From: Candidatus Kapaibacterium sp.
Lineage (GTDB): Bacteria > Bacteroidota > Ignavibacteria > Kapaibacteriales > UBA4661
Reading direction: 5' to 3'
Assembly (NCBI GenBank): GCA_025455065.1
Contig: JALONG010000002.1
Location: forward strand, 64,422 to 128,421
Length of the DNA stretch: 64,000 bases
The notes beneath the pieces were generated by a model. It was not told the origin of the DNA, did no database searches, and was given only the letters and a program-made list of their open reading frames with translations. Positions 1 to 64,000 of the stretch are shown piece after piece. Each line of letters begins with the position of its first letter. Position 1 is the first letter of the stretch. A program made the translations under genes and the position numbers.

Positions 1-1
1 T

Positions 2-784
2 CAGTTTCAGGGCAAAAAAGACACGGCAGGAAAAGCAGATGATTGGGCTACCGAAGGTGTAGAACCCGAAGACAGCCCCTACGGTATTCCGAATTTTTCC
101 GTAGAATTTGCTCACGTGCCTGCAACAGCGCCCGTTATGTGGTGGCGCTCGGTGTATGCTTCGACGAATATGTTCGGGCATGAAAGTTTTATAGATGAAC
201 TTGCTCATACAGCCGGAAAAGACCCGTTAGAATTTCGTTTGGAATTGCTTGCAAAAGCGAATCCCGCACCAAACTCCACAGGAGCAAGGTTTCAAACGGT
301 TTTGCAGATGCTCAAAGAAAAATCTCAGTGGGCAGAAAAATTACCGCAGGGCAAAGGTCGCGGAGTGGCGATTGCACGGTCGTTTGAAAGCATCTGCGCT
401 CACTCGGTTACGGTCGGGCGTGGTGCAGATGGCAAAATGCGCGTCGAAAAGGTCGTCGTGGTGCTGGATTGCGGTATGCACGTGAACACCGATATGGTCA
501 AAGCACAAACCGAAGGAAATATCATCATGGGCTTAACTGCCGCGCTGAAAGACGCGATAACGTTCAAAAATGGTCGTGCAGAGCAGACGAATTTCGACAC
601 GTACCGCGTATTGCGCATTAACGAAGTGCCGGAAATGGATATTCACATCATGCCCAGCAGTAATGCGCCCGGCGGCGTTGGTGAGCCGGGATTGCCGCCG
701 CTTGCTCCGGCGCTTGCCAATGCGGTTTTTGCCGCGACAGGCAAGCGGATTCGGACGCTGCCAATGAATTTGGATGCGGTGTAG
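2..784 (+). CDS. Molybdopterin-binding subunit of a xanthine dehydrogenase-family hydroxylase (IorB-like), C-terminal part
   Basis: The frame is open from base 2 and stops with TAG at 782-784, so only the last ~260 residues are present. The end matches the large molybdenum-cofactor subunit of isoquinoline 1-oxidoreductase-type (IorB) enzymes. Diagnostic signs are PVMWWRSV followed by a helix reading ESFIDELAHTAGKDPLEFR, then GRGVAIARSFES, VVVLDCGMHVN, and the cofactor-site motif GGVGEPGLPPLAPA, whose Glu is the expected catalytic base. It ends in ATGKRIRTLP, typical for the family. These enzymes hydroxylate N-heterocycles or aldehydes and pair with a small 2Fe-2S subunit, which would lie to the left of the window. 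The GTG at 116 is internal, not a start. The substrate cannot be told from sequence. Confidence 0.88.
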   Translation, partial: QFQGKKDTAGKADDWATEGVEPEDSPYGIPNFSVEFAHVPATAPVMWWRSVYASTNMFGHESFIDELAHTAGKDPLEFRLELLAKANPAPNSTGARFQTVLQMLKEKSQWAEKLPQGKGRGVAIARSFESICAHSVTVGRGADGKMRVEKVVVVLDCGMHVNTDMVKAQTEGNIIMGLTAALKDAITFKNGRAEQTNFDTYRVLRINEVPEMDIHIMPSSNAPGGVGEPGLPPLAPALANAVFAATGKRIRTLPMNLDAV

Positions 785-798
785 TGCCAACCAATAAT

Positions 799-803
799 AG
801 GAG
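799..803 (+). promoter_or_regulatory. Ribosome binding site of the Rpn nuclease gene
   Basis: AGGAG five bases before ATG 809. Clear Shine-Dalgarno sites are not the rule in this window, so it supports the chosen start. Confidence 0.6.
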
Positions 804-808
804 CAGTT

Positions 809-1663
809 ATGTCGCAAGCAAGATATATCAACCCGTACACGGATTTTGGCTTTAAGAAACTTTTTGGTGAGGACGGCAGCAAAGAACTCTTGATTGATTT
901 TTTGAATCAGCTTTTGCCTCCTCAGCACCAGATAGCCGATGTGTATTTTCGTAATACCGAAAACTCTGCCGATACAGCAATGGAGCGGAAAGCGGTGTTT
1001 GATATTTACTGCGTTGCCAATTCGGGAGAGCGTTTTATTGTTGAGATGCAAAAGGCAAAAGTGAAGTATTTCAAGGACAGAGCGCTTTTTTACACAACCT
1101 ATCCGATTCGTGAACAGGCAGAAAAAGGGAATTGGGATTTTCGCTTACAAGCAGTGTATTTTATTGCCATTCTGGATTTTGAATATGACGAAGAAGAGGA
1201 ATGGCGCAAGTTTCGGCGGGATGTTTGTTTGAAAGACCAAGACGGTGATGTCTTTTTCAATAAATTGCATTTCAGATTTTTGCAGATGCCGCTGTTCACA
1301 AAGCAAGAACATGAATTGGAAACTAAGTTTGATAAATGGTGTTTCTTTTTGAAAAATCTTGCCAACATTGACCATATTCCTACGATACTGAACGAGCCAA
1401 TTTTTCAGAAGGCATTTCAGATTGCCGAAATAGCCAATCTTTCGCAAGAGCAGCGCGAAAGCTATGAGATGAGCCTTTTGCAGTATTGGGATTGGTTTAG
1501 TGTCTGGCAAACCGCTTTGGAAGAACAGCATAGTGCCATTGCGCGAGCAACGGCGAAAAGTGTTTCGACCTCTATTGCACAATCCATGAAGAAGAAAGGG
1601 TACGTAGAAGAAGAGATTGCAGAATTGACGGGATTATCGCCGGAACAAATTGCTAACCTATAA
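809..1663 (+). CDS. Rpn family recombination-promoting nuclease / PD-(D/E)XK nuclease family transposase
   Basis: A 284-residue protein with the classic opening of this family: YINPYTDFGFKKLFGEDGSK. The nuclease core is visible as FDIYC (Asp) followed by FIVEMQKAKV (Glu-x-Gln), the PD-(D/E)XK active-site pattern. The C-terminus has the usual charged helix and a short tail (MKKKGYVEEEIAELTGLSPEQI) seen in full-length members, so the gene looks intact. AGGAG at 799-803 lies 5 bases before the ATG and fixes the start. E. coli RpnA-type relatives are DNA endonucleases that promote RecA-independent recombination, and these genes occur in many scattered copies in genomes. It sits alone, 24 bases after the hydroxylase gene. 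Confidence 0.88.
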   Translation: MSQARYINPYTDFGFKKLFGEDGSKELLIDFLNQLLPPQHQIADVYFRNTENSADTAMERKAVFDIYCVANSGERFIVEMQKAKVKYFKDRALFYTTYPIREQAEKGNWDFRLQAVYFIAILDFEYDEEEEWRKFRRDVCLKDQDGDVFFNKLHFRFLQMPLFTKQEHELETKFDKWCFFLKNLANIDHIPTILNEPIFQKAFQIAEIANLSQEQRESYEMSLLQYWDWFSVWQTALEEQHSAIARATAKSVSTSIAQSMKKKGYVEEEIAELTGLSPEQIANL

Positions 1664-1768
1664 ACAGAAATTTTCTTCACATTTTGTTGCCATTCCCGAA
1701 AAAACTTTCGTATATTCGGCGCACAAAATCAATCCACATTTTTTGTATCTGTATTCAGGAGTTCCGCA

Positions 1769-2050
1769 ATGGACATCGAAAAATCCTTCTCGACCGGTAC
1801 GCCGGCTGACAAAATGAAAGAAATTATGATTAACAACGTGCTTTCCCGCAGCGACGTTCAAATGTTTTTTGGTGATACGTCGTGGGAAGGTAACACGCTG
1901 AAATTCTCGTCCGGTCTTGTCAGTTCCGGTCAATTCGATATTGTTGATAATGAAGTGAAAGTACAGGTTGATTTGTCCATGTTTGGCAAAATGGCAAAAG
2001 GTCAAATCGAAGGCACACTCGAAAAAACTTTCTCGAAACTTCCCGGATAA
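1769..2050 (+). CDS. Small protein resembling the polyhydroxyalkanoic acid system family
   Basis: A 93-residue soluble protein. A charged N-terminal helix (TPADKMKEIMINNVLSR) precedes a beta-rich part with FGDTSWEGNTLKFSS, then GQFDIVDNEVKVQVDLSMFG and a closing helix KGQIEGTLEKTFSKL. This order (short helix, 'W-x-G-x-x-L-x-F' strand, long strands, then a helix starting K-G-x-I-E) is the pattern of the small polyhydroxyalkanoic acid system proteins (PHA_gran_rgn type). The similarity is by eye and the family is poorly characterised. No PHA synthase or phasin is nearby. A purine-rich CAGGAG stretch lies about 10 bases before the ATG. The gene ends in a strong hairpin shared with the convergent symporter gene. 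Confidence 0.55.
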   Translation: MDIEKSFSTGTPADKMKEIMINNVLSRSDVQMFFGDTSWEGNTLKFSSGLVSSGQFDIVDNEVKVQVDLSMFGKMAKGQIEGTLEKTFSKLPG

Positions 2051-2068
2051 TTGTCGTAAAATTCGCTC

Positions 2069-2107
2069 AAAGCCTCGTAAACACTTGTTTACGGGGCTTT
2101 GTTGTTT
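2069..2107. terminator. Bidirectional hairpin terminator between convergent genes
   Basis: AAAGCCTCGTAAAC and GTTTACGGGGCTTT form a near-perfect 14-bp stem around ACTT (2069-2100), with A/T-rich flanks on both sides. It serves the small + strand gene and, read on the other strand, the symporter gene. The symporter stop codon (2089-2091) lies inside the right arm of the stem. Confidence 0.8.
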
Positions 2108-3804
2108 TGGGGTGTTGGCGGAAAAAGCGGCGAAACCGCCAAAGCCAGCACCAGCACTAGTACACAGCCAATCAAATTATACCACAAAAAGCCTATGCTT
2201 GTCCACGTATTGAGGGCGAAAATAATCGCTTCAGTGAGAAGTGCTGCCGTGAAAACCGCCGTACCGCTTGTGTTCTTGAGAAAAAAGGCTGCCATAAAAA
2301 TTCCCAATATCGCCCCGTAAAAAAGCGAACCTACCGTATTCACCGCTTCAATGAGCGAACCGATGCTGCCCATAAACTGCGCAAAACCAACGATAATTGC
2401 TCCCCACATTACCGTTGCAAACCGCGTAACCCAGACAGAACGGGCTTCGGTGAGCGCACCTTGAAAGAGACGTTTGTAGAGGTCAATAACCGATGTGGAC
2501 GCAAGCGCGTTGATTTCCGATGATGCGCTCGACATTGAAGCCGAGAACACCACCGCGATAAGCAAGCCCACAAGCCCCGTCGGAAGGTGGTTGATAATCC
2601 ACGTGAGGAAAATGTAGTTGGTGTCGTTGGTCGCGGCTTTTGCATCGTTTTTTTTGAGCAGCACTTGTGCTTCTTTTTTGAGCGATTTGAGTTCTTGCTC
2701 GTTAGTGGTGAGTTCCTGCGTAACGGCTTGTTTACTTGCGTTGTCGCCGGTTTTGACGGCTGTCGTATAGGCGCGTAAGCGCACGCTCCGCACGTTGGCA
2801 GCTTTTTCAAAATCCTCTGAAAGGCGCTTGTATTCTGCTTCGTAGGGTGTGCCGCGTAATTTCGCCACTTCACTTTGATTGAAAAAAAGCGGTGGTGCGG
2901 TGAATTGGTAAAACACAAACATCATTGCGCCGATAAAGAGAATACCGAATTGCATCGGAATTTTCATCATGCCGTTGAAGAGCAGCCCCAAGCGGCTTTG
3001 CGTTACGGATTCACCGCTCAAATAGCGCTGCACCTGCGATTGGTCGGTGCCGAAATACGATAGTTGCAGAAAAAGTCCGCCCAAAAGCCCACTCCAAAAA
3101 GTGTATTTGTTATTCAGGTCAAACGTGAAGTCAATCGTATTAAATTTCCCGGAAAGCGCAGCAACACTGAGCGCATCACTAAAACTGACATCCTGCGGCA
3201 GCGAATACACCACGAAAAAACCTACCGAAACCATGCCGAGCGTAATAATTGCCATTTGATACGATTGCGCCCAACTTACGGCTCTTGTCCCGCCTGAAGT
3301 GGTATAGAGAACAACCAAAATACCAATCACAAAAATCACGTACGAGACGTTCCAACCCATGATAATCGAAAGTACGATAGAAGGGGCATAGATTGAGATT
3401 GCGGCAGCAAGACTGCGTTGCAACAGGAACAGCGAAGCAGCAAGGGTGCGGGTTTTGAGGTCGAAGCGTTTTTCGAGAAATTCGTAGGCGGTCAGCACGT
3501 TCAAGCGGTGGTACATCGGAATCGCCACAATACACAAAATCACCATTGCAAGCGGCAAACCCAAATACGATTGCACAAAGCGCATACCATCTACATACGC
3601 CTGTCCGGGTAGGGAGATGAAGGTGATAGCGCTTGCCTGCGTCGCCATGACGGAAATAGCGACGGTGTACCATTTTGCCTCGCGCCCCGACAGCACAAAA
3701 TCGTGCATGGTAGAGCCTTTCGAGGCGAGGCGGCTTTTGCGAATACTCCAAAGAACAACGAAGGACAGTGCGGACGCGAGAATGAGCCAGTCGAGAAGGT
3801 GCAT
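2089..3804 (-). CDS. Sodium:solute symporter (SSS family)
   Basis: A 571-residue multi-spanning membrane protein that imports an unknown small solute with Na+. Family signs are the N-terminal segment followed by FVLSGREAKWYTVAISVMAT, ITFISLPGQAY, a YHRLNVLTAYEFLEKRFD loop, and the signature TDQSQVQRYLSG after the sixth or seventh membrane segment. Hydrophobic segments continue to the end, for a total of about 13. Between roughly residues 305 and 395 is a long hydrophilic, coiled-coil-like insertion rich in Lys, Glu and Ala (KRLSEDFEKAANV, ELKSLKKEAQVLLKK), longer than the usual loop. A 38-residue single-span membrane protein starts just upstream and probably forms an operon with it. The stop codon lies inside the shared terminator hairpin. 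Confidence 0.9.
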   Translation of the reverse strand: MHLLDWLILASALSFVVLWSIRKSRLASKGSTMHDFVLSGREAKWYTVAISVMATQASAITFISLPGQAYVDGMRFVQSYLGLPLAMVILCIVAIPMYHRLNVLTAYEFLEKRFDLKTRTLAASLFLLQRSLAAAISIYAPSIVLSIIMGWNVSYVIFVIGILVVLYTTSGGTRAVSWAQSYQMAIITLGMVSVGFFVVYSLPQDVSFSDALSVAALSGKFNTIDFTFDLNNKYTFWSGLLGGLFLQLSYFGTDQSQVQRYLSGESVTQSRLGLLFNGMMKIPMQFGILFIGAMMFVFYQFTAPPLFFNQSEVAKLRGTPYEAEYKRLSEDFEKAANVRSVRLRAYTTAVKTGDNASKQAVTQELTTNEQELKSLKKEAQVLLKKNDAKAATNDTNYIFLTWIINHLPTGLVGLLIAVVFSASMSSASSEINALASTSVIDLYKRLFQGALTEARSVWVTRFATVMWGAIIVGFAQFMGSIGSLIEAVNTVGSLFYGAILGIFMAAFFLKNTSGTAVFTAALLTEAIIFALNTWTSIGFLWYNLIGCVLVLVLALAVSPLFPPTPQNNKAP

Positions 3805-3816
3805 ACAAAATATCTT

Positions 3817-3933
3817 TCAAAATGCGCGGGAAAACCACCACATAAGCGCTACAACAAGCGCAAATACGCCTAGCACAAGTGCATACCAGAGATTCCATGA
3901 ACGGAAAACAGGGGGAGTTTGGTCGTTGGTCAT
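3817..3933 (-). CDS. 38-residue single-span membrane protein, probable symporter accessory peptide
   Basis: A very short reading frame on the minus strand: ATG at 3931-3933, TGA at 3817-3819. The product starts MTNDQTPPVFRSWNLWYALV and continues with a hydrophobic helix ending MWWFSRAF. It is one membrane segment with a short polar N-terminus and Trp/Arg at the ends. It stops 12 bases before the start of the sodium:solute symporter gene, so the two are almost certainly co-transcribed. Tiny one-helix proteins encoded next to SSS transporters are known in other bacteria (small symporter accessory proteins, DUF3311-type partners). The position and composition suggest the same role here, but this is inference. 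Confidence 0.6.
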   Translation of the reverse strand: MTNDQTPPVFRSWNLWYALVLGVFALVVALMWWFSRAF

Positions 3934-3934
3934 T

Positions 3935-3990
3935 GGTTACTTGGTGTGTTGGTTACTTGGTGTGTTGGTTACTTGGTGCGTTGGTTATTC
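3935..3990. repeat. 16-bp tandem repeat upstream of the symporter operon
   Basis: GGTTACTTGGTGTGTT occurs at 3935-3950, again identically at 3951-3966, then once with one change (3967-3982), followed by a partial fourth copy. It abuts the start codon of the 38-residue protein, so copy number could change the operon leader length. Confidence 0.8.
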
Positions 3991-4048
3991 GTCATTCGTT
4001 GGAAGGCGCATGAATACTTGCTATGACCTAGAATCCATGACCTAAAAC

Positions 4049-4504
4049 CTATAAAATAAAACCCTCTTGCAAATGATTCGCCAGATGCAGCGCTTGAATC
4101 TTGTCGTATTGCGACTTGGTGAGCTTGCCGTAGGCGAAATGGTCTTTGTATGCGCCTGTGTGCTGCCAAAATTTTTGAACTGCCTCCTCAAGGCGCATAA
4201 AACCTTGCATTGCGTCGCCGTCGTCGTTGATGATTGGGGCTTCGGGAATGGGCATGGTGATGTCGTGCGACATGGAGCCTTTGGCGAGGAAAATATGCAG
4301 CGCCAGTTTCCCTGCGGTTGCCTTAAAGAGCGAGGATTTATGAGCCGGATAGCCCACAAGCGAAAACTCAATGCTCTGCGCTCCGTGTTGGAGCGTTTTG
4401 TAAAGTGACCAAGCGCCGGACTTCGGTTCTATGCCGTGTTGGGCGTAGTCTTCGATGCGGCGGAGCGCTTCGTCGAGCGAGGAAAAAGTGAGGATTGTTG
4501 CCAT
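4049..4504 (-). CDS. DUF1569 domain protein
   Basis: A 151-residue protein counted from the ATG at 4504. A longer frame begins at 4579, but family members start close to MATILTFSSLDEALRRI. DUF1569 landmarks are in order: SGAWSLYKTLQHGAQSIEFS, VGYPAHKSSLFKATAGKLAL, HIFLAKGSMSHDI, PIPEAPIINDDGDA, HFAYGKLTKSQYDKIQALH and LANHL. The conserved His residues (LQH, KDHFAYG, ALHLANH) suggest a DinB-like four-helix fold that could bind a metal, but no activity is established for the family. It stands alone between two + strand genes and the symporter operon. Confidence 0.85.
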   Translation of the reverse strand: MATILTFSSLDEALRRIEDYAQHGIEPKSGAWSLYKTLQHGAQSIEFSLVGYPAHKSSLFKATAGKLALHIFLAKGSMSHDITMPIPEAPIINDDGDAMQGFMRLEEAVQKFWQHTGAYKDHFAYGKLTKSQYDKIQALHLANHLQEGFIL

Positions 4505-4711
4505 ACAACCAAAACTCTGGGGACAAGGAAAATTCGTGTGTTTAGGGCGGAAACTTACGATAAATCTCTGGACTAGCAAAACATGACGTGCAAAATATGA
4601 CTTTTGGTAACTTGCAGGGGGAAGAAATTTTTTCTAGTTTGGAAAAAAGAAATACGGATGCTTTTGTCGTACACTGTCCTTGTTTGTTCAATATTTTGGT
4701 CAAAAAATGCC

Positions 4712-5836
4712 ATGAAAATTCTTTGTGCAATTATCTTTCTCTGCGCTTCCCTCACTGCTTGTGTGCAGCCCGCACCTGTCGTGACGACCATTCCACGCGA
4801 TACGCTGACGGTTTCCTTTGCGAAGTGGCATAAAAACGCACCGTCGGCGCTTTCCATGACATTCGACCACACGTGGAGTCGCATGGTTCCTTGGGAGAAC
4901 GTTGTTCCCACGATTGTTGCTGATTCTGCCTTGCCTGTGGATTATGATTATACCTCTGAGCATTATTGGAGCATCTATCAAAAGCGCAATGCTATTGATA
5001 CGCTCCACAAACGTCTTGGAATCGCGTTTTTTGCGCATGGTCATCGGCATATCAACAATGACGAACTTACCTACGAAGAAGCAAAGGCGAATTTTTTGGA
5101 GTGTAAAGATTCCATGATGGCAATAGGCTTCAAACCCTTGATTTATGCCTATCCTGCGGGTTACGGGTACAAAGCCAGCACACAAAAAGCCGCGCAAGAT
5201 GCAGGATTCCTCGCTGCGCGAATGTTCGACCCCTTGGAAAGCCCGTACATTATTCCACAAGAACAGTCAAAGCCTGATTGGTACAGGCTTCCGACGCTCA
5301 TGATGTTTCGGAAAGAATTTCAAAATTCGGTTTCTTTTTTGAAAGATAATACGACTATCATCAACAATACTGCGCAACTCATTCCCCATTTGAAGCAGAA
5401 CACCGCCTTACGCTCGTGGCTTATACTGACGTATCATATGATTGGTCCAACCGATAACGAAAACACTTACGAAGTGCGAGATTTGCTGACGGATATTGCA
5501 GCGATACGAGCAGAAAAGCCGTGGCTAGTGCGGATGGAGGACGCTGTGGTGTATTTGCGCGAAAAAGAGGCTGCAAAACTTACGCTTGAGCATCGGCACA
5601 ATTCCGCAGGGAAACTGGAGCGTGTTATTCTGCAACTTGACGACAATTTGCCGGACGACGTGTATTCACAGCCGCTCACGCTTTTGCTCCAAACTCCCTT
5701 ACAGTGGAAAGGCAAGCGTTTACGGGCTTTTGCGGAGAATGACGCGATGCTGAGGCAATTACTCGAACCCGCACAAGAGGCGCATATGCTGACCGTAAAG
5801 CCAGACGGGAAGCGGTATGTGGTGATTGCGGAGTAG
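4712..5836 (+). CDS. Polysaccharide deacetylase family lipoprotein
   Basis: Starting at ATG 4712, the protein has 374 residues. The frame is open further upstream, but this ATG gives a lipoprotein signal peptide MKILCAIIFLCASLTACVQP, with lipidation at Cys17 in the LTAC box. The NodB-type deacetylase core is visible: SMTFDHTWSR supplies the metal-binding/base Asp52, and FFAHGHRHI gives the H-x3-H pair (His109, His113). YAYPAGYGYKAS follows the RxxPxG-like strand of these enzymes. The usual TFDD is TFDH here, so the second Asp is absent. Residues beyond ~300 form a beta-rich tail. The likely role is deacetylation of an envelope or extracellular polysaccharide at the periplasmic face; the substrate is unknown. 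Confidence 0.82.
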   Translation: MKILCAIIFLCASLTACVQPAPVVTTIPRDTLTVSFAKWHKNAPSALSMTFDHTWSRMVPWENVVPTIVADSALPVDYDYTSEHYWSIYQKRNAIDTLHKRLGIAFFAHGHRHINNDELTYEEAKANFLECKDSMMAIGFKPLIYAYPAGYGYKASTQKAAQDAGFLAARMFDPLESPYIIPQEQSKPDWYRLPTLMMFRKEFQNSVSFLKDNTTIINNTAQLIPHLKQNTALRSWLILTYHMIGPTDNENTYEVRDLLTDIAAIRAEKPWLVRMEDAVVYLREKEAAKLTLEHRHNSAGKLERVILQLDDNLPDDVYSQPLTLLLQTPLQWKGKRLRAFAENDAMLRQLLEPAQEAHMLTVKPDGKRYVVIAE

Positions 5837-5893
5837 GGAGGTGGTAAATTTTCCTTTTTGGTTGAAATGCCGAAAATTCAAATTCTCAATTGT

Positions 5894-5899
5894 AAGGAG
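5894..5899 (+). promoter_or_regulatory. Ribosome binding site deciding the start of the T9SS protein
   Basis: AAGGAG, four bases before ATG 5904. It selects this ATG over the longer open frame that begins at 5826 inside the deacetylase gene. Confidence 0.65.
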
Positions 5900-5903
5900 C
5901 TTT

Positions 5904-7742
5904 ATGCGTTTAGTGTTCATCCTGTTGCTTGCTGCAATGACTTTTTTGCCGAAGTTAATGTTTGCGCAGCAATCTTTGCCAATTAAGGATTTTTCCGTTG
6001 GCAATGTCTTTGTGTATCTTCATAATAAGGCTCTGGTTGAGGAGTCTGTTATAGGCGATACAATTATTAGAAATATCCGTTATGGTAAAGTACAGGTAAA
6101 GGTTGATTCTGTCACTATGGCACAATCATATTTTATGCGCTCCGATGACTCTGCTTTGTATCAATATCAGCCTTTATTGAATCAAGAGACCGTTCTGCAC
6201 CGATTTGGGCAAAACTGTACAGGTCCATTATTGCCTTGGGCGAGTATTCTCCCATTCTGTGATTCGACGTTTCGTTTATCCGGCGATAATAATATTGCAA
6301 CTTATATTGAGGGTGCCATTGCTATCAATAACACCCCGGCTTTGCCATTCAATGGCGATCCAGGATATCAACGTCGAACAGCAATCATCAATAAGCCATT
6401 TGGGTTATTACTGGACTCATCAACGAATTGCCAAATATTTGGGGGGCGAATAGATGTTCCCTGTCATACGACCAGACCAGACCCCGGATGCCAGCCTGTT
6501 GTTATTTATTCGAATAAAATTTGTACGCCATCCGTTGTCACGGCGTTGTTGCGAGGTACTGTCCGAGGCGTACAATTTACCATCATACCCCCTGGAGTGT
6601 ACAATGTCACGTTAGGTGCTTCCGTAAGCACATATTATCCAAGTTTGTTTCGCTTACAGTTTCTATGCTATCATAGTACTACAAACATACCGATTGCGAA
6701 TTATGGTATTAAGGCAGTCCGCTGTAACGTTCCCATTGATACAAGTTTGGTAGAAATTGTCGAAGTAAAAACCGTTAATGGTAATCGTCCCGATTCTATA
6801 ACCTTTGCAAATAATAAAGCCATTCTTCATTGTACGTTTTCGACAGGAAATGACAGCAACAATATCATTATTTTGAGACCCAAAGCATTTACCCGAGATA
6901 TAAATGTTCGCTTTGACGTAGAGCAACCGATTATTTCATCTTCATTTCCAAACACAGCGAGTTTTGCTTCTGTTCCCACGATTATTTCCATCAATCGCAG
7001 AAGCATTGAAATGTCCGTGCAAGGGTTGGAACCGACTGCAATTACCCGCAACGACGAGGTAAAATATGGAAATATACATTCCTTGGATTTCAGTCTTTAT
7101 TGGGCTACAATTCCGACCCGTTCACTACTGCCGGATAGTTTGTCCTTCGTCTTTGCACTTGATACAACGGGGTTAGAAAATATTCATTTCCTTGAGGCAA
7201 ATTCAAGCCGCAGAATAAGAGAAGATAGCGTACGCATTCGAGGTAACATCAAATCTTTTTATTGCACCGCTCCAACATCTGAGCCTTTTCAAAATATAGG
7301 AAAGGTGCATTTCCGCTCAATATCGCTTTTTGCAACCCAAAATACGGTTTCTATTTTGGGAACAAAAAATCCACCCGGTTTCGTGTTTAGAACTTCCTAC
7401 AACGTGCCGAATGTGTTCCGTCAACTTGGCTTATTACGGCAACTTCCTTCGACAATATCAAAGAGGCTTTTGGAAGGGGGGAATGTTGTGGAGGGTATTT
7501 ACCCCAATCCTGCGCGAGACAATCTTACCGTGCGGTATCTCATTGCAAGACCGACGGAAACAATTTCTGTTGAACTCATCAATACGCTTGGCGTATCTGT
7601 CCTCGCGCTTGAGTTGCCAAGCTACTATATTGGTCGGTATGAGCTTCCGATTGATGTTCATTCAGTGCCGAACGGAATGCACTTTGTGAAAATACGCTCA
7701 AATACAAGTGTGGAGACCATTCCGATTCTCGTGGCGCACTGA
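5904..7742 (+). CDS. Secreted protein with T9SS sorting domain
   Basis: The start is ATG 5904, preceded by AAGGAG at 5894-5899, giving 612 residues. A Sec signal peptide (MRLVFILLLAAMTFLPKLMF, cleavage near AQQ) is followed by a long beta-rich region without a recognised domain. The last ~80 residues form a type IX secretion sorting domain: VEGIYPNPARDNLTVRY, VELINTLGVSVLALEL, and a final strand PNGMHFVKIRSNTS. Cys residues occur in pairs between ~80 and 240 (FGQNCTG, PFCDS, CQIF, VPCHTT, DPGCQP), which suggests disulfides outside the cell. The product is expected to be exported to the surface or released. It converges on trhO with only 19 bases between the stops. Confidence 0.85.
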   Translation: MRLVFILLLAAMTFLPKLMFAQQSLPIKDFSVGNVFVYLHNKALVEESVIGDTIIRNIRYGKVQVKVDSVTMAQSYFMRSDDSALYQYQPLLNQETVLHRFGQNCTGPLLPWASILPFCDSTFRLSGDNNIATYIEGAIAINNTPALPFNGDPGYQRRTAIINKPFGLLLDSSTNCQIFGGRIDVPCHTTRPDPGCQPVVIYSNKICTPSVVTALLRGTVRGVQFTIIPPGVYNVTLGASVSTYYPSLFRLQFLCYHSTTNIPIANYGIKAVRCNVPIDTSLVEIVEVKTVNGNRPDSITFANNKAILHCTFSTGNDSNNIIILRPKAFTRDINVRFDVEQPIISSSFPNTASFASVPTIISINRRSIEMSVQGLEPTAITRNDEVKYGNIHSLDFSLYWATIPTRSLLPDSLSFVFALDTTGLENIHFLEANSSRRIREDSVRIRGNIKSFYCTAPTSEPFQNIGKVHFRSISLFATQNTVSILGTKNPPGFVFRTSYNVPNVFRQLGLLRQLPSTISKRLLEGGNVVEGIYPNPARDNLTVRYLIARPTETISVELINTLGVSVLALELPSYYIGRYELPIDVHSVPNGMHFVKIRSNTSVETIPILVAH

Positions 7743-7761
7743 TGTTGATGAAAAATATGTT

Positions 7762-8583
7762 TTATACCTTCGCAAATCCGCACCCCGCCTGCCACGAGCA
7801 ATGCACGCGATTATCGGCAGGCTTTCCGCACGTCGGGCAGTATTCGACCGTAAATTCCTCGTCTTGGTCCACCGGTACGGAAATACGCTCATCAAAGACG
7901 TAGCAGCGTCCTTCAAAGCCCTTTCCGCGCACAACGGGGTCTTTGGCATAGCTCACAATGCCGCCGTTAAGCTGTGCCACGTTCTGAAAGCCTTCCGCAA
8001 GCAGAAAACCGCTCAATTTCTCACAGCGAATACCGCCCGTGCAGTAAGTAAGGATTTTTTTGTCTTTGTACTGACCCAAATTCTCACGAATCCATGCTGG
8101 AAACTCCCGTGATGAAGCCACTTCAGGGCGAATTGCTCCCTCGAAATGCCCCAAGTCATATTCGTAGCCGTTGCGCCCATCCAAAATAATCACATCTTCT
8201 TCTTGCATAGCCCGTCGGAACTCTTCGGGCGTGAGGTGCTGTCCCGTAATTTCATTGGGGTCAATCTCCTCGTCAAATCGCCATGTCACAATCTCCTGTT
8301 TTGCGCGGACGTGCATTTTTTTGAAGGCATTCTCGGCAACCTCGTCAATTTTGAACCAAAGGTCTTCAAAGCGAGAATCAGTGCGCATTTCGCGGATGTA
8401 GGCATCGGTTTGTTCGGGCGTGCCACATACCGTTCCGTTAATACCTTCGGGAGCAACAATGATGCGCCCCAGAAGACCCAAACTCTCGCAGAAAGCAAGA
8501 TGTTCTTCGGCAAAACTTTCGTAATCGGGAATGGGGATGTATTTGTAATAGAGCAATACTCGAAAGGGAAGTGCAGTCTGCAT
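7762..8583 (-). CDS. trhO: tRNA uridine(34) hydroxylase TrhO, rhodanese-related (YceA)
   Basis: A 273-residue cytoplasmic enzyme. The N-terminal half is the YceA-specific domain (LYYKYIPIPDYESFAEEH, GRIIVAPEGINGTVCGT, FKKMHVRAKQEIVTW). The C-terminal half is a rhodanese domain with VIILDGRNGYEYDLGHFEGA and the active-site loop CTGGIRCEK (Cys181, plus the conserved second Cys187). The tail has Cys pairs (CPTCGKPAD, CSWQAGCGF) that may bind zinc. TrhO performs oxygen-dependent hydroxylation of U34 in tRNA, the first step to 5-methoxyuridine or cmo5U. The length is slightly below the E. coli protein (about 350) because the far C-terminal extension is absent. The gene is divergent from the membrane protein at 8833. 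Confidence 0.93.
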   Translation of the reverse strand: MQTALPFRVLLYYKYIPIPDYESFAEEHLAFCESLGLLGRIIVAPEGINGTVCGTPEQTDAYIREMRTDSRFEDLWFKIDEVAENAFKKMHVRAKQEIVTWRFDEEIDPNEITGQHLTPEEFRRAMQEEDVIILDGRNGYEYDLGHFEGAIRPEVASSREFPAWIRENLGQYKDKKILTYCTGGIRCEKLSGFLLAEGFQNVAQLNGGIVSYAKDPVVRGKGFEGRCYVFDERISVPVDQDEEFTVEYCPTCGKPADNRVHCSWQAGCGFAKV

Positions 8584-8743
8584 AGCGCTTCAAATCTGGT
8601 TTTGACAAAAATATTGTGAAGGAAAACGCCTACAAAAATACGAAACCTTCGCCAAATGCAGCATGGAGATTTTTTTTCTGAAAGTTCTTGAAAATACCAT
8701 GTTCCTTGCGTAAGTTACCTGTTAATATCTCCATATTGCAATA

Positions 8744-8789
8744 AAACTTGGAAATATATCTACGTTTTAGTAAACTTGAAAGTATATCT
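8744..8789. promoter_or_regulatory. Direct-repeat pair, candidate operator
   Basis: AAACTTGGAAATATATCT (8744-8761) and AAACTTGAAAGTATATCT (8772-8789) match at 16 of 18 positions and begin 28 bases apart. They lie in the trhO / membrane-protein divergent region, 43 bases before the ATG at 8833. They could be paired regulator sites or promoter elements; no regulator is identifiable. Confidence 0.4.
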
Positions 8790-8832
8790 TCTGCAAAATT
8801 TCTATTTATTTTTACGCTTTTTTGAGGTTACA

Positions 8833-9192
8833 ATGGTTAAGCAACGTTATGAATTCGACACCGCACAAAATGCCATCATTGAAGGTTTGGCAATGCGATT
8901 AAGCATTATCGGCGGTATATGTTTTGTGATTGGTTTCGCCGTGCTGTTGATGATGGTCGTGCGCACAGGCAGTGTAATTGCAATGATTGTTGCCGGATTG
9001 GCAATCGCTTTCGGAGCGCTTGCAATCTACGCAGGACAGGCATTTCGAAAAATTACCACCACTCAAACACGCGATATTGACCATTTAATTGAAGCCTTGA
9101 CAACCCTCAATCGGGTGTATAATGTGCAGATTGCGGCTATCATTGCCGGAGCTCTGGGATTGGCATATTTTGCATGGAGTATTTGGAAGTGA
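8833..9192 (+). CDS. Small integral membrane protein, function unknown
   Basis: A 119-residue protein counted from ATG 8833 (GAGGT lies eight bases upstream). A charged N-terminus, MVKQRYEFDTAQNAIIEGLA, is followed by two hydrophobic segments (IIGGICFVIGFAVLLMMVV and VIAMIVAGLAIAFGALAIYA). A polar stretch FRKITTTQTRDIDHLIEALT comes next, and a third segment near the C-terminus (IAAIIAGALGLAYFAWSIW). The polar helix between segments two and three looks amphipathic and cytoplasmic. No family is recognised. It is followed by the 558-residue helical protein at 9251, 58 bases away on the same strand. Confidence 0.7.
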   Translation: MVKQRYEFDTAQNAIIEGLAMRLSIIGGICFVIGFAVLLMMVVRTGSVIAMIVAGLAIAFGALAIYAGQAFRKITTTQTRDIDHLIEALTTLNRVYNVQIAAIIAGALGLAYFAWSIWK

Positions 9193-9250
9193 TTTGGTGA
9201 AAAATTATTGCAATTAATCATTTGTTTTCTTACGTTGTTTTTCTTGTGCT

Positions 9251-10927
9251 ATGTTGCGTTCCTTCCAAGATTTGGTGCGAATTCTTACCTTGCATCCCGC
9301 GAAGTACGACGCAATCTATTTTCCTCGAAAAACCGTAGCAAGTGATTACGATAAACTCTTCGATATTATTCGCAAAGGGAATCATTCTTCCGATGAAGAA
9401 GTGAGCGCGGAACTCTACGGCACGACCGACAACAAAGCAACCACGCGCTATTTTACCTTAAAATCCCGCCTCAAAGACCGTTTGGAAAACGGTTTTTTTT
9501 TCCTTTCTTCCGAACGATTTTCCACCCGTAATGCAAGACGGTATGCGGCGTGGAAGGAACAAATGATTATTTGGGTTCTTTGGGCTTCGGGCGCAAAGGA
9601 AACCGCCGTCCAACGCATGGAAAAACTCGCCGAAGAAGCCGAGATGTTCGGATGGAACGATGTTCTGGTGTCGCTCTATCGCCACATTCGCCAATATTAT
9701 GCCCATCAAGGCTCAATGGTGCTGTTCCGCAAGTTTGATGTACTGTTGCAGGAAGCCCGTAAACGTGAAGGCGCAGAAATTGAGGCTGAAACGGTACTAG
9801 CGGAATTAGAAGTCTTCAAGGCGCGTGAAACCTTGCTCGGAAGGGAATATGAGGAACAATGTAAAATCGTTGTAGCTAGAATTGATACGCTCCACAAAAG
9901 TATTGCAGAAAAGAGTATTGCAGAAAAGAGTATTGCAGAAAAGAGTATTGCAGAAAAAGGTGCTGGGGAAAAGGGTGTTGGGGAATCTTCGGGTACTTAT
10001 CGTTTGACGCAATATGCCTCGCAAGCCGCACAATTCTTGGCTGAAGCAAAAGGAGATTATGCACAAGTTCTTCGGGTTTTTTCCGAACAAGAACGCGCGA
10101 TGCAGCAATTTCCGCACGGTTTGGAAACCGAAGAGCGCTCGTTATTTGACGCTGCAAAGTTACCGTTTTTTCTTCTTGCAAAGGATATTGAGGGTTCTAA
10201 ACAAGCAGTAGAGCGCATTCTAGCCTATAACCTTCCCGAAATGCCTGAAATACCAACAGTGTATGCCTACTATTTTTTGACGGCAATGCACACGCGGTCG
10301 TTTGTGAGCGCAGGAGCAATTTTCGAGGCTGCCTTGCAAACGCAAGCAATGAAGCGCTTTTCGGAGATTCACACACCGCATTGGCGCGTGTTCGAGGTGT
10401 ATGCGCGGTTGTTTCTGCGAGAAGAAATACCTCAGCGTCCGACACTCTTCAAACCGCGTTTTTCGTGGAACAAATTTTTAGCGGAAATTCCCGATTATGG
10501 CGAAAAACAATCTGCCCTGAATGCCGCATGGATACTTGCACAAATGCTCCATTTGATGAACGATGCCGATTGGGAGGGCATCGCCAAACGCAACAATGAT
10601 TTGCTGCTTTATCACGAAAAATACCTCCGCAAAGACACACCGCAGTACCGGTTACAGTGTTTTTTGCGTATGGTCAATCAGGCAGTTTTGTGTAATTTTG
10701 AAGTACAGGAAACACTCCGTAAAACGCATAAATACTGCATTTGGCTCACAGAAGCCCGAAAATACGACATTCTCAAGACGGGGTTTATTGAAGTGATTCC
10801 TTTAGAATTTGTATGGTCGTTATTGCTTTTTCGGATGAAACACTCGTCAGAAAAAACGCTGACTCCCTTCAAAACAATTCTGGAAACGTTTCCTGACCCG
10901 CTTCAGTTCTATCGTCACAGAGAATAA
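9251..10927 (+). CDS. Large helical protein with an in-frame 15-bp tandem repeat, function unknown
   Basis: A 558-residue soluble, mostly alpha-helical protein with no signal peptide or membrane segment. The N-terminal ~110 residues (FQDLVRILTLHPAKYDAIYF, ATTRYFTLKSRLKDRLENG) look like a separate helical domain. The rest has TPR-like helix pairs (LAEEAEMFGWNDVLVSLYRH, YAYYFLTAMHTRSFVSAGAI) without a clear consensus. Residues ~216-245 are a low-complexity run of KSIAE units from a DNA tandem repeat. I do not recognise a family. Spacing to the creatininase gene is short (37 bases), so the two may be co-transcribed. A scaffold or regulatory role is only a guess. Confidence 0.75.
   Translation: MLRSFQDLVRILTLHPAKYDAIYFPRKTVASDYDKLFDIIRKGNHSSDEEVSAELYGTTDNKATTRYFTLKSRLKDRLENGFFFLSSERFSTRNARRYAAWKEQMIIWVLWASGAKETAVQRMEKLAEEAEMFGWNDVLVSLYRHIRQYYAHQGSMVLFRKFDVLLQEARKREGAEIEAETVLAELEVFKARETLLGREYEEQCKIVVARIDTLHKSIAEKSIAEKSIAEKSIAEKGAGEKGVGESSGTYRLTQYASQAAQFLAEAKGDYAQVLRVFSEQERAMQQFPHGLETEERSLFDAAKLPFFLLAKDIEGSKQAVERILAYNLPEMPEIPTVYAYYFLTAMHTRSFVSAGAIFEAALQTQAMKRFSEIHTPHWRVFEVYARLFLREEIPQRPTLFKPRFSWNKFLAEIPDYGEKQSALNAAWILAQMLHLMNDADWEGIAKRNNDLLLYHEKYLRKDTPQYRLQCFLRMVNQAVLCNFEVQETLRKTHKYCIWLTEARKYDILKTGFIEVIPLEFVWSLLLFRMKHSSEKTLTPFKTILETFPDPLQFYRHRE
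9896..9985 (+). repeat. 15-bp tandem repeat inside the helical protein gene
   Basis: Four near-identical copies of AAGAGTATTGCAGAA (9896-9955) are followed by two diverged ones (AAAGGTGCTGGGGAA, AAGGGTGTTGGGGAA). Each unit encodes five residues (KSIAE, later KGAGE and KGVGE), so copy-number change keeps the frame. Confidence 0.95.
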
Positions 10928-10964
10928 CTGTTTGTCCCTCACTCTTTTTTTTCCTCTCTTTGTT

Positions 10965-11726
10965 ATGCCTAAACGCTATCTTTTGGCTTCCACTACATGG
11001 AAAGCTGTTCAGGAAACGCCCTATACTATTGCGATTTTACCATGGGGAGCAACGGAAGCACACAATTATCATCTTCCTTACGCGACGGATTGTATTCAGG
11101 TGGATTACGTCGCTGCGGAGGCTGCCAAAGCAGCATTTGGGCGGGGTGCAAAGGTTGTTGTGCTGCCGTGTATTCCCTTCGGTGTGCAGACGGGGCAACT
11201 CGACATCAAACTTTGCATTAACATGAACCCCAGCACCCAAGCGGCGTTGCTGGCGGATATTGCTCATTCGTTGGATGTGCAGGGGATTCACAAACTGCTG
11301 ATTTTGAACGGACACGGCGGGAATGATTTTCGGCAGATGATTCGGGAATTACAGCCCCGAACCCGCGTCTTTCTTTGTGCGGCGAATTGGTATCAACTCG
11401 CAGACCGCACGAAATTTTTTGGTGAATCAGGTGACCACGCCGACGAACTCGAAACCAGCGTGATGATGCACATCGTACCAACACTGGTGCGCCCTTTGGA
11501 AGAAGCGGGAGACGGTGCGCAGAAGCAAAACCGCATCAAAGCTATGCGTGAGGGTAAAGTCTGGTCTCCGCGCCCTTGGACGAAAATTTCTGCTGACACC
11601 GGCGTTGGAAACCCGCATAAATCAACGCCGGAAAAAGGGAAAGTATTTTTAGATGCCGTTATTGCGTATCTCGCGGACTTTCTTGTTGATTTTGCGGAGG
11701 CAGATACAGCCAACCTTTACGAGTAG
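10965..11726 (+). CDS. Creatininase family protein
   Basis: A 253-residue enzyme counted from ATG 10965; the frame is open slightly earlier, but the family begins close to this Met. Landmarks are AILPWGATEAHNYHLPYATD (metal-binding Glu and His), VLPCIPFGVQTGQLDIKLCI, LLILNGHGGNDFRQMI and FGESGDHADELETSVMMH (metal ligands His and Glu). The overall length fits the creatininase/creatinine amidohydrolase superfamily, whose members open cyclic amides or formamides with two divalent metals. The superfamily also includes FAPy deformylases and mycofactocin MftE, so the substrate remains open. No creatine or mycofactocin gene is nearby. Confidence 0.87.
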   Translation: MPKRYLLASTTWKAVQETPYTIAILPWGATEAHNYHLPYATDCIQVDYVAAEAAKAAFGRGAKVVVLPCIPFGVQTGQLDIKLCINMNPSTQAALLADIAHSLDVQGIHKLLILNGHGGNDFRQMIRELQPRTRVFLCAANWYQLADRTKFFGESGDHADELETSVMMHIVPTLVRPLEEAGDGAQKQNRIKAMREGKVWSPRPWTKISADTGVGNPHKSTPEKGKVFLDAVIAYLADFLVDFAEADTANLYE

Positions 11727-11754
11727 TGGGTAGGCACAATTCTCCAAAATTTTA

Positions 11755-11835
11755 TCCACGAATCACACAAATTAACACGAATGTCTCCTGCGTTTTCTCA
11801 TCATTTAATTCGTGAATATTCGTGCGATTCGTGGA
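11755..11835. repeat. Large imperfect inverted repeat (REP-like)
   Basis: The left arm begins TCCACGAATCACACAAATTA and continues to CACGAAT (11755-11782). The right arm, read in reverse complement, begins TCCACGAATCGCACGAATAT and also reaches CACGAAT (ends 11835). The outer 10 bases are perfect complements. It lies just before the ECF sigma factor gene. Such 'CACGAAT' palindromes are common dispersed elements in bacterial genomes. It could also act as a terminator for the creatininase gene. Confidence 0.7.
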
Positions 11836-11853
11836 CAACGTATCTATCAAGTT

Positions 11854-12804
11854 ATGACCAATCTCACCGCATCGTTTCAGCAGTATCACCCGTATTTCCT
11901 GCATCTCGCCTACAACATTCTTGGCTCACGCGCTGAAGCCGAAGACATTGTGCAGGATGTCTTGGTGAATGTTTGGGAGAAAAAAAGTACAGGTGAAAAT
12001 GCCTCAAATGCTTCACCAATACTGAATGTGAAGGCATATTGCGGTAAAGCGGTGGTGAACCGCGCACTGACGCGCAAAGAAGCAATGCAGCGCGAAATTG
12101 CGGAATCGTATTGGGGCGTGTGGTTGCCGGAGCCGCTTGTTTCCTCGCTGACGGAGGCATTGCCGGATATCGGCGCAGAATCTCACGTGTATAGCTTTGA
12201 TGCCGCAAATGCTGTCGGTATCGGGCTTCTGAGGCTTATGGAAATTCTCACGCCGCTTGAACGTGCTGTGTATGTGCTTGCCGAATTGTTGGAAGAATCT
12301 TACGCAGAAACCGCACAAATGCTGGAAATTACCGAAGCACACACGCGAAAACTCATGGAACGCGCCAAAAACAAACTCGAAGCAGGTAAAAAGCGCTTTT
12401 CCGCAACGGCGGAGCGTCATCAAGAATTGTTCATAGCATTTGCACAGGCAACGCAAGAAGGCAGATATGACGCGCTTCGCAGCCTACTCAAAGAAGATGT
12501 TGTGATGTATTCCGACGGTGGCGGAAAAGTTCTTGCCTCACGAATTGTCGTGCGAGGCGTAGAGAAAAATCTTGCTTCGCTGAAAAATATCGCCGAATGG
12601 GCGGCAAAAAAAGAGCCTTCAACATGGCTTCCATGCTTGCTCAACGGTCGTTTGGGAGCAATTGCTGTTCACAACGAAACTGGGCGAATTATTACCGCAA
12701 TGACATTAGAAGCCGACGAAACGGGCATTACCGAAATGTACTCCCAGCGCAACCCTGATAAACTCGCGCTTTTGAACAAGGAATTTCGCTTGAAACAAGC
12801 ATAA
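11854..12804 (+). CDS. ECF41-type RNA polymerase sigma factor with SnoaL-like C-terminal domain
   Basis: A 316-residue protein counted from ATG 11854. Sigma region 2 is YHPYFLHLAYNILGSRAEAE followed by DIVQDVLVNVW. The WLPEPL motif lies between regions 2 and 4, and region 4 is the helix-turn-helix ESYAETAQMLEITEAHTRKL. The C-terminal third is the SnoaL-like extension of group ECF41, with its hallmark DGGGK (YSDGGGKVLASR) and NPDKL near the end. In studied ECF41 factors this extension contacts the sigma core and tunes activity, replacing an anti-sigma factor. The usual partner, a carboxymuconolactone decarboxylase or oxidoreductase gene, is not adjacent here. The inverted repeat upstream may contribute to control. 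Confidence 0.92.
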   Translation: MTNLTASFQQYHPYFLHLAYNILGSRAEAEDIVQDVLVNVWEKKSTGENASNASPILNVKAYCGKAVVNRALTRKEAMQREIAESYWGVWLPEPLVSSLTEALPDIGAESHVYSFDAANAVGIGLLRLMEILTPLERAVYVLAELLEESYAETAQMLEITEAHTRKLMERAKNKLEAGKKRFSATAERHQELFIAFAQATQEGRYDALRSLLKEDVVMYSDGGGKVLASRIVVRGVEKNLASLKNIAEWAAKKEPSTWLPCLLNGRLGAIAVHNETGRIITAMTLEADETGITEMYSQRNPDKLALLNKEFRLKQA

Positions 12805-12884
12805 TTGCTTCTTTCATAGGGAAATGCTATTTTGCAGACAGCACTATTTCTGTGTGTCTTTTTCCCATTTTCTGAGCAACTCAA

Positions 12885-13232
12885 ATGCAAGAACTTCGCC
12901 AAATCTATCCCGTTGAAGGAAATACCGTGCTGGTGCGACTTCCGGAGAATTATTCTGCAAAGCAAGTGGAAGTTATCGTCTTGCTTCCTGACGCTCTTGA
13001 AAGCAAGCAAACGAGCGCTTTTCAGCCCAATAACGAAGTTTCCGGCGGAACATGGCAGCAGCGCCGCACAACTTCTCCACCGCCGCTTCCTGTCTGGACG
13101 GAAGAAGAAAGACAAGCAATGCTGGAGTTAAGCAATCATCCTACGACCATGACGGATGAGGACGTTGCCGCGTGGGAACGTGATATTTACTTGATGCGCT
13201 CCTTGCCTTCAACGGGGTGGCATAATGACTAG
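12885..13232 (+). CDS. Putative antitoxin of a VapBC-type toxin-antitoxin pair
   Basis: A 115-residue protein. The N-terminus (EGNTVLVRLPENYSAKQVEV, then IVLLPD) resembles the short beta domain of small antitoxins paired with PIN toxins. The middle is Gln/Pro-rich and disordered-looking (TWQQRRTTSPPPLPVW). The C-terminus (AAWERDIYLMRSLPSTGWHN) would be the toxin-binding end. No clear helix-turn-helix or ribbon-helix-helix consensus is seen, so DNA binding is unproven. Its last 8 bases overlap the start of the toxin gene (ATG at 13225, TAG at 13230-13232), the usual translational coupling. The assignment rests mainly on this context. Confidence 0.65.
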   Translation: MQELRQIYPVEGNTVLVRLPENYSAKQVEVIVLLPDALESKQTSAFQPNNEVSGGTWQQRRTTSPPPLPVWTEEERQAMLELSNHPTTMTDEDVAAWERDIYLMRSLPSTGWHND

Positions 13233-13704
13233 CGCTTTTCATATCCTTGCTGATACTTCGGTATTGATTGATTATGTTCGCAGTTCTCAAAAGCATCGAA
13301 CACTGCTGCACAAAATATTTGAAACAGCAACGACACCAATTATTGCTGTTGCTACGGAATATGAATTTTGTGTTGGTAAGAATCCTCAGAACGTTGAATT
13401 AATCGAAGCGCTTATGAAGCGCCTCCGTGTAGTGCCGATGAATTCGGAGATTGTGCAGATTGCGGTTCCTCTTTACCTTTCGTTAAAGCGTAAAAATGCC
13501 CTCATTGGTGTTAATGATACTTACATCGCCGCAACAGCGCTCCACTACCTCACATATATTCGTTCCCGCATAATGGCTATTGTTAATGATACTTACATCG
13601 CCGCAACAGCGCTCCACTACGATATTCCTCTCGCAACGCTCAACACCAAGCATTTTTCACGCCTCGAGCAGGATTTTGGGCTACAAATCCTTGCGAATAT
13701 TTGA
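13225..13704 (+). CDS. PIN domain toxin (VapC-like) with an internal duplication
   Basis: A 159-residue PIN-domain ribonuclease. Acidic residues expected in the active site are Asp10 (ILADTSVLIDY), Glu45 (VATEYEF) and Asp98 (VNDTYIAATAL). The fourth site near LATLNTKHFSRL has Asn and His rather than Asp. VNDTYIAATALHY occurs twice, at residues 96-108 and 120-132, because a 40-bp DNA segment is duplicated with 32 unrelated bases between. The protein is therefore 24 residues longer than expected in this region (a typical VapC has about 130-140). Whether the enzyme is active with a second copy of the catalytic Asp segment is unknown. VapC toxins cleave tRNA or rRNA. Confidence 0.85.
   Translation: MTSAFHILADTSVLIDYVRSSQKHRTLLHKIFETATTPIIAVATEYEFCVGKNPQNVELIEALMKRLRVVPMNSEIVQIAVPLYLSLKRKNALIGVNDTYIAATALHYLTYIRSRIMAIVNDTYIAATALHYDIPLATLNTKHFSRLEQDFGLQILANI
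13509..13620 (+). repeat. 40-bp perfect direct repeat inside the PIN toxin gene
   Basis: The 40-base segment at 13509-13548, beginning TGTTAATGATACTTACATCG, recurs identically at 13581-13620. The 72-bp period keeps the reading frame and duplicates the segment around the third catalytic Asp. Confidence 0.95.
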
Positions 13705-13751
13705 CAAGCAATGAGCGGCAGTGAAGGAACTGCTGACATCATAAAATCTCT

Positions 13752-15695
13752 ATGAACCATTTCTCACCAAAGCAAACTCCCTTGAAATCAAGCCCACTCC
13801 ACTACTACACCGAGCAGGAACGCTACTTTTCAGAACAGCGCCGTCATCACGAAATTCTTGTTAGGAGAATTTCTCTTGTGCGCTTGGGGACTGCGTTTGT
13901 AGCACTGACAAGTCTGTATGCCTCGTGGTATGGCGGTATCGGCATGATGCCGTTTGTGCCGCTTTGGCTCTGGTATGGCATATTGGGGCTTGCTGTGTCA
14001 TTGTTTGTTGTGTTGGTAATTCTGCACACTTTCCATTATTCGCGGCTGAATAATGCCGAGCTGATGCACCGCGTCATGGAGCGAGAATTGGCGGCGCTGC
14101 GAGGTGATTTTTCGTTTTTCAAGCATGGGGGCGAATTTCTCACAGAGCGAGATTCTATGACGCTTCATGCAGAAGATTTTGCGCAAGATTTGGATATTTT
14201 TGGTGAATTTTCCTTGTTTCAGCGCTGCAATCGGACTGTTACACCGCTAGGATACAAGAGCCTTGCAGAGTATTTGACCACAACGCTTGTTTCTCACAAT
14301 ATCCTTCGTGCAAGGCAAGAAGCGCTTCAGGAACTTTCCGCCGCGACAGGCTTCCGCCACAAATGGCTTGCAACCGAGCCTAAGCGCCAACTTACAGGGC
14401 TTGAGCAGAGGGGCTTGGAGGAGTGGATGCGCGAGAGTATCGCACCGAAAAAGAGCGATATTTCTCAGCAAACGTGGTTTCGTGCGCTGTTGTGGGCGTT
14501 GCCATTTTTGACTAATGGTGTGGGAATGGTTTCAGTCTATTTCTCAACGCCTGATGTCATGCGGCTTCTGGGCTTGTGCGTCTTCGTGCAACTGATATTC
14601 TGGGCAATGTTCCTTCAGCGAACTCGCCGTGAAGTAGCAATGATGCAACGAGCGCAGTATCTTTTGGCGGTCTATGTGCAGCTTTTTTCGCTGACAAAAA
14701 ACGAAATGCAATTCCGCTCTCCAATCCTTCAACGATGCGCTTCGGAGGCGAGTGCTGCAATGAAAAGCATAAAAAAACTTCGGCGAATTTTGGAAGCATA
14801 CCAGAATGGGCAAAGTATGTTTGGGGCGATTGTGTTCAATGGGTTTTTTCTGCTGGATGTGCATTGTATGGTGCAGCTTGCCGATTGGCGAAAAAACCAT
14901 GCAGGCAGCACAGAATCGTGGTTTGATATGCTTGGCGAAATGGATGCGCTCGTGAGTATGGCGGGATATGTGTTCACGCATCCTGAATACACCATGCCGA
15001 CAATTCTCCCGGAAGGTTCACCAATGCTTGTTGCAAAAGGTGTCTATCATCCGTTTCTTTCACCGGAAGAAGCCGTAAAAAATTCGCTGGTTTTGTCTGC
15101 GGAAAAGAATGTGATTGCAAGCAGTCCCACAGAAGGGCAGATTGCCGTCATTACAGGGGCAAACATGGCGGGGAAAAGCACCTTTTTACGCGCCCTGGCG
15201 CTGAATACCGTTCTCGCACACATAGGGCTTCCTGTCGCCGCAGATGAGTTTTCGTGTAGTCTCATGCAGGTCGTAACGAGTATGCGCGTGGCGGATTCGC
15301 TGGAGCGCCATGAATCCTACTTCTATGCGGAATTGCAGCGATTAGCAATGATTGTAGAGCGCCTTCGCAGAGGCACACCGATGCTTGTTGTCATGGACGA
15401 AATTTTACGCGGAACAAATTCCGCCGATAAAAAAGCAGGAACTATCGGGCTTCTGAGGCAGTTTTTGGAGTATTCTTCACTCGCCATTATTGCAACACAC
15501 GACACCGAAATCGGCAATCTTGAGCAAGAATTTCCTCTCATTGTGCGCAATTTCTGTTTTGAAGGCGTTATTGCGGGTAATGAATTATACTTCGATTATA
15601 CCTTGCGCTCCAGCGTTGCGCAGAACAAAAATGCTACATTTCTTATGCATAAAATGGGGATTTTGCGGAATGAGCAAGATAGCCTTGTTGATTAA
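13752..15695 (+). CDS. Membrane-anchored MutS-like ATPase
   Basis: A 647-residue protein. Hydrophobic pairs near residues 42-95 (LVRLGTAFVALTSLYASWY, YGILGLAVSLFVVLVILH) and 245-290 (LLWALPFLTNGVGMVSVYF, VFVQLIFWAMFL) predict membrane anchoring. Between and after them lie helices like the MutS lever/core domain (LDIFGEFSLFQRCNRTVTPL). The C-terminus is a MutS-type ABC ATPase: Walker A GANMAGKSTFLRAL (from about residue 469), then RVADSLERHESYFYAELQRL and Walker B MLVVMDEILRGTNSADK, ending in IIATHDTEIGNLE. The mismatch-recognition domain I is absent, so canonical mismatch repair is unlikely. Membrane MutS relatives of this type occur in Bacteroidota with unknown roles. It follows the toxin-antitoxin pair by 47 bases. 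Confidence 0.85.
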   Translation: MNHFSPKQTPLKSSPLHYYTEQERYFSEQRRHHEILVRRISLVRLGTAFVALTSLYASWYGGIGMMPFVPLWLWYGILGLAVSLFVVLVILHTFHYSRLNNAELMHRVMERELAALRGDFSFFKHGGEFLTERDSMTLHAEDFAQDLDIFGEFSLFQRCNRTVTPLGYKSLAEYLTTTLVSHNILRARQEALQELSAATGFRHKWLATEPKRQLTGLEQRGLEEWMRESIAPKKSDISQQTWFRALLWALPFLTNGVGMVSVYFSTPDVMRLLGLCVFVQLIFWAMFLQRTRREVAMMQRAQYLLAVYVQLFSLTKNEMQFRSPILQRCASEASAAMKSIKKLRRILEAYQNGQSMFGAIVFNGFFLLDVHCMVQLADWRKNHAGSTESWFDMLGEMDALVSMAGYVFTHPEYTMPTILPEGSPMLVAKGVYHPFLSPEEAVKNSLVLSAEKNVIASSPTEGQIAVITGANMAGKSTFLRALALNTVLAHIGLPVAADEFSCSLMQVVTSMRVADSLERHESYFYAELQRLAMIVERLRRGTPMLVVMDEILRGTNSADKKAGTIGLLRQFLEYSSLAIIATHDTEIGNLEQEFPLIVRNFCFEGVIAGNELYFDYTLRSSVAQNKNATFLMHKMGILRNEQDSLVD

Positions 15696-15738
15696 CACAC
15701 GCAACGACTACACTTTTTCACTATTTTTACTAATTACC

Positions 15739-18213
15739 ATGAAACACCTATTCATCGCCCTTAGTGCCTGCTTTGCGCTCTTGTTGCATCAACCGACTTT
15801 CTCTCAACAAGCCTCAGCGCAAGCTACCGCGCCGTTTTCCGGCAAAGTGGCAGGAATGCAAAAATTCACAGGATTCGTCTCGTTTTATTGGGACGCAAAG
15901 ACCGATAAAATCTGGCTTGAAGTGGATAAATCACAACTGAATCGGGATGTTCTCTACGCTGTGTCGCTGCCGCAAGGTGTCGGCTCGAATGATATTGGCT
16001 TGGACAGGGGGCAACTCAGTAATGAGCGCGTAGTGCGCTTTGAAAAGCACGGTCCGAAGCTGCTTTTGGTGCAACCAAACCTGAATTTCCGTGCCGTTTC
16101 GGGTGATGCCAATGAGCAACGCGCTGTACAGGAATCCTTTGCGCAATCGGTTCTTTACGGCTTCAAGATTGATGCGGAAGACGGCGGAAAAATGCTGGTG
16201 GATGCAAGCGGTTTTCTTCTGCGCGATGCACATGGTGTTGCTGTGACGTTGCGACGAGCCGGACAAGGCGCATACACACTTGCGCCGGAGCAATCGGCAA
16301 TGTATATGCCGCGCACAAAAAGTTTTCCGAACAATACCGAATTTGAAGCAACAATCACGCTTACAGGCGATGCCGCAGGGCAGTACATCCGCGATGTTAC
16401 CCCAACACCGCAGGTTGTCAGCGTCCGGCAGCATCATTCGTTTATCGAACTGCCCGCTTTGAACGAAGCAAATGCCTACAAACCGCGTGAATTCGACCCT
16501 CGCACCGGTTACTTTCCGATGATGTACATGGATTATTCCACGCCGATTGAGCAGCCCGTAATGAAGCGCTTTTTGACGCGCCACCGTTTGCAAAAGAAAA
16601 ACCCTTCTGCTACAAAAAGTGAGGCTCTTGAGCCGCTTGTTTACTACATTGACAATGCTGCGCCGGAGCCGATTCGTTCAGCACTTTTCGAGGGCGCAAC
16701 GTGGTGGAATGAGGCGTTTGAGGCGGCGGGATTTATCAATGCTTTTCAGGTCAAGATTCTGCCTGATTCCGCCGACCCGATGGACGTGCGCTACAACGTC
16801 GTGCAATGGGTACACCGCGCCACACGGGGCTGGTCTTACGGTGCAAGTATCACCGACCCGCGCACGGGCGAAATTTTGAAAGGACACGTAACACTTGGTT
16901 CGCTCAGGGTTCGGCAGGATTTTTTGATTGCCTCGGGGCTTATTGCCGCCTACGAAGACGGGAAAGAAGTGCCGGAAACGCTCAAAGCAATGGCTCTGGC
17001 GCGTCTGCGGCAGCTTTCTGCGCATGAAATTGGTCATACACTCGGTTTGGCGCATAATTTCTCGGCAAGCGTGATGGGCGAAAAAGGGCGCTCGTCGGTG
17101 ATGGATTATCCGCACCCAACTATCGAAACAGATGCAAAAGGCGCTATAAGCCTCACCAATGCATATGCGAAAGGTATGGGTGAATGGGATAAGATTTCTA
17201 TTCGCTGCGGCTATGAAGAATTTTCGGATGGCGATAAGCAAGGTGTGGAGCGCATTTTGGCGGATGCTCACAAACGCGGCTATTATTTCATAAGCGATGA
17301 AGATGCTCGTCCGTCTGGCGGAGCGCATCCGACGGCACATTTGTGGGATAATGGCGTTAATACCATAGATGAACTTGGGCGACTTATGAAAGTGCGGAGC
17401 GAGGTTTTGCAACGCTTTGGAGTGAACAATATCCCGAAAGGGCAAGCGCTTTCGACGCTGGAAGAAACACTGGTGCCGATGTATCTTTTGCATCGGTATC
17501 AAACGGAGGCTGTAAGCAAGATTCTGGGCGGCTTGGACTACCGTTTTGCCGTGCGAGGCGACAATCAACCAATCACTACGACTATTCCCGGAACGGAGCA
17601 ACGGCGGGCGTTGCAGGCTCTTTTAGCAACGTTGGATGTGGAAGCACTCGCATTGCCGGAACCCGTTCTCGCGCTGATTCCGCCGCCTGCGTACGGGTAC
17701 AATCGCACCCGCGAATCCTTCAAACACCGCACGGGACTTACCTTCGACGCATTTGCTCCGGCGGAAGCAGCTGCGGGCTTTACGGTGAGTTTTTTGCTGG
17801 ACGCCCAGCGTGCGGCGCGGCTGGTGGAGTACAGCGCACGGGACAAGTCGCTGCCGTCGCTTCAGGAGGTTATCGAAAAACTTTTTGCCGCAACGTGGAA
17901 AGCCGCCCTGCCGCAAAGTGCTTACAAAGCAGAAGTGCAACGCACTATCAATACGGCTGCGCTGCAAGGTGTGATGCGGCTTGCACAGGATGATGACGCT
18001 TCTGCACAATCACGCGCAGTAGCGCTCTTGCACTTGGAAAATTTGCGTCAGTGGTTGGATGCGCAAAAGAAAAGTGTTAAAGACGATTCCCAGAAAGCCG
18101 CATACTTCCTTGCGTCTGCGGTCATTGCGGAATTTGTGAAAAGTCCGAAAACGGTTGTTATACCGAAGCCGCTTGCTGTGCCGCCCGGGCAGCCGATTGG
18201 GTGTGGGGAGTGA
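15739..18213 (+). CDS. Secreted zinc-dependent metalloprotease (DUF5117/DUF4953 type)
   Basis: The start is ATG 15739, giving 824 residues; the frame is open upstream inside the MutS-like gene, but only this Met begins a signal peptide (MKHLFIALSACFALLLHQPT, cleavage near FSQQ). The N-terminal part matches DUF5117 (FVSFYWDAKTDKIWLEVDKS, LLYAVSLP-like strand, GLDRGQL). The catalytic part has the extended zinc motif HEIGHTLGLAHNFSAS at about residue 429, followed by SVMDYPHP, the Met-turn region. This is the layout of a widespread family of secreted or periplasmic metallopeptidases in Bacteroidota and relatives. No T9SS tail is present, so it is probably periplasmic. The substrate is unknown. 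Confidence 0.9.
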   Translation: MKHLFIALSACFALLLHQPTFSQQASAQATAPFSGKVAGMQKFTGFVSFYWDAKTDKIWLEVDKSQLNRDVLYAVSLPQGVGSNDIGLDRGQLSNERVVRFEKHGPKLLLVQPNLNFRAVSGDANEQRAVQESFAQSVLYGFKIDAEDGGKMLVDASGFLLRDAHGVAVTLRRAGQGAYTLAPEQSAMYMPRTKSFPNNTEFEATITLTGDAAGQYIRDVTPTPQVVSVRQHHSFIELPALNEANAYKPREFDPRTGYFPMMYMDYSTPIEQPVMKRFLTRHRLQKKNPSATKSEALEPLVYYIDNAAPEPIRSALFEGATWWNEAFEAAGFINAFQVKILPDSADPMDVRYNVVQWVHRATRGWSYGASITDPRTGEILKGHVTLGSLRVRQDFLIASGLIAAYEDGKEVPETLKAMALARLRQLSAHEIGHTLGLAHNFSASVMGEKGRSSVMDYPHPTIETDAKGAISLTNAYAKGMGEWDKISIRCGYEEFSDGDKQGVERILADAHKRGYYFISDEDARPSGGAHPTAHLWDNGVNTIDELGRLMKVRSEVLQRFGVNNIPKGQALSTLEETLVPMYLLHRYQTEAVSKILGGLDYRFAVRGDNQPITTTIPGTEQRRALQALLATLDVEALALPEPVLALIPPPAYGYNRTRESFKHRTGLTFDAFAPAEAAAGFTVSFLLDAQRAARLVEYSARDKSLPSLQEVIEKLFAATWKAALPQSAYKAEVQRTINTAALQGVMRLAQDDDASAQSRAVALLHLENLRQWLDAQKKSVKDDSQKAAYFLASAVIAEFVKSPKTVVIPKPLAVPPGQPIGCGE

Positions 18214-18229
18214 TATGTAGTTGTGGTAA

Positions 18230-18261
18230 GCCGTTCTACGCTTAGGAAAGCGTAGGACGGC
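18230..18261. terminator. Hairpin between convergent genes, probable bidirectional terminator
   Basis: GCCGTTCTACGCTT and AAGCGTAGGACGGC pair over 14 bases (one G-T pair) around the loop AGGA, between the metalloprotease and the acyltransferase genes. No T run follows on either strand, so it may instead be a dispersed palindromic repeat. Confidence 0.5.
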
Positions 18262-18278
18262 GTTGAGGAGTGTTCCTT

Positions 18279-19388
18279 CTACGCAAACCCTCTTCCGCCG
18301 GTCAAAATACCATACACCTTTGGTGTGAATTTCCTCAATACCGCACCAACACTAATACAAAAGGCAATAATGCTCAAGGGGAGAAGAAAGTATAATTGCA
18401 GGCGATAGAGCGGGAAGCTGCTCCAAATCTGGAACGCGGGGTGCAGAAGGTAATTCACCAAAGGAACGTGCAGCGCGTAAATCATAAACGAAAATGCCGA
18501 TGACCAGCGAAACCATGCTTGATTCATACACCACCGCACAAGTGCATCCATGCCAAACCATGCCGTTACTATCCCTAATGCCTCACAAACACGATGTACC
18601 GCGATAATACCCAAGAAATACTGCGGTTGAGAAAGTGCATCGGGCGGAGCATAAAACGCTGTCAGGGTTTTTGCCGCGCAAAGCAGTATCCATGAGCTTC
18701 CCCAAAGGGCAGGGTGGAAAAATTTGGGTCGTGTTTCGAGATTGATATTGTTTTTTTGTAGCCAAATTCCCAGCGTGAAAAAAAGCAGCCCTTCGGGTTC
18801 GATAAAACCTAGATGAATGGGGAGAATGAGCCATATTGCGCCAAGAATCCCAAACCAAATTTTCGGCGCAGTTGTTACAAGGCGCAAAAGAAGCGGATAA
18901 GCGAGGTTGTAAACCAGCAACACCCGAATAAACCAGAGTTGAAAGGGAATCGGGCTGAAAATTATGCGCCCAATATAGTCACCAAAAGCATATTCACGTA
19001 TCGGCTGACTGAGGTTTGCAGCCCTGATTGCATCTTGTGTTTGGGGAATTTGCTCCAACACAAACGTCAGCACTAAACCGATGATGCTCCAAAGAATGTA
19101 CGGTACGAGTAGTGTTCTGAGGCGAAATTGTACGCGCTCTTTGTGGGGTTTCGTGTCGCCCAGTGCAAACAAATATCCCGAAATCACAAAGAGCATCGGA
19201 ATACGAAAGCGAAACAGCCCGTTAGCGGTGAAATACTCGAAAAATGTGGTGAACGTTAGCGGCTCGCCCATGAGCGTGGATGGCTCTAAATAGCGCTGTT
19301 CGAGGTTATACCCGTGAACAAAAACCAAAAGAACCATCGAAATAAACGCCCAAAAGCGAAATTTTTGACTGAGAAAGGATGAAATCAT
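18279..19388 (-). CDS. Acyltransferase 3 family membrane protein
   Basis: A 369-residue protein with about ten hydrophobic segments. Family signs are FVHGYN near the end of the first segment (the conserved His), FRFRIPMLFVISGYLF, the Arg-rich motif VQFRLRTLLVPYILWS and QLWFIRVLLVYNL. The C-terminal segment reads FSFMIYALHVPLVNYLL, typical for O-acetyltransferase/acyltransferase 3 proteins that move acyl groups from the cytoplasm to sugars or peptidoglycan at the envelope. No glycan gene cluster is adjacent, so the acceptor cannot be told. It is transcribed away from the cytochrome-like gene at 19557. Confidence 0.87.
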   Translation of the reverse strand: MISSFLSQKFRFWAFISMVLLVFVHGYNLEQRYLEPSTLMGEPLTFTTFFEYFTANGLFRFRIPMLFVISGYLFALGDTKPHKERVQFRLRTLLVPYILWSIIGLVLTFVLEQIPQTQDAIRAANLSQPIREYAFGDYIGRIIFSPIPFQLWFIRVLLVYNLAYPLLLRLVTTAPKIWFGILGAIWLILPIHLGFIEPEGLLFFTLGIWLQKNNINLETRPKFFHPALWGSSWILLCAAKTLTAFYAPPDALSQPQYFLGIIAVHRVCEALGIVTAWFGMDALVRWCMNQAWFRWSSAFSFMIYALHVPLVNYLLHPAFQIWSSFPLYRLQLYFLLPLSIIAFCISVGAVLRKFTPKVYGILTGGRGFA

Positions 19389-19469
19389 GGTGTCCCCTCA
19401 AAACAAGTGTTGATGCGGTTTTTCGGGAATGTACGAGTGTGCGGAATGTTTGTTGCGAAAAAAAAATTG

Positions 19470-19482
19470 TGTGATTGTCACA
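19470..19482. promoter_or_regulatory. CRP/FNR-like palindrome, weak candidate
   Basis: TGTGATTGTCACA, a 13-bp palindrome (TGTGA, three bases, TCACA) extended by matching T/A, lies in the 168-bp divergent region between the acyltransferase and the cytochrome-b-like gene. The spacer is shorter than in standard CRP sites, so function is doubtful. Confidence 0.25.
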
Positions 19483-19556
19483 AAAACGTAGTGAAGCGGT
19501 CTTGTTTGTGTCGGCAATTTTTTAGCACTAATTTTCAACCAATTTTTTTTTGAAGT

Positions 19557-20195
19557 ATGAACTCGCACAAACCTTCTAAACCAGATTCCAAGCGCCTTGT
19601 ACGCCTTCACCGCTTTGCTGGATTAACGCTTGCGACCTTCATTGCGATTCACCTCACAAACCACCTCTTTGCGCTGGTGTCGGTGGAAATGCACATAAAA
19701 GTCATGGATATTGCACGCTTGATATACCGCAATCCTCTGGGAGAGGCATTATTACTTGCCGCAATAGCTGTTCAAGTTCCGAGTGGAATAATACTTGTCA
19801 GGCGAAAAGGCTGGAGGGGAACTTCTGGTATAGAGCGTCTGCAAGTCGCTTCGGGACTGTATTTGTCGTTCTTTTTGGTTGTTCACGTTTTTGCGGTGAT
19901 GATGGGGCGTTGGTATTTCAAACTTGATACGAATTTTTATTTTGGTTCATCGCCGCTTCTAAGCTGGCTTTGGTGGTATTATGTGCCGTATTATGGTTTG
20001 TCGGTTATTGCTGTTTTTGCACACGTGGCGAGTATTCACTTCCAAAAAGTCCTACCGAGAACATCAAGGAAACAAGCGCTTTGGCAGAGTGTTGTTCTTG
20101 TTGTTGCGGGATGTGTTCTTTCCGTGTTGATTCTGCTGGCTTTTTCGGGTGTGCTGCGCCCGATAGTCTTGCCGGAGCAGTATAAATTGTTTTGA
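19557..20195 (+). CDS. Cytochrome-b-like integral membrane protein
   Basis: A 212-residue protein with five hydrophobic segments. The N-terminal part reads LVRLHRFAGLTLATFIAIHL followed by TNHLFAL. The second segment leads to LLLAAIAVQVPSGIILVRRK. Later segments contain LSFFLVVHVFAVMMGRWYF and VIAVFAHVASIHF. His residues at the ends of helices (LHR, IHLTNH, VVHVF, FAHVASIHF) fit heme b ligation as in succinate dehydrogenase / fumarate reductase membrane subunits, and the topology is similar. No flavoprotein or iron-sulfur gene is adjacent, so it is an orphan of that fold. Alternatives are another heme-binding membrane protein or a non-heme relative. The start follows a T-rich leader without a clear ribosome site. 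Confidence 0.55.
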   Translation: MNSHKPSKPDSKRLVRLHRFAGLTLATFIAIHLTNHLFALVSVEMHIKVMDIARLIYRNPLGEALLLAAIAVQVPSGIILVRRKGWRGTSGIERLQVASGLYLSFFLVVHVFAVMMGRWYFKLDTNFYFGSSPLLSWLWWYYVPYYGLSVIAVFAHVASIHFQKVLPRTSRKQALWQSVVLVVAGCVLSVLILLAFSGVLRPIVLPEQYKLF

Positions 20196-20325
20196 AAAGC
20201 CTCAAATACGAGTTATGATGCAGTTTCTCGTGTGAGAAGGTGCGCCTGTTTTGCTTGGGTAATTCCAAGAAAAATTGCATTTTGCGAGTGAAATAACAAT
20301 ATTCGTTCTCACAAAGCACGGTTTT

Positions 20326-21585
20326 ATGCGCATTACAAGCCTTCATCTGCAAAACGTTGGTGTATTTGACGATACGACGATAGAGTTTCCTGCTGATAAG
20401 CCGGAGAACTGCGCCGAAATACACCTTTTCACGGGTGCGAATGGAAGTGGGAAAAGTACGGTGCTGTATGCGTTGGCAGCGTCAATTTTTCACAATGCAA
20501 TGATGATAAGTAGAATGAAGAAAAATGTTGCGACAAGCACTGCGAAAATTCAGTTCAGTAGCGGCCAAAATGAGGTTTTATCATACACAACAAAAAATGG
20601 ATTTCATATCCAAAATCGCCCATTTCATGATCTACACCAAGCATTTAACGGTATTTATCACGAAGGTATGAGATTTGATTTTTTTGCTGCTGCTTATTCC
20701 GGCAATCGGTCAGTAAGTTCGATTAGTTTACAAGCAATTCAGGAAATTAGCCATTCACCTTTTGTATCTGCTCTTTCATTTCACGACACAGTTGAACCTG
20801 TAATTATTCTTCAATGGATAGCAAACACCAATGCAAAAATTGCCAATGCGTATTTCAAAGGGCAGCATGAGCGCGTTACGCGGTTACAAACCTCTATACA
20901 GCGTATAGAATCTGCCGTTGGAGAGATTATTGACAAAAAAGTTTCCTTTATTTTTGAGGACGACCCGAAACTTGATGTCAAAATTCGCATTGGTGAGGAA
21001 GTGTTGTCGTTTGATGTGCTGCCGGATGGCGTAAAATCTGTTCTCAGCTGGATTGCGGATTTGCTCATGCGGCTTGACCGCATAAACTGGGCGGAAAAGC
21101 GCGATGTGCTTGACCAAAATTTTATCTTGTTTTTGGATGAAATCGAAATCCACCTGCATCCCGCATGGCAGCGTAAGGTTCTTCCGGTTGTACAGAAACT
21201 TTTTCGTCATGCACAGATTTTTATTGCGACACACTCGCCCTTTGTCATTGGCTCTGTAAGCGGTGCGTGGGTGTACAAGCTCACCGTTCCCTCTGAGCCT
21301 CTTGTTAAGCCGCTTCGCACGGATTCTGCCGATAGTGTTGATGTGATTTTGGAAGAAATTTTCGGGGTAGATGAGCAATTTGGAGAGGATATTGAGAAGA
21401 AATTTTCAACGTTCTATGAAATTCGTAAGGAAATGTACGCCGGAATTGAAACACGAAAGCAAGAATTGATGAGGCTTGCAGAGGAATTATCCCAGCGCTC
21501 TGAACAAACGCGCAATATTGTGAGCCGTGAACTAAGGCAGTTAGAGCGTGTTTTGCAGCGTTCATTTCAAATTACAGGAGAGTAG
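20326..21585 (+). CDS. AAA ATPase of a Septu-like defence pair (PtuA-like)
   Basis: A 419-residue ATPase counted from ATG 20326 (MRITSLHLQNVGVFDDTTIE, the usual RecF/SMC-like opening). Walker A is GANGSGKST (residues 37-45). Walker B is near residue 265 as FILFLDEIEIHLHPAWQRKV, followed by IFIATHSPFVIGS. This layout is that of AAA15/AAA21-type ATPases of OLD and Septu systems. A C-terminal helical region (RKEMYAGIETRKQELMRLAE) may contact the partner. The HNH nuclease gene starts two bases after the stop. In the Septu anti-phage system PtuA and PtuB form a complex that cleaves DNA upon infection. No reverse transcriptase is nearby, so this is not a retron-type cassette. Confidence 0.85.
   Translation: MRITSLHLQNVGVFDDTTIEFPADKPENCAEIHLFTGANGSGKSTVLYALAASIFHNAMMISRMKKNVATSTAKIQFSSGQNEVLSYTTKNGFHIQNRPFHDLHQAFNGIYHEGMRFDFFAAAYSGNRSVSSISLQAIQEISHSPFVSALSFHDTVEPVIILQWIANTNAKIANAYFKGQHERVTRLQTSIQRIESAVGEIIDKKVSFIFEDDPKLDVKIRIGEEVLSFDVLPDGVKSVLSWIADLLMRLDRINWAEKRDVLDQNFILFLDEIEIHLHPAWQRKVLPVVQKLFRHAQIFIATHSPFVIGSVSGAWVYKLTVPSEPLVKPLRTDSADSVDVILEEIFGVDEQFGEDIEKKFSTFYEIRKEMYAGIETRKQELMRLAEELSQRSEQTRNIVSRELRQLERVLQRSFQITGE
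21576..21580 (+). promoter_or_regulatory. Ribosome binding site for the HNH gene inside the ATPase gene end
   Basis: AGGAG seven bases before ATG 21588, placed within the last codons of the ATPase gene; this supports coupled translation of the pair. Confidence 0.6.
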
Positions 21586-21587
21586 GA

Positions 21588-22193
21588 ATGAAGCGCTTGT
21601 ATCGCCCAGAAGCCCCGAAATTTTTAGTTGAAAATGCAGAGCAGTGGGGAAAGGAATTTGCCGCTAAACGTGCTGCAAACCCAAATGGAGAATTTCAATG
21701 GAAGCAAGTGGATAAGCAGAAGGTGAACGTAGTTTTGCGTGAAGTGCTTTTGGAAAAAATGACCCAGTATCACTGCTCCTATTGCGATGGTGGTTATATT
21801 CTCGGTGCTGCTGCGGATGAAACCATAGACCATTTTCGCCCTAAATTTTCGTTTCCGAACTTGGTTTATCAGTGGGAAAATTTGTTTGTCTGTTGCAACG
21901 TGTGCCAGAAACATAAACTTGAGAAATTCGATGAACTGCTGCTGAAGCCTGATGCAGAGGATTTCTCTACGCTCAGATATTTTATTCTCAATTATGAGTC
22001 CGGCGCAATAGACATTAACCCGGCAGCCTCCGAGGCAGATAAATCAAGAGCTGAGGCTACAATTCGACTTTTGGGTCTAAACACGATTCGCCGCCAAAAA
22101 ATGCGATTGAACGAGTGCAAAAAATGGGACAACAGCAACGAAGCTACCCGAGTGATTGATGAATGGAACTTCCGCTTTTTTCTTGAGCCGTGA
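21588..22193 (+). CDS. HNH endonuclease of a Septu-like defence pair (PtuB-like)
   Basis: A 201-residue protein with the HNH layout of retron/Septu-associated nucleases. A first Cys pair HCSYCDGG (Cys63, Cys66) is followed by DETIDHFRPKFSFP (Asp81, His82), then YQWENLFVCCNVCQKHK (Asn98, Cys103, Cys106, His109). The sequence 'I-D-H-F-R-P-K ... N-L' is typical of the PtuB family. The C-terminal part (NPAASEADKSRAEATIRLLG, LNTIRRQKMRLNECKKW) is also family-like. It is encoded two bases after the ATPase gene, with its ribosome site inside that gene. The expected role is DNA cleavage controlled by the ATPase. It converges with the chemoreceptor gene, 16 bases apart. Confidence 0.85.
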   Translation: MKRLYRPEAPKFLVENAEQWGKEFAAKRAANPNGEFQWKQVDKQKVNVVLREVLLEKMTQYHCSYCDGGYILGAAADETIDHFRPKFSFPNLVYQWENLFVCCNVCQKHKLEKFDELLLKPDAEDFSTLRYFILNYESGAIDINPAASEADKSRAEATIRLLGLNTIRRQKMRLNECKKWDNSNEATRVIDEWNFRFFLEP

Positions 22194-22209
22194 TTGGCTA
22201 TAACACGCC

Positions 22210-24501
22210 TCACCCAATTCGCGTAAACTCTGCTTCTTTCGTTGCTCCGATTCGATACAAACCGCTCCCGGAAGCGTTGCCCTCTTCAATCCGAAACTGC
22301 CCGATAAGGTATTCCAAATCGCCCGTCAAATCCGCCAGATTCTTCGTGGTTTGGTGCGTTTTCTGCACGGCATCTTGCGAATGTTGTGTCAGACGTGCGA
22401 TAGAATCTACGTTGGAGGCAATCATTTCCACGCTTGTTGCCTGTTCTTCGCTGGCGACAGCTACCTGCCCGATAATTGTTGAAACTTCCTTGCTGCGAGT
22501 AATGATGCGCTCCAGAGCCTCTTGTGCTTTTGCCGCAGCGCTATTCCCTTTTTCCACTTCCTGAACGCCGCTTGTCATCTCGCTTACGACATTGTGCGTT
22601 TCTTGCTGGATTTGTTTAATCGTTTTGCCGATTTCTTTTGTGGCTTCCTGTGTGCGTTCGGCAAGTTTCCGCACTTCATCGGCAACAACCGCAAAGCCGC
22701 GTCCATGCTCACCTGCACGGGCTGCTTCGATGGCAGCGTTGAGAGCCAGAAGATTCGTCTGGTCAGCAATTTCGTCAATCACCTGAATCACCATACCGAT
22801 TTGTTCGCTGCTGCGGTCAAGCGCTTGAATGGATTCCACCGATTGCAGCACGAGTGCGCCAATGGTGCGCACCGTACTCAGCGTTTCTGCAACAACGGTG
22901 CCGCCGGATTGTGCCTCGCGCTCTGCTTCTGCTGCGGCTTGCGAAGCGGTTGTGGTTTGCTGCGTTGTTTCGGCGATTGTGGCGCTCATTTCTTCCATTG
23001 CCGTCGCAATGCTGCTTATTTGCTGGGTTTGTGTCGAAATATCGTTGGCGACTTGCTGCATATTCCGCGTAATCTCGCCGGTGGATGCGGTCGTTGCACC
23101 GGAGACCATTTTCACCTGAGCAACCATTGTGCGAATGTTCCCGACTGCTTCGTTGTAGCCCTCGAACAATCGTCCCATTTCGTCGTCGGGAGCGCTTTGT
23201 AGCTTGCTTGTGAGGTCGCCTTTGGCAAATTGTTCCATTGAGCGGAGCATATCTTGGACACTTCCTTGCAAGAGCATTTGTTGTGCTTGAACGGTCTGTA
23301 CGCCGTCGCGGACTTTTGCCTCCACGCCTGCTTTTTCTGCTTGCAGTGCGGAGCGTTCCGATTTCAAATTTTCAATCATGCGGTTGAAGGTTTTGGTAAA
23401 ACGCCCGATTTCATCGTTGGAAAGCACCGCAACAGGCTTGTTCAAATCACCCGCTTCGACAGCCGCAGCGCCGTCTGCAAGGGCGTTTATCGGTCGGCGA
23501 ATACTGCGCGTGATAATCGCGCTCAGTACGATGACGATTGCCAGAACAACAATAAACACCAGCACCAAACCGCCGATTTGTGTGGTTGCGCGTGTGCGCA
23601 AGGCAGCATTTTCTTTCTTGATTTCGTCGGCAAGCGAGTTTTCATAGTCTTTGGCGAGATTTATTTGCTGTGTCGTTACGTCATACCACTCAATAGGATT
23701 TACACCAAAGCCGCCTTCGGGGAAGCGGTCGGGAATCGCACGGCGCATATCACGAATCCGTTTTCCCAAGTCATTGCGCACGACGGCATCAAAGCGCTGA
23801 ACCTGCTCCGGCGTAGCAATGGTGCGGAATATCGCGGCTAAGGAGAACTGCTCCGAAGCAATTCGCGTAGCATTCACAAACTCTTCTTTCGTTGCCGTGT
23901 CGCGGGTGAAAAGCCCTGTAAGCAAGGCGCGTTCACGCCCCAAGCGCTCTTTGGTTTTGATAAGTGTTACATATGAAAGTGATGTGCGAAAAATCGCAGC
24001 ATCGTAGGTGGCTGCTTGTGCCGTATATTCGACATCCGCAATAATCTTTTCAATCAAATCACCATAATATTTTCCACTTTCGCCCGGACTCACGGAAAGC
24101 GCATCAATACTTGTTCTTTTGCTGTTCCATTGCTGCAACAGTGCATCAGTTTCTTTTACCGATTCATTCAATCCCGGAATTGTTGCAACCACTGAGGATT
24201 GCATGATTTCTTTGTATCGCTCAAAGTTTTCGTCTGCTTTGCTGCGTTGTTTCCGCAGGTCTTCGGCATACTGCGCACCGTGAGCATTGAGAAAGCGAGA
24301 ACTTACGCCACGCTCCGCTTGTAATTCGTGGATAAAATCACCGGAAACTTTTGCAATACGCGCAAGCGTTTCTAATGTCGATGTTTCTCGAAGCTGTTCT
24401 AAGCGAGACAAAATGAGTGTTCCCATACCAAGTATCATAACACTGAGCGGAACGACAGACAAGATGAGCAGACGAATACGAAGCGAAAAAGAATTGAGCA
24501 T
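22210..24501 (-). CDS. Methyl-accepting chemotaxis protein with nitrate/nitrite-sensing (NIT) domain
   Basis: A 763-residue chemoreceptor. One membrane segment lies at the N-terminus ([20 protein letters not shown]) and a second near residues 310-335. Between them is a helical periplasmic NIT-type domain with the hallmark [24 protein letters not shown] domains follow ([20 protein letters not shown], and a second HAMP-like unit [20 protein letters not shown]). The signalling tip reads [20 protein letters not shown] with [15 protein letters not shown]. It controls a CheA-type kinase at a receptor array; nitrate or nitrite is a possible ligand by domain name only. No che genes are in the window. 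It is transcribed toward the Septu-like pair. Confidence 0.93.
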
Positions 24502-24586
24502 AACGGTTCAAAAGGGAAAAGTGAGTGTTTATGCGGATGTGTTGCTCTTTATTGTCGGGAAACTACATAAATCACTGCACAAAACA

Positions 24587-24625
24587 AAAGGCTTTCTACG
24601 TACTTGATTGAAGCAGAAAGCCTTT
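24587..24625 (-). terminator. Rho-independent terminator of the M4-type protease gene
   Basis: AAAGGCTTTCT and AGAAAGCCTTT form an 11-bp perfect stem (24587-24597 with 24615-24625). On the minus strand it is followed by TTTTGTTTTG. It lies 20 bases after the stop of the protease gene and before the chemoreceptor gene. Confidence 0.85.
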
Positions 24626-24644
24626 GATTATTTCATCATTGTTG

Positions 24645-27600
24645 TTACCGCAGAACGCTTATTTTCTGCACTTGGGCGTGTTCGCCAACCTGTAATCGGC
24701 ATAAATACACACCTTGCGGCAAATCATTTGTGGAAAGCGGAAGCGAGTGTTCGCCCTGTGGCATCGTGCCGTCAGCAATGGTGCGGATTTCCTGCCCAAG
24801 TGCCGTGAAGAGTTTCAGCAAAACGCGCTGCGTTTGTGGTACGACAAACCGCACCGATGCTTGTTCCGAAGAGGGGTTTGGGGTTATGCTCAAACCGAGC
24901 ATTGCACCTTGCGCAACTTGTTCTTCGCGGACGCTTGTGGCAATGTCCAAATTTGCCCAGAAGGGGCGAAACACGGTAGAATCCAGCGTAATTGCCCGAA
25001 GGCTTGCTTGCACCGTACCGCTTGTGAAGGTGTAAAAAAGCAAAGAACGAGGATTGGCGGCGCTGGTGAAGCACAGTTGCCTGTCGTCCGGTGAAAAAAC
25101 GGCTTGGTCGGCATCCACAATCGGACGATTATTTAGCTGGAATCGCCGAATACCCAAGTATCCTTGGTCGTTGTCGCGGTCGAAGTTTGCCACATACAAA
25201 TCGTTCACCGTTGCGTTGCCTTCAGGGAAATATTCGCTGAAAACTACGGTGTTCGCGTTACGGGAACTGTATGCAGGGAATCCCAAGTTAAAATCAGGCT
25301 GTGGCGGGTACAATTCAAACACCGACGGCGTTCCGCCCATTCCGGCATAATACAGCGCCCAAAACGGCACGGTTTCGCCTTCGATAGTCAGTTCGTGATA
25401 GGCATCGAACACAAGTTCCGGCTGTCCGGCGACCACGAAATAGCATCGGGATAGCGAATACCACTTACTTGTTTGCCTTCAGAAAGCGGACGGGTAGTGG
25501 CTCCGACAAGGCGCTTGAGTGGGATAATGCGCGGGCGCGTTATGCCTGTGGCGGAAATGGTTGCGACGGTAACAAGATAGACATTCGCATCGTTTGCGTC
25601 GGTGGAAGTCATTGCCAAAGAGCGTCCGTCGGGTGAAATGGTAACGCTGGCAATATCACCCGCAGCACGAATTTGGATGCCGGAGAAGGTATTAACGGCA
25701 TTGGTCATCAAATCCAGCGTAGCGACTTGTCCGCGTGTATTGACGAAGTAGAGCAAACGTGCATTATTTGCCGCAGAAACTTGGCTGCGTCCGCCTTGAG
25801 TACGCACAAGAGCGTCATTTCCGGCAAAGAGCGATGCACGATTTGTTGCGGGGTTGTAAATCCCGATGCGTCCGGCTTGTGTCGTGAAAGCAATGACCGA
25901 TGTAACGGCAGTTAATTCCGAAGCCGTGCCATCACTGATTTTGCGGCTCACTGTCGGCATACTTGCCGTGATGCCTACATCGTCAAACGCTGCATTGAGG
26001 GCATTGGCAAGCGCTGTATTGCCCGGGTAGAGGTCTTCAGCAGAGCGGAGCGTGTGCCTACGCCAATCCCCAAAGCCTGCATTTTGCGTCATGTAGGTCG
26101 CAAGGGTGCGCCACCAGATGCGTTCTGTGGTGTCGCGTCCGTAGCGGCGGAAAAAGAGCCAGGATACGCGGTCGGCAATCGGCGCGTTGGCGTGGGGGAA
26201 TTGCAAGCCTTGTGCGCGAGGTGTTCCAACAACAAAGAAATCACGCATATTCCGAACTGCTTGCCAGCCCGCTCCGGTAGAATCTGCTTCGCCCCAATGT
26301 AAACCTTCGCCCGGAACATTGCCATAGCCCCGCAGGCGCGGCGAATAGTAATTTGTTGTTCTATCCAACATCCAACCCCAAAGATTGGCAAAATGCTCTT
26401 CTAATGCGCCTGTCTCGCCGTCGTTGTATTCCAAACGAGCAATGCTGTTGTAGGCATGACCAACTTCGTGACCGTAAAGGAATAAATCACGATTCGGGTG
26501 GCGTTCATCATTCACACCGCCGCCGTCGCCGTAGCCTTGCGACATCAAGCCCACATTCCACCAAGCCGACGTGCTGCCCGCGTTGCCGACGTTCAGAAGA
26601 GTGTGCATCCTTGCGCCCTGTCCGTTCCATGATGTGCGCTTGTGCCGCAGGGCAAAATACCGTCGGCAAGAATCCGCGTAGGAAAGTGCTGAGGCAATAT
26701 CTCTGCGCCAGCGTTGCCCTTCGGTGATGGACAAAATTGCAGCATTGCTCACATCTTCCACTTCCGTATTGCGTGCGTCTAAAATTACCGAGCCACCATT
26801 GATACGACTTGGAAGCTGGTCTGCGGGGGTTTCGGAAGAAAGGTAATCGGACACAGGGAAAATACGACCATCGGATTCGCGTCGCCAACTTCTGACGCTC
26901 ACATTTTCGCCAAACGCCGTTGTCGAAGGAACATCAATAAAGCCTGATGATTGCAGTGTTGCTCCGCCTTTGCGAGGTGGTGTTTGGATGATATTCCCGC
27001 TTTTGTCCACTTCTGCGCCCGATGCCGTGCCAAGGGTGGAAGCACTTTTGGTGGATGATGTTGGTTGCACTTCGGGAGAATATGTTGTATTGCGGTCGGT
27101 GCGCCGGAAACGGTCGAGGAAATCTTGGTCGTCGCGGTGTAAACGCACACTGTAAAGAACTTCGCCGGAATGTGCATCAATGAAGTACGTCCAAGACCGT
27201 TTTATGCTGGTGGAAACAGTGATTGCGAAAGCAAGGCGTAAAGCGCTTTTACCGGCTTTTGTCGTGGCAAGGCGCGGGTTTTCGGTCTCGGTAACGGGAT
27301 ACCACAATAGTTCGCCTTTCCATGCGCGTTCTGCACCAAACAACTCCAAGACCGAAGGCGCAATGGATTTCCACAAACCATTCTCGGCAAGGGCATTGCG
27401 TGTGGCAATAAAGGCGGATTCTTGTGTCAGTGTCGGAATGGCAGAATGTTCCTGCGTCGGCGTTGGCTCGTACAGCCCGTGAACGCTGTACACATCGCCT
27501 TTTGCGTCAGCATGAACATAGACATCGCGCCCGTGAACACGCAAGCCTTTATAGGTTTGTTCAAAGCGAATATGCTGAAAACCTAGGCGGTCGCTTGTGA

Positions 27601-28210
27601 GGCTCATCAAAGAAAGTTCTTCTTCGGGGCGCTCCAAACCGCGTAAAATGGTGTTTTCTTTGAGCAGGGCAAATGTTTCGCGGATAATCGGCGCTTGCTG
27701 CGCGGCGCGTGTTTCTGCGTCTTGTGAGCGCATTTCCGCATTGGCAACAAGTGTGTACGGCGTGGACATCTCCACATTTTTGCTGACGCGGCTACGCAGA
27801 CTGCCGAAGCGCCCTTCAGCAAAGCGCAATGTGCCGTTTGCATTATAGCCGATTTCTTGAATATCGCTCTTGCGAAGCATCGTGGAAACTGCTTCGGCAG
27901 ACGTTTTTGTGCGTGAGTTTTGGGCTGAAGGGAGTCTTTGTGCTGTTTGTGTACTTGTTGCTTCCGCTGTACCAAATACATCGGGACGAACATTGAGCGG
28001 AATACGCCGCGCAGTGGTGGTGATTATGCCTTCTTCTGCTTGCAATAGTGCCGGAGAGGTTTTTTCATGCTGGACTTTGGTCGAAGGTTTGCCGGCGGGG
28101 CGTTGTGCGGTTGGTGATTGTGCTTGCGCTTCGGCAGGTGAAAGCGAAAATCCTCCGAGAATACCAACAAAGGCAAGCAAAACAGAGCTAAAGCGGTTAG
28201 GGTGTTTCAT
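24645..28210 (-). pseudogene. Secreted M4/thermolysin-type metalloprotease with beta-propeller and T9SS tail, split by a frameshift
   Basis: Two overlapping frames on the minus strand form one protein of about 1190 residues. The start is ATG 28210, with signal peptide MKHPNRFSSVLLAFVGILGG. A fungalysin/thermolysin-type propeptide follows (TSDRLGFQHIRFEQTYKGLR, VHGRDVYVHAD). The catalytic part has YGHEVGHAYNS near residue 579 and the downstream Glu region GETGALEEHFANLWGWMLDR. WD40-like propeller repeats come next (VTISPDGRSLAMTSTDAND, ISWSPDSRN). The T9SS sorting domain (LSITPNPSSEQASVRFVVPQ) is in the second frame. Near 25411-25420 one base seems to be missing: SWSPDSRN stops making sense, and the other frame continues LVFDAYHELTIEGE. 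The first frame ends at 25388. This is either a real single-base deletion that removes the secretion tail, or a sequencing error. Confidence 0.82.
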
Positions 28211-28532
28211 ATAGACCACGAAAAAGAGTGAGACAAAAACGATGGGCGCTTTTGGGGTAGCGCCAAAACACAAGATACTGAATTATTCCTGTTTGAAAGC
28301 AGGTTGAGCGTGAGAAAATGAGTTTTGATGAGGAATGTTTTCGAGTTTCGTTGTTCACAAATTGAACGAAGGAAAAAATTGCCCAAAGGCGGAAAAATTC
28401 TGTAACTTGGGCGGTAATTTTTGCGTAGCACAAACGAACCTTGTACAACAAGCGCTTGTTGCACAAGTGTTGGGAACGCTAAATACTACGCCACATTGCG
28501 CCATTTCTTTTCATTATACCGCACCGAAAACC
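28211..28532. other. Divergent intergenic region, protease / SpoIIE phosphatase
   Basis: This 322-bp region separates two divergent genes and must hold both promoters. It contains a 26-bp palindrome (28441-28466). It also has a weaker inverted pair, AAAATTGCCCAA near 28375-28386 and TTGGGCGGTAATTTT near 28407-28421. No gene or RNA was recognised in it. Confidence 0.6.
28441..28466. promoter_or_regulatory. 26-bp palindrome, candidate operator
   Basis: CAACAAGCGCTTGTTG (28446-28461) is a perfect 16-bp palindrome; TTGT and ACAA extend it to 26 bp with one mismatched pair. It ends 66 bases before ATG 28533, a plausible site for a dimeric regulator; alternatively the transcript folds as a hairpin. 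Confidence 0.5.
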
Positions 28533-31013
28533 ATGATTCACCCGATTTTTCCTTCCAGTAAACCCCGCTTTGAATGGGCGCTTTGGCTTTTGGGCGCTTT
28601 TGCGGTTGTGCTTTGCTTGATGTTGCAAGATTACAGCTTTTATCGTCCCTTGCCTACGGGATTTCCTTCACGTTTGGATAGCTTCACCGATAGTGTGCTG
28701 ACGAGCGTCGGTTTAACGCGGGATTCCGTCGAGATTATGGCGGAAAGTAGCGTTGATGAGCCGATGTTGCGTACGATTCAGCAGTATTATGGAGCAAAAG
28801 CGCCGGAATTTCTGCGAACAAGAGACGTGCAGCAGAATTTATATCGGATGAAAATACGCAAGCAAGAATCGGGTATTGGCATCCAGTTTGGTTCGGGAAA
28901 CCGTTCCAGACCTTCGGCAAATAAAAAAACTTCTACCGATGAAACGCACGTGCGAACACTGTGGCTGAATGCGGATTTGAACGTCGTTGGTGAAGTTCGT
29001 ACTGTGCGCAAACCAATGCCACGCGATACGAATGCTGCAAAAAGCCTTAGCGTAGGATATGACACAAGTGCCGTGCAGAATATCATTCTCCGAACAATTC
29101 CCGAAAACCCAGTAACACGTTCTTTACACAAAGGAAACCTTGATTGGAAGCGCGATACGGCATTCCCTGATGCCATTGGCTTTGTTGCTCTTGTCAGCGC
29201 CGATACGCTGTGGCGTGAAGAATGGATGATTCGCGCCACAAAAACATCCGACAAGCCAGAAGAATGGACAACGGAATGGCTTCACCGCTTTGTGCTGCAA
29301 AATCCGCCTGAGCAGGCGGTGGGGAACGGCATGACCGCAAAGCAAATTTTTACATTTGTGTTTTGGGGCATGATTATTATTGGTCTCTTATGGCTGGGGT
29401 TTGTGTATTTAAGCCGTGTTCGCATGAAAGCTGTTTCATTATGGTTACTTCTTATTGCGCCATTGGTCGGGCTGGGGTGGACGATAAGTTATGTTCCGGT
29501 AAGTATGAAATGGTACGGATACGTGATTTTGTGGTTGATTCAGACGCTCGGATTCGGGTTGTTCTTCGCAGCAGTACCCTTTTCAGCGCTTATGGCGGTA
29601 TTATTGGAAATAGCATCGGAAAAATTTTACACATTGAAACGTTTGCGCGATGCGCCTTGGCGTTCGTTTCATCTTGGAAGGATGCTCCTAGCAGGAGTGA
29701 GTATTGGTGCTATCTATACGGCATTGTCATTACTTGTCCCTTTTGCGGCAGAGCGTTGGGGATTCGATGTTATGAGTAATGGGTATTGGAGTCCTGAATC
29801 CTACATGGTTCCGTTTTTATCACGCAATCTTGTGGGATCGTTTATATTTAGTACAACATACGTTCCACTGATAGCATTGATTATTTCGGTTTCTCCTATT
29901 GTTCTTGCGTATCGTTTTTTACCGCGTGCTTTGCAATTTTGGGGTATGCTTTTGGGGTTGATTGCTTTTTGGAGCATTTTTTCGGCTATTCAATCATTTC
30001 AACTAGGCTATGTTCTCTTGCAGGGGGTGGCTTTTGCCATACCTGCAGCGTTGTTGTTTCTGTATTATGATGTAGTCGCACTGATTGTTTTTACCTCATT
30101 TTCGACGTTATTGCTTGGTTTGCCGCTTTTTCAGGTCAGTTCATGGGGCATTGCACTACCATTGGGAACAATTCTTCTTGTGGTTGCCTTTGGGTTTATT
30201 GCGTATAGGAACGAGCCGGAACGGGTAACCGAAGCCGACTACAAGCCGGAATTTCTCTCGCTTATCGAAGAAAACGAGCGCTTGCATCAGGAAATTGCTG
30301 CCGCCAAAAGTGTGCAACAAAAGCTGCTTCCGCGCCATTTACCCACGATTGAACGTGTGCGCGTCAGTGCAGCGTGTATTCCTGCCTACGAAGTAGGTGG
30401 CGATTATTACGACTTTTTCCCGCTCGACGACAAACGGCTTGGAGTCTTGATTGGCGACGTGTCGGGGAAGGGCATCTCGGCGGCGTTTTATATCACGCTG
30501 GCAAAAGGCGTTATTGTCTCGCAAGTTCGCGGGATTGGCTCTCCGTCGGATGTTCTGCACCGCGTGAATGCACTGTTGTACGGCGTTATGGAGCGCGGGA
30601 AATTTGTTTCGATGATTTACGGCATTTATGACACCTCCACGCGGGAATTTTCCTTTGCTAATGCCGGACACAACCCGCTTGTGGTCTTGCGCCGTGAAGG
30701 TGAAGTGCAGACAGTGGCTGCAAAGGGTATGGCTATTGGGCTGGACAAAGGCGAGCGTTTTGAAAAAGCCGTTAGCACGATGAGCGTTCAACTTAATGAT
30801 GGCGATTGCGTGCTGCTCTATACCGACGGCGTTACCGAAGCAATGAACACTGACCATGCAGAATACGGTGAAGAGCGCATGATTGCTGCCCTCAAAACAT
30901 CGCCACTCAATGCTGCGGACATTATCTCGACGGCTTTGGCAGATGTACGAAAATTTGCCGGAAAAGCGCATCAGCACGATGACATTACGCTCGTGGCGCT
31001 GGAAGCGGTGTAG
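28533..31013 (+). CDS. Membrane PP2C-type phosphatase with SpoIIE/RsbU domain
   Basis: An 826-residue protein counted from ATG 28533. The first hydrophobic segment is WALWLLGAFAVVLCLMLQ. A soluble region of about 250 residues (likely periplasmic) follows, then eight or so hydrophobic segments to about residue 560. A short coiled linker (SLIEENERLHQEIAAAKSVQ) leads to the SpoIIE domain: GGDYYDFFPL, LGVLIGDVSGKGISAAFYI, FSFANAGHNPL, LLYTDGVTEAMN and HQHDDITLVAL. These Asp residues bind the two metals of PP2C phosphatases. Such proteins usually dephosphorylate an anti-sigma-factor antagonist (RsbV/SpoIIAA type) in partner-switching. No antagonist or anti-sigma gene is adjacent, so its target lies elsewhere. 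Confidence 0.9.
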   Translation: MIHPIFPSSKPRFEWALWLLGAFAVVLCLMLQDYSFYRPLPTGFPSRLDSFTDSVLTSVGLTRDSVEIMAESSVDEPMLRTIQQYYGAKAPEFLRTRDVQQNLYRMKIRKQESGIGIQFGSGNRSRPSANKKTSTDETHVRTLWLNADLNVVGEVRTVRKPMPRDTNAAKSLSVGYDTSAVQNIILRTIPENPVTRSLHKGNLDWKRDTAFPDAIGFVALVSADTLWREEWMIRATKTSDKPEEWTTEWLHRFVLQNPPEQAVGNGMTAKQIFTFVFWGMIIIGLLWLGFVYLSRVRMKAVSLWLLLIAPLVGLGWTISYVPVSMKWYGYVILWLIQTLGFGLFFAAVPFSALMAVLLEIASEKFYTLKRLRDAPWRSFHLGRMLLAGVSIGAIYTALSLLVPFAAERWGFDVMSNGYWSPESYMVPFLSRNLVGSFIFSTTYVPLIALIISVSPIVLAYRFLPRALQFWGMLLGLIAFWSIFSAIQSFQLGYVLLQGVAFAIPAALLFLYYDVVALIVFTSFSTLLLGLPLFQVSSWGIALPLGTILLVVAFGFIAYRNEPERVTEADYKPEFLSLIEENERLHQEIAAAKSVQQKLLPRHLPTIERVRVSAACIPAYEVGGDYYDFFPLDDKRLGVLIGDVSGKGISAAFYITLAKGVIVSQVRGIGSPSDVLHRVNALLYGVMERGKFVSMIYGIYDTSTREFSFANAGHNPLVVLRREGEVQTVAAKGMAIGLDKGERFEKAVSTMSVQLNDGDCVLLYTDGVTEAMNTDHAEYGEERMIAALKTSPLNAADIISTALADVRKFAGKAHQHDDITLVALEAV

Positions 31014-31062
31014 AGCAGCGAAGGATTTTACAGAGCAGGCGGATACTTTGATTAAACTTGAT

Positions 31063-31103
31063 AAGCCTACACTTCGTTTCGATGCGAGAGTAGGCTTTTT
31101 TTA
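31063..31103 (+). terminator. Rho-independent terminator of the SpoIIE phosphatase gene
   Basis: AAGCCTAC (31063-31070) pairs with GTAGGCTT (31090-31097), followed by TTTTTATT. It separates the phosphatase gene from the giant surface protein gene. The remaining 227 bases to ATG 31331 show no gene and should hold the giant gene's promoter. Confidence 0.85.
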
Positions 31104-31330
31104 TTACTGAAAAAAATTCTTACCACTTTAAAGCGTATTGTGCGCTCTCCGAATTAGTAGTATATTGATTTTTCAAGGGTGCAGTAGGCACTATTCACGC
31201 CACTTCACCGTTTCTTGGATAAGATTCTTACGACGTTTTTTTGTGTTTGGTCAAATCGGTTCGTAAATTTTTCAACAAACTGCCTCGTTCATCTCCCTGA
31301 ATGTTCAACTTCTCCACCTTGTAAGTTTTT

Positions 31331-34300
31331 ATGAATACGTTTCCTTTGTTCCGTCAGCTTCGTAGCTTGTTTGTGCTGCTTTTCTGCATTGCTCTCCCGA
31401 CGCATATTTTTGCTCAGGTTGGTACTGTTACCACGCTTGCCGGTAGCACGGCGGGCTATCTCGACGGCACAGGGACGGGAGCGCGGTTTGATTCCCCAGT
31501 GGGAGTGGTAAGCGACGGCGCGGGCGGGAATCTTTATGTGGCGGATTTCTTAAATCACCGCATTCGCAGAATTGACGTTGCAACGGGTGTGGTGACAACG
31601 CTTGCAGGAAGCGGTGTTGCGGGCTTTCTTGATGCCACAGGTACGGCGGCTCAGTTTAATAATCCGCACGCATTGTGGTTCGATGGAGCGGGGAATTTGT
31701 ATGTGTCCGATGGTGCGAATGGGGCACGCATTCGCAGAATTGTCATTGCAACAGGCGCGGTTACAACGTTTGCTGGAACGGGCGCATCAGGATTTGTCAA
31801 TGGTCCCGCAGCATCGGCACAGTTTTCTGCGATAAGGAGTCTCACAGGCGACGGTGCGGGAAATCTGTTCGTGTCGGATTTTGGCAACAACGTCATTCGG
31901 AGAATTGTGATAGCTACGGGAGCGGTTTCAACACTTGCAGGGACAGGTGTTCTTGGATATAACGATGGACCAGGTGCGACGGCAATGTTTGATAATATCT
32001 ATGGTATAGGCTGCGATGGTCTGAATGTGTATGTATGCGACGCTGCAAACTTCTGTATTCGCAAAATCGTCATTGCAACGGGCGTGGTATCCACTCTGTC
32101 GGGAACAGGAGTTGCAGGTACTGCTGATGGTGCAGCGGGAGTGGCACAGTTTCTGGGACTAACAAGTGATATGGTCTATGACGGGATCGGTAATTTTTTC
32201 TTTGGCGACTTTCACCGCATTCGCAGCATTTCCGCCGCAACAGGCACGGTCTCAACAGTTGCCGGATCAGGTACAGCGGGCTTTGCTGACGGGGTGGGTG
32301 TTGCAGCACAGTTTAATTTTTTCTCCTCGGGTATTACCCGTGACGCGGCAGGCAATCTCTATATCGCCGACTCTGACAACCACCGCATCCGCAGGCTTGT
32401 CTTTCCACCGCCCACCGTTACCAGCTTTGTGCCAACCAGTGCCTACGCGCTGCAAGCCGTAACGGTGAACGGCACAAACTTCACTGGCGCAACGCAAGTG
32501 CAGTTCGGCGGCGTTAATGCGGCATGGTTTACGGTCGTCTCGGCAACGCAAATACGCGCTGTTGTGCCAATCGGCGGTGCAAGCGGGAACGTGAGCGTTA
32601 CCACTGGCTTGGGAACGGGTTCGTTTGCGGGCTTTACCTTCACCGCAACGCCGCGTGTTTCCTCGTTTGCGGGGCAGCTTACGGGTGGCTTTCTGGATGC
32701 TGTCGGTGGTGCAGCGCAGTTTGTTAATCCCAATGGTATCGGTGTGGACGCTTCGGGAAATATTTATGTGGCGGAGTCGGGCAACAATCGTATTCGCAGA
32801 ATAACGCCGACGGGTGTGGTTACGACCTTTGCAGGAAGCGGCGTTTCGGGTTTTGCCGATAATACGGGTGTTTTAGCGCAGTTCAACGCTCCATCGGGCG
32901 TGGCGTGTGATGCGGTTGGCAATGTCTATGTCGCCGACGAGGGCAACCATTGTATTCGCAGAATTACTCCCGGCGGCGTGGTTACGACGCTGGCGGGCTT
33001 AGGCGGAACTTCAGGCTTTGCCGACGGCACTGGTACGGCGGCGCGGTTCAATAATCCGGCGCGGATGTGCATTGATGCGGCGGGAAATCTCTACGTTCCC
33101 GATGCCAGTAATCACCGCATTCGCAGAGTAGCAACGGCAACGGGCGTGGTTACGACTATTGCCGGAAATGGTACGCCGGCTTCAGTAAACGGTATAGGTA
33201 CTGCGGCACAATTCAACTTTCCCACTGCGACGGCGTTGGATGCGGCTGGCAATGTCTATGTAGCAGAATCAGCCGGCAATCGCATTCGCAAAATCTCTCC
33301 GGCGGGCGTGGTTACGACGCTCGCGGGCAATGGTACTGCCAGCAGCGTTGACGGCACAGGCGCGGCAGCAACCGTAAACTCGCCCGTTGGCTTGGCGACG
33401 GATGCGGCGGGAATGCTGTACATCATCGAATCCGCTTCCAATCGTGTTCGTACTATCAGTCAAAGCGGCGTAGTTACGACCTTCGCTGGAACAGGCGTGT
33501 CAGGGCTTGTGGACGGAACGCTCACCGCCTCGCAATTTGCTTGGATGCGCGGCGCAGTTACTGACGCGGCGGGCAATCTCTATATTAACGACACGGGCAA
33601 CAATACCATTCGCAAAATTAGCGTTGCCCAGCCCGTCGTTACAGGCTTCACGCCAACAAACGCCTACCCATTGCAAGCCGTAACCATAACAGGTACGGAC
33701 TTTTTTGGTGTAACGCAGGTGCGCTTCGGCGGCGTGAACGCAGCGTGGTTTGAAGCGGTTTCGCCAACGCAAATCCGCGCCGTTGTGCCGTTTGGTGCGG
33801 TGAGCGGGAATGTTACCGTTACCAACAGCGCAGGAACGGGGACGTTTGCGGGCTTCACACTTGCCGCCACGCCGCAAGTTTCCACGCTTGCGGGCGATGG
33901 AGCGGCGAATTTCCGCGATGCTGTGGGCGGTGCGGCGCAATTCAATAGCGTGTGTGGAATAGTGCGGGATGCCGCAGGAAACGCCTATATTACCGACCGC
34001 TTAAATCACCTCATTCGCAGAATTACTCCGGCGGGTGTGGTAACAACATTTGCCGGAAGTGGCATTGCTGGTGGGCTCAATGGCACAGGCACAGCAGCGC
34101 AGTTCAGCCAACCCTACGGTATTGCTATCAATGCAGCAGGAACAGACCTATTTGTAGCAGAAGAAACAGGGCATCGGATTCGGCAAATCAATATTGCTAC
34201 AGCAAACGTTACAACGCTGGCAGGAAGCGGTGTAGCGGGTTTTGCGAATGGTACGGGAGTTTCGGCACAGTTCAATACGCCGATTGGTGTTTGCTTGGAC

Positions 34301-37300
34301 GCGGCAGGAAATGTTTATGTCGGTGAACAAGGCAATCATCGTATTCGCATGGTTACGCCCGGTGGCGTGGTTACATCGGTTGCCGGAACAGGAACTGCTG
34401 GTTTTGCCGATGGACTTGCTGTTACTGCTCAATTTAATGCCCCTCGCGGTATTGTCCGCGACGCAGCGGGGAATCTTTATGTTGCCGATTACAACAACAA
34501 TCGTATCCGAAAAATTACTCCGGCGGGTGTTGTCTCTACCCTTGCCGGAAGCGGTGTTGCAGGGAATGTGGATGGCGTTGGTGCTGCGGCACAATTTATC
34601 ACACCAAACGCATTCTGGATTGATCCTATTGGCAATCTCTACCTAGCCGGGGGCAATAATCACAACGTGCGCATTATTTCACCAACAGGAGTAGTAACAA
34701 CACTTGCCGGAACAGGTACACCCAGCTTTGCCGATGGCACGGTTGCCGCAGCACAGTTTAATTTTGTTGCTGGGATTGTGCAAGAATCTTCCGGCTCATT
34801 CCTTGTTGCCGACGAAGGAAATGGCAGAATTCGCCGCGTTGTCCTGCCGCCGCCGACTGTTACGAGCTTCAACGCCACCACAGGCTATCCGGGCTTAGGA
34901 ATCGTCATCAATGGAACAAACCTCGCAACCGTTACGCAAGTGAGTTTCGGTGGCATGGTTTCGCCCTCCTTCACTGTCATTTCCAACACGCAAATCGTTG
35001 CAGCCGTGCCGACGGGCGGTGCGTCGGGAGCGGTGCAAGTAACCAATCCGAGTGGAACGGCTTCGCTGGGTGGCTTTACCTTTACAACGGTGATTCCTCC
35101 GCTATCCACGTTTGCCGGAAATGCTGCACCTGCGGGCTTTGCCAACGGTACGGGCGGTGCTGCGCGGCTTAATGAGCCTATTGGAATTGTCTCGGACGGA
35201 ACGAACCTGTTTTTTGCGGATGCCGCGAATCATGTCATCCGCAGAATTAGCGCAACGGGCGTGGTTACGACGTTTGCAGGAAGCGGCACATCCGGTTTTG
35301 CTGATGGAACAGGCACGGCAGCGCAATTTGCTTCGCCGAGTTGGCTGACGATTGATGGTTCGGGAAATCTCTATGTTGCAGATTATAATAATCATCGTAT
35401 TCGCATGATTACTTCGGGTGGCGTGGTAACGACCATTGCCGGAAGCGGTACTGCGGGCTTTAATGATGCGACAGGTGCGGCGGCGCAGTTTAATCTTCCC
35501 CATAATATTCTTTTTTCGGGTGGATTTCTGTATGTAACCGAAGTCGTTGGAAATAGAATTCGGCGTATATCCCTTCCCGGAGGCGTTGTTACAACAATCG
35601 CTGGAAGTGCCACCGCAGGAAATGCCGATGGAACAGGTGCTGTGGCACAATTTAATTACCCCTACGGTTTGGCTGATGATGCTTTGGGGAATATCATTAT
35701 TACGGATCAAAATAATCATCGCATTCGCAAGATGACTCCTGCTGGCGTGGTAACAACGCTGGCAGGAAGTACCGCAGGATATGCCGATGGAACAGGTGCT
35801 GCGGCACAGTTCACTAGTCCTCGCGGAATTGTGCGCGATGGTGCGAGTGGTTTCTATATTTCTGAATTCGTCAATAGCCGCATTCGGTATGTAACTCCTG
35901 CGGGTGCTGTTACGACGATTGCAGGAGCGGGAACAGCCGGATTTACCGACGGTGCGCTTGCTGCGGGACAGTTTTCCAATCAATTGGAAGGATTAGCACT
36001 CAACTCGTCGGGGGAATTGTTTATTGCCGACCGAGGCAACAATGCCATTCGCCGTACACTCCCGCCATCGCCCGTCGTTACGAGCTTCAACGCCACAACG
36101 GGCTATCCGGGACTTGGCGTTATTATCAACGGCGCAAACTTTTCCGCCGCAACGCAAGTGCAGTTTGGCGGCGTTCCTTCGCCATCCTTTACGATTATTT
36201 CTGCGTCGCAAATCGTCGCAGCCGTGCCTATGGGCGGCGCGTCGGGGAGTGTGAGCGTTACTGCGCCAAGCGGGACGGGTTCGCTTCCCGGATTTACCTT
36301 CACGGCAGTTGTTCCGCCTGTTTCCACCTTTGCTGGAAATGGCGCACCTGCGGGCTTTGCAGATGCACAGCAGGGCGCGGCTCAATTTAACAGTAATTGC
36401 CATATTGCCCGCGATGCTGCGGGAAACATCTATGTTGCTGACCGTCTCAACCACCGCATTCGGCGCATCACTTCTGCGGGCGTAGTAACAACTTTCGCCG
36501 GAAGCGGTACTGCCGGCTCCATGAATGGCATTGGCGCGGCAGCGGAGTTCAATCTTCCACAAGCAGTTGCGCTGAATGCTGCGGGAACTATTTTGTACGT
36601 CGGCGAAGAGGGCGGGCATCGGATTCGCCAAATCAATCTTGCGACGGCAAACGTTACAACCCTTGCCGGAAGCGGTGTTCTGGGCTGGAATGATGCCACT
36701 GGTACTGCCGCGCAGTTTAATGCTCCCATCGGGCTTTGGGTGCAGGCTTCGGGAGATATTCTCGTGGCGGATTCTCAAAATCATCGTATTCGCAGGGTTA
36801 CGACAGGCGGCATCGTTACGACTATCGCCGGAAGCGGCACGGCGGGCTTTGCTGATGGAAGTGCTGCTTCTGCGCAATTTAACACTCCTCGTGGTGTAAG
36901 TGCTGATGCGGCGGGGAATGTATTCGTTGCTGACCACATTAATCATAGTATTCGGAAAATTACTCCGAGCGGTGTTGTTACCACTCTTGCTGGAAGCGGC
37001 GTAGCTGGTGGTGTAGATGGTGTTGGAACGGCTGCACAGTTAAATACTCCCGTGCAGATGTGGCATGATGCCGTAGAGAATATCTATGTTGCTGAACAAA
37101 GCGGACACATTATTCGCGTAATCTCTCCCTATGGCGTTGTAACAAGGGTTGCCGGAACAGGAGCAGCCGCACACATTGACGGAACAACCCTTACAGGACA
37201 GTTTAATTTGCCAACAGGTATTCTTGGTAATCCGATAACGGGTGAACTTTTTGTAAGCGGCAATCGCCTTATTCGGAAAATCGTTCTTCCTGCACCGACT

Positions 37301-40300
37301 GTTACGAGCTTCAACGCCACCACAGGCTATCCGGGCTTGGGCGTGATTATCACGGGTACAAATCTTGCAACCGTTACGCAAGTGCAGTTCGGCGGCGTGG
37401 TTTCGCCATCCTTTACGGTGCTTTCCAATACGCAAATCGTCTCAGCCGTGCCTGCGGGCGGCGCGTCGGGGAATGTGCAAGTAACGAATCCGGGTGGAAC
37501 GGCTTCGCTTGGCGGTTTTACCTTCACGGCGGCAATTCCTGCTGTTTCAACCTTTGCCGGAAACGCCGCTCCTGCTGGCTTTGCTGATGGTACACAAGGC
37601 GCGGCACGGTTCAACACACCAGTCGGCTTGGCGTTCAACGGAATTGGCGAAATGTTCATTGGCGACCAGAACAACCACCGTATTCGCAAAATCACGGCGG
37701 CGGGTGTCGTTACGACCTTCGCAGGAAATGGCACAAGCGGATGGGCGGATGGTACGGGTGCGGCGGCACAGTTTAACAGTCCGAGCGGCATAGCTACCGA
37801 CGCGGCGAATAATGTCTATGTTGCTGATTTCCTTAATCATCGTATTCGCGCTATCACGCCATCAGGTGTGGTTACGACGCTCGCGGGGAGTGGCGTTGCG
37901 GGTTTTAACGATGCAACGGGCTTGGCTGCACAGTTTAACGGTCCAGGTGGCGTAGCCGTCAGTGGTGGCAATCTGTATGTGAGCGATAATTTTGGTCATC
38001 GAATTCGCAGAATTGTCATTGCAACTGGCGTGGTAACGACGCTTGCGGGAAGCGGTACGGCGGGTTTTGCCGATGGTACAGGCGTGGCGGCTCAGTTCTC
38101 CTCGCCACAGGGGCTTGCTACCGATGCTGCGGGAAATGTCTATGTTGCCGACCACATCAATCAACGCATTCGCAAAATCACCCCTGCGGGCGTGGTTACG
38201 ACGTTAGCGGGAAGTGGATTGGGAGGTTTTGCTGATGGCACGGGCGCGGCGGCACAATTTCAGGCACCGCTCGGCGTGAGCGTAGATGCGGCGGGCAATG
38301 TGTATGTTGCCGATGCCTTCAATGCGCGGGTGCGCTTGGTTTCGCCATTAGGTGTCGTTACAACGCTTGCAGGCTCTGGTACGATTGGCTTCGTTGATGG
38401 TACGCTTGCCTTGGGGCAGTTTGGAAATGGTCTTATGGGTATTGCGCTGAACGCAACAAATAGTCTTTTTGTTAGCGATAGAACAAACAACGCCATTCGC
38501 CGCGTTACAACGCCAACTATTGTTACAGCGTTCACGCCCACAAGTGCCGGTCCCGGCGATGTGGTAACGATTACAGGTATCAACTTCACAGGTGCAACCC
38601 AAGTGCAGTTCGGCGGTGTGAATGCAGCCTCCTACACCGTTGTCAATGCGACCACTATTACCGCAACTCCGGCGGCGGGCGGTGCAACGGGCAGCGTGAG
38701 TGTTACTGCACCGTTGGGAACATCGTCGTTGGCGGGTTTTACGTTTTTGCCGAATGTGTTTTATTCGCAAGGCATGGCAGACGTAGGGATTCGCACCAAT
38801 TGGAATTCGCTTCCGGGCGGTGGTGGCGTTGTGCCAACGCTTGGGCAATGGATGAATAAAACGGGCGACACCTACATTTTGCAAGTAACTGCACCACTTC
38901 TTACTCCGCTCACGATTGGTAATGGCGTAACAATGACCAATGCGGCGGGTGCTTCGCTGAATATGAACGCCAATCTCACGATTGCTATCGGTGGTACATA
39001 CACTATTCCTCTTGGTACGTCTATTTCTGCCAACGGACCACATACTTTGACCAACAACGGTACGCTAAACGTCGCAGGAATACTGGGGTTGGTCAATAAC
39101 CCAACCTTCGCTGGCGCTGCGCCGATGTATGTAGCCGGAGCCACGCTTGGTTACAATGGTTCTGGCAACAGCACGGTTACTACAGAGTGGCTTCCAATCA
39201 TGCCTGCTGGGGTAAATGTTGCACTGGGCAAAGACCCGGGAACAACGCTCGCGCTTGCAGCAAACCGAACCGTTAATGGCAATCTTGGAATATTTTCGGG
39301 AACTCTCGCCCTTGCAGCGAACACACTCACTCTGAATGGGCAAATAGATTTTTCAGCAGGGAGTCTGATACAAGGTGGCGCTTCATCTGCTCTCACGATT
39401 GGTGGCGCGGGAGCTTTGTTGGGGGAACTCACAATGACCGCTCCGCAAACGTTTGGTGCAGGTCTGACGATGAATCGCGGCGGCGCGACTCTCACTCTCG
39501 GTTCTGCGCTCACCACGACTCCCGTAACCATTTCCGCCGGAACGCTGAACACAGGCGCTTTTGCGCATACATTTTCCGGATTAACGACTTCACCGGGTTC
39601 TACATTGCTCGTTCCAGCATCGGGAACGGTATCGCCGACGGCAAACTATACGATGAATGGAACGATTGCCATAGACGGCACATTTGATGCAGGTTTGACA
39701 GTTTCTAGCGGCACAGGCGGCATAATCATCAACGCGCTGGGAACCTACTCCACTGCCCATCCTGCGGGACTTGCAGGAGCGCTTACTAACACCGGTCCGA
39801 ATATGTACAACGGTACTATTCGCATACAAGGTGCGACTGTGGGTAATTCGGCGGGATTGATTTTGAACAATCTCACCATTGACCGTCCAGGAACTTCAGT
39901 GACTCTTCCGCAAACGTTGAATGTGAATGGCGTTCTGAGCATCACCAACACAGGAAACTTCAACCTTGCGGGTCAGACGTTCACACTCGGCGCGGCGGCT
40001 TCCACCACTACAAGTGCGACAGGTACGATTGATGCAAGCGGTGCGGCGAGTATTCTCGTTGTTAATAACGCAACGGTGAACGGGGCGCATTTTACCGGTG
40101 GCGTTGTGCGCCGTATGAACATCATCAGTATCCCAACAATAACTAACAGTCTCGCAATAACGGGGCTGCTTGATATGACCAACGACATCACTCTCGGCGC
40201 ACCATACGGGCGTTTGTGGCTTCGGAATACCGCAATGCTGAACGCTCCCGGGACGCGCATTCAAGGCACAAACCAAACAAGCGAAGTGATTGTGGAAAGC

Positions 40301-43300
40301 GGCTTTAATGCTGGGACAATGCCAGGCGGAGCTTTTGCGGCTTCTTACAACGGCGCGGTGAATTTCATCGGTGCGCAAAATCTGTCAGGAAATCTTACCA
40401 TGAACGCTACGGCAGGGGCATTGGCACTGAACGGAAACGTAACGCTGCAAGCCGCATCCGCGCTAACGTTGAACCAAACTAGTGCAAATTCGCTTGTCGG
40501 TACAAACACGCTGCAAGGCGCAGGTGCGACTTCGGTTGTTGTGCTTGGCAATGGCTTTAGTGCCGGTATTCTCCCTGCAAACCGCTTTGCAGCACCGCTA
40601 AACGTAAATCTGACTACTCCGGGGGGAGTGTCCACGTTGGCTGGTGGCAATCTTACGCTGGGAGCCGCACAAACACTCACCTTGGGTGGACGTTTGACCA
40701 CAAGTCTTGCTAATCTTTTGCGCGTAACAAACACCGCAACGACCTCAATTGCAGGCGCGAGTGCCGCTAATTTCATTGATGGACCGCTCGAACGCCAGCT
40801 TTTAGGCGGCATTGCGGCAGATGGAACGACGTACCTCATGCCGATTGGCGAAGGCATAAATTATCGCCCCATTACTCTGCGCGACATCCGAACGGGCGCA
40901 TCACCAGTTGTGCGCGGGACGGTTGCTGCGTCGGGTGCGACCATGCCCGACAATATCACCCTTCTTTCGCTTCTTTCGGGTAGAAATTGGCAATTAGAGC
41001 AGCTTTCAGGCGTATTCACCTCCACCACGCTTGATTTGACCGAAGGCGGGCTTACGCCAACAGATTTGATTGGCATTTCGACTACGCAAGCCGGTACGTA
41101 CTCCAGCATTGGTGGTACGCCGGGCGCGGGCTTTGTTCGCTCAAATGTTCAGGCTGGGCTGGGCGATAGATTCTACGCCATTGCCGGCACACCGCCCGCA
41201 ACATTTTACTACAACGAAACACTCATGGGCGATGCTTCATTACCAACTTCGTGGAACTCCGTTCCCAATGGAAGCGGTGTTACGGCAAGTTTGGGATTGA
41301 TGACCAGTGGTGTGGGTACAGCATTCATCGTACGAAGCGGCATTACGGCAAATGCCTCCAGTAGCCTCACCTTTGGGGCAAATGTTTCACTGACTCTGCA
41401 AGCCTCATCAAACCTAACCGTGCAGGCAGGAACGCTGACGATGAACGGTACGGCAAATGTGTCTGGAACACTTGGTATTGGCGACGGTGCGACGCTGCTC
41501 AATGCTGGCACAACCACGATTACCGCCAATGGCACACTGCGCATTATCGGAGCGGGTGCAGTGAGCGGTAACGTGCCTGTGTATGCTGCTACCAGTTCTG
41601 CGTTGGAATACACTGGTACTGCGCCAAAAACCGTCGGTAGCGAATGGTTGAATCCATTGCCATTCACAGTGCGCATTGCCAACGCAGGTGGGGTACGGCT
41701 TCCAAGCACACGGACACTAGCAAATACTGCCAATCTTACCGTGCAGTCAAACGGCGTACTCACGATTGGTAACGGTGTTGATTTGGTGAACAACGGAAAC
41801 CTGCTTGTCGCAGGCTTGGGAACAATTCGCCTCGACGGAAGCGGTCAGATAACGGGCGCGAGCGGCATTTCGTATTTATCAACCTCCACCCTTGAATTTA
41901 GCAATGCTGCGGCAACGCCGAACACCACGTCGGGTGGCAAGGCATTTCCAACACCAATGAACGCAAACGTCGTTGTGAACAATGCCGTAACCCTCACCGA
42001 AGGCAAGCAAATAAATGGCTCGTGGACGGGCTTAGGAGGCAGTGTAAACCTGAATAGCAACACACTCACATTGTCGGGCGAAATTTCATTTGGCGGAACA
42101 AGTTTTGTGAGCAACGCATCAAGTGGCTTGGTGATTGCTGGAAGTGGTACGGTAACAGGTCTCACGACGATCACAGGCGGTGCAATCGGAGTATTGACGA
42201 TGAACCGCACCGGAGCGATACTCACCAATACCGCGCCAGTACAGGTGGTGAACACATTGACCCTGCAAAATGGATTCATTTCTACTACGTCAGGAATGAT
42301 TACACTCACAAACCCAGCAGTGGCAGGTTTGGTGGGCGGTTCGGCAATGTCTCATATCATTGGTGGTCTGGAGCGGGCTGTGCAGCCTAGTTTATCCTCA
42401 AGTCCTCTTCAGTACGTTTTTCCTATTGCGAAGAGTGGTGCGTATTTACCCCTTGTGCTAACGAATCTCACAACGGGCATTTCTGCGCCGATTGTCCGCG
42501 CAGAGGCGTTCACAACAAGTGTTGCGGGCGGTATCCTTTCCACAACAGGAAGCCTCAGCCTAACGGAATATTGGCAAACAACCCTCGTAAGCGGCACCTA
42601 CACAAGCGGCGCGGCAATACTCACACGTCCAACGCTGGCAGCAAGCAACAGTACGGCTTTCGCGCCAAACACTGGAACAATCTTTGCTCCATCCGGCGGA
42701 ACGCTTGCAGGAATGAACCCAACGGGGACAATCACAAGTGGTGTAGTTGCTGGTCTGGGGCGGTTTGCAATTACTTTCCCATCGTCGGTTTTGATTGGTA
42801 ATTTTTCGCCAACATCGGGCGGACCTGGAACGGTTGTAACGATAACGGGAAGCGGCTTCACGGGTGCAACAGCGGTGCGTTTTGGTGGTGTCAATGCGGC
42901 ATCATTCACTGTGAACTCGGCAAACAGCATCAACGCTACGCTTGCCTCAGGCGCAACTGGAACAATAGACGTGGTGACACCCCTCGGAACGGGCACGTCA
43001 GACTCGACCTTTACTGTTATCGGACCACCCACAATTACAGCATTTGCACCGTTAGGCGGTCCTCCGGGAACAGTGGTAACGCTAACCGGAGCGAATTTCG
43101 TGAACGTGAGCAGTGTCAGCTTTGGTAGCTTCCCAACCTTTATTCCGGCTTCGTCGTTCACAGTGCTTTCGCAAACACTAATGCAAGTTACCGTTCCGCC
43201 GGGCGGTGTGGGATTGATTCAAGTTACTGCCACAGGTGGTACAGTCATCTCCAGTACGCCTTTTTTGCCTGTCGCACCGCCAAGAATTACCTCATTTTCG

Positions 43301-46300
43301 CCCACAATCGGCAGAGGAGGTATAGTAGTCACAATTCTTGGAACTGACCTTTCAAGTGTAACACAGGTAGAATTTACCGGTGCTCGGGCGCTTTCTTTTT
43401 CAAGAATTTCGCCGACAAGGATTGATGCTATTGTACCTGTTACAGCGCTCACGGGACCAATAATGCTTGTTTCGTCACTTGGCTCGACAACATCCAGTCA
43501 GAGATTTACCTTTTCGCTCACGATGACCACAACCGGAACGACAACGGCAACCACTATAGAGCCACGTGCAGCGGCTGCGGGAACGATGCTGACGATGACA
43601 GGAAGCGCTTTGAATAGCGTTAGGCTGGTACAAATTCTTAATGGTACGACGATTTTCACGCTTCCGATGTTTACTCGCCTTGATTCTACTCGCATTTCGT
43701 TCCCAATGCCTGCTTTAAGTTTTGTCGGCGATAGTATTCCGATGAAAATTCTGACCACTTCCGGTGCATTCCCCGACACCGCAGCAACGATATATGCACT
43801 TCAAACGCCTGTTATTACAAGCGTTAAAGCTGATAGTGGTAGCCCTGGAAGTATGATAACGATGCGCGGACAATACTTCACGGCTGCAAAAATAGGAATT
43901 CTTACGGACTCAATAGCGGTGAGCTTCAAGGGTGATTCGTTAGGAACGACAAGTGTTCGTGCTAATTTTCAACAGATTTCTTCTACTGAACTTCTCATAA
44001 CCGTTCCCAACGGCATTCCGTATAACAACAATACGATAACGCTTCGGGCGCGTGGCGTAAACGTGCAAGCACCGGAGAAGTGGCTCAATATTCCGCCGAG
44101 GCCCGTCATTAGGGCGCAATCGCTTGATAGCGGCGAGGTTGGCGAGACAATTACACTCACCGGAGCGAACTTTTTTGCGGGCAGTACAGTATTCTTTAAT
44201 GGCGTAGCAGCCGCATCAACACAGGTAATTTCCACAACGAGCGTTGTGGCCGTTGTACCATTTGGAGCAACAACGGGGCGTATTACACTGAATAATGTGT
44301 ATGGCGTTGCCATTGCGCCACGCACATTTACAATCCTTCAGCCCCGAACTCGCATAACGTCTTTCTCGCCAATGCGCGGCGGCGTAGGAACGCTAGTTCG
44401 GCTAAGGGGTTTGCTGTTCGACACCACTGGCGCTGGGGTCGTCTCGTTTAACGACATACCTGCACAGACTCTGGTTTCTTCTACCACTGAAGTCCTTGCG
44501 GTTGTGCCAACGGGGGTAAGTATAGGCGCGGCAACAGTCAGCATTATCGGCAGGAATGGTGCCTTTACTTCCACACAAGCATTTATCGTCCTTCCTGCAC
44601 CGATTATTTCCAACATTGACCCTATTTCTGCCGGTGCGGATGAAACGATAACGCTCACTGGGCGTAATTTTACGGGCGTAACGACGGTAACGATAAATGG
44701 TCGTGTATTGCAAAATATGGTAGTTCTTTCGGATGGAAGTATTACTGCTAGTTTGGCGGATGTTCCTGTTGGAATCGGTACGGTCACAGCATTTAGTCAG
44801 GGAGGGCAGGGCAGTTACGGTGTACCGTTCGAGTTATTGCCACCAAGTCTTGCTAACGCGCCGCGTATTGAGTCCTTCAGCCCTGCCTTTGGTCCGGCCG
44901 GAACGAGGCTTGTGATTCGCGGACGGAATTTCTTCACGATAGCATCTGCGAGGGTTGGCGGTGTTTTGGGGTCAGTGGAACAGATTTCCACGACGGAAGT
45001 GATTGTGATTGTTGGGCGTGGTGCGTCTGGCGCAATCACGCTTTCCAACGAGTTCGGTTCAAGGGGAAGCCGCACGGCATTCCGCTACCAAACGCCGCTC
45101 GACCTTGACTCACTTGCACTTCTGGCGTTTTACGATGCTCACCGAGCCGAAAGTGCCATGCTTCCACGTCTTTGGAAAACGCTGAATCCTTTAACAGCAT
45201 GGGAAGGCATAAGAGTTCAAGCGGTCTCCACACAAGATGGCTTTTCTGATGAACGCATTACGATGGTGAACTTAGACGGCAAAATGCTGAATGGCAGAAT
45301 GACTGGCGGGCGATTGAATGTAAGTAATCTTGCACGTCTGACGGAATTGCGGGTATTGAATTTGAGTAATAATCAACTCTCGGGTGAACTTGTCGGAATG
45401 CTTGCACCGTTTCGCCAGCTTCAGGACTTGCGTTTAGCAGGAAACGGCTTTGTGGGTGAGTTGCTTCCTGCGTTTGGCGCACAGGGTTTTCCGGCAATGC
45501 TGGAAACACTGGACCTACGGCGGAATAAGCTGACAGGCGGCATCAGTGCTGAGGTGTTTTCATTGCCAAATTTGCGCGAGTTGCTGCTGTCGGATAATGC
45601 GTTCTCTGGCGGGCTGCGTATTACGAGCGGGACTCTGGCTAAAACTGCACGAACACGAACACGAGCGACTGCGCCACTAGAACGCTTGGAGATAAGCAAT
45701 AATCAGCTTACGGGTGCAGTTCCACATGAGATTGGTACATTCGTGCGACTTCAAACGCTGCTTTTGGATGGGAACAGCTTCACAGAGCAGATTCCGTCTG
45801 GGATTGGCGAGTGTGTGCAGTTGCAAACAGTGGATATGAGTCGTAATGCGCTCTCTGGGGCGGTACCGCCTGAGTTGAGCCGTTGTGGGCGTTTGCAGAG
45901 ACTCGTCTTGTCCGATAATCGCTTAAGCGCCCTTCCTGATTTGTCGGTGTTAAGCCGTAGCCTACGGCTTTTGCGCGTGGAAAATAATCGTCTGGATTTT
46001 GGAGCATTGGAAGCAAATATGGTTCTGGATACGATCCGATATATCCCTCAAGACAGCATAGATGCTGCTTCCGCAGTGATGACGGGCATTATCGGAGCAC
46101 CGCTTCGTATTCAACTAAACGTCGGCGGTGTGAATAATCGTTTTCAATGGTCAGTGAACGGACGCAGTACTGATAGGCTTCCTGCGGCGTTTCGATTTGC
46201 CGATACGGGCGTGTATGTATGCCGTATTACCAACAGCCGCGTTCCGGGATTGACGCTTATTTCTCGTCCGGTGCGGGTGCTGGGGCGATTGCCGAATCCT

Positions 46301-48046
46301 CCAAACAGCGCACCACGCCTTGTTTCTCCGTCGAATAATGCTACGGGTGTTCCGGCGGATTCGCTGCTGCTTGCGTGGACGGAGATTGCCGAAGCAACGG
46401 AATATGAGGTGCAAGTAAGTGCCACAGCAAGTTTTGATACGCCGTTGCGGTCGTTTCGCGTGAGCAGCACGGCAAATGTGGTTTTGAATTTTACCAATTT
46501 GACGCGGTATTTTTGGCGAGTACGTGCCGTCAATGCCGGTGGCATCAGTGCTTGGTCGCAGCCGAACAGTTTTGTTACGGTTCGCGCCGGAGCGCTGGTG
46601 AGCGCGGTTGCGGAGACATTTCAAAAAACAGCAATTGGTGATGCGAGTTTTTCGCGGCTTACGCTGAAAAATTTGACCTTGCAGCCGCTCCGCATAGACT
46701 CTTTGCGCTTTACAGAGGTTGGTAGCGCTGCGGAAAACAGTTTTTCCACCAGAACGGCGTTTCGTTCTCTGACGCTTGGCGGGCGGGAAGAGCGAACGGT
46801 CGTGATTGCCTTTGAGCCAAAGAGTATCGGAAGAAAACTTGGAAATTTGGATGCTTCGCTCACGGTTATTTCCACACAAACACAAGAGCGCGAATCGTTT
46901 CCCGGTGCGCTTTCGGGCGCGGGAACGGCTCTGAAAGCGCTTCCGGTGAATTTTGATACCGTTATTGCAGGACGCGCGGCGATTTTGCCTGCTGTTCTCA
47001 TCAATCGTGGGCGGACGGCGCTTACAATTTCCAGCTTCGCCTTTGCAAACAGCACTAACGGCTTAGTTTCGGGCGTGTTTATGTTCCAAGATGCAGGAAA
47101 TAAGCCACTTCGTGAAGTGCCAATCAAACGCGGCGATGCTATCCGTATGCAAAGCGGCGATACCTTAACCATTGTAACCCGCATAGAACCTCAACAAACA
47201 GGCTTTCAAGCAACAAGCCTTGTCTGGACGGCTAACGGCGAGGGTGCTGATACGGTTGAAACGCCCGTAACAGCGTTTGTGAAGCCCCCGGAGCCTGCGG
47301 ATGTGATTGTGCGTTTGGGTGTTCGTGCGGTGGACGGCGAAGGGAAACCGCTTCAACGGGCAGTTCCGGGCGCGGCGTTTGGCTTGGAGGTGTATATTGC
47401 AGAGGGGAATTTGGACAGCCTTTTCCGCATCACGCAGCCTGAATTTACGGCAACGGTGCGCTACGACCGCAATGTTGCTGTGCTTGCAAGCGAAGGCGTG
47501 GCACGTCTTATGCGCGATGCTGCCGCCAGAGTACAGCGTTTTACGATCCCTCCTTTGCGTTGGAGCGGCAGAGGAACGCGCTTGGCATTGATACCGATGC
47601 GAGCCGTCGCGGGCGACACCACAGAAACGGCAGTGGAGATAGAATCGGCACTCTGGGGTGGAGCGGCTTTGGGTGGACGAGCGCAGTGGGAGCGGCGGGT
47701 GTTTGTCGTTGCGCCCGAAGGCAGCATCTTTGGTACGGAAGTCTCAAGAGCAGGCGGAAAGCGGCTTGTAGCGCCTTCGACCACAGCTCTGCGGATAACG
47801 CGGCTTTCGCCAAATCCAACCAAGGATGTGCTGGAACTCGCCTACACACTGGGCGAAACGGGTTTAGTGGAAATTACGCTGCTGAATGTGAAGGGCGAAA
47901 CAGTACAAGTGTTAAAACAAGAAGTGGAGCGGAGTGGAGAACATCTACTCCCAAGCCGCGTGGACAGGCTTCCAAGCGGCACATATACGGTACAGGTGCG
48001 GATGAATGGAGCGGTGGAATCGAGGCAGGTGCAAGTGGTGCGATAG
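31331..48046 (+). CDS. Giant T9SS-exported surface protein with NHL propellers, TIG domains and leucine-rich repeats
   Basis: A 5571-residue protein. It begins with a signal peptide (MNTFPLFRQLRSLFVLLFCI, cleavage near IFAQ). Residues ~30-2475 are six modules, each a six-bladed NHL propeller (36 repeats with cores like NLYVADYNNHRIR) plus one TIG/IPT domain (TSFNATTGYPGLG). Residues ~2476-3815 are beta-rich, helix- or adhesin-like repeats (LTMNGTANVSGTLGIGD). Residues ~3820-4587 hold nine TIG domains. Residues ~4588-4900 form a leucine-rich-repeat region (LRVLNLSNNQLSGEL). Ig-like (~4920-4985) and FnIII-like (~4994-5083) segments, an ASH-like region and a cohesin-like region follow. The end is a T9SS sorting domain (LSPNPTKDVLELAYTLGE). 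It is probably anchored to or released from the cell surface for adhesion or binding. It converges with the hybrid kinase gene, 6 bases apart. Confidence 0.92.
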   Translation: MNTFPLFRQLRSLFVLLFCIALPTHIFAQVGTVTTLAGSTAGYLDGTGTGARFDSPVGVVSDGAGGNLYVADFLNHRIRRIDVATGVVTTLAGSGVAGFLDATGTAAQFNNPHALWFDGAGNLYVSDGANGARIRRIVIATGAVTTFAGTGASGFVNGPAASAQFSAIRSLTGDGAGNLFVSDFGNNVIRRIVIATGAVSTLAGTGVLGYNDGPGATAMFDNIYGIGCDGLNVYVCDAANFCIRKIVIATGVVSTLSGTGVAGTADGAAGVAQFLGLTSDMVYDGIGNFFFGDFHRIRSISAATGTVSTVAGSGTAGFADGVGVAAQFNFFSSGITRDAAGNLYIADSDNHRIRRLVFPPPTVTSFVPTSAYALQAVTVNGTNFTGATQVQFGGVNAAWFTVVSATQIRAVVPIGGASGNVSVTTGLGTGSFAGFTFTATPRVSSFAGQLTGGFLDAVGGAAQFVNPNGIGVDASGNIYVAESGNNRIRRITPTGVVTTFAGSGVSGFADNTGVLAQFNAPSGVACDAVGNVYVADEGNHCIRRITPGGVVTTLAGLGGTSGFADGTGTAARFNNPARMCIDAAGNLYVPDASNHRIRRVATATGVVTTIAGNGTPASVNGIGTAAQFNFPTATALDAAGNVYVAESAGNRIRKISPAGVVTTLAGNGTASSVDGTGAAATVNSPVGLATDAAGMLYIIESASNRVRTISQSGVVTTFAGTGVSGLVDGTLTASQFAWMRGAVTDAAGNLYINDTGNNTIRKISVAQPVVTGFTPTNAYPLQAVTITGTDFFGVTQVRFGGVNAAWFEAVSPTQIRAVVPFGAVSGNVTVTNSAGTGTFAGFTLAATPQVSTLAGDGAANFRDAVGGAAQFNSVCGIVRDAAGNAYITDRLNHLIRRITPAGVVTTFAGSGIAGGLNGTGTAAQFSQPYGIAINAAGTDLFVAEETGHRIRQINIATANVTTLAGSGVAGFANGTGVSAQFNTPIGVCLDAAGNVYVGEQGNHRIRMVTPGGVVTSVAGTGTAGFADGLAVTAQFNAPRGIVRDAAGNLYVADYNNNRIRKITPAGVVSTLAGSGVAGNVDGVGAAAQFITPNAFWIDPIGNLYLAGGNNHNVRIISPTGVVTTLAGTGTPSFADGTVAAAQFNFVAGIVQESSGSFLVADEGNGRIRRVVLPPPTVTSFNATTGYPGLGIVINGTNLATVTQVSFGGMVSPSFTVISNTQIVAAVPTGGASGAVQVTNPSGTASLGGFTFTTVIPPLSTFAGNAAPAGFANGTGGAARLNEPIGIVSDGTNLFFADAANHVIRRISATGVVTTFAGSGTSGFADGTGTAAQFASPSWLTIDGSGNLYVADYNNHRIRMITSGGVVTTIAGSGTAGFNDATGAAAQFNLPHNILFSGGFLYVTEVVGNRIRRISLPGGVVTTIAGSATAGNADGTGAVAQFNYPYGLADDALGNIIITDQNNHRIRKMTPAGVVTTLAGSTAGYADGTGAAAQFTSPRGIVRDGASGFYISEFVNSRIRYVTPAGAVTTIAGAGTAGFTDGALAAGQFSNQLEGLALNSSGELFIADRGNNAIRRTLPPSPVVTSFNATTGYPGLGVIINGANFSAATQVQFGGVPSPSFTIISASQIVAAVPMGGASGSVSVTAPSGTGSLPGFTFTAVVPPVSTFAGNGAPAGFADAQQGAAQFNSNCHIARDAAGNIYVADRLNHRIRRITSAGVVTTFAGSGTAGSMNGIGAAAEFNLPQAVALNAAGTILYVGEEGGHRIRQINLATANVTTLAGSGVLGWNDATGTAAQFNAPIGLWVQASGDILVADSQNHRIRRVTTGGIVTTIAGSGTAGFADGSAASAQFNTPRGVSADAAGNVFVADHINHSIRKITPSGVVTTLAGSGVAGGVDGVGTAAQLNTPVQMWHDAVENIYVAEQSGHIIRVISPYGVVTRVAGTGAAAHIDGTTLTGQFNLPTGILGNPITGELFVSGNRLIRKIVLPAPTVTSFNATTGYPGLGVIITGTNLATVTQVQFGGVVSPSFTVLSNTQIVSAVPAGGASGNVQVTNPGGTASLGGFTFTAAIPAVSTFAGNAAPAGFADGTQGAARFNTPVGLAFNGIGEMFIGDQNNHRIRKITAAGVVTTFAGNGTSGWADGTGAAAQFNSPSGIATDAANNVYVADFLNHRIRAITPSGVVTTLAGSGVAGFNDATGLAAQFNGPGGVAVSGGNLYVSDNFGHRIRRIVIATGVVTTLAGSGTAGFADGTGVAAQFSSPQGLATDAAGNVYVADHINQRIRKITPAGVVTTLAGSGLGGFADGTGAAAQFQAPLGVSVDAAGNVYVADAFNARVRLVSPLGVVTTLAGSGTIGFVDGTLALGQFGNGLMGIALNATNSLFVSDRTNNAIRRVTTPTIVTAFTPTSAGPGDVVTITGINFTGATQVQFGGVNAASYTVVNATTITATPAAGGATGSVSVTAPLGTSSLAGFTFLPNVFYSQGMADVGIRTNWNSLPGGGGVVPTLGQWMNKTGDTYILQVTAPLLTPLTIGNGVTMTNAAGASLNMNANLTIAIGGTYTIPLGTSISANGPHTLTNNGTLNVAGILGLVNNPTFAGAAPMYVAGATLGYNGSGNSTVTTEWLPIMPAGVNVALGKDPGTTLALAANRTVNGNLGIFSGTLALAANTLTLNGQIDFSAGSLIQGGASSALTIGGAGALLGELTMTAPQTFGAGLTMNRGGATLTLGSALTTTPVTISAGTLNTGAFAHTFSGLTTSPGSTLLVPASGTVSPTANYTMNGTIAIDGTFDAGLTVSSGTGGIIINALGTYSTAHPAGLAGALTNTGPNMYNGTIRIQGATVGNSAGLILNNLTIDRPGTSVTLPQTLNVNGVLSITNTGNFNLAGQTFTLGAAASTTTSATGTIDASGAASILVVNNATVNGAHFTGGVVRRMNIISIPTITNSLAITGLLDMTNDITLGAPYGRLWLRNTAMLNAPGTRIQGTNQTSEVIVESGFNAGTMPGGAFAASYNGAVNFIGAQNLSGNLTMNATAGALALNGNVTLQAASALTLNQTSANSLVGTNTLQGAGATSVVVLGNGFSAGILPANRFAAPLNVNLTTPGGVSTLAGGNLTLGAAQTLTLGGRLTTSLANLLRVTNTATTSIAGASAANFIDGPLERQLLGGIAADGTTYLMPIGEGINYRPITLRDIRTGASPVVRGTVAASGATMPDNITLLSLLSGRNWQLEQLSGVFTSTTLDLTEGGLTPTDLIGISTTQAGTYSSIGGTPGAGFVRSNVQAGLGDRFYAIAGTPPATFYYNETLMGDASLPTSWNSVPNGSGVTASLGLMTSGVGTAFIVRSGITANASSSLTFGANVSLTLQASSNLTVQAGTLTMNGTANVSGTLGIGDGATLLNAGTTTITANGTLRIIGAGAVSGNVPVYAATSSALEYTGTAPKTVGSEWLNPLPFTVRIANAGGVRLPSTRTLANTANLTVQSNGVLTIGNGVDLVNNGNLLVAGLGTIRLDGSGQITGASGISYLSTSTLEFSNAAATPNTTSGGKAFPTPMNANVVVNNAVTLTEGKQINGSWTGLGGSVNLNSNTLTLSGEISFGGTSFVSNASSGLVIAGSGTVTGLTTITGGAIGVLTMNRTGAILTNTAPVQVVNTLTLQNGFISTTSGMITLTNPAVAGLVGGSAMSHIIGGLERAVQPSLSSSPLQYVFPIAKSGAYLPLVLTNLTTGISAPIVRAEAFTTSVAGGILSTTGSLSLTEYWQTTLVSGTYTSGAAILTRPTLAASNSTAFAPNTGTIFAPSGGTLAGMNPTGTITSGVVAGLGRFAITFPSSVLIGNFSPTSGGPGTVVTITGSGFTGATAVRFGGVNAASFTVNSANSINATLASGATGTIDVVTPLGTGTSDSTFTVIGPPTITAFAPLGGPPGTVVTLTGANFVNVSSVSFGSFPTFIPASSFTVLSQTLMQVTVPPGGVGLIQVTATGGTVISSTPFLPVAPPRITSFSPTIGRGGIVVTILGTDLSSVTQVEFTGARALSFSRISPTRIDAIVPVTALTGPIMLVSSLGSTTSSQRFTFSLTMTTTGTTTATTIEPRAAAAGTMLTMTGSALNSVRLVQILNGTTIFTLPMFTRLDSTRISFPMPALSFVGDSIPMKILTTSGAFPDTAATIYALQTPVITSVKADSGSPGSMITMRGQYFTAAKIGILTDSIAVSFKGDSLGTTSVRANFQQISSTELLITVPNGIPYNNNTITLRARGVNVQAPEKWLNIPPRPVIRAQSLDSGEVGETITLTGANFFAGSTVFFNGVAAASTQVISTTSVVAVVPFGATTGRITLNNVYGVAIAPRTFTILQPRTRITSFSPMRGGVGTLVRLRGLLFDTTGAGVVSFNDIPAQTLVSSTTEVLAVVPTGVSIGAATVSIIGRNGAFTSTQAFIVLPAPIISNIDPISAGADETITLTGRNFTGVTTVTINGRVLQNMVVLSDGSITASLADVPVGIGTVTAFSQGGQGSYGVPFELLPPSLANAPRIESFSPAFGPAGTRLVIRGRNFFTIASARVGGVLGSVEQISTTEVIVIVGRGASGAITLSNEFGSRGSRTAFRYQTPLDLDSLALLAFYDAHRAESAMLPRLWKTLNPLTAWEGIRVQAVSTQDGFSDERITMVNLDGKMLNGRMTGGRLNVSNLARLTELRVLNLSNNQLSGELVGMLAPFRQLQDLRLAGNGFVGELLPAFGAQGFPAMLETLDLRRNKLTGGISAEVFSLPNLRELLLSDNAFSGGLRITSGTLAKTARTRTRATAPLERLEISNNQLTGAVPHEIGTFVRLQTLLLDGNSFTEQIPSGIGECVQLQTVDMSRNALSGAVPPELSRCGRLQRLVLSDNRLSALPDLSVLSRSLRLLRVENNRLDFGALEANMVLDTIRYIPQDSIDAASAVMTGIIGAPLRIQLNVGGVNNRFQWSVNGRSTDRLPAAFRFADTGVYVCRITNSRVPGLTLISRPVRVLGRLPNPPNSAPRLVSPSNNATGVPADSLLLAWTEIAEATEYEVQVSATASFDTPLRSFRVSSTANVVLNFTNLTRYFWRVRAVNAGGISAWSQPNSFVTVRAGALVSAVAETFQKTAIGDASFSRLTLKNLTLQPLRIDSLRFTEVGSAAENSFSTRTAFRSLTLGGREERTVVIAFEPKSIGRKLGNLDASLTVISTQTQERESFPGALSGAGTALKALPVNFDTVIAGRAAILPAVLINRGRTALTISSFAFANSTNGLVSGVFMFQDAGNKPLREVPIKRGDAIRMQSGDTLTIVTRIEPQQTGFQATSLVWTANGEGADTVETPVTAFVKPPEPADVIVRLGVRAVDGEGKPLQRAVPGAAFGLEVYIAEGNLDSLFRITQPEFTATVRYDRNVAVLASEGVARLMRDAAARVQRFTIPPLRWSGRGTRLALIPMRAVAGDTTETAVEIESALWGGAALGGRAQWERRVFVVAPEGSIFGTEVSRAGGKRLVAPSTTALRITRLSPNPTKDVLELAYTLGETGLVEITLLNVKGETVQVLKQEVERSGEHLLPSRVDRLPSGTYTVQVRMNGAVESRQVQVVR
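31418..38755 (+). repeat. Six tandem NHL-propeller + TIG modules with ~1.22-kb period
   Basis: The TIG domains start near 32409, 33631, 34853, 36070, 37296 and 38513, so the module length is about 1220 bp (407 residues). Inside each, six NHL units of about 165 bp repeat. Bases such as GTTACGAGCTTCAACGCCAC recur nearly unchanged at modules 3, 4 and 5, so the array is repetitive at DNA level and prone to recombination or misassembly. Confidence 0.9.
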
Positions 48047-48052
48047 TATTGC

Positions 48053-49639
48053 TTAGGTTGTTCTATTGTGTCCTAACGTCGGCAATTCCACAACAAAAGT
48101 TGTTCCGGGAATACCCTCATCTTTTCTACTTTCCACCCAAATTTTACCATTGTGGAGTGCGACAATTTTTTTTGCGATTGCCAACCCGACACCGTGCGAA
48201 CTTTCGCCTCCTGTCGGGTGAGCGGAAAGGCGTTGAAAAAAGCGAAACATTAACGCTTTATCCTCTTCGCTAATGCCCGGACCTTGGTCTTCAACCTCAA
48301 TTCGTGCAATGTGTTGCATCTTTGTCTTTCTGTCTGTTGGTATAACCGTTGTTGTCTCTGTTTTCATTTCCTCCGACATTTCCTTGCTCATCTCAGTTAT
48401 TGAGGAGTGGGGTTTTTTCTCATGCAATTTTGCAGGGCTGCTGTTTGCAGGACTTCTTTTTGCAGGGCTGCTGTACAGGCGAACATGAACGGTGGAATTG
48501 AGGGGGGAGTATTTGATGGCGTTTGAGAGCAAATTCTCGAAAACTTGACGAAGGCGCTGACTGTCGGCGGTAATGAGGATGTTTTCTTCCAATTCAATCT
48601 GAATATGCTGATTCTTTCGTTCTGCAAGTTCTGAAAAACTGTCAGTTACGGCTCCTACTAAACTTCCCAAGTAAAAATTATCGGGTACAACCGACATCTC
48701 ACCCATTTCAATTGCTGCTGAGTCGAGAAGGTTTGTGATGAGAGACATCATCGAAGAAGAGGTTGTCTCTATGGAATGTAGTGCTGTGTGAAGTAATTCA
48801 CGACTAAACTCTTGATTTTCTAACTCGAAGAGTGCTATGCCCGCAAATCCTGTAATGGCACTGACGGGATTTTTCAAATCGTGTGCCACTACTGATAAAA
48901 TCTGGGTTTTGAATTGGTTTACGGCGTGAAGTTCAGTATTGGTCTCATTCAATTTGTCGTAAGCATATTGGAGATTTTTGTGGGTATGTTGTAACTCCTG
49001 TGTGCGCTCATCAACCAGTATTTCTAATTGATAGCGGAATTTCTCTAACTCTACCATATGCTTGTATGCTCTGAGTGCAACAGTGATAACGGTCATCAGC
49101 CGCACATCGCTTAATTCGGTTTTGCTGCGGTAATCGTTGATGTCGTAATGCCGAATTACCTCAAATTCGGGGGCTTCATCCGGTTGTCCGGTGCGCAAAA
49201 CAATGCGAACAAAACTATTACAGAGTTCGTTGCGGATATGTTTGACAAGTTGCAAACCGGCATCGCGCCCATCCATTACCACATCTAGCAAAATAACGGC
49301 AATATTCGGCGTTGAAGCAAGAATTTGCCGCGCCTCGGCGGCAGAATAAGCACTAAGAATTTCTATTCGTTGCTCTTGAAACGTAAAGTGTTTCAGCGCA
49401 TAACGGGTTACGGTGTGAATTGCCTCATCGTCATCTACAACCAAGACAACAAGCGGTTTGTTGTCGGTGCTTTTGTTATCTAAAATGCCGGAAGAGGTTG
49501 TGCCGGAGTAGCTTATGCCGGAGTAGGTTGTGCCGGAAGGGATAGGAGATGAAGACGTATTGACAAGGCTGTCAGCGCTTGTTTGTGTGGTTGATAGATC
49601 CTCATCAACAAACGTTTGAACATCGTAATCGTTGTGCAT
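48053..49639 (-). CDS. Receiver-histidine kinase hybrid response regulator
   Basis: The start is ATG 49639 (an upstream GTG at 49669 is possible), giving 528 residues. A Ser/Thr/Gly-rich N-terminus (residues ~25-50) precedes a receiver domain: VVLVVDDDEAIHTVTRYAL, phosphoacceptor Asp near residue 117 in VILLDVVMDGRDAG, and RIVLRTGQP. A coiled linker leads to the HisKA domain with His near residue 252 (SVVAHDLKNPVSAITGFAGI). The ATPase part has the N-box RLRQVFENLLSNAIKYSPLN, then EVEDQGPGI, MFRFFQRLSA and SHGVGLAIAKKIV. Between the N-box and the G1 box sits an unusual ~55-residue polar insertion (SSPAKRSPANSSPAK and more). It lies downstream of the propeller kinase in the same direction and is its likely phosphorelay partner. 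Confidence 0.9.
   Translation of the reverse strand: MHNDYDVQTFVDEDLSTTQTSADSLVNTSSSPIPSGTTYSGISYSGTTSSGILDNKSTDNKPLVVLVVDDDEAIHTVTRYALKHFTFQEQRIEILSAYSAAEARQILASTPNIAVILLDVVMDGRDAGLQLVKHIRNELCNSFVRIVLRTGQPDEAPEFEVIRHYDINDYRSKTELSDVRLMTVITVALRAYKHMVELEKFRYQLEILVDERTQELQHTHKNLQYAYDKLNETNTELHAVNQFKTQILSVVAHDLKNPVSAITGFAGIALFELENQEFSRELLHTALHSIETTSSSMMSLITNLLDSAAIEMGEMSVVPDNFYLGSLVGAVTDSFSELAERKNQHIQIELEENILITADSQRLRQVFENLLSNAIKYSPLNSTVHVRLYSSPAKRSPANSSPAKLHEKKPHSSITEMSKEMSEEMKTETTTVIPTDRKTKMQHIARIEVEDQGPGISEEDKALMFRFFQRLSAHPTGGESSHGVGLAIAKKIVALHNGKIWVESRKDEGIPGTTFVVELPTLGHNRTT
48430..48480 (-). repeat. Low-complexity repeat inside the kinase ATPase domain
   Basis: GCAGGGCTGCTGT, GCAGGACTTCTTT and GCAGGGCTGCTGT recur in short order and encode SSPAK/SPAN units on the minus strand. 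They form part of the polar insertion between the N-box and the G1 box. Confidence 0.7.
49485..49544 (-). repeat. 15-bp tandem repeat in the N-terminal linker of the hybrid kinase gene
   Basis: Four copies of a 15-base unit (ATGCCGGAGTAGGTT-like, start positions 49485, 49500, 49515, 49530) encode YSG/SG-type five-residue units just before the receiver domain. Changes in copy number would keep the frame. Confidence 0.9.
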
Positions 49640-49688
49640 AATATCATTACAGTTATCAAAATGAAGCACGATTCGGTTCGTTGATTCA

Positions 49689-52600
49689 TTATTTTTGTTT
49701 CAGAGGGATTGTTACGGTAAAATTCGTACTTTTTCCAACGCAACTTTCGCACACAATTGTTCCGCCAAGTTTTTGTGTTACAAGGTTATACACAATATTT
49801 AAGCCTAGACCGGTGCCACCGTGTGCTTTTTTGGTTGTGAAAAAAGGGTCGTAAATGCGTGCGAGAATCTCCGGAGGGATGCCGCGTCCGTTGTCGGAAT
49901 ACCGAATGAGAAGGGCGTTTTGTCGTGTTGGCTCCAACCATTCGGCTTGGATGGTCATTATGCCTGTGGTAGTGAAGTCTTGGAAGCCGTGCAAGAGGGA
50001 ATTTACGATAAAATTGGTAATTATTTGCGCAATCGCTCCCGGATAAGAAAAAATTTCTATATCCTCCGCACACTCAATTTCTAAGCGGTGTCCCGTGCCT
50101 TTGAATTGCGGTGAAAGGCTTGCCGCCAATTCCCGTAAATATCCGGCAAGTTGAAAACGACGCACTTGGTCGCTATGCTGATCCACCGCCACATGCTTAA
50201 AACTTTGAATAAGGCCGGCAGCGCGGGCAAGATTGCGTAAAGTAATGTCCGCGCCTTCGGCAGCATCTTCGGTGAACTCTTTGAGGTCTTTTTTGTAGAG
50301 CGGTTCGTTGGTTTCGAGGAGACGTAAAAATCGCTTTGCACGGCTTTGCATGGTGCTTGCGGCGGTAACTGCCACTCCAATAGGCGTGTTCAATTCGTGC
50401 GCAACGCCGGAAACCAGTGTTCCCAATGCAGCCATTTTTTCGGATTCGATAAGTTGTCTTTGCGTTTTGCGGAGGATGTCGAGGTTTTCCGACAGTGCGA
50501 GGTTTTTGATTTCTACTTCGGCATTGGCGATATTCAAATCTTGGTTGGCATATTTCAGTTCTGTATTAGCATTATTAAGCTCTGCTGTGCGGGCAAGGAT
50601 GATAATTTCCAGTTCGGAATTTTTTTTCTGTATTTGGCGAGTGCGGAGTTGAAACACAAGATACAAAGCCGCTACCAGAAGCATGACCGCAAGCAGACGA
50701 AACCACCACCTTTGCCACCACGCCGGAAGCAAGCGAATATGCAAGGCGTATTCTGCCTTGCTCCATACGCCATCGCTATTGGCGGCTTTAACCAAAAGGC
50801 GATACTCGCCTGCATCAAGATTGGTGTAATTTATCCAGTTTTCAAGCGACTTTGGCGAGCGAGTTTGCCACTCTGCATCGAAACCTTCCAGTTTCCATGC
50901 TAGCGCGTTCCGAGCAGGGGCGGTAAATTCGAGTGCGAGAATTTCGGTGCGAAATGAATGTTCGGTAATGTGCAGTTCGAGCGTGTCATTCATGCTCACA
51001 AGCAAGGAACGAAGGGGAGTAGAGAAGTTTTCCAAACGCACAACAGGTGGTGTGGGGTTTGGGTCGGTGTCTTCAGGAAAGAAGGCATTTACGCCATTCA
51101 CGCCGCCGAAAAAGAGTTCGCCGGAGCGGCTGCGAAAAAAAGCATTGCGATTAAATTCGTTACTTTGTAAGCCGTCTGCTATGGAGAAGGTGCGGAATTG
51201 CTTTGTTTTGGTGTTGTATTCGCATAATCCGGCATCAGTTGAAATCCAAATATTGCCGCGATTGTCCTCCAATGCAGCGTAAGCGTTCAAATGCGGCAAC
51301 CCTTGCTCTACGGTCAATGGGCGCACCTCACCTGTTGCGGGGTCGTAAAGAAGCGCACCGCCGCCTTTCATCGTACACCAAATTCGCCCTTTGCTATCCA
51401 TGTTGCCAATTGCTGCTATCGAACTTTTCAAATAACCTTCCATGCCAAACATTGGGGTTTCAATACGCTTCTTTTCTAGCCGATTTTCTGCAGGATACCA
51501 CGAAAAAAGCGAAGAAGACTGATGCTCAATATAGTGAAAAGCTCGAAGATCATCGAGGATACGACTGCGATACTTAAATTCTTTGGGAATGATGAAATCT
51601 TTGCGTTCATACTGCTCAGGCGGAACACCATGCCTTACGCGAAGCCGAGTACAGTGTAGCTCAAGGCGTTCCGGGTTCTGCCATGACCGTTCCCACCACA
51701 CCCACAGGGTGGAGTCTCTTTTTGCAGTAAAGTAAATTTTTTGTGGTTCGGGAAGGTGATCGGAAAAACGTGTTTTGGGGGTGTATCCAAACCACTCAAT
51801 CGGAGGTTTTATGACCGTTCCGTCGGGAGCGATGCCAAATGTGGCAGAATAGTGAACGGGGTCGGCCCTTGCTAACCACACGAAGCCATTGTTATCTGCT
51901 TGAACAGTCCATAATTCTTTCATCAAAGAAAATTTTGCCGGAGTATTTCCCGAAAAATAGCGTGTAACAGAATCGCGTCCGCCATTTTGTGCGGCGCGGC
52001 GGAGTTTATTCACTCCTTCGTACTGTGTACCAATCCAAACATTACCCAAATGGTCTTCTGCAATACCGCGAATATAGTTGTTGGAAAGGGAATTTGCATT
52101 GAAGGGATTGTGGCGATACACTTCAAATTTGTAGCGGTGCGGCGCGTATTTACTCACGCCGTTGGTCAGGTCGCCTACCCACAGTACGCCGGAGCGGTCG
52201 CGCATCACAACGCTGCACTGATTACCAACAAGCGATTCAAGATTTGTGGGGTCGTAACGGTAATACTGATGCTCATGGGTGCGGGTATTGAATAGCAGCA
52301 GCCCTTTATTCGTCGGTATCCAAAGGCGTTCTCCGTCTGGTGTCATGGTGTTCCGAACAAGAGGCTGATAAATGTCTCGTGCGGCATTGGTTTGATACCG
52401 TTCCACAAGAGAAAAATTATTAGGGTCAATGCGGACAAGCTGACCATCGTTACCCGTAAGAGCCCAGAGTTTTCCATCCGCGCTTGGTGTCAGCGAATAA
52501 AGCCATGATTCACGTTGATATTCATTGTAAAAAAGTAGTCGAGTATTGGCTTTGCGGGTATTTTTCGGAGGTTCTTTGGTGCTGACTGCGAAGGCAAATA

Positions 52601-53276
52601 AGTATCCGTTGGATGTTCGCCCGACAAATCGTTCTTCGTTCTTGGTGGGGGGTGGAAATATCTTTCCGGGTAGCAATCGCAATTCTACAAGCGAAGTGTG
52701 CGTAAGGAGAGACTCACGAGAATCTTCATATTGTGATGCTGTCGAGATACAACCGCTTGCGGGGTCGAAACTATTCAATCCTAAATTATGCGAAAACCAC
52801 AATCTCCCATCGCTTGTTTGGGCTAAGGACTGGAAATGTAAATAATGCGGTTCAAGATCTTTTGGTATAGCAAAGCGCTCAAAAGCATCGGTACGGACAT
52901 TGTAGCGGCATAGCCCTCGCCGTGCCAGCACCCAAAGTGTTCCATTGGGTTCGGTGTAAAGGTCAGAAATCCATCCATTAGGAATGCTGGTGGAATCGGT
53001 TGCAGAGTGGTGATATTGTTTGAAAGTTTTTCCGTTGTAGCGGTTCAATCCGTTTTCCGTTCCAATCCAGATGTATCCTGTGCTGTCTTGTGCTATCGCG
53101 TGGACAGCACCATTCGACAAGCCATTTTCCACCGTCAAGCGCTCAAAACGGATTTGAGGCATACGTGTCTTCGGTTCGCCTACACGTATTTGCTGTGCTT
53201 GAAGCGCTGGTTGAAGCACAAACAACAGAACGTATAGGCAACAAAACCGTATGAAATATTGGTGGAAGGTTGGCAT
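49689..53276 (-). CDS. Sensor histidine kinase with two-component regulator propellers (Reg_prop/Y_Y_Y)
   Basis: A 1195-residue membrane kinase counted from ATG 53276 (a TTG further up is less likely). A signal peptide (MPTFHQYFIRFCCLYVLLFV) is followed by a periplasmic sensor of two seven-bladed-type propellers (~45-740). Its Reg_prop repeats are of the form AIAQDSTGYIWIGTENGLNR and ALEDNRGNIWISTDAGLCEY. A Y_Y_Y-type domain (~775-840; WKLEGFDAEWQ, YTNLDAGEYRLLVKAANSDG) precedes the membrane segment FRLLAVMLLVAALYLVFQL, a coiled coil, HisKA (ALGTLVSGVAHELNTPIGVA) and HATPase (RYSDNGRGIPPEILARIYDP, HGGTGLGLNIVYNLV). In Bacteroidota such sensors bind oligosaccharides or other ligands in the periplasm. 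It has no receiver of its own; the hybrid gene 49 bases downstream supplies one. Confidence 0.93.
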   Translation of the reverse strand: MPTFHQYFIRFCCLYVLLFVLQPALQAQQIRVGEPKTRMPQIRFERLTVENGLSNGAVHAIAQDSTGYIWIGTENGLNRYNGKTFKQYHHSATDSTSIPNGWISDLYTEPNGTLWVLARRGLCRYNVRTDAFERFAIPKDLEPHYLHFQSLAQTSDGRLWFSHNLGLNSFDPASGCISTASQYEDSRESLLTHTSLVELRLLPGKIFPPPTKNEERFVGRTSNGYLFAFAVSTKEPPKNTRKANTRLLFYNEYQRESWLYSLTPSADGKLWALTGNDGQLVRIDPNNFSLVERYQTNAARDIYQPLVRNTMTPDGERLWIPTNKGLLLFNTRTHEHQYYRYDPTNLESLVGNQCSVVMRDRSGVLWVGDLTNGVSKYAPHRYKFEVYRHNPFNANSLSNNYIRGIAEDHLGNVWIGTQYEGVNKLRRAAQNGGRDSVTRYFSGNTPAKFSLMKELWTVQADNNGFVWLARADPVHYSATFGIAPDGTVIKPPIEWFGYTPKTRFSDHLPEPQKIYFTAKRDSTLWVWWERSWQNPERLELHCTRLRVRHGVPPEQYERKDFIIPKEFKYRSRILDDLRAFHYIEHQSSSLFSWYPAENRLEKKRIETPMFGMEGYLKSSIAAIGNMDSKGRIWCTMKGGGALLYDPATGEVRPLTVEQGLPHLNAYAALEDNRGNIWISTDAGLCEYNTKTKQFRTFSIADGLQSNEFNRNAFFRSRSGELFFGGVNGVNAFFPEDTDPNPTPPVVRLENFSTPLRSLLVSMNDTLELHITEHSFRTEILALEFTAPARNALAWKLEGFDAEWQTRSPKSLENWINYTNLDAGEYRLLVKAANSDGVWSKAEYALHIRLLPAWWQRWWFRLLAVMLLVAALYLVFQLRTRQIQKKNSELEIIILARTAELNNANTELKYANQDLNIANAEVEIKNLALSENLDILRKTQRQLIESEKMAALGTLVSGVAHELNTPIGVAVTAASTMQSRAKRFLRLLETNEPLYKKDLKEFTEDAAEGADITLRNLARAAGLIQSFKHVAVDQHSDQVRRFQLAGYLRELAASLSPQFKGTGHRLEIECAEDIEIFSYPGAIAQIITNFIVNSLLHGFQDFTTTGIMTIQAEWLEPTRQNALLIRYSDNGRGIPPEILARIYDPFFTTKKAHGGTGLGLNIVYNLVTQKLGGTIVCESCVGKSTNFTVTIPLKQK

Positions 53277-53999
53277 AAAAATAAAAATGGTAGTTGTCCT
53301 GCGCCACAATCAGGCGAGGCTGCGTCACACCAGAGGCTTGTTTCACCGAAGCCGTTGGCAGTTGTGTCTTAAAACATTGATTTCAAGGATTGGTGCGGTT
53401 TACATAGAGTTTTATGACCACATCATTCGTTTGTATAACGGTAACTCTTTGGTAAGGCAACCGATTATAGAATGAACAGCGCTTAATTTATGGGATTGAG
53501 CGCTTAAATGCAAATTCTCTCAGTTTTTCACAGTTGTTGTTGCGCAAATAGTAAAAACAACTGCATTGTTTGTTTATGGTTTGCTGTTTTGCAGAACAAT
53601 AAAGAGTGCAATTAACGAATTGTGAAAATCTCTTCGTTTTGTAAAGATAAAATATGACATATCCATCAAAATTCCAGCACTCCCCCTCAAAAATCGGTGA
53701 CATCCTCGTAACAGTTTTTTGGGTATTTTTGTTCGATAGTGCAAATTAACGGTATGTTGCGGAAACAATCTTTTTTTGAGTTGTAACACCTAGATTCTGA
53801 GGATTTTCGCGGTGCAAGCAACGCCCACATTTCATTAAACTCTTGTCAAAACGAAAAACCTGTGCATTTCCCTGGAATCCGTAATTGACGTATCAAAAAT
53901 CTCAAGCATCAATAGTCCATCCAATCCAGCACAATATTTTCCTTTGATTCCCCTCATTTCATTACCATTATGCTCCCCTCCCTCTACAATGTTGCCGTA
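53277..53999. other. 723-bp intergenic region before the second giant gene
   Basis: An A/T-rich region between the divergent sensor-kinase gene and the second giant gene. It should hold both promoters. Runs such as AATCTTTTTTTGAG near 53767 and several TTTTG tracts are present, but I could not fix a promoter. No tRNA, small RNA, repeat or credible small gene was recognised. Confidence 0.55.
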
Positions 54000-56900
54000 A
54001 TGATTCGCCTTCGAGCCATATTCCTTGCCTTTTCTTTGCTGTTCTTGCTTTTGGGGCGAGCTCCTTCTGTAAACGCGCAACAAAATGCCGCTCTCACCGC
54101 CTTCCCGACCTTTAACGGCACGGTGCGGGCTATTGCCATTTCCGGAACGACTATTTACGTCGGTGGTGACTTCACACAAGCAACGAACGCTCCCAGCAAC
54201 GGTGGCAACACGCTCACGCGGAACCGTCTTGCAGCGATTGATGCGAACACCGGTGCGCTCCTGTCGTGGAATCCGGTGGTCGATAATGGCGGTGTTTATG
54301 CACTTGCAATCAACGGTACAGATATTTTTGTTGGTGGCAGTTTTACCACTGTCAATGGTGGAACAACGAGAAATCGCTTGTGTATTTTTAATACTTCCGG
54401 CGTACTAAACCCTTGGAATCCGGATATGAACTCTAATGTTGTCGCCCTCCAATGGAATGGTGCGAGGCTCATTGTTGGTGGATTTTTTACAACAGCAAAT
54501 GGCGGCATGACGAGAAATCGGATATGCTCATTTACATTTCCCGGTGGTGCTCTTGATGCGTGGGATCCTAATGCTACACCCAACCCGGTCTTAACTCTGG
54601 CACTGAGTGGTCCTAATACATTTGTCGGCGGGGCATTTACGAACATTGGCGGACAGCCGCGAACAGGGTCTGCAGCCATTGATTTATCAAATTCTATGGC
54701 AACCGCCTTTATTGCAAATACCAACAATGACGTGAATAGTATTCTTGTAAATGGTTCGGATGCTTATTTGGGAGGAACTTTTACCATTGCTGAGAGTATT
54801 GGGCTTAATAGATTTTGTGTTGCAGCAAGCGGTACTGTTAGCAATATGTGGCATCCAAATATGAACGGAAATGTGAACGCGCTAGCGGTCTCAGGGACAA
54901 CTGTTTATGCTGGTGGTGCATTCACGACGGTTAATGGTGGAACAGGGCGCAGTAAACTAGCTGCTTTCCCTACACATCCCACTGCGCCGACCGCAACAGC
55001 TTTTGACCCCAACATCACCAGTGGTGATGTTCTTGCGCTGGCTGTCTCCGGCACAACACTCTATGCCGCAGGGGGATTTACGACGGTAGGCGGTCAGCCG
55101 CGTCAGGGCTTTGCGGCATTTAGTTCTGCGGCTGCGCCCACAATCGTTAGTTTCACGCCCATGAATGCCTATCCGATGCAGGTGGTCACTATCAACGGTA
55201 CAAATTTGAATCAGCCCATTGGGCAGGTGCAGTTTGGCGGCATACCTTCGCCGAGTGTTAAGTATATTTCCGGAACACAAATTCAAGCTGTTGTGCCGTT
55301 TGGTGCAGTGAGCGGCAATGTTTCGATAATCACCGGTCCTTATACGGTCAATCAGCCGGGATTTACGGCTCTTCCACGTCCGCAAGTCTCGACAGTGTCG
55401 GGAGACGGCATGGCAACATCAATTGACGGCATAGGGCAAGCTGCAACTCTCCAAGCCGCGCTGGGGTTGGTTAGGATTGGGAATTTCCTCTACTTTACCG
55501 AAGGCAATGGCAATCAGATTCGACGCATAGATTTGACGACCGGAGAAATGACGACCATTGCAACGGGATTGATTCTGCCCGTTGGTTTATGCACCGACGG
55601 TACCGACCTGTATTTCTGCAACCAAACGAGCCACACTGTTCATAAACTCACCGTTTCCACAGAGATTGTATCATTGTTGGCAGGTACTCTTTTTATGAAT
55701 GGTACTAACGACGGCACGGGCACTGCAGCACGATTTTTCAGACCTTCTGGTATATGCTTTACGGGCGGCAATTTGTACGTGGCGGACAGAGATAACCATT
55801 GTATTCGTAGGGTAACGCTGGGCGGCGTTGTAACAACGCTTGCGGGAGATGGCATGATGCCGGGCGCATTTGCTGACGGCACAGGCGCTGCCGCCAGATT
55901 CAACAGCCCTGAAGGAATCTGCACCGACGGCACAAATCTTTTTGTTGGCGACAAAGACAATCACCGTGTTCGGAAAGTTGTCATTGGTACGGGCGTAGTA
56001 ACAACACTTGCCGGAACGGGAACGGCGGGCGGTACAAACGGCGCGGCATTGACAACGGCTCAGTTTAATCAGCCGAGCGGTGTTGCTGTTGATCCTGCGG
56101 GGAATGTGTATGTAGCGGAATGGAGTGGTCATCGCATCCGATATATCTCTGCCGCCTCCAATTACGTGTTCACGCTCGCCGGAACTGGTGTGGCGGGCTT
56201 TTCGGATAATGTTCCTTCTATGGCGCAATTTAGCACGCCGTTCAGTGTGTTGTATGACCCGACTGACGGGAATTTGTTCGTCGGCGAGCTTGGGGGGCGT
56301 CGTTTGCGGAAATTGGATGTCTATCGGTATCAGTATGTAAGCGGCGATGCAGGTGTTTCGACTAACTGGCGAATACCGCCCGCAAATACCGTTTCCGCAC
56401 CGGACTTCAATAATATCGGTTCAATGTTTTCCGTCGCTTCAGGGATTGCAAGCGCGACGACAGGATTCTCGCTTGGTACAGGCGTAGAAATGGTTGTTCA
56501 AAACAGCGCAACGCTTGGGCTGACAAATGTTACCATGGCCAATAACGGTAGCCTTGCTATCACCCCAGGTGGAAAACTCCGCATCACCGATAACGGATCA
56601 TTGACGACAAATCCTGCTTTGTACGTGAACAATACCTCGCTGCTCGAATACATGGGCGCGGCAGCAAAAACCACCACCGATGCCGAGTTTCCACCCACCA
56701 TGGTGGGAAGCCTGATTTTGAACAAAACAGGTGTTGTGAACACGCTCACGCTGAACAACGCCAAAACGCTTTCCGCCACAAGCATACTCACGCTCACCGA
56801 CGGGCGAATGACCACAAGCGCAGCAAATATACTGTTTGTGAGTAATCCCGCGCAAACGGCAGTAGCGGCGGGCGGTACGGGCTATGTGGATGGACCCTTG

Positions 56901-59900
56901 CGTAGGCAGTTTGCCGCTAATTTGGTTGCTCCTGTGGAAACCTACCATTTTCCTGTTGGTGCAGGCACAACGCGGCTTCCCTTCAGGATTTTGAACCCGA
57001 CAACGGGCGTAACAGGACCAATCATAGAATTGGAAGCATTTACCGCAAATGCGATGGGGGTTGCCGGAACAAATATTTCGCTGCTTTCCATGAACGAGTA
57101 CTGGCGCATGACGCAAGTGAGTGGCAATTATACCAGTGGCGGCGTTTATTTAGAGCGCACTACTCCTGCACTTACTGCTGCGAACACCATTGGCGGAAAT
57201 CCTGCCACCGCGAATGGAACGTATAACAACATCGTTTCTTCCTTTTCCACAGGTTTGACCAGCGTTGGTGCGGTAACCGGGACAGGGCATTTTCTTGTCG
57301 GTACGGGTCCGGCGACGTTTGATTGGCAAGGTGTGCCCTTAGCGTCGTGGACTGTGCCGGGAAACTGGAATCCAGCACGAGGAACACCTGCTCCGACAGA
57401 CGTTCTCCGCTTTAATGCCGGAACACACACGCCGACGAATGTTCCCTCAGAAATCATCAGCCAACTTATTATCGGCGGGAACGTTACCTTTGATGCCGTA
57501 GCTCCGCAAATACTCACCGTTGGCACAGGCGGGGTACAGATTGCGTCAGGACAGAGTTTGAACCTGAGCGATAACGTAAGGCTCACGCAAAATGGCGGTG
57601 GAACAATTCAAGTAGATGGAACGCTCAACACTGCGAATAGTTTTGTGAATGGCGCAGGGGCATTCACACTAGCTGCTGGTGGAACACTTGCCACCACGCG
57701 CAATGACGGCATTAACGGAACGATGCTGGCGGAAGGTGCGGTGCAAAATACAGGTGTAATCACCTACAACGCAGGAGCGAATTACTCCTTTACTTCAAGT
57801 TCGGGTGGTATCTCGACGCGAATGTCTGCTGCGGGCGGCAAACCTGCCGTTACCTTGCCGATTGGTACGCTCACGGTCGGTGGAGTAAACAATATTACCA
57901 TGAGTGAAAATATAACCGCCCAAACAGCAACAGCCATCAATGGTCCGGGCGTGTTTCTAACGGGGGCAAATACTATCACTCAAAACGCCGCAGCAACACT
58001 CAACATTGCTAGTGGCGCGGTCTTACGTGTGCAAAATGGTGGCTCGGTACTGAATAATAACCCCTCCGGCACAAGTTTTACCGTGCAGTCAGGCGGACTC
58101 TTGGAAATACAAGTAACGGGACAAGTAACGGGCGTTTCAAGTGTGAACTACCTTGCCGGTTCAACGCTCCAGTATTCCGGCGCAGGTGCAAAAACGACCA
58201 CAGCACAAGAAATGGGCGGCACAGGCGCACAGCAGGTGATTATATCCAACACCATGCCTGTCACACTCGGAGCGAATGCCACTATTCAGCAGAGTTTGGA
58301 CATCATAGCCGCATCACGTCTTGTGCTGAGTAATGCGGGCAATCCGACACTGACGCTGAACGGTTCATTGAACCAAAACGGCGGTGCAAATATCGCCAGC
58401 GTTAATGGCGCAAATGCAGGTTCTATCTCGCTTGGTGGTGCAGGAGGAATAACGCTTCAACTGGATGCGACCGATAACACACTGAATAATTTCACCGTGA
58501 ACAGAAACGGCGCTCACACCATTACCGGAAACCTGAACGTGCGAGGAACGCTTGATTTGACAAGTGGTATTCTTGTGCCTTCCACTCGGATTCTCTCCGG
58601 CGACCCCGGAGGTACAGCACCCGGCGTGATAACGGGTGGCAATGCAAACAGCTATGTGCAAGGTAGGCTACAACGCAACTTCACAAGCGGCATTGTTGCG
58701 GCGGGAACAAACTATGCGTTTCCCATTGGTACGGCGGCTGGCAACCGTGCCGCAACGCTGGTCAATACTCTTACGGGAATAGCTCCTCGTGTGGAAATGG
58801 AGTGTCAGGATGCCGGAGCCGCTACCGTGGATATGTCGCTCACAGCACTCTTTTCACCGCGTAACTGGCGTGTTCAAACGCTTGCGGGTGTGTTCAACGG
58901 TTCTGCCATTACGCTCACCGAAACAGGCTTGACGGCTGCGTATGTCGTTGCACGCTCAGTCTTACAAGCGGGAGCATATGCGGGGTTTGGTGGGAATAGC
59001 ATTACAACAACCGTGACTTCCAATGCCGGAGCCGTTCCTGCCGGAGCAAATCATTACTTTGCTATCGGCTCTGTGCAACCTACTGTCTCAAGCGTTTCCC
59101 CGACAACAGTTTCGCCGGGGGACACGGTAACAATCAACGGTTCCAGTTTGGGCGGAGTAACGTCCGTAGGCTTTGGAGGCGTGGTTGCGGCAAGTTTTCA
59201 AATTATTTCTAACACGCAAATTCGGGCGGTCGTGGGAATGGGTTCTAGTGGTTTCATCACGCTAATTTCTCCGGCGGGCGTTGCAAATTCAGTCCAAAGT
59301 CTAACGTTCTTGAACGCGCCGGAAATTACGATGTTCACTCCTACTTTCGGCACAACGGGCAGCACGGTGCAGATTATGGGTAATCGTCTGTCCAACCCAA
59401 TAAACGTGAGCTTTGGCGGGCTGAACGCGCTGAGTTTTGTGAGTGGTGGTGCGAATAGCATTACTGCGGTTGTGAATTTGGGGAATTCCGGTCCTGTAAC
59501 TGTTCTAACGCCAACGGGCGTTAGTGCTTCCGCGTCGAGCTTCGATTTTGTACGCACTCCTTCGATTGTAAATTTCTTCCCGAAATGGGCAAGGGCGGGC
59601 GATACGGTGAATATCTTCGGCGGAAATTTTCCGCGAGTTACAGGGGTGAATTTCGGGACAAGCGCGTATAAGCAACTCTTTCACACTGTGACTAGCGGAC
59701 AAATTCGTATTACCGTTCCCAATGACGCTTCCACAGGGCTTCTGCGTGCGCAAGCGCTGGATGTGGGAACGGATTCTCTCGGCACCTTCACGATGGTTCG
59801 CCCACCGACTATTTCGCAAGCGCAGCCCTCGACCTTCCTCGGATTTGGACAAACGCTCACCATTACGGGAACGGAATTTCATCCGCTGCCTATTGTGAGA

Positions 59901-62900
59901 ATCGGCACACAAACCGCAGCAACGCTGGAATGGACAAGTTTGACGGAAATCAGGGCTACCTTCACGCAAGCAACAACGGGCTTCTTAACGGTCATAGCCA
60001 GTGGCGGCACGGTAACGCTCCCAACGCCGATGCAGGTTGTTCCTCCGCCCGTGATTACGTCGTTTTCACCGCAAAGCCCGCTTCCGGGCGATGTGGTAAC
60101 GGTAACAGGGGCGAATTTTATGGCAACACTTTTGACCGTGCGCGTTAATGGGATATTTGTCCAAAATGTTTCGCGGCAATCGGACAATCGGTTTACGTTT
60201 GTCATGCCGCAAGCCACTAGCGGTGCGCTGCTGGTCACCAGCATCGGCGGTTCGACGGCGGCAACCATCACCTTTCAGCCAATAACCGTAACCGCCGCTC
60301 AGCCCGCAACCGCACCTGCCGGACAGGACATAACGCTGACGGGAACACGCTTCACGGGCATAACGAGTGTTCGCTTTGGGAGTGTAACGGCTTCGCAGTT
60401 TTCTGTTATTTCGCCAACGCAAATTGTGGTTACTGTTCCCGCCGGAGCTACTATCAGCACCATTAGTGTGAGCGGTGCTGCGGGAACAGGAACATTTGGC
60501 GGTTTCACGATATTGGTACCAACGCCGAGCATTACGAGTTTTTCTCCGCAAATGGCTTCTCCGGGGCAGACCGTAACAATTACGGGGCAGAATTTTACCG
60601 GTACAACGCGGGTGAGTTTTGGCGGCGTAACGACAGCGCAATTTACAGTCTTGTCTCCAAGCCAGATTCGTGCTGTTGTTCCGGCGAATGTTTCGAGTGG
60701 TAATGTCGCGGTTACGAATCCTTCCGGCATGGGAACACGAGCCGGATTTGTGGCGCTTGCGCCTCTCGTCAATCCTGATGCTCCTTTGGCTTCGTTCCCG
60801 ACGTTTAATGGTGCTGTTCGTGCGGTGATAGTTGTCGGAACGACTATTTACGTCGGGGGCAGTTTCCGAGAAGCAACAAACGCTCCGGCGAATGGCGGGA
60901 ACACCGTTCCAAGGTCAGGACTTGCTGCGATTAACGCTACAACGGGTGCATTGCTACCGTGGACGCTGAACATTGAAAATAACAATTCGGTGTATTGTCT
61001 CGTTGCTGCGGGCGATAGAATCTTTGTCGGGGGTGATTTCACGAGCGTCAATGACAACGGCATGAGTGCAGGACGGAGCAGAGTTCTTGCCTTTGAGGTA
61101 GCCACAGGGCGGCTGATGGCGTGGAATGGGAATGTCGGCGTAAGCAATGGCGTGTTTTTGGGAATGGCGATGGACGGCGGTGTGCTGCACGTTGTGGGCG
61201 ATTTTACGATGGTGGCAGGGCAGACTCGCAATAATGCTTGTGCCTTCGACGGTGTTGGCGGTGGGCTGATGGGGAATTACGCTCCCAACATTGCAGCGCC
61301 GACGCTTGCTGTGGGCATTTCCGGCGCGTGGGTGATTATTGGCGGGCGTTTTGACCGAGTGAATGGGAATCCAATGCGGGCGAATATTGTTGGGGTAGGG
61401 AAAGATAATGGCGTTATTGCTCCATGGAATCCCGACATACCAACGGGGTTTGTGCATAGCGTCAGGGTTGATGGTCCAACGATTTATCTCGGCGGTAATT
61501 TCCCGACCGTTGGCGGTCAGCCGCGCAATCGGCTTTGTGCGGTTGATGCCGTGAGCGCTGCGCCATTGACTTGGAATCCAGATTTGAATGGCGTACCATT
61601 AGCGATAGCTCTTTCCAATGGTATTGTCTATGCGGGTGGAGAATTTTCGACGGTGAACGGTTCGACGACGCGAAATAAACTCGCCGCCTTTGCCGCACCG
61701 CCCGCTTTGGCAACCGCAACGACGTTTAATCCGAATATGAATGATAACGTGTTGGCGTTGGCAACCGACGGCAACAAAGTGTATGCAGGAGGAGCGTTTA
61801 CCACCGTTGGCGGTCAGCCGCGCCAAGGGTTTGCTGCCTTCGATCCAAGCGCATCCGGCGCAGGCATGAATCCTTCTATGAATCCTTCCACCAGTGCCAA
61901 CGCTCAAGCGCCAACTATAACGAGTATTGCGCCGGAATCTGCCGCACCGATGCAAGCTGTAACCCTGACCGGAACACGCTTTACGGGTGCAACGGCGGTG
62001 GAATTTGGCGGTAAAGAAGCGTGGTTCAGGGTGATTTCGCCAACGGAGATTCGGACTGTCGTGCCGTTTGGAGCAATGAGCGGCGATGTCAGTGTGCGTA
62101 ATGCAACCGAAACAGGCAGTCTTGCAGGCTTTACGGTTTTGGAATCGCCCCGTGTTTCCACGCTTGCAGGCTCTGGCACTGCCGGACTCAGCAATCTTGC
62201 GGGACAAGCAGCAGACCTGCAAACGCCCAGATTTGGTGCGAAAATCGGTGATAACGTCTATTTTTCGACCATTCACGCTGTGCGGAGATTGAACGTACAA
62301 ACCGGAGAAGTCAGTACCATAGCGGGAAGTCTTGATGGCGGTAATGAAGACGGTACGGGCGCAATGGCACAATTTAATCATCCCTTTGGATTGCTTCCCA
62401 GTAATGAAACAGGCGGCGACGGCTCGTCACACCTGCTTGTCGCGGATTACATCGGCTCACGGATTCGTTTGCTGGATATTGCCACAGGCAGTGTGAGTTT
62501 GTTTGCGGGAACCGGAGAGCGCGATTACCGCGACGGCGCTTTGGATCAGGCAGCATTTCTCAGTCCTTTGGGTTTTGCCCGCGACAACAGAGGTCCCGTT
62601 ATCGTCAGTGACCGCGATGCCCATGCGGTTCGCCTGTTGCTGTTTAACGGCGTTTTCACCAACACAGGACAGCCCGGCGAAGCAGGTTCTACCGATGGTT
62701 CAAACGAAGGAGAAGCACGGTTGAACGGTCCAAGCGGCATGGTCGTGGACGCGGACAATTATCTTTATGTCGCTGACAATGGCGGGCATATGATTCGCAA
62801 AATTTGGATGGAAGACGGCACCGTTACAACGCTTGCCGGAACAGGCACGGCGGGCTTTGCGGACGGCACAAGCGGAACTGCACAGTTTAATTCACCGATG

Positions 62901-64000
62901 GGGCTTGCGCTTCGTGGAACGACCTTGTTTGTTGCCGACAAAGATAATCACCGTATTCGCGCTGTCAGTACACTCACGGGCGAGGTTGTAACCGTTGCGG
63001 GAAGTGGCGTTGCGGGTTTTGCCGACGGTGGGCTGCAAGCGGCGCAGTTTTCTTCGCCTCATTCGGTACTGTGGGACAACAGTGCTAATGCGCTTTTGGT
63101 TTTTGACACGGACAATCACCGTATTCGGCGGGTGGAAGTGGGAACGATTACCTTTGCCGCGCCCGCTTCTACACGCGGAACAGTTGTGATGACGGGTGCT
63201 ACGGTACAAGCGCCGATGCCGATGCGCATTACCGACGTTTCGCCAAGTACACTGACCGAAGATTCGCCACTCACGCTCACAGGCGAGAACATCAGCACCA
63301 ATGCGAGTGTTTCGCTTTTGACGACTTCGATTGCAACGACTGCATCGGTATTACTGCCATTGGAGATACTTTCTCGCACTACGACTGCAATCGTGGTGCA
63401 GATACCGCGTAATGTTGTACCGCCTGTACTACTTTCCACCGACGCACGGTTGATTGTTACTGCTCCGTCGGTCAGAATAAGCGTTCTTCAGCGTATTGTG
63501 GTGAATGCGCAAGAGATTCCTTCGGTTTCGATTGTTTTCCCGAATACAGGCTCTACACGCAGTGTTGTTTCGATTTTGGGGCAGCATTTTTCACCACTCA
63601 GCGCACAAACACGAGGTTCTGTGCAGTCGGTGAGCATCGGCGGTATTCCTGTTCAATCCTTTACGGTCGTGTCACCGACGGTGATACAAGTTACTGTCGG
63701 TTCGGTCAGAAGCGGAAAGGTACAGATACAAACGCTCACCGGTAGGCTTGAAGCCTCGAATTTATTTACGTTGGATACCGCCTCTCCGCCTGTTGTCGTA
63801 CCTCCGCCAACTCCGGTCGTTTCCAGAGATTCTCTGGCATTGAACCGCTTATTTGCTGCGACACAAGGGATGCAATGGACAACCACTGCGAATTGGACGA
63901 ATGGAGCGCCCATCGGCACACGCTTTGGGGTGGTTGTGCAAAGTGGGCGTGTCGTGGAACTGCGCTTGCCCAATAATGGTGTTCAAGGAACAATTCCTCA
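54000..64000 (+). CDS. Second giant secreted repeat protein (kelch-like and NHL propellers, TIG domains, start of leucine-rich repeats), 3' end beyond window
   Basis: Translation from ATG 54000 is open to the window edge, at least 3333 residues; I read the whole frame and found no stop. The signal peptide is MIRLRAIFLAFSLLFLLLGR (cleavage near VNAQQ). Order of domains: kelch-like propeller ~27-376 (repeats of GGAFTTVNGG and RNRLAAID), TIG ~380-460, NHL propeller ~461-774 (NLYVADRDNHCIRRVT), beta-rich region ~777-1695, seven TIG domains ~1696-2257, a second kelch-like propeller ~2258-2617, TIG ~2639-2717, second NHL propeller ~2717-3050 and two TIG-like domains. The visible end is a leucine-rich-repeat cap (DSLALNRLFAATQGMQWTTT, then GRVVELRLPNNGVQGTIP). 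It is a paralogue of the giant at 31331 and probably ends in a T9SS tail outside the window. Confidence 0.9.
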   Translation, partial: MIRLRAIFLAFSLLFLLLGRAPSVNAQQNAALTAFPTFNGTVRAIAISGTTIYVGGDFTQATNAPSNGGNTLTRNRLAAIDANTGALLSWNPVVDNGGVYALAINGTDIFVGGSFTTVNGGTTRNRLCIFNTSGVLNPWNPDMNSNVVALQWNGARLIVGGFFTTANGGMTRNRICSFTFPGGALDAWDPNATPNPVLTLALSGPNTFVGGAFTNIGGQPRTGSAAIDLSNSMATAFIANTNNDVNSILVNGSDAYLGGTFTIAESIGLNRFCVAASGTVSNMWHPNMNGNVNALAVSGTTVYAGGAFTTVNGGTGRSKLAAFPTHPTAPTATAFDPNITSGDVLALAVSGTTLYAAGGFTTVGGQPRQGFAAFSSAAAPTIVSFTPMNAYPMQVVTINGTNLNQPIGQVQFGGIPSPSVKYISGTQIQAVVPFGAVSGNVSIITGPYTVNQPGFTALPRPQVSTVSGDGMATSIDGIGQAATLQAALGLVRIGNFLYFTEGNGNQIRRIDLTTGEMTTIATGLILPVGLCTDGTDLYFCNQTSHTVHKLTVSTEIVSLLAGTLFMNGTNDGTGTAARFFRPSGICFTGGNLYVADRDNHCIRRVTLGGVVTTLAGDGMMPGAFADGTGAAARFNSPEGICTDGTNLFVGDKDNHRVRKVVIGTGVVTTLAGTGTAGGTNGAALTTAQFNQPSGVAVDPAGNVYVAEWSGHRIRYISAASNYVFTLAGTGVAGFSDNVPSMAQFSTPFSVLYDPTDGNLFVGELGGRRLRKLDVYRYQYVSGDAGVSTNWRIPPANTVSAPDFNNIGSMFSVASGIASATTGFSLGTGVEMVVQNSATLGLTNVTMANNGSLAITPGGKLRITDNGSLTTNPALYVNNTSLLEYMGAAAKTTTDAEFPPTMVGSLILNKTGVVNTLTLNNAKTLSATSILTLTDGRMTTSAANILFVSNPAQTAVAAGGTGYVDGPLRRQFAANLVAPVETYHFPVGAGTTRLPFRILNPTTGVTGPIIELEAFTANAMGVAGTNISLLSMNEYWRMTQVSGNYTSGGVYLERTTPALTAANTIGGNPATANGTYNNIVSSFSTGLTSVGAVTGTGHFLVGTGPATFDWQGVPLASWTVPGNWNPARGTPAPTDVLRFNAGTHTPTNVPSEIISQLIIGGNVTFDAVAPQILTVGTGGVQIASGQSLNLSDNVRLTQNGGGTIQVDGTLNTANSFVNGAGAFTLAAGGTLATTRNDGINGTMLAEGAVQNTGVITYNAGANYSFTSSSGGISTRMSAAGGKPAVTLPIGTLTVGGVNNITMSENITAQTATAINGPGVFLTGANTITQNAAATLNIASGAVLRVQNGGSVLNNNPSGTSFTVQSGGLLEIQVTGQVTGVSSVNYLAGSTLQYSGAGAKTTTAQEMGGTGAQQVIISNTMPVTLGANATIQQSLDIIAASRLVLSNAGNPTLTLNGSLNQNGGANIASVNGANAGSISLGGAGGITLQLDATDNTLNNFTVNRNGAHTITGNLNVRGTLDLTSGILVPSTRILSGDPGGTAPGVITGGNANSYVQGRLQRNFTSGIVAAGTNYAFPIGTAAGNRAATLVNTLTGIAPRVEMECQDAGAATVDMSLTALFSPRNWRVQTLAGVFNGSAITLTETGLTAAYVVARSVLQAGAYAGFGGNSITTTVTSNAGAVPAGANHYFAIGSVQPTVSSVSPTTVSPGDTVTINGSSLGGVTSVGFGGVVAASFQIISNTQIRAVVGMGSSGFITLISPAGVANSVQSLTFLNAPEITMFTPTFGTTGSTVQIMGNRLSNPINVSFGGLNALSFVSGGANSITAVVNLGNSGPVTVLTPTGVSASASSFDFVRTPSIVNFFPKWARAGDTVNIFGGNFPRVTGVNFGTSAYKQLFHTVTSGQIRITVPNDASTGLLRAQALDVGTDSLGTFTMVRPPTISQAQPSTFLGFGQTLTITGTEFHPLPIVRIGTQTAATLEWTSLTEIRATFTQATTGFLTVIASGGTVTLPTPMQVVPPPVITSFSPQSPLPGDVVTVTGANFMATLLTVRVNGIFVQNVSRQSDNRFTFVMPQATSGALLVTSIGGSTAATITFQPITVTAAQPATAPAGQDITLTGTRFTGITSVRFGSVTASQFSVISPTQIVVTVPAGATISTISVSGAAGTGTFGGFTILVPTPSITSFSPQMASPGQTVTITGQNFTGTTRVSFGGVTTAQFTVLSPSQIRAVVPANVSSGNVAVTNPSGMGTRAGFVALAPLVNPDAPLASFPTFNGAVRAVIVVGTTIYVGGSFREATNAPANGGNTVPRSGLAAINATTGALLPWTLNIENNNSVYCLVAAGDRIFVGGDFTSVNDNGMSAGRSRVLAFEVATGRLMAWNGNVGVSNGVFLGMAMDGGVLHVVGDFTMVAGQTRNNACAFDGVGGGLMGNYAPNIAAPTLAVGISGAWVIIGGRFDRVNGNPMRANIVGVGKDNGVIAPWNPDIPTGFVHSVRVDGPTIYLGGNFPTVGGQPRNRLCAVDAVSAAPLTWNPDLNGVPLAIALSNGIVYAGGEFSTVNGSTTRNKLAAFAAPPALATATTFNPNMNDNVLALATDGNKVYAGGAFTTVGGQPRQGFAAFDPSASGAGMNPSMNPSTSANAQAPTITSIAPESAAPMQAVTLTGTRFTGATAVEFGGKEAWFRVISPTEIRTVVPFGAMSGDVSVRNATETGSLAGFTVLESPRVSTLAGSGTAGLSNLAGQAADLQTPRFGAKIGDNVYFSTIHAVRRLNVQTGEVSTIAGSLDGGNEDGTGAMAQFNHPFGLLPSNETGGDGSSHLLVADYIGSRIRLLDIATGSVSLFAGTGERDYRDGALDQAAFLSPLGFARDNRGPVIVSDRDAHAVRLLLFNGVFTNTGQPGEAGSTDGSNEGEARLNGPSGMVVDADNYLYVADNGGHMIRKIWMEDGTVTTLAGTGTAGFADGTSGTAQFNSPMGLALRGTTLFVADKDNHRIRAVSTLTGEVVTVAGSGVAGFADGGLQAAQFSSPHSVLWDNSANALLVFDTDNHRIRRVEVGTITFAAPASTRGTVVMTGATVQAPMPMRITDVSPSTLTEDSPLTLTGENISTNASVSLLTTSIATTASVLLPLEILSRTTTAIVVQIPRNVVPPVLLSTDARLIVTAPSVRISVLQRIVVNAQEIPSVSIVFPNTGSTRSVVSILGQHFSPLSAQTRGSVQSVSIGGIPVQSFTVVSPTVIQVTVGSVRSGKVQIQTLTGRLEASNLFTLDTASPPVVVPPPTPVVSRDSLALNRLFAATQGMQWTTTANWTNGAPIGTRFGVVVQSGRVVELRLPNNGVQGTIP

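Follow-up and report, generated by a model that had tools for sequence, protein, structure and literature searches.

A giant, probably surface-anchored T9SS protein of Candidatus Kapaibacterium with six NHL propeller-TIG modules, and sequence patterns suggesting cassette-like turnover of its propellers

Introduction

Solved bacterial proteins close to the one described here include the Bacteroides IPT/TIG-NHL "auxiliary nutrient binding" proteins, whose loci have SusC/SusD neighbours. Their chains (PDB 4hw6, named as an IPT/TIG domain protein, and 3tc9; also 3hrp) have about 400-430 residues and one propeller, and no array, beta-repeat stem or T9SS tail is seen in them. Six-bladed NHL propellers are also present in metazoan teneurins and in a bacterial Teneurin-like protein (9ifo). 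Teneurin-like proteins combine one NHL domain with an FN-plug and a YD/RHS shell (PMC13018210). Among eukaryotic proteins, the lumenal NHL domain of SOQ1 (7djm) and NHLRC2 (6g7w) belong to single-propeller proteins with other partner domains.

Genomes of environmental Bacteroidota commonly encode giant surface proteins, which are little described, and a literature search that missed most subscription journals returned no published description of NHL-TIG arrays or of T9SS giants of this kind. Here we analyzed one such protein, encoded in a 64,000-nucleotide stretch of a Candidatus Kapaibacterium genome (the window). The architecture is real, and the evolutionary mechanism that we propose for it is testable.

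Results and discussion

The ORF at 31331..48046 (+) is one unbroken frame with an ATG start, encoding 5571 aa (P0001), exactly as the original prediction had placed it. A signal peptide is readable by eye in the translation at the N terminus (31331..31420) and is followed by six modules, each made of a six-bladed NHL propeller and one TIG domain. Segmentation and a blade profile place them at 31430..32653, 32654..33874, 33875..35095, 35099..36313, 36320..37537 and 37544..38770 (+), with the TIG domains starting at about 32411, 33632, 34853, 36071, 37295 and 38510, respectively. Pfam detected NHL repeats (PF01436, 365 bits against a cut-off of 20) in 17 separately significant stretches and TIG (PF01833, 123 bits against 20.9) in six stretches, with a TIG after each propeller; it also matched LRR (LRR_4, LRR_8) and TEN_NHL. 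Manual segmentation and a profile of the blades derived from the protein itself both gave 36 blades, six per propeller, spaced by about 54 aa, a regularity far beyond chance. The earlier claim of 36 repeats in six propeller-TIG modules was right.

The order claimed for the regions downstream, including the T9SS tail, likewise matches Pfam and inspection. The modules are followed (all +) by a first beta-repeat block (38765..41194), probably beta-helix-like according to a low-confidence model, and by a second (41195..42754) that is kept in orthologues (71-81% aa identity, G004-G006). Next come a second stack of TIG/Ig-like domains (42755..45094; Pfam and the module profile, which recognised six domains), leucine-rich repeats (45095..45874; LRR_4 and LRR_8), an Ig-like region assigned by inspection and kept in orthologues (45875..46204; 51-62%) and a sub-threshold FnIII-like domain (46205..46504; fn3 23.0 bits against 25, Ig_Rha78A_N 25.6 against 27.4). 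The C-terminal beta-rich region (46505..47704) is weakly ASH/Cep192-like (Pfam 14.2 bits, below the cut-off), and the sorting tail (Por_Secre_tail) lies at 47810..48019. The model of beta-block 1 had a mean pLDDT of 63.5, was better over about residues 35-590 only and was beta-helix-like in part; its comparison with the PDB gave nothing significant, the best match being Ag43 (E 0.01).

AlphaFold2 was run on modules 3 and 4 together (815 aa, a 15-row alignment of the protein itself and related loci). The model (pLDDT 90.6, pTM 0.78) contains two propellers, both closed and six-bladed, and two Ig-like TIG domains, in agreement with the six-bladed fold predicted earlier from the repeats; the angle between the neighbouring modules is not reliable. 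Each propeller has six four-stranded blades, with a short N-terminal strand that completes blade 6 before the chain enters the Ig-like TIG domain. Completion of the last blade by a strand from the N terminus is ordinary propeller closure. VIA-align matched the model to solved NHL propellers with Z scores of 31-45. The closest fold was SOQ1 (7djm; Z 45.0, rmsd 1.5 over 310 residues), followed by NHLRC2 (6g7w; Z 43.3), the Teneurin-like protein 9ifo (Z 40.1, 35% identity) and TRIM71 (9jur; Z 37.5), and the Bacteroides IPT/TIG-NHL proteins share the fold at Z 32-35. By sequence, the top PDB chain was 9ifo (219 bits). A Teneurin-type shell can be set aside, as neither Pfam nor NCBIfam returned an RHS/YD family for the whole protein. 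Over the propeller region, SGL and Vgb_lyase appear as secondary Pfam matches, which would fit propellers that are each an enzyme of the lactonase, SMP-30 or Vgb-lyase type. However, these matches are weaker than those to NHL and TEN_NHL, cross-matching is expected between propeller families and the nearest solved folds are NHL domains, and we give this reading very little credence.

The original prediction also held that the domain combination is unusual, which is too strong. Within the lineage, these modules are found again in paralogues of the host genome and in its family (G004-G006, G001, G007 and G009), and tandem arrays of NHL-TIG type are not unique, since relatives and other Bacteroidota have similar ones. 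Like the giant described here, locus L037 of a Chitinophagaceae MAG (nzgw143) joins six-bladed NHL propellers through Ig-like linkers in one giant frame. That frame (1301-21370) holds 66 NHL blades in 11 six-bladed propellers and extends to the end of the fetched stretch, which leaves its tail outside the view. The linkers differ, being He_PIG plus TIG (about 180 aa) in L037 and TIG alone in our protein. Some propellers of L037 are up to 94% alike. At least six propellers each, with He_PIG linkers, were found in Mucilaginibacter (L057, by Pfam) and in a Bacteroidetes MAG (L038, by eye). Two family members, G007 and G009, also encode proteins of another design, in which a single propeller is followed by further TIG domains: one NHL-TIG module precedes about 39 TIG repeats in G007 (L121, contig C4) and at least 14, up to the contig end, in G009 (L117, contig C142), both with a spacing of about 80 aa.

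Type A cargo of the T9SS carries a Sec signal peptide and a C-terminal sorting domain. The tail of our protein matched PF18962 with 28.4 bits in Pfam (cut-off 27) and 32.8 bits in the genome search, and fell just under the cut-off of TIGR04183 (22.8 against 23). The host genome encodes a T9SS, with a PorU-type sortase (796 bits against 420) and SprA_N (109 bits against 27), and contains at least 150 Por_Secre_tail matches, that of the giant included. Many of its tail-bearing frames are 1000-5573 aa long, a very large T9SS cargo set for 5.6 Mb. In T9SS cargo, it is the C-terminal tail that lies at the surface of the cell, which would put the propellers at the distal end. The protein is probably exported by the T9SS and anchored on the cell surface, with the heads displayed away from it.

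Between modules of the ORF, protein identity is 47-67% and DNA identity 54-67%. Autocorrelation gave its strongest period at 815 aa, the length of two modules, because the closest pairs are modules 3/5 and 4/6. The longest exact DNA run common to two modules is 44 nt (modules 3/5), all others being 23 nt or less, and TRF found no tandem array in the DNA of the ORF because the modules are too diverged. Given this divergence, short reads could resolve the array. Several of the genomes used for comparison are fragmented metagenome assemblies, and errors of assembly, whether collapse, expansion or chimeric contigs, might in principle produce an array or a mosaic. However, the short exact matches, the count of 0 Ns in the contigs read and the same architecture in independently assembled relatives make a collapse or expansion of the array unlikely. 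Propellers shared between species are 80-94% identical in DNA, and not 100% as expected of a chimera with a co-occurring strain. We consider an artefact of either kind highly improbable.

The host genome belongs to the same genus as G001-G007. Orthologues of the giant in G004, G005 and G006 have the stem and tail in common with it and vary in the array: G004 has seven full modules, G005 six and G006 five, compared with six in our protein, and every module has six blades. Identity to these orthologues is 67-72% for beta-block 1 and 38-62%, depending on the region, for the rest of the C-terminal half. In G006, no propeller separates the signal peptide from the first TIG domain, whose DNA is 87% identical to that of our TIG1, as if propeller 1 alone were missing. 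In G004, it is the second TIG and not the first that matches our TIG1 (88% DNA), which would fit the insertion of a TIG-propeller unit behind propeller 1. These patterns suggest an evolutionary process, a cassette-like turnover of propellers on a conserved stem.

Synonymous divergence varies along the gene. For rpoB, dS is 0.94 between our genome and G004, 0.97 between ours and G005, 1.05 between G004 and G005, and 0.39 between G005 and G006. Several propellers are far closer: dS is 0.24 between our module 6 and module 7 of G004 (95% aa identity), 0.38 between our module 1 and that of G005, and 0.11 between module 1 of G004 and of G005. These modules were compared by position and may be paralogues, and several of the genomes are metagenome assemblies. 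The stem of the same three genome pairs has dS values of 1.23-3.50 where estimable. Adjacent segments can differ sharply in either direction: between our module 5 and module 6 of G004, the propeller has a dS of 1.84 and the TIG one of 0.36, whereas between G004 and G005 the propeller of module 1 has 0.11 and its TIG 1.25. In sliding identity, the few breakpoints examined lie at TIG edges or array ends. Between species, DNA identity to the nearest TIG is mostly 78-90%, and to the nearest propeller 62-94%. The trees also conflict, as the C-terminus supports G005 with G006 at 100/100, in agreement with the rpoB distances, whereas the last module rejects this pairing (p-AU 0.0015). The topology of beta-block 2 also conflicted, but not significantly (p-AU 0.10).

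The mosaic could also come from uneven constraint, or from gene conversion within one gene, instead of exchange between species. TIGs are more alike than propellers within genes too (62% against 57% nt in our ORF), as conversion of the TIGs would give, and modules 3 and 5 share the 44-nt exact run. However, it is not the protein alone but also the synonymous divergence that falls below that of rpoB at particular propellers and rises in the next segment, and conversion inside one species cannot bring two species closer than their rpoB. We consider this explanation quite improbable. That some propellers have a dS lower than that of rpoB argues for exchange between species over uneven constraint. 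Most simply, these data would be read as homologous recombination at the TIG joints that moves propellers as whole units. The comparisons suggest that such units have been acquired, lost and exchanged between species, with the remainder of the protein unchanged.

Anatomy, predicted fold, T9SS genes, change in copy number and mosaic divergence, all established by computation, lead us to favor a model in which the giant is displayed at the surface by the T9SS and ends distally in an array of probable ligand-binding heads, turned over as cassettes by recombination at the TIG joints; on balance, we hold this to be probable. The six closed six-bladed propellers and their TIG joints would form the distal, N-terminal end, and the beta-repeat blocks, TIG stack, LRR, Ig/FnIII domains and sorting tail a conserved, cell-proximal stem. 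Each propeller would most likely be a binding head of its own, perhaps of benefit to the cell, in an adhesin or a receptor for glycans or proteins, and the "long stalk with many ligand-binding discs" that was proposed from the repeats is plausible. The likeness of the TIG joints in DNA between species may permit homologous recombination there, each event of which would insert, delete or exchange a single complete propeller and keep the frame and the six-blade closure. A more specific version, which we put forward only tentatively, is a receptor diversified by recombination, in which whole propellers are traded between species through the TIG joints on a conserved T9SS stem and confer species-specific specificities.

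Instead of binding ligands, the propellers might be rigid beads that set length and spacing in a passive structural fibre or cell-coat scaffold, without a specific ligand. The composition of the ORF, rich in G, A, T and V with very few K and C, would suit such a role, as would the weak likeness of the beta-repeat block model to autotransporter passengers. The hypervariability of the blades is also generic. Their most variable positions are 23, 25, 40 and 41, beside a conserved proline and in the D-x-x-N loop, and in 801 blades taken from other bacteria these positions vary just as much (profile correlation 0.86); the variability is thus general to this type of NHL and does not prove selection, and we rejected it as a sign of selection on this array. 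However, a spacer would not need closed six-bladed propellers, and a scaffold leaves unexplained the exchange of whole propellers between joints that stay alike. We regard the scaffold as unlikely and retain the model of distal binding heads turned over as cassettes.

If whole closed propellers are indeed the unit of exchange, this family would be a clear natural case of domain shuffling in which the fold is kept intact. It would also supply binding studies with a ready-made set of interchangeable heads, and would suggest, in testable form, how uncultured bacteria alter what they adhere to or recognise.

The gene neighbourhood of the orthologues is not conserved, and the flanking genes differ. 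The nine large ORFs neighbouring our giant gave no match to SusD or a TonB receptor, and an anti-phage defence role was discarded, with no PADLOC match. The clearest neighbour shared across orthologue loci is a second giant, in G006. In our window, this second giant occupies 53970-63998 and runs beyond the window, its frame in the genome having 4307 aa; it too has TIGs and a T9SS tail, but its NHL blocks are more diverged. Its homologue (55% over 2594 aa) adjoins the G006 orthologue of the main giant on the opposite strand. Directly downstream of the main giant, on the other strand, 48053-53309 (-) encodes a Reg_prop/Y_Y_Y sensor with a histidine-kinase ATPase domain and an adjoining response-regulator/histidine-kinase ORF. 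Upstream, 22210-31013 encodes a NIT-domain chemoreceptor, a thermolysin-like M4 peptidase and a SpoIIE-type phosphatase.
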